DNA from: a virus
Length of the DNA stretch: 28,011 nucleotides
IMG/VR virus record: IMGVR_UViG_3300047678_000711
Location: 1-28,011 of that record
Strand: one strand, 5' to 3'
The first letter of the stretch is position 1; every line of letters starts with the position of its first letter. Both the position numbers and the translations under genes were made by a program. The notes under the pieces were generated by a model that made no database searches, had not been told where the DNA came from, and was given only the letters and a program-made list of their open reading frames with translations. Of this stretch, positions 1 to 28,011 are shown in pieces.

Positions 1-1
1 C

Positions 2-505
2 ACAACAGACACAAACAACAATAATGTCGCAATATCCGAAGGTTATGTTGTTTCAGGGCCAACTTCTCCTGGTGTATCACCTCTTATAATTGCAGGTGGA
101 ACAAAAGCTATCGTCCCACTTACAACTTCTAATGCTCAAGGTTCTCCTTGTCTGAAAATACATTACCCAGTTAATCCACTTGGTAATGCACTTTATGTTA
201 CTTATTGTGTAGTTAATAATAAAATGGCTGATGGGTATTATGATTACATAACAGGAGTTCCAAGTGCTTATTTTACTGCATTAAGAAATTGGATTAATAC
301 AGCGCCAAACGGAACTCAATACGCAAATAATGACGCATTTACTATTAGAGAAAGAATTTTATATTTTACTGATTATGGTAATTTAACTAACAAACCAGCC
401 AATTCTATATCTTTTCAAGTTAAATTTCAAGGTACATTTGGACCAACCATCAATAACAATAAACTAGTAACTGCAGTTCCAACAGCAGTAGTAAAAACAC
501 AATAA
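2..505 (+). CDS. Putative virion/tail protein, C-terminal part (5' truncated)
   Basis: The reading frame is open from the first bases of the window to the TAA at 503-505, so the gene begins upstream; the ATG at 224 is internal. The visible 167 residues are rich in Thr, Asn, Ser and Pro, with alternating hydrophobic residues typical of beta-rich phage appendage proteins. No catalytic motif or signal peptide is visible. It lies 17 nt upstream of another virion-like gene and ahead of a shared terminator, so the two are probably co-transcribed. A baseplate, tail-fibre or adhesin-associated role is inferred from composition and neighbours only. Confidence 0.6.
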   Translation, partial: TTDTNNNNVAISEGYVVSGPTSPGVSPLIIAGGTKAIVPLTTSNAQGSPCLKIHYPVNPLGNALYVTYCVVNNKMADGYYDYITGVPSAYFTALRNWINTAPNGTQYANNDAFTIRERILYFTDYGNLTNKPANSISFQVKFQGTFGPTINNNKLVTAVPTAVVKTQ

Positions 506-522
506 TAAAAAATAATTAAAAT

Positions 523-1614
523 ATGGCAACTCAAATTTATAAACCAGTAACAAGTACGATATCCACAAGACAGGAAACTTCTGCTCTTAAAGTTATTACT
601 GGAGGAAGCGGATTAACATATTCTCTTTGTGATAGAATTAGTCTGACAGAAAAAAACACAAATTATTTTGTGTCTTTTAACTTGCCTGTTTCATATTCTG
701 CATTGCCAAGCGGATCTACATTGGCACTAAGCAACCCAGAAATATTTCAAATAAATGTTGATAAAGTTGTTGTTGTACCAATACCAAGAGAATATTATAG
801 CGAAATTATTGATGGTCGTAGTATTACTTTTACAGTACCTCAAGTAGATGGTATGACCATGAGTTCTAAGACAATTGTTTCTAGTACTTATACAACACTT
901 CAGAAAAAACAAACAAATGCGTTTCTTGGTAATAACTTATCATTTTTGTTTTGTGATGAAATCAACAGGCCGTACACAGGAACGACAGGAGGAAATTCTC
1001 ATAGTGCAAATACTACATGGAACACGCCTTCTTATTCAAATAGACCAGCAGCAGTTCCTTATTCTATTTTAGTTCCAGCAACTGACGTAAACACAGATCA
1101 AAGGCCTTTTTCTGCACAAAATCAAGCCATTACTGTAACGCCAACATATCCAACAAACACAAATCAGGGCTATAATTATGATATTCCAGTTGGATTTGCT
1201 TGTTTAGATAAAGGATTTATGGTATTAACTCATCCTAAAATTGTAAATAATATTCCATGGAGTCAAGGTTTTGAAGAAATTACAAACGCTGCGAACTCAT
1301 TATCTGGAACAAGTAATATATATTTCAACACAAATTCAAGTATAAACTTTATAGATATTAATATAAATTATATTACTGCAGTAGTTTGTATTGCTTTGCC
1401 AGCAGAGTTTTTCTTCACAAACAATCCAAGTTGGGACCTAATTAAAAACGCACAAGAGTTCAACAACAATACAAACAATTACGATCCTCTGTATATAACA
1501 GAGATAGGTCTTTATAATCTTAAGAACGAATTGATTGCTATTGCCAAAACAAGTGAACCAGTTCTTAAAGGGTATACAGATATTATAAACTTTAGTTTAG
1601 AAATTGACGTTTAA
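523..1614 (+). CDS. Putative virion structural protein (tail/baseplate/fibre)
   Basis: This 363-aa protein has no recognisable enzymatic motif. It is rich in Asn, Thr, Ser, Ile and Tyr, with few charged residues in its first two thirds, as in beta-structured tail appendage or baseplate proteins. The C-terminal third (LYITEIGLYN, then a lysine-containing stretch near residues 325-350) reads like a small beta domain. The start ATG follows the A/T-rich leader aaaataattaaaat without a Shine-Dalgarno sequence. The gene ends the upstream structural operon, and the terminator at 1640-1667 lies 26 nt after the stop. The structural role rests on composition and position. Confidence 0.6.
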   Translation: MATQIYKPVTSTISTRQETSALKVITGGSGLTYSLCDRISLTEKNTNYFVSFNLPVSYSALPSGSTLALSNPEIFQINVDKVVVVPIPREYYSEIIDGRSITFTVPQVDGMTMSSKTIVSSTYTTLQKKQTNAFLGNNLSFLFCDEINRPYTGTTGGNSHSANTTWNTPSYSNRPAAVPYSILVPATDVNTDQRPFSAQNQAITVTPTYPTNTNQGYNYDIPVGFACLDKGFMVLTHPKIVNNIPWSQGFEEITNAANSLSGTSNIYFNTNSSINFIDININYITAVVCIALPAEFFFTNNPSWDLIKNAQEFNNNTNNYDPLYITEIGLYNLKNELIAIAKTSEPVLKGYTDIINFSLEIDV

Positions 1615-1639
1615 GCCTTGTTATCATAAATGTTTTATT

Positions 1640-1667
1640 GAAAGCCTTGATTTTTATCAAGGCTTTC
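1640..1667 (+). terminator. Rho-independent terminator after the tail genes
   Basis: A perfect 11-bp stem, GAAAGCCTTGA (1640-1650) with TCAAGGCTTTC (1657-1667), has a 6-nt T-rich loop and is followed by TTTATTATTAT. It closes the structural operon before the resolvase gene. Confidence 0.85.
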
Positions 1668-1689
1668 TTTATTATTATAAAAAAAACCT

Positions 1690-2301
1690 ATGATACTATC
1701 ACTTGACATTTCATCTTCTTGCGTTGGCTATTGCGTATTTAACAATGACGGAAAGCTATTAAAAATGAGCTGCGCAAAATTTAATAGCAAACAAAGCAAG
1801 TTTGAAAGATTACAAATTTTCATAGAAGAATTTAAGAGAGAAAAAATAACTGAAATGCCTATTGAAATGATCGCAATAGAAGAGCCTTTAAAAAAATTCA
1901 AAGGTAAATTTTCATCAGCCGAAACTATTGCGATATTAAACTATTTCAATGGCCTTGTTAGCGCCTATTTATATATGACTTTTGGAATTGAGCCTGTTTA
2001 TTACAATGTAAACAGCGCAAGATCAACAGTATTCCCAAAACAATCCAAAAAAGAAGTTGCAGAAGCATTGGATTCTGAAGAAGTTTCTGAAGAAGGAACT
2101 AAAGGAGAAGTTTCTATTAAGCATGAAATTTGGAAAAAAGTAATGAAGCTAGAACCTCAAATAAATTGGAGATACAGCACAAGAACTAGAAAATTAATGG
2201 ACGAAAACTATGATCAAGCCGACGCATACGTTATTGGCGCTTGCCATTTAATAATGTTAGGAAAGCAAATGGAAGAAATAAATAAGAATAAAAAATCTTA
2301 A
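1690..2301 (+). CDS. RuvC-like Holliday junction resolvase (RNase H fold)
   Basis: The 203-aa protein shows the RuvC/RNase H-like acidic residues. LSLDISSSCVGY near the N-terminus has Asp6 followed by the Ser- and Gly-containing strand turn. IAIEEP places Glu64/Glu65 on the next acidic strand, and the C-terminal helix DQADAYVIG has Asp175 and Asp178. These would bind two Mg2+ ions to cleave branched DNA, such as Holliday junctions and replication-packaging intermediates. Its length matches phage RuvC-type resolvases. A charged linker at residues 115-145 is unusual but solvent-like. It precedes the replication genes and ends 4 nt into the convergent homing endonuclease gene. No clear promoter was found in the 22-nt leader after the terminator, so read-through may express it. 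Confidence 0.75.
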   Translation: MILSLDISSSCVGYCVFNNDGKLLKMSCAKFNSKQSKFERLQIFIEEFKREKITEMPIEMIAIEEPLKKFKGKFSSAETIAILNYFNGLVSAYLYMTFGIEPVYYNVNSARSTVFPKQSKKEVAEALDSEEVSEEGTKGEVSIKHEIWKKVMKLEPQINWRYSTRTRKLMDENYDQADAYVIGACHLIMLGKQMEEINKNKKS

Positions 2302-2966
2302 CATTCCCACTTCCAAACAAAACCATTTGTTTGCTTGTATTTACCATTTAAGCAGTCATAAATACACGTTCTTTCTGAGCCAGTTTCCTCAACAGCTTCT
2401 TTAACACAATAAAATTTTTTTATTAAATTATTGTTTAAATCAAATTGTAAAATTGGTCTTGATTTTGAGCGACTCATTTTTTTTATAGTTTCTTTATCTC
2501 TGTTTTTGCCAAGCCAAAATTTTGAAGCGTTTTCTTTAACTTTTCTTCGTGTTTCTTCTGAATGTTTGTATCCTTTTGCAAATTGATTTCCAAGTAAAGA
2601 TTTTGCCATTTTATCTCTACATTCTTTTTTAAACATTGGATTATTTTTTTTCATAAATTCAGAAGACTGTCCTTTTCCGCCATCGTCTGTATTTTTTAGT
2701 TCAAATCCCCAGGTTCTAAATTGTGAAATCCAATATTTCTCCCAAAATTCCCATTCTGATTCTAATACAAAATCTAATTCCTCAATTTTAGGCTTTAACC
2801 CCTTTTTTTTAAGACTTTTTAGCCAAGTATTTTTTTTAGTATTAGAATTTCTGCTCTCACATAAATGCGCAGTCAATCTTTTTTTTAAATCTTGCCTAGT
2901 TTTACCTATGTATTTTACTTGCAATGTAATTGGTTCTACTAAGGCATATATCTTTACATAATTCAT
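2298..2966 (-). CDS. GIY-YIG homing endonuclease with NUMOD-type DNA-binding tail
   Basis: The N-terminal nuclease domain (about residues 4-95) has the two GIY-YIG strands as KIYALVE (5-11) and KYIGKT (18-23). Basic positions follow in TRQDLKKRLTAH (Arg24, Arg30, His34), with a likely catalytic Glu76 in FWEKYWI and Asn92 further on. Residues 105-170 contain repeated NUMOD3-like helices (KGYKHSEETRRKVKENASKF). The last 50 residues (FDLNNNLIKKF through NGFVWKW) look like an IENR1/NUMOD1 helix-turn-helix module. This is the architecture of free-standing phage homing endonucleases such as T4 Seg proteins. It lies on the opposite strand between resolvase and primase, overlaps the resolvase end by 4 nt, and has its own TATTTATA motif upstream. 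Confidence 0.9.
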   Translation of the reverse strand: MNYVKIYALVEPITLQVKYIGKTRQDLKKRLTAHLCESRNSNTKKNTWLKSLKKKGLKPKIEELDFVLESEWEFWEKYWISQFRTWGFELKNTDDGGKGQSSEFMKKNNPMFKKECRDKMAKSLLGNQFAKGYKHSEETRRKVKENASKFWLGKNRDKETIKKMSRSKSRPILQFDLNNNLIKKFYCVKEAVEETGSERTCIYDCLNGKYKQTNGFVWKWEC

Positions 2967-2982
2967 AAGTTGTTCATTTTCT

Positions 2983-3001
2983 TATAAATATGCAAAAAAA
3001 A
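2983..3001 (-). promoter_or_regulatory. TATTTATA-type putative phage promoter for the homing endonuclease
   Basis: On the minus strand, a run of eight T is followed by GCA and TATTTATA (box at 2983-2990), 16 nt before the ATG. The T-run, G/C and TATTTAT layout matches the motifs at 9032-9050, 16779-16797 and 22933-22951. The promoter role is inferred from recurrence and orientation. Confidence 0.55.
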
Positions 3002-3051
3002 CTTTTTACCGTCAGATTCATATGTAATTGGTGCCTGTCACCTAATAATGA

Positions 3052-3069
3052 TTGATAAGCAATTATCAA
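3052..3069. promoter_or_regulatory. Perfect inverted repeat with GCAA loop between divergent promoters
   Basis: TTGATAA (3052-3058), GCAA, then TTATCAA (3063-3069) form a perfect 7-bp inverted repeat with a GNRA-type loop. It is central in the 156-bp gap between the divergent homing endonuclease and primase genes, just upstream of the primase promoter. It could be an operator for a dimeric repressor or an RNA hairpin; nothing in the window decides between them. Confidence 0.4.
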
Positions 3070-3086
3070 CACAAGGTTAATTAAAA

Positions 3087-3118
3087 TTTCATTCTTCATT
3101 TTTTTTTGATTATATTTG
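3087..3118 (+). promoter_or_regulatory. Bacteroidota-type promoter of the primase operon
   Basis: TTTC (3087-3090), a 20-nt spacer and TATATTTG (3111-3118) match the Bacteroidota -33/-7 consensus TTTG and TAnnTTTG, with one mismatch in the -33 box. The ATG at 3123 lies only 4 nt past the -7 box, so the transcript would be leaderless or nearly so. Confidence 0.7.
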
Positions 3119-3122
3119 CACT

Positions 3123-4106
3123 ATGACTAGTCAAGGTGACAATTTGTTAATAATCAATGTTTTAGAAGGAATATTAGGCTCTCCAAAAAATTCTAAAAAT
3201 GCTGAAGCAAAAAATCAGTGGGAATTTAATTGTCCTAGTCCGAAGTGTAAGCACGACCACGACAAATTTAACCTCGCCTATAAGTCTAGTGACCATGTAT
3301 TTAAATGTTGGAAATGTAAATATAGCGGATTTATTTATAGACTAGTTTATGATCACGGTTCCTCAAGTGATTTATCAAGATTAAAGCTTATATTGCCTGA
3401 ATACAAAACAAACAATTTCAATGTATTCAAAAAGCCTGAGATAAATTATGATTTAATTACTTGCGATTTACCAGAAGGTTACATGCACCTAAATCAAGAG
3501 AGAAATTCTAAGCTATATAACATGGCTTATGAATATGTAACTAAAACTAGAAAAATATCAACCCAACAAATAGACAGATTTCAAATAGGTTATACTGAAA
3601 CGGGCCCAAGAAAATATAGAATTATTTTACCCTCATTAAATGCTGCAGGAAAGATAAATTATTTTGAGGCTAGATCTTACATGCTAAACCCGAAGTTGCC
3701 TTATTATAAGCCAGATTCCCCTAACGTTGAAGACATTATTTTCAATGAATTTTATATTAATTGGGATTTGCCTGTATATTTAGTGGAGGGAGTTTTTGAT
3801 TCTATGAGAATACCAAATTCAATTCCACTACTAGGAAAGGGAGTGTCTCCGTTGTTGTTGAAAAGATTGTTGGAAAATAATTGTAAAGTCATCTTGTGTT
3901 TGGATAGTGATGCATTTGCTGACAGCTTAAACTATTATAATCAATTAAATTCTTTGGGATTGGATGTATATTTTGTAGATTTGAAGGGAAGGAAAGACAT
4001 TTCAAAAACTTATGAAGATGATGGCAAAGAAGCTGTGGTTGATTTATTAAAAACAGCAACAAAAATTGATACTAGTTTCCAAATTAGAAAATTATTAAAT
4101 GAATAA
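3123..4106 (+). CDS. DNA primase (DnaG type: zinc-binding plus TOPRIM)
   Basis: The 327-aa protein synthesises RNA primers for replication. An N-terminal CHC2-like zinc ribbon has Cys37, Cys42, Cys62 and Cys65 (NCPSPKCKH and FKCWKCKYSG). The TOPRIM domain has the catalytic motif LVEGVFDSMR (Glu222, Asp226) and the metal-binding pair CLDSDAFAD (Asp261, Asp263). The region between (about 125-210) would be the RNA-polymerase core. It is shorter than bacterial DnaG and lacks an obvious helicase-binding C-terminal domain, as in phage primases of the T4 gp61 kind. It heads an operon with the SbcD-SbcC fusion. No replicative helicase or DNA polymerase is present in this window. Confidence 0.85.
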   Translation: MTSQGDNLLIINVLEGILGSPKNSKNAEAKNQWEFNCPSPKCKHDHDKFNLAYKSSDHVFKCWKCKYSGFIYRLVYDHGSSSDLSRLKLILPEYKTNNFNVFKKPEINYDLITCDLPEGYMHLNQERNSKLYNMAYEYVTKTRKISTQQIDRFQIGYTETGPRKYRIILPSLNAAGKINYFEARSYMLNPKLPYYKPDSPNVEDIIFNEFYINWDLPVYLVEGVFDSMRIPNSIPLLGKGVSPLLLKRLLENNCKVILCLDSDAFADSLNYYNQLNSLGLDVYFVDLKGRKDISKTYEDDGKEAVVDLLKTATKIDTSFQIRKLLNE

Positions 4107-4473
4107 ACACATGCCACACTCTAAACAAAAACAAGATATCAAAAAAAAATGGGATGAATTAGGTTTTCTTGAAGGGCTTAAAAATCTACACAAAGCGGAA
4201 AGTAAAAAACGCAATACAACATCTTTAGAGAGACAAGTTAATGATAGAATGATTTTCCAAGCTTTACCTATAGCTTTTATTGACAGAGATATAAAAGAGG
4301 GAGAAGCTATAGAAGACGAAATTTTATTCATAGGTCGAATTACTAAATTATTACACGACATACCATCAAGCGATAAGTATGGTGATATAATAAACAAGCA
4401 AGATTTATACGATATCAAAATGGTGGTATCAGAATGGTATGTAAAAATGTTACACAAAAATAGCGAATTATAA
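4099..4473 (+). CDS. Hypothetical protein between primase and SbcDC fusion
   Basis: This 124-aa soluble protein is not recognised. Its first third is Lys-rich and helical (KQKQDIKKKWDELGFLEGLK), and the remainder is predicted mixed helix without Cys. The start overlaps the primase end by 8 nt and the stop shares a TAATG junction with the next gene, so translation of the three genes is probably coupled. A second ATG at 4111 could be the true start. Its position between two DNA-metabolism genes suggests an accessory role in replication or recombination, but there is no motif evidence. Confidence 0.65.
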   Translation: MNKHMPHSKQKQDIKKKWDELGFLEGLKNLHKAESKKRNTTSLERQVNDRMIFQALPIAFIDRDIKEGEAIEDEILFIGRITKLLHDIPSSDKYGDIINKQDLYDIKMVVSEWYVKMLHKNSEL

Positions 4474-7400
4474 TGAAGATAGCACACATTGCGGATGTCC
4501 AAATACGATTTGGATCAAGACATCAAGAATATAGAATAGTTTTCGACAGGCTGTATGAGGACCTTATAAAAAATAAGCCAGACAGAATTGTTGTGGCAGG
4601 AGATTTAAATCATCACAAAATAAATATTTCTCCAGGCTCACTTATCTTAGCCTCAGAATTTCTTATTAAATTATCTAGAATAGCCCCTACAGACGTTATT
4701 TTAGGCAACCACGATATAAACCTTCAACAATTAGAACAAGGCGATTCTATCAGTCCTATATTTGAAATCATATCAATGATCAACACAAACCAACAAGATG
4801 CTTTTATTGTGGATAAAAACAATAAAGATTCTGTTGAATATAATAAAAAGGCTGTTTATTTTTATCCTGATTCAGGATTTTACAAAATAGATAAACATAC
4901 TGAATATGGCATTTTCTCAATTAAAGATGATGAGATATTATTCTTGGATAAAAAAGAACCAGGCGTAAAATATATTGCCTTATATCACGGAACTGTTTAT
5001 GGCGCTAGAGGCGATAATGGTTATGAACAAAAAGGTGATAATCTAATGAGATTAAGCACGTTCAAAAATTTTGATATTGGTATATTTGGAGACATCCATG
5101 AATACCAAACATTTAGAGACGACGAATCAATAGCTTATTGCGGATCTCTTATCCAACAGAACTATGGAGAGTCTCTTGAAAAAGGATATCTTATTTGGGA
5201 CACAAGTACAAACACACACCAAAGAAAATTCATTCCAAACGATTATGGGTTTGCAAAGGTTGTTATTTCTAGAGGAGAAAATGTGGACGACAGGTTAAGT
5301 CATATTAAATTCAGTCACAACAAAAAGAAAACAAAAGTTCACGTCATATTAGAAGAATATGAAGAAAACTTCTCACAAGAAAGAGAGAATCAAATTGTAA
5401 AAACAATTAAAGAAAAGCATGGCTGTGAGATTGTAAAGGTTGAGCATAGTTTTGTTACAAAAGATATTATAGTTGATGATGAAGCACAAGAGGATCCAAG
5501 AAAACAGAGTGAAGAATACATTAAAGAATTCATAAAGAATGGAACTTTTGATTGTGATGACGAAGATCTAATAAATATCCTCAAACTACATGCTCAAATA
5601 AATCAAGAGCTTGGAATAAAAGAGCATGAGACCAAAATGAATAAATCTTGGTCCATTGATAAAGTTGAAATAAGCAATATATTCTCTTTCCCAATAAAAA
5701 CAACTGTAATTGATTTTAACTCCTTATCAGGCATAACGGGTTTGTTTGGAGAGAACTATAATGGAAAATCAAATGTTATAAAAGCAATTGTATGGGGCCT
5801 TTATAAAGAAATTTTGGGTGGTGGTGATGCTAAATTCTTGGTAAATATTTATACAGATTCTAATCAGGGTTCTGTTAAAATATACTTGACCATTGATGAT
5901 AAGAAATATGTAATTTACAGAACTGTAAAAACTACTAAGCATAAAGATGGAAAGATCTCAAACTCCTATGGCATAAAATATCAATCATTGGAATTTGAAT
6001 ATGATGAAGAAGGCAATTTGGATAATGAAAAATGGGAGAATGAAAAGTCCGACGAAAAAACTGCAGAAAAGAAAGAGGTAGAAAGTCTTGTTGAAGGAGC
6101 TATTGGCGAATTTGATGATTTCACTAAAGTTACACTCCAGGTTCAAGGCGGTAAAGACGACTATATAAGTCAGAGCCAACAGCCAAAAAACTCTTTAATC
6201 AGTCGTTATTTAGGTCTAGAGGCATATAGTATGAGATATGAATATGCTAATGAATATTTTAAAGAAATAAAAAAGAAGCAAAAAGAAATAGGAGATAAGC
6301 TTAGTATAGAATTAAAAATAACTGAAATCCAAAAAGAAAAAGCGGATAAAGATATTATGATGAATAGGCTTAAAACAGAAAAGTCTGAAGTTGAAATAAA
6401 CAGAGATAAAACGGATGCTGAAATTTTAGAGCTTACAAAAAAACTAGAGAAAACAGACACAGTACAATACTCAGACAAATCTGTGGTTGAAGGCATGATT
6501 ACCACAGAAGAAGAGAATTTAATAAAATATATAAAAGCTATTGAAGTTTTAGAAAAATGGCTCTCAGAAAATTTTAAAAAAGAACTTCCGTTTAAAGAAG
6601 GTGAAACGTTGGAATCTGCAACTTCTGATCTTGAGAAGCAACAAGAACTTTTTAAATCAGAAAAAGAATCTTACCTAACAACAAATAATTGGTTAAAAGA
6701 AAATACAAAGAAAGAACTGCCTAACACAGAAGGCATTGATGATGCTATTTCTGCTATAAAAGAAGAAATCATCAACTTACAAAATCAACTGCCAGGGCTT
6801 AGAGGTAAATCTTGTCCTACATGTGGAAGTGTGCAGAAAAAAGCAGATCCAGATAAGGAAAAAGAGTGCTTGGACACAATTAAAACAAAGAACGAATTAA
6901 TAGTTCAAAAGCAGATTGTTTTAAATTCACATAAAGAAATATCTAAATTCAATACTGAATGCGATAATCAAAGTAATAAATTAAACAATTTAACTGAATC
7001 TTTAAAATTAAGAAAGGAGAAAATTTCTTCCCTAAAAGAGCGTGTTGATTTGTTTAATAATATGAAGGAGATCATAGAACATAATAAGAATGTTGAAGAT
7101 AAAACAGCTAGGCTTAATAATGGAAAAAACATTAAAATACAGACTGATAAAAAAATAGAGACGCTAAAAGATAATTTGTTAAAAATAAAATCAAACGAAG
7201 ATAAGAGTAAAAAGAATAAACTAACTCAAGAAAAAATAGATGAAGCCTCAGAGATTCTTAAGGCTTATAAATTTACTTTTGCTAATTTAGAAAAAAACAT
7301 AAATACTGTATATGGAGACATAAGAGTTTTTGAGAGCGATATTAAAACTTACTCCGAAAAATTAGAAACCATAAAGGAGGCAGAGAAAATGTTTAAAAAA

Positions 7401-7925
7401 TATTCTATATATCTCCAGGCCACTCACAGAGATGGTATACCTGCATTGATCATAAGAAAGAAATTGCCTATTATAAACAGCAAGATAAATTCAATATTAC
7501 AGCATATAGTTAATTTCAAGGTTGAACTTGACATATCTGCTAGTGGTGATGTTACTGAATCTTTTTATTATAGTAATGATAAAACTGATGCATTGCCATT
7601 GCAGTTCGCATCGGGGGCTCAGAAGTTCGTATCTTCCATAGCTATAAAAGATGCTCTACATTTCATTAGTGCCCTTACAAAACCATCTATGTGTATAATA
7701 GACGAAGGTTTTGGTACTTTAGATACAAGACTTTCAATGGAGATTGTAAATATTTTGCAATATTTAAAGAATAAGCATAAGAATATAATTGTAATAACCC
7801 ACAAAAACGAGATTAAGGATTTTGCTGATAATATCATAGAAGTTACAAAAGTAAGAACAGGTATATCACAACAAGTGTTGGATAGTAACCCAGAAGCAGG
7901 AACCACTAGAATCTCTATATCTTAA
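4473..7925 (+). CDS. Fused SbcD-SbcC (Mre11-Rad50; T4 gp47-gp46 equivalents) in one polypeptide
   Basis: This single 1150-aa frame joins a metallophosphoesterase nuclease to an SMC-like ATPase. Nuclease residues are HIADVQIR (Asp8), VAGDLNHH (Asp44), LGNHD (Asn79-Asp81), ALYHGT (His172) and GDIHE (Asp207-His209). The ATPase part starts near residue 390 with Walker A GENYNGKS (426-433). Long Lys/Glu coiled coils follow, with a zinc hook CPTC at 781-784, then a signature-like FASGAQKF at 1045-1052 and Walker B CIIDEG at 1074-1079. In T4 and bacteria these are two proteins that process DNA ends for recombination and recombination-dependent replication. The usual motif I His is Gln10 here. Translation starts at a TAATG overlap with the preceding gene. 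Confidence 0.92.
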   Translation: MKIAHIADVQIRFGSRHQEYRIVFDRLYEDLIKNKPDRIVVAGDLNHHKINISPGSLILASEFLIKLSRIAPTDVILGNHDINLQQLEQGDSISPIFEIISMINTNQQDAFIVDKNNKDSVEYNKKAVYFYPDSGFYKIDKHTEYGIFSIKDDEILFLDKKEPGVKYIALYHGTVYGARGDNGYEQKGDNLMRLSTFKNFDIGIFGDIHEYQTFRDDESIAYCGSLIQQNYGESLEKGYLIWDTSTNTHQRKFIPNDYGFAKVVISRGENVDDRLSHIKFSHNKKKTKVHVILEEYEENFSQERENQIVKTIKEKHGCEIVKVEHSFVTKDIIVDDEAQEDPRKQSEEYIKEFIKNGTFDCDDEDLINILKLHAQINQELGIKEHETKMNKSWSIDKVEISNIFSFPIKTTVIDFNSLSGITGLFGENYNGKSNVIKAIVWGLYKEILGGGDAKFLVNIYTDSNQGSVKIYLTIDDKKYVIYRTVKTTKHKDGKISNSYGIKYQSLEFEYDEEGNLDNEKWENEKSDEKTAEKKEVESLVEGAIGEFDDFTKVTLQVQGGKDDYISQSQQPKNSLISRYLGLEAYSMRYEYANEYFKEIKKKQKEIGDKLSIELKITEIQKEKADKDIMMNRLKTEKSEVEINRDKTDAEILELTKKLEKTDTVQYSDKSVVEGMITTEEENLIKYIKAIEVLEKWLSENFKKELPFKEGETLESATSDLEKQQELFKSEKESYLTTNNWLKENTKKELPNTEGIDDAISAIKEEIINLQNQLPGLRGKSCPTCGSVQKKADPDKEKECLDTIKTKNELIVQKQIVLNSHKEISKFNTECDNQSNKLNNLTESLKLRKEKISSLKERVDLFNNMKEIIEHNKNVEDKTARLNNGKNIKIQTDKKIETLKDNLLKIKSNEDKSKKNKLTQEKIDEASEILKAYKFTFANLEKNINTVYGDIRVFESDIKTYSEKLETIKEAEKMFKKYSIYLQATHRDGIPALIIRKKLPIINSKINSILQHIVNFKVELDISASGDVTESFYYSNDKTDALPLQFASGAQKFVSSIAIKDALHFISALTKPSMCIIDEGFGTLDTRLSMEIVNILQYLKNKHKNIIVITHKNEIKDFADNIIEVTKVRTGISQQVLDSNPEAGTTRISIS

Positions 7926-7927
7926 AC

Positions 7928-8356
7928 ATGGAAGAAAACGAAAATACAGAACAGAGTCCGACGGAATTTATAAAAAAAGCTGCACAGGAAAGAACTAACG
8001 CTAAAATTCAAAAAGAATTGTTAGAAAAACAACTCCGTGAACAACAGATTATTCAAGATAAGATTGATAGAAAATTAAGAGAGAAATTAGTTCAAGAGGA
8101 AAAAGAAAAAAAAGCAAAAACAATTACTGACTTCCTAAAAAAAGGGGGGAAAGTAAGATGGGAGATTTTAAATGTTGGGCATCTTAAAGGATTTGTAAAA
8201 AATAAGTTGGTATTCGAGATCAAAAAAGGAATGACAATTTATAATCTATATGTTAAAGATACTTCTCTTCTTAAAGAAGGAACCAAGACGGGTTATGTAT
8301 CATGTAATTCCGTTATTCAAAGAGTTAAAGATAAATCCGAAAAATTATTAAAATAA
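7928..8356 (+). CDS. Hypothetical coiled-coil protein at the end of the primase/SbcDC operon
   Basis: In this 142-aa protein, residues about 10-70 form a highly charged Glu/Lys/Gln helix consistent with a coiled coil. A small C-terminal domain (about 75-142, KVRWEILNVGHLKGFVKNKLVFEI) has alternating hydrophobics suggesting a beta barrel. No known family is recognised. It starts 2 nt after the SbcDC fusion stop, so it is certainly in that operon and may interact with DNA-end processing factors. It ends 4 nt before the convergent minus-strand gene; no terminator hairpin separates them. Confidence 0.65.
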   Translation: MEENENTEQSPTEFIKKAAQERTNAKIQKELLEKQLREQQIIQDKIDRKLREKLVQEEKEKKAKTITDFLKKGGKVRWEILNVGHLKGFVKNKLVFEIKKGMTIYNLYVKDTSLLKEGTKTGYVSCNSVIQRVKDKSEKLLK

Positions 8357-8360
8357 TTAA

Positions 8361-9026
8361 TTAAACCTTTGGCGGATTAGGGCCTATGTTTTTAGGAGGT
8401 GTTGGCCCTGTATTTTTAGGAGGTGTTGATCCTGTATTTTTAGGCGTAATTGGTTTTGTGTTTACAGGAGGAGTTTGCTCAGCATCTTCAGATGGCGGAA
8501 GCGGTTTGTTTTTCAATGTATTTTGGTATTTTTTTGCCTTCCCAGGATCATAACTAGCAATTACTCTAGTCATTGCCGTATCTCTTGGGTTGTAACCAGG
8601 AAGGGGCCCATTAAACGGTCTGTCGGTTAACCACATTGTTTTAATATTTTTTACTTTAAACAATCTCCATTCATTTTCAGCTTCCGCAGTTCTAGATCCA
8701 GTAGCTCTTGCCTTTTTCTCTGATTGACCAACGATGTGATATCCTCTAACAACCATATCTCCGTTCTTATCAACGCCTATAGCTACAGGCCAAATAATTC
8801 TCGCTTTGGTGGTTGGCATCTTGTATTTCTTGTTATTTGATTGAAAGTTTATTCCAATTTCTTGGCCTTGCTGAATAGCATTTTTCATCATATCAAGATT
8901 AAAACTAACTCTGTTGGTACTTTTATTCATGATAGCACTTTTTGTGCTCATGTCCATAGCCTCATCTAAAGGCTTTATACCTGCTAGTTGTTGAATTCTC
9001 TTCTTATATGATTCACTTAATAACAT
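8361..9026 (-). CDS. Putative head-packaged protein with WYL-like core and Pro-rich repeat tail
   Basis: This 221-aa protein has three parts. Residues 1-23 are an amphipathic leader (ESYKKRIQQLAGI) ending in PLDE followed by Ala, which resembles a capsid-targeting segment with a prohead-protease site (Leu20-Asp21-Glu22). Residues about 75-165 (RIIWPVAIGVDKNGDMVVRG, EWRLFKVKNIKTMWLT, PGYNP) resemble the SH3-like WYL fold seen in some phage proteins. The last 35-40 residues are an 8-aa tandem repeat of the PKNTGxTP type. The gene stands alone on the minus strand with its own TATTTATT motif 5 nt before the start. A packaged or structural role is inferred from the leader and motif. Confidence 0.6.
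   Translation of the reverse strand: MLLSESYKKRIQQLAGIKPLDEAMDMSTKSAIMNKSTNRVSFNLDMMKNAIQQGQEIGINFQSNNKKYKMPTTKARIIWPVAIGVDKNGDMVVRGYHIVGQSEKKARATGSRTAEAENEWRLFKVKNIKTMWLTDRPFNGPLPGYNPRDTAMTRVIASYDPGKAKKYQNTLKNKPLPPSEDAEQTPPVNTKPITPKNTGSTPPKNTGPTPPKNIGPNPPKV
8380..8475. repeat. Four degenerate 24-bp tandem repeats encoding an 8-aa Pro/Lys/Asn/Thr/Gly unit
   Basis: Units begin at 8380, 8404, 8428 and 8452, each about CCTGTATTTTTAGGAGGTGTT-like on the plus strand. Units 1 and 2 are most alike, and units 3 and 4 have drifted. They lie in frame in the minus-strand gene and encode its flexible Pro-rich C-terminus. The spacing and coding frame exclude a CRISPR array. Confidence 0.85.
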
Positions 9027-9031
9027 TCGTT

Positions 9032-9050
9032 AATAAATATGCCCAAAAAA
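9032..9050 (-). promoter_or_regulatory. TATTTATT-type putative phage promoter for the minus-strand gene
   Basis: On the minus strand the sequence is TTTTTTGGGCATATTTATTA, with the TATTTATT box at 9032-9039, 5 nt from the ATG. It is nearly identical to the motifs at 22933-22951 and 16779-16797. The gap to the ATG is short, so the mRNA would be nearly leaderless if this is a -10-like element. Confidence 0.55.
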
Positions 9051-9074
9051 TCTTATTTTTCATCTGTTTTTTAT

Positions 9075-9082
9075 TATATTTG
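9075..9082 (+). promoter_or_regulatory. TATATTTG box (Bacteroidota -7 element) of the nuclease/helicase operon
   Basis: An exact TAnnTTTG match lies 23 nt before the ATG at 9106. The -33 region (around 9051-9055, tctta) is a poor match to TTTG, so the promoter may be weak or activator-dependent. It is the same core octamer as at 3111 and 21410. Confidence 0.6.
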
Positions 9083-9105
9083 TTTATAATAATACTCAGA
9101 TAGCT

Positions 9106-10014
9106 ATGGCAGATAAGAACGCAGAATATGATACTCTAAAAAAGGAGAATTCCGACAAGATACACATTAGCTTTAGTGAGTTTACATTATTTACCCAATG
9201 TGGTCATAGACATTTACTGGAAAAACACCTAGGAATATACAAACAACCACTATCTATTCATCTATTTTTTGGTAATGCAATACATGCAACAATTGAACTT
9301 TCCTTAAAAGAAAGCCTAACTCTCGAAAAAAGAATAAACCACTTTAAGGCGGTGTTTACAAAGGATATGTTAGATAACATGAAGGACACTGTAGATTTTA
9401 AAAATAACTTCCAAGATTTCCTCATACAAGGCGAAAACATATTAAAATTCTTAGACTTGAATAAAATACTTGACGAGTATGATTTAATTTCTGTCGAAGA
9501 GCCTTTGTACGAACAAGCTTATTCAAAATTTTACTTTAAAGGATTTATAGATCTTGTGTTAAGGCATAAAATAACAAAGCGTTATAAAATATTGGATTGG
9601 AAGACATCGGGTGAAGATTGGAATCTTAAATACAAACTTAAAGACGAAGCGTTTTTAGGACAAATGAGATTTTACAAATATTTTTGGTGTAGAAAAAACA
9701 ATGTTCCTTTAAGCGAAGTTGATTGTACATATGTTGTGTTAAATAGATTGAAGGACAAGAAAAATCCAAAATCTTTTCCAGGCAACATTCAAATTGTAGA
9801 TATTAATTCTACTGAAGGAGAGATACAAACATCTTTAAAAGAATTAGCAAAAGCCCTTAAAATGATCCATATTGATAAAACTTTCCCTAAAATAAAGTTC
9901 ACACTTGGAGACAGAGAAGGATGTAAGTTTTGTCCGCTTAAAGGAGGTAAACATCCTTTGTGTGACTCAACTGAGAGACAATATAAAAAATTATTAGTAG
10001 AACATAAAAAATAA
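9106..10014 (+). CDS. Cas4/RecB-like PD-(D/E)XK nuclease with Fe-S cluster cysteines
   Basis: This 302-aa protein has the full motif series of the PDDEXK_1/Cas4-RecB family. FFGNAIHATIE gives His60. FKGFIDLVL gives Asp149, YKILDWKTS gives Asp164 and Lys166, and QMRFYKY is the QxxxY motif (Gln186, Tyr190). Four cysteines arranged as in Fe-S AddB/Cas4 proteins flank the nuclease: Cys32 near the N-terminus and Cys273, Cys276 and Cys286 at the C-terminus (CKFCPLKGGKHPLC). Such enzymes are exonucleases on DNA ends. There are no cas1/cas2 genes or array nearby, so a CRISPR role is not suggested. It heads an operon with an SNF2-type helicase, pointing to recombination or DNA-end processing. Confidence 0.85.
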   Translation: MADKNAEYDTLKKENSDKIHISFSEFTLFTQCGHRHLLEKHLGIYKQPLSIHLFFGNAIHATIELSLKESLTLEKRINHFKAVFTKDMLDNMKDTVDFKNNFQDFLIQGENILKFLDLNKILDEYDLISVEEPLYEQAYSKFYFKGFIDLVLRHKITKRYKILDWKTSGEDWNLKYKLKDEAFLGQMRFYKYFWCRKNNVPLSEVDCTYVVLNRLKDKKNPKSFPGNIQIVDINSTEGEIQTSLKELAKALKMIHIDKTFPKIKFTLGDREGCKFCPLKGGKHPLCDSTERQYKKLLVEHKK

Positions 10015-10018
10015 AATT

Positions 10019-10435
10019 ATGGCATATTACAAAAAAGTAGAAATATTTTCATTTATGAAAGAAGCTCTAGAGAGAGCTAAAAAAAGTGAAATAACAATAG
10101 TTACAGACCCAGAAGAGGCTGCAAGATTATTGGGCGCTGACAGCGATTTGGTTGCTATGTTTTGGGTTGAACAAAATAAAGTAGAAGGAAGCGAAAATTT
10201 AAAACTTGACGTGGAAGGTAAATTATTTGTGAGAATAGATTTTGATTTATATTCTGACGATAGATATGCAATAGATTCTTATCAGGCCTGCAAAGAAGGA
10301 ACTACAGTTTCGGACATTGTTAAAAAAAGGGAAGCAGAAATCAAAGAAACAAAAAATAAATTATCAGAAGAAGAAGTTCAAAGAATTAAAACATCAGTAG
10401 AATCCAACGAATTGTTTATTAAAAAACCTGAATAA
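10019..10435 (+). CDS. Hypothetical protein in the nuclease/helicase operon
   Basis: This 138-aa acidic protein matches no family I know. Residues 20-85 look like a compact alpha/beta domain (ITIVTDPEEAARLLGA, then KLFVRIDFDLYSDD). Residues 100-130 form a charged helix. There are no transmembrane segments and a single Cys. It starts 4 nt after the nuclease stop and shares TAATG with the next gene, so expression is coupled within the DNA-processing operon. Confidence 0.65.
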   Translation: MAYYKKVEIFSFMKEALERAKKSEITIVTDPEEAARLLGADSDLVAMFWVEQNKVEGSENLKLDVEGKLFVRIDFDLYSDDRYAIDSYQACKEGTTVSDIVKKREAEIKETKNKLSEEEVQRIKTSVESNELFIKKPE

Positions 10436-10791
10436 TGAAATCAAAACCATATGATAGATTAACTCTTGGTGATTTAGAAAAACTGAAGAGTTGTAATGAG
10501 TTGGATATCTTATATAAGATAATAGATATTGCAACTAGCACAAAGAAAAGAACTGAAGAAATATTAGCCGACAACAAGCAGGCAGGCGTTGATGTTAGAA
10601 AGTCATTGCAGGATATAAAAATATTATCTGATGTAATGAGAGATAAAATACAGCTTAGAAAAAGCAAGTCTGAAGCAGGAAAAAACAGGTTGCATAAAGC
10701 TATAGATAACGAAAAAGAAAGAATTAAAAAAGAAGATGAAAAGATAAAGCGATTAGAAAAAAACAGACTAGAAAAGTCTAAGGTAAATTAA
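10435..10791 (+). CDS. Hypothetical basic coiled-coil protein
   Basis: This 118-aa, Lys/Arg-rich, almost wholly helical protein is not recognised. LTLGDLEKLKSCNELDILYK forms an N-terminal helical hairpin-like segment, and residues 75-118 are a Lys/Glu coiled coil. The start overlaps the previous stop in TAATG, and the stop is 1 nt before the helicase start. The net positive charge and operon suggest a nucleic-acid or helicase partner, as inference only. Confidence 0.65.
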   Translation: MKSKPYDRLTLGDLEKLKSCNELDILYKIIDIATSTKKRTEEILADNKQAGVDVRKSLQDIKILSDVMRDKIQLRKSKSEAGKNRLHKAIDNEKERIKKEDEKIKRLEKNRLEKSKVN

Positions 10792-10792
10792 T

Positions 10793-12727
10793 ATGGCAAA
10801 AAGTAAAAAAGACCCTACCACTAACAAATCAGTTGTAAATATAAGGAAGCTCAAAACAAATTATGAGTTGATATTTAATTACAATAAAATGCTTACAGAG
10901 TTTATTAAAACACTTCCAAAAGAACATAGAGGCGTTAGAGTAGATCATGTAATGAATTTAGAAGGTGTTCAAAAAGAAGAGTGGGTAAGGTTGGTCCGTG
11001 AGGTTGAGATGGGGAAGGTTATTAATTTTATGATAGATAATGGTATTGGATTTGAATTTAAAAACGTACCAGAAGATGATATAAACAAACTCAGACAAGA
11101 ATATTTACAAAGACAAAAAAGGCTTGCTGAGATATTAAGATTAAAAGGCGAAAAATTAATAGTTGACGGAGAGGATTATTCTTTTTTAAAACAAGCCCCT
11201 TATAACTACCAAAAACAAGCAGTAAAATTTTTTGAATTAAGCGATGGCAAGGCTATATTAGGAGATCAGCCAGGAGTTGGAAAGACATTGTCAGCTGTGG
11301 CATATGCAACAAAACACAGATATAGAACATTGGTTGTATGTCCATCTTCTCTTAAGCTTAATTGGAGAAAAGAAATAAACGATTTTACAAATGAAAAGAC
11401 TTTCGTTTACAAATACGTTCCCAAAAAAAGAAGCAAAGAAACAGCCTACAAAAAAGAAGAATCTTTGTTTCATGTTATAAATTATGAAGCCCTAGACTCT
11501 TATATAAAAATAGAATATAAACATAAATGTAAGGGTAAAAAAATTGTTCCAGGAAAGGGAATGGTAAATTGTGACTGCGAAATAATAGACCTTAATAAAA
11601 CACATAAAGAATGTCCTGTTTGTAAAAACAAAAAAACATTTAAGACATCATTTCATTCTTTGCAATATTTTAAAGATGCATTTGGAGAACATTTAGATCC
11701 AGAAGACTACGATTTAATTGTTGTGGATGAATTTCATAGAATTAAAGAGAAGAAAACAGGTTGGACTCAAATCATAGTTAAAGGCTTTAGAGACATTGTT
11801 AAACGTAAGATATTAATATCAGGTACAGCAATTAAAAGCAGGCCGTTTGAATTTTTTGTGGGCCTGAATTTTTTAAACAAAGATGATTGGAACAACTCAC
11901 ACGAATTTGGGGTTAGATATTGTGCTGGTTACGATAATAATTTTGGTTGGGATTATAGTGGTGTATCTAATTTAGAAGAACTCTTCACAAGGATATCAGG
12001 ATATTTCCTTAGAAGGCTAAAAAAAGACGTTTTAAAAGACCTTCCGCCAAAAACATATACTCACATACCTCTAGAACTTACCGATGCTGAATATAAAGAA
12101 TATGATAGTCTGGTAAAAGATTTTAAAAAGGTTGTAGACGGAGTTGAAAAAGAAGATACTTATTTAGCTAAAATAGCAAAACTGAAATTACTCACAGGTC
12201 GTTGTAAACTTAAAAGAGCTGTTGAATACATTCAGGACATAGTTGATAGTGGGGAAAAAATAGTTATAATGTCAGACCTACAAGAGCTTGCCGAAGAAAT
12301 ACACAAGCTGTTTCCAGACAACTCGGTTCTACACACAGGATCCATGAATGAAAATGATAAGTTTGAAGCTTATCAAAGATTTCAAAAAGATAAAAATATC
12401 AGAATATTCTCAGGTATGATTATGGCTTCAGGGGTTGGAATAAGCCTTACTGAAGCTAGCAGATTGATGTTTATAGGATTTGGTTGGACTCCAGGTGATA
12501 TGGAACAGGCCGAGGATCGTATACACAGAGCATCTACAATGCATGATAATATACAAATCATAACCCTTTATTGCACAGACACAATTGATGAGGATATTAT
12601 GGAATTGTTAGATGAAAAATCAGCAGTTGTATCTCAGGTTTTAGACAATACAATTGCCAAAAAAGATGTTACCAAATCTGATGAGAGCATATTTAGAGCC
12701 CTCATATCAAGATTGAAAGAGAAATAA
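10793..12727 (+). CDS. SNF2-type superfamily 2 helicase/ATPase with a Cys-rich insert
   Basis: The 644-aa protein contains a complete SF2 motor. A Q-motif-like APYNYQKQAV (about 135-144) precedes Walker A DQPGVGKT (158-165). DEFH (312-315) is motif II and LISGTAIKSRP (341-351) is motif III. The C-terminal RecA domain ends with QAEDRIHR (motif VI). The NYQ lead-in, DEFH box and HRAST/ITLYCTDTIDE ending match SNF2/SMARCAL1-like translocases, which remodel or anneal DNA and reverse forks. A possible zinc module (Cys246, Cys260, Cys262, Cys274, Cys277) is inserted between motifs Ia and II. In T4 a comparable remodelling job is done by UvsW, a different SF2 subgroup. It is the last gene before the terminator at 12753. 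Confidence 0.88.
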   Translation: MAKSKKDPTTNKSVVNIRKLKTNYELIFNYNKMLTEFIKTLPKEHRGVRVDHVMNLEGVQKEEWVRLVREVEMGKVINFMIDNGIGFEFKNVPEDDINKLRQEYLQRQKRLAEILRLKGEKLIVDGEDYSFLKQAPYNYQKQAVKFFELSDGKAILGDQPGVGKTLSAVAYATKHRYRTLVVCPSSLKLNWRKEINDFTNEKTFVYKYVPKKRSKETAYKKEESLFHVINYEALDSYIKIEYKHKCKGKKIVPGKGMVNCDCEIIDLNKTHKECPVCKNKKTFKTSFHSLQYFKDAFGEHLDPEDYDLIVVDEFHRIKEKKTGWTQIIVKGFRDIVKRKILISGTAIKSRPFEFFVGLNFLNKDDWNNSHEFGVRYCAGYDNNFGWDYSGVSNLEELFTRISGYFLRRLKKDVLKDLPPKTYTHIPLELTDAEYKEYDSLVKDFKKVVDGVEKEDTYLAKIAKLKLLTGRCKLKRAVEYIQDIVDSGEKIVIMSDLQELAEEIHKLFPDNSVLHTGSMNENDKFEAYQRFQKDKNIRIFSGMIMASGVGISLTEASRLMFIGFGWTPGDMEQAEDRIHRASTMHDNIQIITLYCTDTIDEDIMELLDEKSAVVSQVLDNTIAKKDVTKSDESIFRALISRLKEK

Positions 12728-12752
12728 TAGATAATTATTGTTTTACAGACAG

Positions 12753-12776
12753 AAAGCAGACTATTAAGTCTGCTTT
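12753..12776 (+). terminator. Rho-independent terminator after the helicase gene
   Basis: A perfect 10-bp stem, AAAGCAGACT (12753-12762) with AGTCTGCTTT (12767-12776), has an ATTA loop and is followed by TTT. It closes the nuclease/helicase operon 25 nt after the stop codon. Confidence 0.85.
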
Positions 12777-12803
12777 TTTATTGGTACCCAAATCAAATGT
12801 TTT

Positions 12804-12823
12804 AAAAAACTAGCATATTTATA
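12804..12823 (+). promoter_or_regulatory. TATTTATA-type putative phage promoter for the endolysin operon
   Basis: AAAAAACTAGCA precedes TATTTATA (box 12816-12823), 13 nt before the ATG. The GCATATTTATA core matches the homing endonuclease upstream motif. The upstream homopolymer is A rather than T here. Confidence 0.5.
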
Positions 12824-12836
12824 TGAAAATTGTATT

Positions 12837-13739
12837 ATGGCTAAATATGGAGATAAAGGACCTGAGGTTGCAGAAATTCAAAAATTACTATCTTTTTTGG
12901 GTTATGACCTAACTTCTGATGGTGAATTTGGCGATAAAACTTTGAGATCGCTAAAAGCCTTTCAAAAGAAAATGAATTTAGATGCTGACGGAGTAGCGGG
13001 GTCAAAAACAATAGAAGCATTAAAAGCTGCACAAAAAAGAACAGCAAAAGAAGATAAAAACCCGCCTCAGCCAAAAAATTACTCTGAGCTAGAGATTATA
13101 AAAACTTGTCAATTAGATATTTCCCAATACATTAAGCAAAGAACTGAAAAAGATAAAATTTTCATTCACTTTACAGCGGGGGGCCCAAATGCTCAAAACG
13201 TAATTAAATATTGGGACAAAGATGAACCAAGAGTTGCAACTGCTTATGTAATTGATGGTGGTAATGGCAAAGCTTATGAATGTTTTCACCCAGATTATTG
13301 GGCTTTCCACTTAGGTGTTAAAGGTACAAATGGCGCTTTAGATAAAAGTTCTGTTGGTATTGAAATTTGCTCATACGGGCCTCTAAAAGAGGTTGGTGGC
13401 AAGTTTTATGCTTGGCCTGCAGATTGGAAAACTGAAGTTTCTAAAGATAAAGTATACGAACTAAAAGAGGAATTTAGAGGTTTTAAATATTTTCAATCCT
13501 ACACACAAGATCAGTTAGATACAGTTGAGAAGTTATTAGAATTTTTAATAGAAGAGTATAATATTCCTGTTCAGAAATCATTTGATATGTCTTGGTTTGA
13601 ATTTAACGAAGATTTAATATCAAAGAAAACTCCTGGAATATGGACTCACACAAATGTTAGAAAAGACAAGTCTGATTCATACCCAGACCAAAGACTTTTA
13701 GACATGTTAAATAGGATAGCTACAAAATATAATACCTAA
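12837..13739 (+). CDS. Endolysin: N-acetylmuramoyl-L-alanine amidase with PG-binding domain
   Basis: This 300-aa lysis enzyme cleaves the amide bond between N-acetylmuramic acid and L-alanine in host peptidoglycan. Residues 1-66 form a PG_binding_1 domain (GDKGPEVAEIQKLLSFLGY, DGEFGDKTLRSLKAFQ, DGVAGSKT). A linker at 67-85 leads to an Amidase_2 domain (about 95-295). Its likely zinc ligands are His111 in FIHFTAGG, His271 in WTHTNVR and Asp280 in DSYPD; AFHLGV holds the conserved His158. There is no signal peptide, so a holin or spanin partner would be required for export. A putative late-type TATTTATA motif lies upstream. Two small genes follow in the same operon. Confidence 0.9.
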   Translation: MAKYGDKGPEVAEIQKLLSFLGYDLTSDGEFGDKTLRSLKAFQKKMNLDADGVAGSKTIEALKAAQKRTAKEDKNPPQPKNYSELEIIKTCQLDISQYIKQRTEKDKIFIHFTAGGPNAQNVIKYWDKDEPRVATAYVIDGGNGKAYECFHPDYWAFHLGVKGTNGALDKSSVGIEICSYGPLKEVGGKFYAWPADWKTEVSKDKVYELKEEFRGFKYFQSYTQDQLDTVEKLLEFLIEEYNIPVQKSFDMSWFEFNEDLISKKTPGIWTHTNVRKDKSDSYPDQRLLDMLNRIATKYNT

Positions 13740-13942
13740 TGACCGAAGCAGAAGTTAGAAAAATAGTTAAAAGCGTCCTAAGTGATGAGATGGATAAAAT
13801 CAAAACCATTAAGGATGATATTGCTAAAATTAAAAAAGATGCTTTAGCGGACGTAGATATTAAAAAAATTGTTAGGAAAATGATGATAAATCAATATAAG
13901 TGGATGTGGCAAAAATCTAGTACTTATATTAATCAAATATAA
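13739..13942 (+). CDS. Small hypothetical protein after the endolysin
   Basis: This 67-aa helical protein starts with AEVRKIVKSVLSDEM and ends with QYKWMWQKSSTYINQI. The N-terminal helix resembles the amphipathic leaders of the putative capsid-targeted proteins in this window, but there is no clean hydrophobic-X-Glu site before a small residue. The start shares TAATG with the endolysin stop. The Trp/Tyr-rich C-terminus could bind membrane or another virion protein. The function is unknown; there is no predicted transmembrane helix, so it is not an obvious holin. Confidence 0.6.
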   Translation: MTEAEVRKIVKSVLSDEMDKIKTIKDDIAKIKKDALADVDIKKIVRKMMINQYKWMWQKSSTYINQI

Positions 13943-13944
13943 AA

Positions 13945-14538
13945 ATGAACAAAGAAGCACTAATAGACATAATAAGAAAAAGCATTAAAGACGCACTTGT
14001 TTCAAAAGCTAAAGGCTTACACAATGATGCGGCCATTAAAAAAACAGATTCTTATGTAAACTCCGAAGAGATTACCGAGGATGATGTGGACTCTTTTTTA
14101 TTTTGGGGCGGAGGAGAAAAACCTAAAAAACAAAAAGCTAATAGAGCATTTACTATAAGAGAAAATATGGATAATAATGTAAAAATTACAACTTCTGAAA
14201 TTAAAGCCTTCGAATCAAGTTTTAAAGAAGTTCTAGACTCAATACAAGGGTCTACAATCGTATTTAACAAACAAAAAAATGGCTACTCTATAATAGCTAT
14301 TAAAAAACCAGACGGTATAGAAGCTATTGCTTCTGGAATTATTAATATGGGCTCTAGAGGCAAAATAACTTGGGCTTATTCATTAATGAATGGATTGACT
14401 GTAAATGGCCAAAACCTTAAAATATCAAACAGTAACAAAGGAATGCTAGAGGCTTTATTCAATCATTATGATGGATGGCAGAAGGATTGGAGAGAAAAAT
14501 TGAACTATCCACAAGCAGGTCCTACAGGAACTGAATAA
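13945..14538 (+). CDS. Hypothetical protein with amphipathic N-terminus
   Basis: In this 197-aa protein, residues 1-20 (ALIDIIRKSIKDALVSK) form an amphipathic helix resembling the leaders of other putative virion-internal proteins here, without an obvious cleavage Glu. A Gly/Lys-rich linker follows (FLFWGGGEKPKKQK). Residues 75-170 look like an alpha/beta domain (STIVFNKQKNGYSIIAIKKP, ASGIINMG). The tail ends NYPQAGPTGTE. It starts 2 nt after the previous stop and ends the endolysin operon. No family is recognised; late expression and structural association are plausible from context. Confidence 0.6.
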   Translation: MNKEALIDIIRKSIKDALVSKAKGLHNDAAIKKTDSYVNSEEITEDDVDSFLFWGGGEKPKKQKANRAFTIRENMDNNVKITTSEIKAFESSFKEVLDSIQGSTIVFNKQKNGYSIIAIKKPDGIEAIASGIINMGSRGKITWAYSLMNGLTVNGQNLKISNSNKGMLEALFNHYDGWQKDWREKLNYPQAGPTGTE

Positions 14539-14542
14539 AAAC

Positions 14543-14575
14543 TATTTATTTTATAAGCATGATTTAGTATATTTT
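14543..14575 (+). promoter_or_regulatory. Tandem TATTTATT and TATATTTT elements before the 14579 operon
   Basis: The 40-nt gap between operons holds TATTTATT (14543-14550, preceded by AAAAAC) and TATATTTT (14568-14575). The second ends 3 nt before the ATG. If it acts as a -7 box the mRNA is leaderless; if the first is used the leader is about 20 nt. The sequence cannot settle which is active. Confidence 0.45.
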
Positions 14576-14578
14576 TTC

Positions 14579-14872
14579 ATGGATCATACAATTCAGCAAA
14601 TAATTGAAAATCAGCAGAAATATAAACAAGAAATAATTGGTTTTCTAAAAGGTGAGTTGGCAGATTTAGTAAAAGAATTATCAGGGATTAAAACAAACGA
14701 TCAGTACATAATAGCAGAAAAAGACAAGTTAAAGAAAAAATTAAGTCAGGTTAAATTAGTAAAAAGCATAGACTCATTTTTTTTCTTATCTAAAAAAAGA
14801 AGTGAAGAATATTATGCATGGTGGGACGGAAATTTACAAGAAGTAATTATATTAAATTATGGCAAAAAATAG
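14579..14872 (+). CDS. Hypothetical small helical protein
   Basis: In this 97-aa protein, residues 1-60 are helical and rich in Gln, Lys and Glu, probably a short coiled coil. The C-terminal 35 residues (FFFLSKKRSEEYYAWWDGNL) are aromatic-rich. No family is recognised. Its end overlaps the next gene by 14 nt, indicating a compact operon of three unknown genes. The start lies 3 nt after a TATATTTT box, as in the primase gene. Confidence 0.6.
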   Translation: MDHTIQQIIENQQKYKQEIIGFLKGELADLVKELSGIKTNDQYIIAEKDKLKKKLSQVKLVKSIDSFFFLSKKRSEEYYAWWDGNLQEVIILNYGKK

Positions 14873-15335
14873 AAAAAATACAATACCAATTCTAATTGAT
14901 ATAAGATACGCTTTATCAATTAATAGTTTTGAGGAGTTTTACGGAGACTGCGTAACTTATGCTGAAATAGAGCAAGAAAGTTATATTGACCTAAAAGGTA
15001 TGGTTTTTGAAAAGATAAATCCTGAAATAAAATTCAGGAAATTCAATAGAGAAAAAAATACTTTAACCGTAAGAGCTGATATGTTCGATAAAGAATTTAA
15101 ACTATTTAAAGATATATTAGAAGGTAATGTGGTTAATCAAAAAGCAACAAAAGACAAGAAAAATAATCCTAGCGGAGAACCAATAAAAGAACGCTTTAGC
15201 TTTTTTCATAATTGGAAGATTTCTAGTGTAAAAATAATGACAAAAGAAGACCTTCTGAAATGTAAAAAAGTAATACAAGAAGACGAAATGGAAGAGTTTG
15301 AAAATTATAGCTCTAGAACTGAAGAAGAATTTTAA
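14859..15335 (+). CDS. Hypothetical protein, alpha/beta
   Basis: This 158-aa protein starts inside the previous gene in another frame, at an ATG after aaatt. It contains alternating strands and helices (IPILIDIRYALSINSFEEFY, ENTLTVRADMF-like segment near 70-85) and an acidic C-terminus (EEFENYSSRTEEEF). It has no Cys motif, nucleotide-binding motif or membrane helix. It may work with the flanking genes, whose function is also unknown. Confidence 0.6.
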   Translation: MAKNRKNTIPILIDIRYALSINSFEEFYGDCVTYAEIEQESYIDLKGMVFEKINPEIKFRKFNREKNTLTVRADMFDKEFKLFKDILEGNVVNQKATKDKKNNPSGEPIKERFSFFHNWKISSVKIMTKEDLLKCKKVIQEDEMEEFENYSSRTEEEF

Positions 15336-15346
15336 ATAAAAATAAT

Positions 15347-16240
15347 ATGGAACAAAATATGACAGTAGAGCAAATTAATGCTATACGACAACAAAGACAA
15401 CAAAGATTTCAACAAATGGGTGTAAGCAACGCAGGCCAAATGATGAACGAAAGCACTGTGTCTAATGGTGGCAAAACTAATTTGAATATCTTACAAAAGA
15501 TACAGCAAATAAAAAGCGGAGCAGCCAGACAAGAGTTAAGTAAATTCGTAAATGCAACAGCAAAACCTGGTACATTGCCTGGAATTGCAGGATTTGAAGA
15601 AATTCCTGTTTCTAAGCCTAAAGGTCAAAACAGGAATCCAAACATGCAACAAAAAGCGGTGGATCCTAGTTTTAAGGTTGAATTAGACAGTTTCAAGTCT
15701 AATGCTTCTCATGTTGATAATTCTGAATTATCAATGATTGATGCTATGTTTGCTGGCGGTGGCGGTGGCGGAGGTAGAATGAGCCCTCAACAGCTTGGGT
15801 TTGACAATGGTCAACCTTTTATGCAACAAAGAGGGCAGAATACTCAATTGGATTTGGATAGTACTTTAAATCAAATGCCAAGCTTTAATCCTGCTAATGC
15901 TCTAAATAGAGCCAAAGCTAAAGCTGCGAATGGCCATAACCCTGAATATTTAAAGTTTGCACAGTCAAACCCTGCAGGAAATCCAGAAGACTATATGGAT
16001 CCTAGCCTAACACATCAATTTAATAATATGGGTATTACCCCTGCTATGAAAATAATGATGGAAACTATAGCTAAAACTATGGCTGAACAAACTATTAGAA
16101 AAGTATTAAGTGAATTCACAGAACAAAAACAACAACAAAACAAGAATACTTTCGAAGTTTATAATAAAGACCAAAATATTATTAAGACAAGTGACGGTAA
16201 GTTATATAAAATAACACCAGTTCAGGTGAAGAAAAAATAA
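15347..16240 (+). CDS. Hypothetical Gln/Asn-rich protein with poly-Gly tract; possible virion assembly factor
   Basis: This 297-aa low-complexity protein has a Gln/Arg-rich start (INAIRQQRQQRFQQMG) and a run of eight Gly near residue 140 followed by RMSPQQ. A long disordered Asn/Pro/Gln region follows. The C-terminal helix AEQTIRKVLSEFTEQKQQQ leads to a compact basic tail (GKLYKITPVQVKKK). The composition and many short repeats suggest a scaffold, chaperone or internal virion protein rather than an enzyme. The IRKVLSEF helix resembles leaders of other proteins here but is internal. It ends exactly at the boundary of the convergent HNH gene. Confidence 0.6.
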   Translation: MEQNMTVEQINAIRQQRQQRFQQMGVSNAGQMMNESTVSNGGKTNLNILQKIQQIKSGAARQELSKFVNATAKPGTLPGIAGFEEIPVSKPKGQNRNPNMQQKAVDPSFKVELDSFKSNASHVDNSELSMIDAMFAGGGGGGGRMSPQQLGFDNGQPFMQQRGQNTQLDLDSTLNQMPSFNPANALNRAKAKAANGHNPEYLKFAQSNPAGNPEDYMDPSLTHQFNNMGITPAMKIMMETIAKTMAEQTIRKVLSEFTEQKQQQNKNTFEVYNKDQNIIKTSDGKLYKITPVQVKKK

Positions 16241-16729
16241 TTATAATTCACCCCACTCAAACTTACTTGTAAAGATAACTTTCACCCTACTATGTAATGG
16301 TAGGGTGTTTTCTTTTAGTTGAATTGCATATTCTTCAGGAGTTATTTTTAAAACCCTGATGCTCCCATCTTTTAAATGTTCATGAGTCCTATTGTGTCTG
16401 CATATTTCTATTAAACTCTTTTGGGTAAAAGTAGAGTTTACAACCATCACCCAGCCTTCAGCAATAGCTTTGTCTATGTGTTGGGTTGTATGACAAGCTT
16501 TGCATAAAGAAACAAAAGACGAATTTTCAAGATCTCTTTCATTTTCCTCGATTAAATGAAGAAAAAGATTTCTTGCTCTGTATTGGCAACCTCGACAACA
16601 ATTTTCATCTCTTTCAAAAGTGGCAGATTGTATCTTTTTTTTAACTTCTTGTGAATTTGGGCCAAATTTTAAAAAAAAGTCTTTTTCCGATATTGATATC
16701 TTAGGTTTTAGTTCAAAGCTCATAAGCAC
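16241..16729 (-). CDS. HNH-fold zinc protein (putative HNH endonuclease)
   Basis: This 162-aa protein has a zinc-stabilised HNH core: CCRGC (Cys44/45, Cys48), then His58 in LFLHLIEENERD, then LCKACHTTQH (Cys76, Cys79, His80, His84). The second half (STFTQKSLIEICRHNRTHEH, then EYAIQL) is not a known DNA-binding tail such as AP2 or NUMOD. It could be a homing endonuclease or a resident phage nuclease. The gene is alone on the minus strand with zero spacing to the convergent gene end and has its own TATTTATT motif. The HNH fold is supported; catalytic competence and target are not shown. Confidence 0.7.
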   Translation of the reverse strand: MLMSFELKPKISISEKDFFLKFGPNSQEVKKKIQSATFERDENCCRGCQYRARNLFLHLIEENERDLENSSFVSLCKACHTTQHIDKAIAEGWVMVVNSTFTQKSLIEICRHNRTHEHLKDGSIRVLKITPEEYAIQLKENTLPLHSRVKVIFTSKFEWGEL

Positions 16730-16749
16730 AAATTTACAACAAATTTAGG

Positions 16750-16757
16750 AATAAATA
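16750..16757 (-). promoter_or_regulatory. TATTTATT-type putative phage promoter for the HNH gene
   Basis: On the minus strand, AATTTTGC precedes TATTTATT, 20 nt before the ATG at 16729. It shares an 84-nt gap with the divergent plus-strand motif at 16779-16797. Confidence 0.5.
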
Positions 16758-16778
16758 GCAAAATTACCAAACTTTTAC

Positions 16779-16797
16779 TTTTTTGGTATATTTATTA
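16779..16797 (+). promoter_or_regulatory. TATTTATT-type putative phage promoter for the 16814 gene
   Basis: TTTTTTGGTATATTTATTA, with the TATTTATT box at 16789-16796, lies 17 nt before the ATG. It is one of the four best matches to the T-run, GG, TATTTAT layout. An overlapping TATATTTA also resembles a degenerate Bacteroidota -7 box. Confidence 0.55.
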
Positions 16798-16813
16798 ATA
16801 AAACAAACATATT

Positions 16814-17485
16814 ATGGCTACAGAAAAATTAAATCTTAAAGACCTTCAAAAAATTATCATAGCTGAAGCTGAGAAGCTTATGAGCTTAGGTGATCCTATG
16901 GATGTTGATATGAACCAAAATGACAATAAACTTGGTAATTCTAAGGGAGATTCATTGGTTGGATCAAAAGAAAATGGTGGTTTTGAAAAGAAGAGTTCGG
17001 CTCCTAAAGCTGCTAAAAACATTGAAGACACTGAAGAGCCTTTAGATGTTGATATGAACGAAATGGACAGTGACCAAGGTCATGATGAAAAAATTGCTGC
17101 AGCTGTTAAGGTTGATGCAACTAGTTCTAAGAAAAGTGGTCCTTCTACATCAGGTCAAGCTAATGCTAAATTTGATTCCAAAAAAGAAAATCCATCTGTT
17201 GGTTCATCTGAACCTTTCGAAGACAGAAAGACAAAAGTTGAGATGAATTCTCAAGATAAAACAGAAGACACTGGCGCTAAAACTTATGTTGAAGCTGGTT
17301 CTGAATTGAAAAAAGGAGCTAGTACTGGTCAAGCGAAAGCTGATTGGTCAGAAAAGGCTAAAAACGAAAAAGAAAAAGCTGAAGCTATTGCAAAAGGTAT
17401 TCAACTTCCAGAGAGCTTTAAAAATAAAGCTGAACTTTTAAACTTCATTAGCGAGCAAGCAAAAAAAGTTTCTAGTTTAATCTAA
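16814..17485 (+). CDS. Putative internal head protein with capsid-targeting leader
   Basis: This 223-aa, highly charged protein lacks Cys, Trp repeats and membrane segments. Residues 5-19 (KLNLKDLQKIIIAEA) are amphipathic and contain Ile16-Ala17-Glu18 followed by Ala, closely resembling the T4 internal-protein leader QEFIAEA cut by the prohead protease. Two copies of a PxDVDMN motif (about residues 27-37 and 75-85) form an internal repeat. The rest is disordered Lys/Glu/Ser/Ala-rich sequence, with a C-terminal helix ELLNFISEQAKKVSSLI. It is a monocistronic unit between a TATTTATT motif and a strong terminator. An internal or scaffold head role is inferred; an unrelated acidic chaperone is the alternative. 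Confidence 0.6.
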   Translation: MATEKLNLKDLQKIIIAEAEKLMSLGDPMDVDMNQNDNKLGNSKGDSLVGSKENGGFEKKSSAPKAAKNIEDTEEPLDVDMNEMDSDQGHDEKIAAAVKVDATSSKKSGPSTSGQANAKFDSKKENPSVGSSEPFEDRKTKVEMNSQDKTEDTGAKTYVEAGSELKKGASTGQAKADWSEKAKNEKEKAEAIAKGIQLPESFKNKAELLNFISEQAKKVSSLI

Positions 17486-17507
17486 TAATCTTTTAAATAA
17501 TTTATAG

Positions 17508-17536
17508 AAAAACCAAGGTCAAAAGCCTTGGTTTTT
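17508..17536 (+). terminator. Rho-independent terminator after the 16814 gene
   Basis: An 11-bp perfect stem, AAAAACCAAGG (17508-17518) with CCTTGGTTTTT (17526-17536), has the loop TCAAAAG and continues into TT. The A-rich 5' arm would also allow partial function on the opposite strand. Confidence 0.88.
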
Positions 17537-17550
17537 TTGTTTGTATTAAC

Positions 17551-17558
17551 TATATTTC
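17551..17558 (+). promoter_or_regulatory. TATATTTC box (near-consensus Bacteroidota -7 element)
   Basis: TATATTTC differs from TAnnTTTG at the last base and lies 19 nt before the ATG at 17578. CTTG sits 20 nt upstream (17527-17530), inside the 3' arm of the preceding terminator hairpin. It is a plausible start for the 17578-19937 operon. Confidence 0.45.
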
Positions 17559-17577
17559 TTTAAATATAAAAACAGAC

Positions 17578-19569
17578 ATGATTTTAAATAAAAACCAAGT
17601 ATTAGAAGATTTCTCTTTTGTTGAAAATAACACCAAAAATGGCGCTTCTTATTTGTGTTCATGCGGACATAAATTTAATATAGAAAGCAAAGATACTGAA
17701 CTAAAACAAGAACTAGCAGAAGCTAACAAAGCAGTTAGTGATATCATGAAAAATGATAGTGAGTTTATGGGCGAGTTTGGCGATCTATATAAAAACGTCA
17801 ACATGTCAATGGAAGAAAAGATTGAATGCCCTAGTTGCAAAAAAAGCTTCCTTAAAGAAGAGAATAGACAAAAGCTAATAACAAAGGATGTTTATTTTGT
17901 GTCTGGTTTTAAATTAGAAGATGACGAAAAAGACATTACAATATATTATTCAAAAATAAAGTTTGATTATATTAAAGATGACTTTAGTTTTATTGAAGAA
18001 TATAAATACATAAAGCTTAACAAAAAAACAAAATTACTTTCATTTAAAGATTATGAAGGAGAAGAAGTTGAGTTCGATTTGGATGAAATTGTAAAATTTG
18101 TTGATTTGTTTTTAGAAACAGACTCTAAAGTTGTTTATAATGCATTTGACTTACATAATTTTATTGGAGCACTCACAAGCCAAATAGTAGACAGCAAAAG
18201 TATCGATATAACAAATGACATGTTAAGTCTTATTAGAAATAGGCATAACGATCTAGGATTAGATGTTATTAAAAAAGTTATAATCATATTTTTAGGGATG
18301 ATCAAGTATTCTAATTTATCTACAATAGCGATGACAAAAGGTCCTATGTTTTTGTACGACATGATGATTCAGTGTAAACTCCCAAAACCACAAGTCTTAA
18401 TAGAGAACAAAGTTACTTCTCCAATAAAAATATTTAATTTCCTTGCTCAAAATTATGTTAGTGAACTAAGCAAAGAAATTAATTTAGAAGATAAAGAAAC
18501 TAAAGAGTTCTCTTACAAGTCAAAACAAATGACAGAGTTTGAATTGGTTAAAGACAGCGAGGGGAATGTTGTTGTAAACAAAGATGGTACAGCCGCAACA
18601 ACAGTTAAAGTGACTGACACAGAAGAAGAAAAAACACTCAACATAAACATAAAAAACAATAAAAATTACAAAGCTGGTAAAGTAAAAGATATTGGGTCTG
18701 GATATGGGGTATTGGATGCTATCGAAGATGGAACTGTATCTAAGTTTATTTTTAATAACATAAAAAAATTCACAGATTACCAATATATAATAAAGTATTT
18801 TAAAATTGTAAATAAGCAAGAGCTTATAGTTTTAATGCAAAAATATGATTTAGATTTTTTAGCAAGCGTAATTGATTTATTATACTTCAGAGATAAGACA
18901 GATTTTAAAGAATTGCAAAGAATACTTGATTTAATGATAGACTACACAAATGTACAAAATAGTTTACCAACAGTGTTTAGTGCTGTCGAAAAGTCTAAAT
19001 ACGAGTGTTTAAAAAACTTTGAATTTATTCCTTATGATGATTCTTTAATGATGATGACGGTTCTTAAATTTGACAAAAAAAGACATTTTGAAAAAATAAA
19101 AACCTGGAAAGAACTAAACGAATACCATGACAATTTAGTTAAGTATTTCAAAACAGTTAAAGATGAAGAAAAAAATGGAGATATCGGAAGCTTCGTTTCT
19201 CAATTTGCTTTCCTTGAGGACAGAACTAATTATGACGGACCGCTTAAAATAGTTTTGCTTTCCACTCCTGCAATGATTATACAAGAGGGTATTCAGTTAA
19301 GACATAGTGGAGCTGCTTATGCTAAAAACGTAGCATCTAGAACTTATTTAATGGGTCAAGTTTTTGACAATGACACAAACAGAGCTGAAGGTGAACTTAT
19401 AAGATACACAATAGGATTTAAATACGACAAACACAAAGGTCTTGTGTTTGATCAAGTTAAGGGATTCGCCAATCAGACAGGAAGTAATAGATTTAAACAG
19501 CTTGTTATGGACTGGTTACAACTTAAAGATATATCATTCCAGCCTATTAAAGATCTTAAAATAGAATAA
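17578..19569 (+). CDS. Large hypothetical protein with Cys zinc motif and possible PcfJ-like C-terminus
   Basis: In this 663-aa protein, two Cys pairs near the N-terminus (Cys27, Cys29 in CSCGHKF; Cys84, Cys87 in CPSCKKSF), separated by a helix, look like a split zinc ribbon. The middle (about 130-550) is helical and unrecognised. The C-terminal region (about 572-655: LRHSGAAYAKNVASRTYLMG, then IRYTIGFKYD, then VKGFANQTGSNRF) resembles the PcfJ-like pattern in which a His/Cys-Gly-x-Tyr segment precedes a strand pair and a Gly/Asn-rich loop. The similarity is weak and the Cys of that motif is Ser577 here. It shares TAATG with the next gene. Confidence 0.55.
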   Translation: MILNKNQVLEDFSFVENNTKNGASYLCSCGHKFNIESKDTELKQELAEANKAVSDIMKNDSEFMGEFGDLYKNVNMSMEEKIECPSCKKSFLKEENRQKLITKDVYFVSGFKLEDDEKDITIYYSKIKFDYIKDDFSFIEEYKYIKLNKKTKLLSFKDYEGEEVEFDLDEIVKFVDLFLETDSKVVYNAFDLHNFIGALTSQIVDSKSIDITNDMLSLIRNRHNDLGLDVIKKVIIIFLGMIKYSNLSTIAMTKGPMFLYDMMIQCKLPKPQVLIENKVTSPIKIFNFLAQNYVSELSKEINLEDKETKEFSYKSKQMTEFELVKDSEGNVVVNKDGTAATTVKVTDTEEEKTLNINIKNNKNYKAGKVKDIGSGYGVLDAIEDGTVSKFIFNNIKKFTDYQYIIKYFKIVNKQELIVLMQKYDLDFLASVIDLLYFRDKTDFKELQRILDLMIDYTNVQNSLPTVFSAVEKSKYECLKNFEFIPYDDSLMMMTVLKFDKKRHFEKIKTWKELNEYHDNLVKYFKTVKDEEKNGDIGSFVSQFAFLEDRTNYDGPLKIVLLSTPAMIIQEGIQLRHSGAAYAKNVASRTYLMGQVFDNDTNRAEGELIRYTIGFKYDKHKGLVFDQVKGFANQTGSNRFKQLVMDWLQLKDISFQPIKDLKIE

Positions 19570-19937
19570 TGTCTCTTAAAAAACACATTTTCATATATGA
19601 CAAAGATAATTGTCTCAACACTTATGCCGAACTTTCAAGTAAAGACAAATTGATCGGTTATTATTTTCTAGAAAATAACCAACTGACAAAAGTTAACATA
19701 TATAAAGAGAAAAAAGCTCTGCATACCAAAAGGACGATTGTCGTTTTTGATGAAGATGTAAAACTTAACCACATGTTTCTTGATGGCTTTGGCAGTAGGG
19801 TAGTTGCTGTTAAAAGGCATGTTATGAGAATAGAAACTCCTGTAGTAAAAAATCGAATAGAAACTCTTGATAATGAAAGTTTTAACAGATTTACTGTAAA
19901 GTCAGACATTATCAATTCCTGGCTAGATAAGCTATAA
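19569..19937 (+). CDS. Hypothetical beta-rich protein following the large zinc-motif protein
   Basis: In this 122-aa protein, alternating strands (KHIFIYDKDN, LIGYYFLENN, TIVVFDEDVK, SRVVAVKRHVMRIET) suggest a small beta domain with a helical end (SDIINSWLDKL). No family is recognised. The TAATG overlap with the preceding stop implies translational coupling and probably a stoichiometric partner of that protein. No terminator hairpin was seen before the next operon. Confidence 0.6.
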   Translation: MSLKKHIFIYDKDNCLNTYAELSSKDKLIGYYFLENNQLTKVNIYKEKKALHTKRTIVVFDEDVKLNHMFLDGFGSRVVAVKRHVMRIETPVVKNRIETLDNESFNRFTVKSDIINSWLDKL

Positions 19938-19954
19938 ACATTATTTTTTCCCTC

Positions 19955-19962
19955 TATTTATT
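19955..19962 (+). promoter_or_regulatory. TATTTATT-type putative phage promoter for the 19978 operon
   Basis: TTTTTTCCCTC precedes TATTTATTAATAAAA, 15 nt before the ATG. The downstream sequence TATTTATTAATAAAA is identical to that at 16789-16803. Confidence 0.55.
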
Positions 19963-19977
19963 AATAAAATCTTTCTA

Positions 19978-20448
19978 ATGAAAATAAAAGATTATTATTT
20001 AAACCTTTTAAGCGAAGGCAAGGAGGATTTCTACCACGTAGATTCAAATTCTATTGGCGAAATTGACGATGTGAATATTTCAAGAGAGTTTAATTTTGTA
20101 AAAATAGATTTCACAACTACATATGGCAAGCCAAGCAGTGTTGTTGTTAATTACGATGATTTTTTAAAGTGGTATTCGCAAAACAAAGAAAGCAAAAATG
20201 CATTTAAAGATTACATCAGCGCTTTTGTAGGTAACTCTAAAGAATCTGAGCCTTTCTTGTCAACAATGAATGAAATAGTTGATGACAATGGAAATATTAT
20301 GGCTAGTACAGATTTGCCTAATAATTCCACTAACACAATGGTTGGAAGCAAGCTTAAATGGGATTTAGAAAAAGTTTATAAACAATCTGTTCCTAAGGGA
20401 ATTAGATTCTATTCAGGAGACATGGGTCTTGGGATTATTACTTGGTAA
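19978..20448 (+). CDS. Hypothetical protein with capsid-targeting-like leader
   Basis: This 156-aa protein begins KIKDYYLNLLSEG, in which Leu11-Ser12-Glu13 followed by Gly matches a T4-type prohead-protease site after an amphipathic helix. The mature part has strands (FNFVKIDFTTTYG, SSVVVNYDDF) and a helical middle; it ends FYSGDMGLGIITW. No enzyme motif is present. It is the first gene of a putative late operon with two further short genes, one of which (20927) has a similar leader. Virion-internal location is inferred from the leader and motif. Confidence 0.55.
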   Translation: MKIKDYYLNLLSEGKEDFYHVDSNSIGEIDDVNISREFNFVKIDFTTTYGKPSSVVVNYDDFLKWYSQNKESKNAFKDYISAFVGNSKESEPFLSTMNEIVDDNGNIMASTDLPNNSTNTMVGSKLKWDLEKVYKQSVPKGIRFYSGDMGLGIITW

Positions 20449-20459
20449 ATAAAAAATTT

Positions 20460-20927
20460 ATGGAAAAGAAAAACGAAAACGATAGAATGAGACAGCTTGT
20501 TAAGGCCTTTGAAAAAAAGGACGAAATATTTGCTGACAAAAAAGATAATGTAAATGAAGAACTTCTATCTTCAGAATACAAACGTTTAAAAGCTTTAGGA
20601 TCAGGAAAATTGAATGCTGATTTTAAAGAAAATTACGGTATTTCAAACGATTTTGGCTTAGGCGGCCAAGGAATGACTGTTAATAGCATGGTGAACAACA
20701 TGTACGATAACTCTCCTGTGGCATTTAAGGCGATTAAACAACCCTTAAAGACAGAAGAGGCCTTAGACATTGCCATAAAAAGAACTATTGAATCTGGGGC
20801 TCCTGTAAACAACTTAGACTTCTATGATGAAGTAAATTTGAACCTAACCAATTTAGGTTTCCCATCTAGACTCCCTTTGGATATCAAAACAAAATTGGTA
20901 TCTATGATTGTTAAAGACAAAGAATAA
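20460..20927 (+). CDS. Hypothetical protein in the putative late operon
   Basis: This 155-aa protein is counted from the ATG at 20460, which follows taaataaaaaattt; a TTG six codons upstream is open but overlaps the previous gene and is a less likely start. Residues 1-50 are Lys/Glu-rich helix. The middle is Gly/Asn-rich (NDFGLGGQGMTVNSM), and the C-terminus is helical (EEALDIAIKRTIESGAPV). No family is recognised. It shares TAATG with the following gene. Confidence 0.6.
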   Translation: MEKKNENDRMRQLVKAFEKKDEIFADKKDNVNEELLSSEYKRLKALGSGKLNADFKENYGISNDFGLGGQGMTVNSMVNNMYDNSPVAFKAIKQPLKTEEALDIAIKRTIESGAPVNNLDFYDEVNLNLTNLGFPSRLPLDIKTKLVSMIVKDKE

Positions 20928-21385
20928 TGATTAGAAAAGTTATAAGACAAATTCTTGAAGAGGCTATTGGCGATTTTAATTATAACAAAACATTTACGCC
21001 TCCATATGATGTAGTATCTGCATGCAAAGCCGCCATGGCCAAAGGAGGATCTAAATTAGAAAAAGCTGTTGAATTATCTAGCAGCAAACCTCAAACATTC
21101 CAACAAGTAAAAAAACTAAGAGATTTTTTTAACAAAAACTTAGAAAATGTTAATAAAATAAAAGCTCACACACTCCAAGATGATAAGCTTATGCAGTCAT
21201 GGAATTTACATGGCGGAGACGCTGGTAAAAGATGGGCTGACGGAGTGATGTCTAAATTCCACGATTCAAGCATGAGAACCAAAAGCAACTTAAGAAAAGC
21301 GGGCGGTGCTGGAGATAAAAAAGGAATGGGTATTTTTGACACTAGCATTATGGACACCAACAAAGGAAGAAATAATATCAGATAA
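20927..21385 (+). CDS. Hypothetical basic protein with capsid-targeting-like leader
   Basis: In this 152-aa protein, residues 1-13 (MIRKVIRQILEEA) form an amphipathic helix with Leu10-Glu11-Glu12 followed by Ala, consistent with a prohead-protease site. The body is basic. The C-terminal 60 residues (LMQSWNLHGGDAGKRWADGV, then LRKAGGAGDKKGMGIFDTS) form a distinctive Gly/Lys/Asp-rich segment that looks conserved but is not assignable by me. The basic charge would suit contact with packaged DNA. It is last in the 19978 operon. Confidence 0.55.
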   Translation: MIRKVIRQILEEAIGDFNYNKTFTPPYDVVSACKAAMAKGGSKLEKAVELSSSKPQTFQQVKKLRDFFNKNLENVNKIKAHTLQDDKLMQSWNLHGGDAGKRWADGVMSKFHDSSMRTKSNLRKAGGAGDKKGMGIFDTSIMDTNKGRNNIR

Positions 21386-21417
21386 TTTGTATTTGTATTT
21401 TTAAATTATTATATTTG
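21386..21417 (+). promoter_or_regulatory. Consensus Bacteroidota promoter (TTTG-N20-TATATTTG)
   Basis: TTTG (21386-21389), a 20-nt spacer and TATATTTG (21410-21417) give an exact match to both Bacteroidota promoter boxes. The ATG at 21442 is 24 nt further. This is the clearest host-type promoter in the window and supports the host assignment. Confidence 0.8.
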
Positions 21418-21441
21418 GTTTCTAAAACTAAAATAATAATT

Positions 21442-22044
21442 ATGGCAACAACTTTCGCAGAATCTGCATTCGCAGAATTAGACAAATTAAAAACTCCTGA
21501 CTTCCCTAAAGAAAATTTTGGTGATTGGGAATTTCAAGATGCTGATGATGAATTAAAACACATCGCAGAATACATTAAGAAAAAAACTCCTCATAACTCA
21601 AGCATTGAACCTGAGAGAATTAAATATTTATACACAAGAGTTGCCAAAAAAGATGCTGGCAGATATGTTGCAGGATTTCTAGTGGCTAGACCAAATATAG
21701 AAAAAATGGCAAATGATGACTTTGATTATTTCTTAGCAGTTTATCATCCAGTTTGGAAAGCTCTTGACTCAAAACAAAAAGCCATCCAAATGGATAAGTT
21801 ACTTTGTGGTATTGATATTAAAGAAGGTAAAGATCCTGCTGAATTAGTGTTTGCGAAGAAAGCTACAGACACAAGAGAGTATAAAGAAAATATGAACCAT
21901 TTTGGCATTGAAGAAGTTATTAAAAGTTCTGAAATAATTGATCTTGCGTGTTCTTCTGCAATAGAAAAAGAAAAAGAAGAAGCTAAAAACGCTAAAAAGA
22001 AAGTTGTTGTAGACGCTAATTCGTTAGATGAAAATGAAGGCTAA
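21442..22044 (+). CDS. Putative phage metallopeptidase-fold protein lacking the HExxH residues
   Basis: This 200-aa protein starts at the ATG at 21442, which follows aaaataataatt; an upstream in-frame TTG at 21415 overlaps the promoter box and is rejected. Residues about 54-120 (IKYLYTRVAKKDAGRYVAG, FDYFLAVYHPVWKALDSKQK, AIQMDKLLCGI) follow the layout of the putative phage metallopeptidase family, where the last segment is normally DHELCH. Here it reads DKLLCG, so the zinc-binding His, Glu and His are all replaced. It is probably a non-catalytic relative. The C-terminus is a Lys/Glu-rich helix. The last 17 nt overlap the next gene. Confidence 0.5.
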   Translation: MATTFAESAFAELDKLKTPDFPKENFGDWEFQDADDELKHIAEYIKKKTPHNSSIEPERIKYLYTRVAKKDAGRYVAGFLVARPNIEKMANDDFDYFLAVYHPVWKALDSKQKAIQMDKLLCGIDIKEGKDPAELVFAKKATDTREYKENMNHFGIEEVIKSSEIIDLACSSAIEKEKEEAKNAKKKVVVDANSLDENEG

Positions 22045-22342
22045 TCAACTTAGAATAGAACTACTAAAGATAGTGGGATCTAAACTGGAAACTAAGAGGA
22101 ATGCGCTGATTGATAAAATCAACATTCTTCTTAATTCTCAAGAGCCCAACCGTATAAATATGATTTATAAGACCGAATTAAAGTTGGTCCAAATAGAAAG
22201 TGCTTTAGAGTTGAATAATTATTTTATTGTACAAGCCCAACAAGATATGTTAACCGATTTGGTTGCTGATGATATGATAAAAGGCACTATGGATGCTGTT
22301 GGAAAACACATGGAAGAAGATAAAGGAATAGGAGATAAATAA
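22028..22342 (+). CDS. Hypothetical helical protein
   Basis: This 104-aa, almost entirely helical protein (LRIELLKIVGSKLETKRNAL, then LKLVQIESALELNNYFIVQ) has an acidic C-terminus and no Cys. It starts within the previous gene, with ATG codons at 22028 and 22034 both possible. It could be a small adaptor that pairs with the preceding metallopeptidase-like protein, as the overlap suggests coupled translation. The family is unknown. Confidence 0.6.
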   Translation: MKMKANQLRIELLKIVGSKLETKRNALIDKINILLNSQEPNRINMIYKTELKLVQIESALELNNYFIVQAQQDMLTDLVADDMIKGTMDAVGKHMEEDKGIGDK

Positions 22343-22344
22343 TT

Positions 22345-22575
22345 ATGGTATATGTATTAAAAGTTATATTATTTTTACTTGCTGTCGGAATGGGCATCGC
22401 AGTTAGATTTGTATACAAAGATTTTAAAAACATTAGAACCACAGATGGTTTTGATGAACTATCAATCTGGGAAAAGGCTAGATTTAGCTTTACATTCTTT
22501 TCCATATTTTCAGCACTAGCATCTTTAATAGTTTTTTTGCTTTATTTTATATTTGTTAAGATAACTATAGGATAA
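22345..22575 (+). CDS. Small membrane protein with two transmembrane helices
   Basis: In this 76-aa protein, hydrophobic segments at about 2-24 (VLKVILFLLAVGMGIAV) and 47-73 (FTFFSIFSALASLIVFLLYF) flank a polar loop (KDFKNIRTTDGFDELSIWEK). Phage proteins of this size and topology include holins and superinfection or envelope modifiers. It is 9 kb from the endolysin and in an operon with a host-type promoter, so an early inner-membrane role is as likely as lysis. Confidence 0.65.
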   Translation: MVYVLKVILFLLAVGMGIAVRFVYKDFKNIRTTDGFDELSIWEKARFSFTFFSIFSALASLIVFLLYFIFVKITIG

Positions 22576-22576
22576 T

Positions 22577-22873
22577 ATGTTTAAAAACTTTTGGAAACAT
22601 TCAAAATTAAGATTCTACATACTAAATACTTTGTGGAACTATAAGTTTTGGATTTTTGCAAAAAAGATTTATAAAGAGTCTTTTTTTGATGTGGCCACCA
22701 ATGAGTATGATATGGATACCTATTTCCATTTAATTCCAAAAAAGAAAAGAGTTAATAGAAAACGATTTATTGGATACTTGTATAAGGACGGTGTATATAT
22801 AGATAACCCAGGCATACAAGGTGAAGATCAAGAAACTTGGGATGCCTGGAGAAAAAAAGGACTCTTAAATTAA
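22577..22873 (+). CDS. Hypothetical aromatic, basic small protein
   Basis: In this 98-aa protein, residues 1-35 are rich in Phe, Trp, Tyr and Lys (FWKHSKLRFYILNTLWNYKF), which could form an amphipathic or membrane-surface helix. The C-terminus (YIDNPGIQGEDQETWDAWRK) is polar. It starts 1 nt after the membrane protein stop and ends the operon before a strong terminator. The proximity suggests it may act with the membrane protein, but no family is recognised. Confidence 0.6.
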   Translation: MFKNFWKHSKLRFYILNTLWNYKFWIFAKKIYKESFFDVATNEYDMDTYFHLIPKKKRVNRKRFIGYLYKDGVYIDNPGIQGEDQETWDAWRKKGLLN

Positions 22874-22881
22874 GTAATTAT

Positions 22882-22905
22882 AACCCGACAAAAGTCGGGT
22901 TTTTT
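22882..22905 (+). terminator. Rho-independent terminator after the 21442 operon
   Basis: A GC-rich stem, AACCCGAC (22882-22889) with GTCGGGTT (22894-22901), has an AAAA loop and is followed by a T-run through 22905. Confidence 0.88.
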
Positions 22906-22910
22906 ATTTT

Positions 22911-22951
22911 TATTTATAATGGTTAAAAAGGGTTTTTTTGGCTATTTATTA
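22911..22951 (+). promoter_or_regulatory. Two TATTTAT-type motifs before the 22969 gene
   Basis: TATTTATA (22911-22918) follows the terminator T-run. The stronger TTTTTTTGGCTATTTATTA (22933-22951, box 22943-22950) lies 18 nt before the ATG. The second is one of the best matches to the recurrent motif. Confidence 0.55.
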
Positions 22952-22968
22952 TAAAACTCTTCATTAAT

Positions 22969-24759
22969 ATGGACAAGAAAGAAGAAATATACCCTAAAGG
23001 TTTTCCAAGACAGAAAGAGACTTTTAGCGACGAACAAAAGTTTAAATTTGATGTTTTTGAAGCGATTAAAGAAATTGCCTTAGAAACTACAGAAAAATCT
23101 TTTGAAGGTAAAGGCTATAAAAAGCAAGAAGGCGAAGCTGGAGAGTACGGTACTGGAGAAAAATATGGAGCTGGAACATCATTGGCTCATTTTAATATAA
23201 GATTATCTTCTAGACCAAATACAAACACTTATTTTGAAAAAATTATATATTTTGGCGGAAAAAAAGCTATAAGTGATGTGACTATAGGTTGGGATGCTAA
23301 AAATAAGGCTATTGAATTAGCTTATAAAACTTCAGAATTTAGTGCTTTCAGAGGTTATCATGATAAAATGAGTTATGACGGCGCTCAATTAATAAATGAC
23401 AGAAGCAATTTTGTAATCGATTCAATACCAGCCTTCAAAAAAGAATTAAAAAAAATACTTAAAGACTTTGCTGACAGAGAAGTTGCTTATATAACAAGCA
23501 CAAAAATTGGCATTGAAGATAAGACAGAAAAAAGTATTAACTCAATGGTTGAAAATATGAAAAAAAATAAACTAACACTTTCTAATCTTTTCTCTTCTTC
23601 TCTTGAAGAAGTTGCAAATAAAGTTGATGGATATATCAGCGAAGCTAAAAAAGAAAAAGAAGAAAAGTCTCAAAATAAAGAGAAATTGAGAATGAACAAC
23701 CCTGAAGTCGTTGCAGCAAATTCAAAAGGTAAATTACTTTTTGATGATCTTAGCGAAATCGAAGAAGGAGAATATAAAGAATATTTTTCAGATAGGATGA
23801 AAAAGTTTGGAGCTAAAAAACCAGGCGAACTTAAACCTTCTGAATGGGCTGAAATTAATCTTGGATGGAAAACTCAAGAAGAGAAAAAACTTTCTGAAAT
23901 AGCAACTGCAGGTTCTGCAGGTGTTGGTGCAATTGGTGGCGCTCCTGTTGATGGTACAGTTGGTACTGCAGGTAATTTTAAATATGCAGCCAATCCTTTT
24001 GAAATGGGTACAGGGATAATGAAAAGAACTTTCGCTGATACAAATTATTCTAAAGGGAAGAAAAAAAGAGCTTCTATGAAAAGAGAGTCTACTTCTGAAG
24101 CAGGCGCTCCTTATAGTTATACTGTTGGATTAAATAAAGGATCAGGCTACGTTCCTAAAGGAATGGAGCATAATTATGTTCAAGGACAACACGCTGCAAA
24201 TATAAAAGAATCAATGGAAAACACAAATAAAAAAACAGACGACTCAAAACTTCTTAAAGAATCTTTAGTTAAGAGAAAATTTGCTCTTAATGAAGTAAAT
24301 GAAAAAGAAGGTGTTAACAAAAAATATATTGTTACAGAAAAAAGATCTGCTGAAGAAGAAAAAGAAAGATGGAAAAGACTTTCAATGATGGAAACATCTG
24401 AAACTATACACAAAGCAGAAAATATTGTTGAGTGTTCTTGTGGATGCAACGGAACTTGTGGTTGTGGAAATCAAGAAGAAGAATATGTAACAATGAACCA
24501 AGGTCAAGAAGAAAACGAACAAGAATTTATGCAAAGAAATCAAGATGCTGAATCTGGAGAAATGATCGATGGTAAAGAAGTTATAATTGTTGCTAAGCCA
24601 AACTCACTATCAAATGCAATGTATAAAGTATTTAAAAGTGATTTTATGAACGAAAACAAGGCTTATATCCTTGATATGACTTCGGGTAACTTAGTAAATA
24701 ACCCTAATTTTAAACCTGAAAAAGGATTAACTGGGCCTAATTTTAAGACCAAAAAGTAA
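22969..24759 (+). CDS. Large hypothetical virion-type protein with a five-Cys cluster
   Basis: This 596-aa hydrophilic, Lys/Glu-rich protein falls into four regions. Residues about 20-170 are alpha/beta (YFEKIIYFGGKKAISDVTIG). Residues 300-340 are Gly/Ala-rich and low complexity (LSEIATAGSAGVGAIGGAP). Residues 440-480 (KYIVTEKRSAEEEKERWKRL) are charged helix. The five Cys seen (489, 491, 493, 497, 499; CSCGCNGTCGC) all fall in 11 residues, a metal-cluster-like arrangement. The remainder is acidic. It is monocistronic, between a TATTTATT motif and a terminator, so late expression of an abundant protein is plausible. No enzymatic family is recognised. Confidence 0.6.
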   Translation: MDKKEEIYPKGFPRQKETFSDEQKFKFDVFEAIKEIALETTEKSFEGKGYKKQEGEAGEYGTGEKYGAGTSLAHFNIRLSSRPNTNTYFEKIIYFGGKKAISDVTIGWDAKNKAIELAYKTSEFSAFRGYHDKMSYDGAQLINDRSNFVIDSIPAFKKELKKILKDFADREVAYITSTKIGIEDKTEKSINSMVENMKKNKLTLSNLFSSSLEEVANKVDGYISEAKKEKEEKSQNKEKLRMNNPEVVAANSKGKLLFDDLSEIEEGEYKEYFSDRMKKFGAKKPGELKPSEWAEINLGWKTQEEKKLSEIATAGSAGVGAIGGAPVDGTVGTAGNFKYAANPFEMGTGIMKRTFADTNYSKGKKKRASMKRESTSEAGAPYSYTVGLNKGSGYVPKGMEHNYVQGQHAANIKESMENTNKKTDDSKLLKESLVKRKFALNEVNEKEGVNKKYIVTEKRSAEEEKERWKRLSMMETSETIHKAENIVECSCGCNGTCGCGNQEEEYVTMNQGQEENEQEFMQRNQDAESGEMIDGKEVIIVAKPNSLSNAMYKVFKSDFMNENKAYILDMTSGNLVNNPNFKPEKGLTGPNFKTKK

Positions 24760-24777
24760 TTAATAATAATACTAAAC

Positions 24778-24804
24778 AAAATCCACCTCAAAAGGGTGGA
24801 TTTT
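24778..24804 (+). terminator. Rho-independent terminator after the 596-aa protein gene
   Basis: The stem AAAATCCACC (24778-24787) with GGTGGATTTT (24795-24804) has the loop TCAAAAG and is followed by TT. The loop sequence is the same as in the 17508 terminator. Confidence 0.87.
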
Positions 24805-24816
24805 TTATTTTACTTT

Positions 24817-24839
24817 TATTTATAAATCCTATATATTTC
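24817..24839 (+). promoter_or_regulatory. TATTTATA and TATATTTC elements before the 24858 operon
   Basis: TATTTATA (24817-24824) is followed by TATATTTC (24832-24839), 18 nt before the ATG. TTTT occurs 20 nt upstream of the second box. Either or both could drive the operon. Confidence 0.45.
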
Positions 24840-24857
24840 CTATACAATAATGCTATT

Positions 24858-25622
24858 ATGAAAAGAATTAAAATAACAAACATATCAGGAGTAAAACTAG
24901 AATTCTTTATAAGATTTGAAGACTCTGATGATAAATTAGTTTCTTTAGAACCAGGAGCTTCTTGTTTTTCGTTCGGAACAACATTCACAAAATCAATGAG
25001 AATTTTCGATAGAAAAGGACTTCTTAAAATTGACAAAGGAGAATATCCTATTACAGAAGATTTCTCAAATGCATTTATTACAGAAGTTTCAGAGGCAAAT
25101 CCTTCAATAATTCCAAGTGCAACACCTGACAATGATGAGGTTTTAGACAATCTACACACCACAAAAAGTATACAAATTGAAAGTACGGGTAGTTTAGAGG
25201 GAGATTTATTAAAATTTCACAACATCGGCAATGAAGAATATGAACAAATCAAGAAAGATGTTTTTGAACAGCTAACTGAAGAAGCTACTGTATCTACTGA
25301 TTGGGCCTTAAAAAACATATTAGGAATAGACCCTGAAAATATAGGATCTGAATTTGAAAGCGTTCATCCAACCATGGCAGACGCAGCTCCAGCTGACCCA
25401 GCAGATATTTTTAGTTCAGAACATACAACAAAAAACACTCTCCTAGAGGAAGCTGAAAAACAAGCTAAAGATTACAAAGAGGAGGATGAAAAGAAACAAT
25501 ATAAGTACAATTATAAGAAGAAGCCAGGTAGAAAGAAAAAAAGAGGACCTAAACCAGGAGCAAAAAAAAAGAAATTAAAAGAAGAGAAGAAAAAAAAGGA
25601 CAATAACAACGAGCAAGAATAG
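24858..25622 (+). CDS. Putative DNA-binding protein with Lys-rich AT-hook-like tail
   Basis: In this 254-aa protein, residues 1-85 form a beta-rich N-terminal domain (RIKITNISGVKLEFFIRF, LVSLEPGASCFSFG, FDRKGLLKID). An acidic, disordered middle follows (about 90-200). Residues 212-254 are extremely Lys-rich, with GRKKKRGPKPGAKKKK-type sequence resembling AT-hook and histone-tail motifs. The tail would bind the minor groove of AT-rich DNA or RNA. Such a split acidic-basic layout is seen in nucleoid or packaging-associated proteins. It ends 2 nt before the next gene. The function is inferred only from composition. Confidence 0.55.
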   Translation: MKRIKITNISGVKLEFFIRFEDSDDKLVSLEPGASCFSFGTTFTKSMRIFDRKGLLKIDKGEYPITEDFSNAFITEVSEANPSIIPSATPDNDEVLDNLHTTKSIQIESTGSLEGDLLKFHNIGNEEYEQIKKDVFEQLTEEATVSTDWALKNILGIDPENIGSEFESVHPTMADAAPADPADIFSSEHTTKNTLLEEAEKQAKDYKEEDEKKQYKYNYKKKPGRKKKRGPKPGAKKKKLKEEKKKKDNNNEQE

Positions 25623-25624
25623 CC

Positions 25625-25885
25625 ATGATCAGCAGAGAATTTGTAATAGATAGAAAATTATTTTTAAAGAGAAAATTAACCATCCTTCAGCATAAGCTTA
25701 GAGTGGTTATGAAGTGTTATACAGTAGTAAATTTTAAATTAGACGCAGAAAACAAGTTCACATTCCAAAAATGTTACAGAGTTAATAAAATAAGAATTGA
25801 CGATCCAACCATAAATTCAGGTAAATATTCTGCAGAAGAGATACCAACAACAGACAAGATATTGTTGAAAATTTTTGTTGATTAG
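25625..25885 (+). CDS. Small basic hypothetical protein
   Basis: This 86-aa, Lys/Arg-rich protein has a helical N-terminus (DRKLFLKRKLTILQHKLRVV) and strands after it (VVNFKLDAENKFTFQKCYRV). Two Cys (in KCY twice) are isolated and do not form a zinc motif. It lies between the Lys-tailed protein and the PcfJ-like gene in one operon (2 nt and 11 nt spacing). The function is unknown. Confidence 0.55.
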   Translation: MISREFVIDRKLFLKRKLTILQHKLRVVMKCYTVVNFKLDAENKFTFQKCYRVNKIRIDDPTINSGKYSAEEIPTTDKILLKIFVD

Positions 25886-25896
25886 TCAACCGACCA

Positions 25897-26673
25897 ATGC
25901 TTTCTAACAGAGAACAATACATAAAAAAAATTTTCTTGCCAGACCAAAAAAGGGAAGGCGTGGAGTATTTGCCTGAAAATGAGGTAGATAAAATTGTGCT
26001 CAAAATTTCTAAAATAGGTGAAAGTTTAGGTTATTTTGGCACAAACCTTAGCAAGGCCAAAGACAAAAACGAGAAAAGAAAGCACAAATATGATGTTTGG
26101 ATTGCGAAGGAATCAAAGAAAGATATTGGGATATTGAGCCGCATTGTTGATCTTAGATTGATTATTGATTGGGCCCACGAAACTAAGGCTGATTTGTTTA
26201 GTTACTCATTTGAAGAGGCTTTTATTGAGCAAGCCAAATGGCATCTAGAAATGCTTGCCAAATACAGCATAGAAGATATGAAAATACCCGAAATAGACAA
26301 TTCTAGGGTTGTATTTAGGTTTTCTGATCAGAAACACTTCTTATACATTTTGAACGCAGAAGAGCTTAAATTTGAAGGTACTGTGATGGGACATTGCGTT
26401 GGAGGAAGTAATTACAAGCAGAAATTAAAAAACAGATTATCTCTCATCTTATCAATAAGAGATCAAAAAAATCAACCACACGTAACGATTGAAATTGATA
26501 TTTCATCTCGAATGGTTATTCAACAATATGGAAAAGGTAATTCAGAACCTATAAAAAAATACAGAGATTTTATAAAGGAATTTTTCATGTTTTCAACTGA
26601 CTACAACTCACTAAACAACAAGGAAATCCTCAAATTTTTAAACCTACATTTTTTATCTAAAAAGTCAGAGTAA
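25897..26673 (+). CDS. PcfJ-like protein
   Basis: This 258-aa protein has a C-terminal region (about 140-232) matching the PcfJ-like signature: GTVMGHCVGGS (His166, Cys167), then LSLILSIRDQKNQPHVTIEI, then VIQQYGKGNSEP. PcfJ-like proteins were named from an Enterococcus conjugative plasmid and occur on phages and plasmids; their biochemical function is not established. The N-terminal half (1-130) is helical and charged. The gene is the last of the 24858 operon; the sequence after it is A-rich without a terminator hairpin. Confidence 0.72.
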   Translation: MLSNREQYIKKIFLPDQKREGVEYLPENEVDKIVLKISKIGESLGYFGTNLSKAKDKNEKRKHKYDVWIAKESKKDIGILSRIVDLRLIIDWAHETKADLFSYSFEEAFIEQAKWHLEMLAKYSIEDMKIPEIDNSRVVFRFSDQKHFLYILNAEELKFEGTVMGHCVGGSNYKQKLKNRLSLILSIRDQKNQPHVTIEIDISSRMVIQQYGKGNSEPIKKYRDFIKEFFMFSTDYNSLNNKEILKFLNLHFLSKKSE

Positions 26674-26687
26674 AAAAAAAGATTAGA

Positions 26688-26695
26688 TATTTATA
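26688..26695 (+). promoter_or_regulatory. TATTTATA-type putative phage promoter for the tail-fibre genes
   Basis: AAAAAAAAAGATTAGA precedes TATTTATA, 30 nt before the ATG at 26726. The spacing to the start is longer than at other sites. Confidence 0.45.
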
Positions 26696-26725
26696 AAAAA
26701 TATAAACTGTCTAATTAGTAGGTAA

Positions 26726-27700
26726 ATGTCATTATCAGGTTGTTCAATAGTTCACGTAGAGGCATATCATGGTCCAAACGCAGGTAGACTTATCATTAAT
26801 GATAATTTTGACTGCCTAGAAAATACTATTGATTCTTTACAAGTTGCTTCAGCGACAGGATCTACAATTGTAACTGCTGGAACTTATACAACTGTTTCAG
26901 TATCTTTTTCAGGGAATATTCCTGTATATGAAGTTGATGTTATTTCCAGTGCAATTACTTATACAAATTCTGGATCGACACCAACAACAGTTGGTGGTAT
27001 TTCAGCAGGATCAACTTTTTCAAACAAGACAATGACAGAAATGTGGGATGCATTATTGTACCCATATCAAACCCCTGGGTTTACTTCATTCTCAAGAACT
27101 AATCTAAATTCGACTTATGAATTAGGAGAAGTGATGGTTGCAGGTTCTCAGACATTTACTTGGTCAACAAGTAATTCATCAAACGTATCTGCAAATACAA
27201 TTACAATTGTTCAAAATATTGCCCCAATAACAACTTTATTAAGCAATTCAGCAAATGATGGAACTGAAGTTATTGCAACGCCCACAACGTATTCAGCAGG
27301 AACATACTCAACAGTAACTTTATATACAATCACTGCATATAATTCATTGAACTCTCCGTTTTCTACAACAATTTCTAGAAGTTGGAGGCCAAGAATTTAT
27401 TACGGAACAAGTTTAACAACACCATTAGTTGAATCTGATATTGAAGGATTAGCAAACAATCCTCTTGCAAGTGGATTTGCTGGGACTTATAGTTTTGCTG
27501 CAGGTGGATATAAATATTTTTGCTATCCATCTTCATTTGGAACAGCAACTGTGTTTAAAGATACAGCAACAAACTTAAATGTGGCTATGGAAACTGTATA
27601 TACAGTTTCTGTAACAAACTCTTATGGCATAACACAAAATTATAATGTTCACAGAACAACAAATATTCTAGGTGGAAGTATTAATATTTTAATTTCATAA
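26726..27700 (+). CDS. Tail-fibre or baseplate-appendage protein
   Basis: This 324-aa, Ser/Thr/Asn/Tyr-rich, almost Lys-free, beta-structured protein has features of Bacteroidota phage appendage proteins. The segment GISAGSTFSNKTMTEMWDAL followed by LYPYQTPGFTSF is a recurrent motif I associate with structural proteins of such phages. Downstream it looks like one or two Ig-like beta domains (SQTFTWSTSNSSNVSA, TVYTVSVTNSYGITQNYNVH). No collagen-like or enzymatic motif is present. It is directly followed by another fibre-type gene, consistent with a tail module at this end. Confidence 0.72.
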   Translation: MSLSGCSIVHVEAYHGPNAGRLIINDNFDCLENTIDSLQVASATGSTIVTAGTYTTVSVSFSGNIPVYEVDVISSAITYTNSGSTPTTVGGISAGSTFSNKTMTEMWDALLYPYQTPGFTSFSRTNLNSTYELGEVMVAGSQTFTWSTSNSSNVSANTITIVQNIAPITTLLSNSANDGTEVIATPTTYSAGTYSTVTLYTITAYNSLNSPFSTTISRSWRPRIYYGTSLTTPLVESDIEGLANNPLASGFAGTYSFAAGGYKYFCYPSSFGTATVFKDTATNLNVAMETVYTVSVTNSYGITQNYNVHRTTNILGGSINILIS

Positions 27701-27701
27701 C

Positions 27702-28011
27702 ATGGCACTTATACCAGGCTCAGTAAGTTTAACAGGTTTCATCGCACCTACAGATAGTACAGACGTATTCGCTGTAACCAAGCCAATTTATGGCCTTGGA
27801 GGATTGCGTACTGTATCTGCTACAACAGAAAGAGATGCTATTACTACTCAAAGAAGAGAAGTTGGTATGCTTGTTTATGTTTCTGGAACTTCTGAATACT
27901 ATAAACTTGAAAGTGGTCTTACAAACTCTGATTGGGTTTTATTAAATATTGGCAGCGGAACTTCTCTTAATGGATATTTCCTTGCTTTGTCGGGAGGTAC
28001 TGTAACTGGAG
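27702..28011 (+). CDS. Putative tail-fibre protein, N-terminal part (3' truncated)
   Basis: The ATG at 27702 lies 1 nt after the previous stop and the frame stays open to the window end (103 residues seen). It begins with a virion-attachment-like Thr/Ser-rich N-terminus (VSLTGFIAPTDSTDVFAVTK). The segment RREVGMLVYVSGTSEYYKLE and the start of a Gly/Thr repeat (FLALSGGTVTG) recall long tail-fibre shafts of Bacteroidota phages. The complete protein lies beyond the window. Confidence 0.7.
   Translation, partial: MALIPGSVSLTGFIAPTDSTDVFAVTKPIYGLGGLRTVSATTERDAITTQRREVGMLVYVSGTSEYYKLESGLTNSDWVLLNIGSGTSLNGYFLALSGGTVTG

Follow-up and report, generated by a model that had tools for sequence, protein, structure and literature searches.

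Four genes of the virus studied here very probably encode late proteins with capsid-targeting leaders, which a gp21-type protease would cut after a hydrophobic-x-Glu (φ-x-E) end while the body of the protein is kept in the head; cleavage, packaging and injection are inferred. The window, i.e. the whole stretch of 28,011 bp that was analysed, is a complete IMG/VR record and represents a 28-kb genome fragment of a large uncultured bacterial virus. The leaders and their ends, their conservation, the late promoter, the protease and capsid genes of relatives and the scaffold-tail motif can all be read in the sequences, and comparison with relatives lends support to the capsid-targeting function proposed in a preliminary description of this DNA. 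Virion presence, cleavage and injection have not been shown for the window virus, where targeting and retention are likewise inferences. Judged by their signatures, the window leaders belong to a device that is widespread: φ-x-E ends, linkage to the late promoter and recurrence on unrelated bodies are found in relatives as well.

All four open reading frames and leaders listed in the preliminary description were recovered in the sequence (Table 1). Its notion of a shared leader held in part: the four leaders are present, but they are not a single homologous sequence and fall into three types, namely LAG in 8361(−), LR/II-x-E in 16814 and 20927, and a short T4-like type in 19978. Predicted leader lengths of 12, 13, 18 and 22 residues meet the expectation of about 10–20 for a T4-type propeptide, and the ends LEE, LSE, IAE and LDE meet the cleavage motif of T4 gp21, L/I-X-E (PMC9026906). 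Leader 1 has a second φ-x-E at LLSE/S (E5). The bodies behind the leaders are unrelated, as had been noticed, and none of the four window proteins matched a Pfam or PHROG family. The start of the operon gene at 20487 is uncertain, its frame being open from TTG 20442 with ATGs at 20460 and 20487.

Table 1. Leader genes, predicted leaders and late-promoter elements in the window.
Feature	Position	Strand	Remarks
Leader protein 1	8361..9026	−	221 aa; LAG-type leader and folded body (model); orthologs in six relatives
Leader 1, MLLSESYKKRIQQLAGIKPLDE/A	8961..9026	−	predicted cut after E22
TATTTAT of leader gene 1	9033..9039	−	13 nt upstream; putative late-promoter element
Leader protein 2	16814..17485	+	223 aa; hydrophilic, low-complexity body; orthologs in four relatives
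Leader 2, MATEKLNLKDLQKIIIAE/A	16814..16867	+	predicted cut after E18
TATTTAT of leader gene 2	16789..16795	+	25 nt upstream; putative late-promoter element
Leader protein 3	19978..20448	+	156 aa; orthologs in four relatives
Leader 3, MKIKDYYLNLLSE/G	19978..20016	+	predicted cut after E13
TATTTAT of leader gene 3 and its operon	19955..19961	+	23 nt upstream; putative late-promoter element
Operon gene between leader genes 3 and 4	20487..20927	+	from ORF list; similar neighbour in G004 and G006
Leader protein 4	20927..21385	+	152 aa; last gene of the 19978 operon
Leader 4, MIRKVIRQILEE/A	20927..20962	+	predicted cut after E12

Neither an S77/gp21-type protease nor a capsid gene occurs in the 28-kb window, so the evidence had to be sought in relatives. 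A genome without any prohead protease would refute the proposal, but this objection cannot be applied to a window that is only a 28-kb fragment. Relatives were found in IMG/VR via the SbcCD-like gene and other genes of the window: G001 (91–95% identical), G018, G002/G003, G004/G005, and two larger ones, the 372-kb contig G006 (helicase 59% identical) and the 222-kb contig G007. Genes of unannotated contigs were taken from a simple ORF caller, and some starts may be wrong. In G005 both an S77 protease (PF03420, E 5e-31) and a capsid protein of the gp23 type (PF07068, E 9e-73) are encoded. The protease also occurs in G006 and G007 and in the majority of the other MCP relatives, and in those relatives that reach the head genes it adjoins the gp23-type capsid gene. 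The capsid protein gp23 of T4 is cut at FLTE/A; this site aligns with MLNE/V of the clade and with LISE/A, LLKE/A and IVSE/A of outgroups, and is conserved as φ-φ-x-E. From this alignment the clade protease most likely has the same cleavage specificity as T4 gp21. The propeptide of T4 gp23 comprises 65 residues (PMC5694885).

Some further features of these genomes were recorded. In the window, a possible fifth leader protein is encoded at 15347-16240(+), with a conserved φ-x-E at residue 35 (GVSNAGQMMNE/STVSN; GIKNAGQMVTE/TTVAG in G018 and GVPNAGNILKE/SAVGG in G004). Directly 3′ of leader gene 16814 lies a gene for a PcfJ-like protein (17578-19569(+); Pfam E 1.5e-4, below the curated cut-off), whose relative in G006 has the same gene order. 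The SbcCD-like gene of G004 and G005 (L009, L010) is about 1 kb longer and is split over three frames, a pattern that the insertion of an intron or a homing gene would give. By this gene the nearest annotated phage is Mel-JY01, which was tried and set aside: protease and scaffold tail are both present, but LR leaders are not in excess there. In LR756508 (W02), the S77 domain matched twice in one 574-aa frame (156480-158204), which may mean that the protease gene is duplicated or interrupted.

How far do the leader ends exceed chance? Ends of the form φ-x-E-[AG], with E at residues 8–25, occur in 6 of 35 window genes against 2.1 expected (P=0.017), so the set first described stands just modestly above the chance level. 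Retention in orthologs is more telling. When the presence of φ-x-E-[AGSN] at residues 8–30 was scored for each ortholog, the four leader genes ranked within the top five of 29 window gene families, with retention of 5/5, 4/6, 3/5 and 3/5, the internal rate being 0.135. This test replaced a strict column-by-column one, which detected no conserved φ-x-E at residues 6–32 (0 in 864 columns) because leader lengths drift between orthologs.

The residue at P3 is hydrophobic in nearly all orthologs of the four leaders. Including the window, the 8361 family ends in LDE/A, LDE/A, LKE/V, LKE/A, LSE/A, ITE/E and IVE/S, and E5, R10, A15 and G16 are invariant in the leader alignment. The ends IAE/A, ISE/A, VQTE/A and IQTE/A were found for 16814, with E18-A19 invariant in all five aligned sequences; P3 is Gln in two orthologs, which counts against the capsid-targeting reading. 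In 19978, φ-x-E plus a small residue is kept in 5/5 (LSE/G, LNE/N, LSE/N, LLE/S, LRE/S). The 20927 family ends in LEE/A, LNE/N, VCE/I, LFE/S and ISE/D, and its G006 ortholog carries the consensus leader MKSFLRKIIKEQINLLFE/S.

The preliminary description had linked the TATTTAT motif to the leader genes. It does stand directly upstream of three of the four, but it is not specific to them and is better described as a general late promoter. The fourth gene, 20927, belongs to the operon of 19978, as was stated: it directly follows 20487-20927 and has no TATTTAT of its own, the motif being absent upstream of it in 4/4 genomes examined. Within 45 nt upstream, TATTTAT occurs in 10/35 window genes against 0.6 expected. 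Its total in the window is ordinary (24 vs 19.8 expected); the idea that the motif is uninformative on this ground was dropped, as its position relative to gene starts is informative. It is kept in 17/17 orthologs of the three genes, at −12 to −16 in all 7 for 8361, at −24 to −26 in 4/5 for 16814 (−46 from the chosen start in G004) and at −22 to −29 in 5/5 for 19978.

In G005–G007 the motif lies no more than 70 nt upstream of the genes for protease (3/3), scaffold (3/3), tail tube (3/3), capsid (2/3) and sheath (1/3), 12/15 head and tail genes in total, and before only 3/31 orthologs of five replication genes. Among leader genes chosen by protein sequence alone, 18/22 in G006 (P=2e-8) and 19/22 in G007 (P=5e-9) have it, together 37/44, against about 23% of other genes. 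Frequent before head and tail genes and rare before replication genes, TATTTAT is, as far as its distribution can tell, a real late-promoter element common to virion genes. Late expression with the head genes is thereby inferred for three leader genes from the conserved element, without RNA data.

The large relatives were searched with an N-terminus model of 16 columns, trained on G006 and G007 and used at a score cut-off of ≥10. It detected 54 genes in G006 (3.4–3.8 expected), 38 in G007 (1.2–1.7 expected) and, outside the training set, 28 in the 484-kb huge phage LR756508 (2.6–4.6 expected). Its yield was close to the chance level in Mel-JY01, T4, phage G and Rhodothermus phage RM378, and also in LR756501, of which the first 300 kb were scanned. 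The underlying motif search was overfitted and was used only via scores calibrated against internal and shuffled segments. An LR-type regular expression covering the first nine positions served as an independent anchor; it was written after some leaders had been seen and excluded the Glu position. In LR756508 this anchor has 28 N-terminal copies against 14 among 100,892 internal residues. Offset 14 is Glu, preceded by hydrophobic residues, in 57% of N-terminal copies compared with 14% of internal ones, and Glu is likewise enriched after the anchor in G006 and G007, at offsets 10 and 13. In LR756508, 21/28 leader genes lie within 140–220 kb, around the protease and capsid genes (P=2e-13). A MAFFT alignment of 77 leader proteins gave a consensus in the leader only, MxxxxxxLRxxIxExxxxxxxE, at a mean column identity of 5%.

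LR-type leaders were also observed on genes for CCA-adding type tRNA nucleotidyltransferases in G006 (282860-284263(−)) and G007 (185588-186760(+)), which hints at a head-packaged tRNA repair enzyme, and on a GH108 lysozyme-like protein in G007 (24756-25886(−)).

The LAG class was followed by scanning IMG/VR with a DNA pattern encoding MQ[KE]LAGIIxE. Among the matches listed, 63 of 80 readable ones start at residues 6–15 of an ORF, and 72 proteins with LAG leaders fall into at least 55 unrelated body clusters. The few copies outside N-termini among these matches include the C-termini of scaffold genes, SNNRDLLKEAIADAK...ENAAFARMQKLAGIIKEN. The gene between protease and capsid ends alike in G005 (RRNRQLAGIDKLEEN), G006 (KRRKVLAGIEKNEDYI) and G007 (RRMRMLAGIVKPINE), and comparable scaffold C-termini were found in immuto (VSRWQKLAGIIK), Mel-JY01 (VERMKKLAGIVK), LR756508 (MKSRMQKLADIS), RM378 (LERIKRLAGL) and PA5oct (VEELRRLAGIK); a LAG-type scaffold tail is absent in T4 and S-PM2. 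Immuto is a cultured Flavobacterium phage that also encodes an S77 protease and has two LAG leaders (MKKQILSEQF.RMQ.LAGIITE/S); its scaffold ends in WQKLAGIIK. The 8361(−) leader LLSESYKKRIQQLAGIKPLDE matched the G005 tail LYESAEARRNRQLAGIDKLEE better than 500/500 shuffles, and in G007 LAG leaders make up 5 of the 6 best N-terminal matches to the scaffold tail. Some pairs show only a weak similarity that is not significant, such as the scaffold tails of G005 and G006 compared with the leaders of their own genomes. Searched by tblastn against cultured phages, the 8361 leader gave no match and the immuto leader matched only immuto's own phages.

This resemblance suggests targeting by copying of a docking peptide. 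The LAG leaders probably dock at the scaffold's own binding site, which cargo would then occupy; this inference is the least certain step. We are inclined, though only slightly, to believe that in a large T4-like jumbo-phage clade tens of unrelated proteins per virion are loaded by a modular cleavable leader that copies the scaffold's docking tail. A literature search, which did not cover most subscription journals, found no description of scaffold-tail-like leaders or of such an expansion. Three proteins (L242, L273, L274) combine both leader classes, LR-type at the N-terminus and LAG close to the C-terminal end, and L253 has C-terminal MQKLAGI variants.

An analogy is offered by the cultured Pseudomonas phage PA5oct, whose virion proteome has been deposited. 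Leader-like N-termini are present in 13/93 genes positive by ESI-MS/MS and in 14/304 others (P=0.003), a modest enrichment; because the rule was fixed after a few hits had been seen to be MS-positive, it is supporting evidence and not proof. The leaders detected include MKIKDILVE/S (gp246) and MKINDIITE/G (gp333), both resembling leader 3 of the window, and MFNINDILRLAGVQAVKE/S (gp281). The virion proteins gp246, gp247, gp281 and gp333 have, as in the window, short leaders ending in φ-x-E, and the scaffold ends in LRRLAGIK, a tail like that of the clade. However, PA5oct has far fewer leader genes, and processing is unreported in its annotation. Far from the PA5oct head cluster, at 180349-181020, a further gene (gp212) bears the annotation head maturation protease.

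The closest known system is that of T4, where IPI–IPIII and Alt have a capsid-targeting sequence cut by gp21 at L/I-X-E (PMC9026906). The likeness extends to an N-terminal amphipathic leader of 10–20 residues with an L/I-x-E end, similar leaders before unrelated bodies, late expression, and an S77 protease with a gp23-type capsid, here in the relatives of the window. In contrast to T4, the leaders are of LR, LAG and MKIKD types, the relatives have tens of such genes per genome and not a handful, and the LAG class resembles a scaffold C-terminal tail that T4 gp22 does not have. To our knowledge, the partner of capsid targeting in T4 has been described only as the core. Inner-body and ejection proteins of phiKZ and SPN3US, processed at S/A-X-E (PMC5694885), are similarly numerous head-internal proteins whose propeptides are removed after Glu by a gp21-like protease; however, the propeptides mostly exceed 100 residues, P3 is Ser/Ala and not hydrophobic, and no gp22-like scaffold has been confirmed. 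In phage P1, N-terminal residues of DarB direct a reporter into the capsid (PMC9024508). This is also N-terminal targeting of defence-related, injected proteins, but in another head lineage and with no φ-x-E leader family described.

Could the leader proteins be scaffold-like components of the prohead core, which are degraded and leave the head, and not injected cargo? T4 gp67 and gp68 are core components of this kind that are chopped up and exit the head. We regard this as possible but doubtful. The 16814 protein may belong to the core and not to the cargo, since it is hydrophilic and of low complexity and its C-terminus, too, bears a leader-like helix; small genes adjoining the protease can likewise have LR-type leaders. 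Yet 8361 and 19978 are modelled by AlphaFold2 as folded domains after the leader. The 19978 model has a helix at residues 3–13, whose end coincides with the predicted cut; after a linker follows a folded body, confident from about residue 20, and residues 1–18 are modelled with low confidence. For 8361 a small α/β domain is predicted (pLDDT 67), whose best PDB matches, PafBC (E 5.6e-4) and DriD, are both WYL-domain proteins; at a low TM-score, this WYL-like likeness of the model is weak. Leader genes are moreover scattered genome-wide in G006 and G007, and the leaders on enzymes, two tRNA nucleotidyltransferases and one GH108 lysozyme, favour cargo over a disposable core.

It is rather improbable that these N-terminal helices serve in membrane or nucleoid targeting or in oligomerisation, with φ-x-E incidental in Glu-rich amphipathic helices. 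Such a short signature is common in Lys/Glu-rich proteins, the excess in the window alone is weak, and some LR-type helices (13945) have no clear site; but the Glu lies at a fixed offset after hydrophobic residues, unlike in internal copies of the same helix, the LAG class is common to scaffold tails, and leader genes are linked with the late promoter. That four of 35 genes merely happen to bear such N-termini is hardly credible: the low window count leaves some room for it, but ortholog retention, the 5–15 fold excess in large relatives and one leader on at least 55 unrelated bodies strongly disfavour it.

We thus prefer to read the four genes as encoding late-made proteins whose N-terminal leaders would function like the capsid-targeting sequences of T4 internal proteins. 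The leader would be an amphipathic helix docking on the assembling prohead, either core or shell, and in the LAG class (8361(−) and many proteins of relatives) it would probably do so by copying the scaffold C-terminal tail [RK]..(L)AGI. A protease of the gp21 (S77) type, whose gene would lie elsewhere in this genome, would cut after φ-x-E, and the body left inside the head would presumably be ejected with the DNA. If this is true, the first 20 residues would flag head cargo among the many unknown genes of a huge phage and yield, from a large pool of unknown genes, a list of candidates for injected proteins that can be tested, while capsid-targeting sequences in this clade would compete for the docking site of the scaffold. 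If the leader is indeed modular, any gene could become head cargo by gaining about 20 codons.
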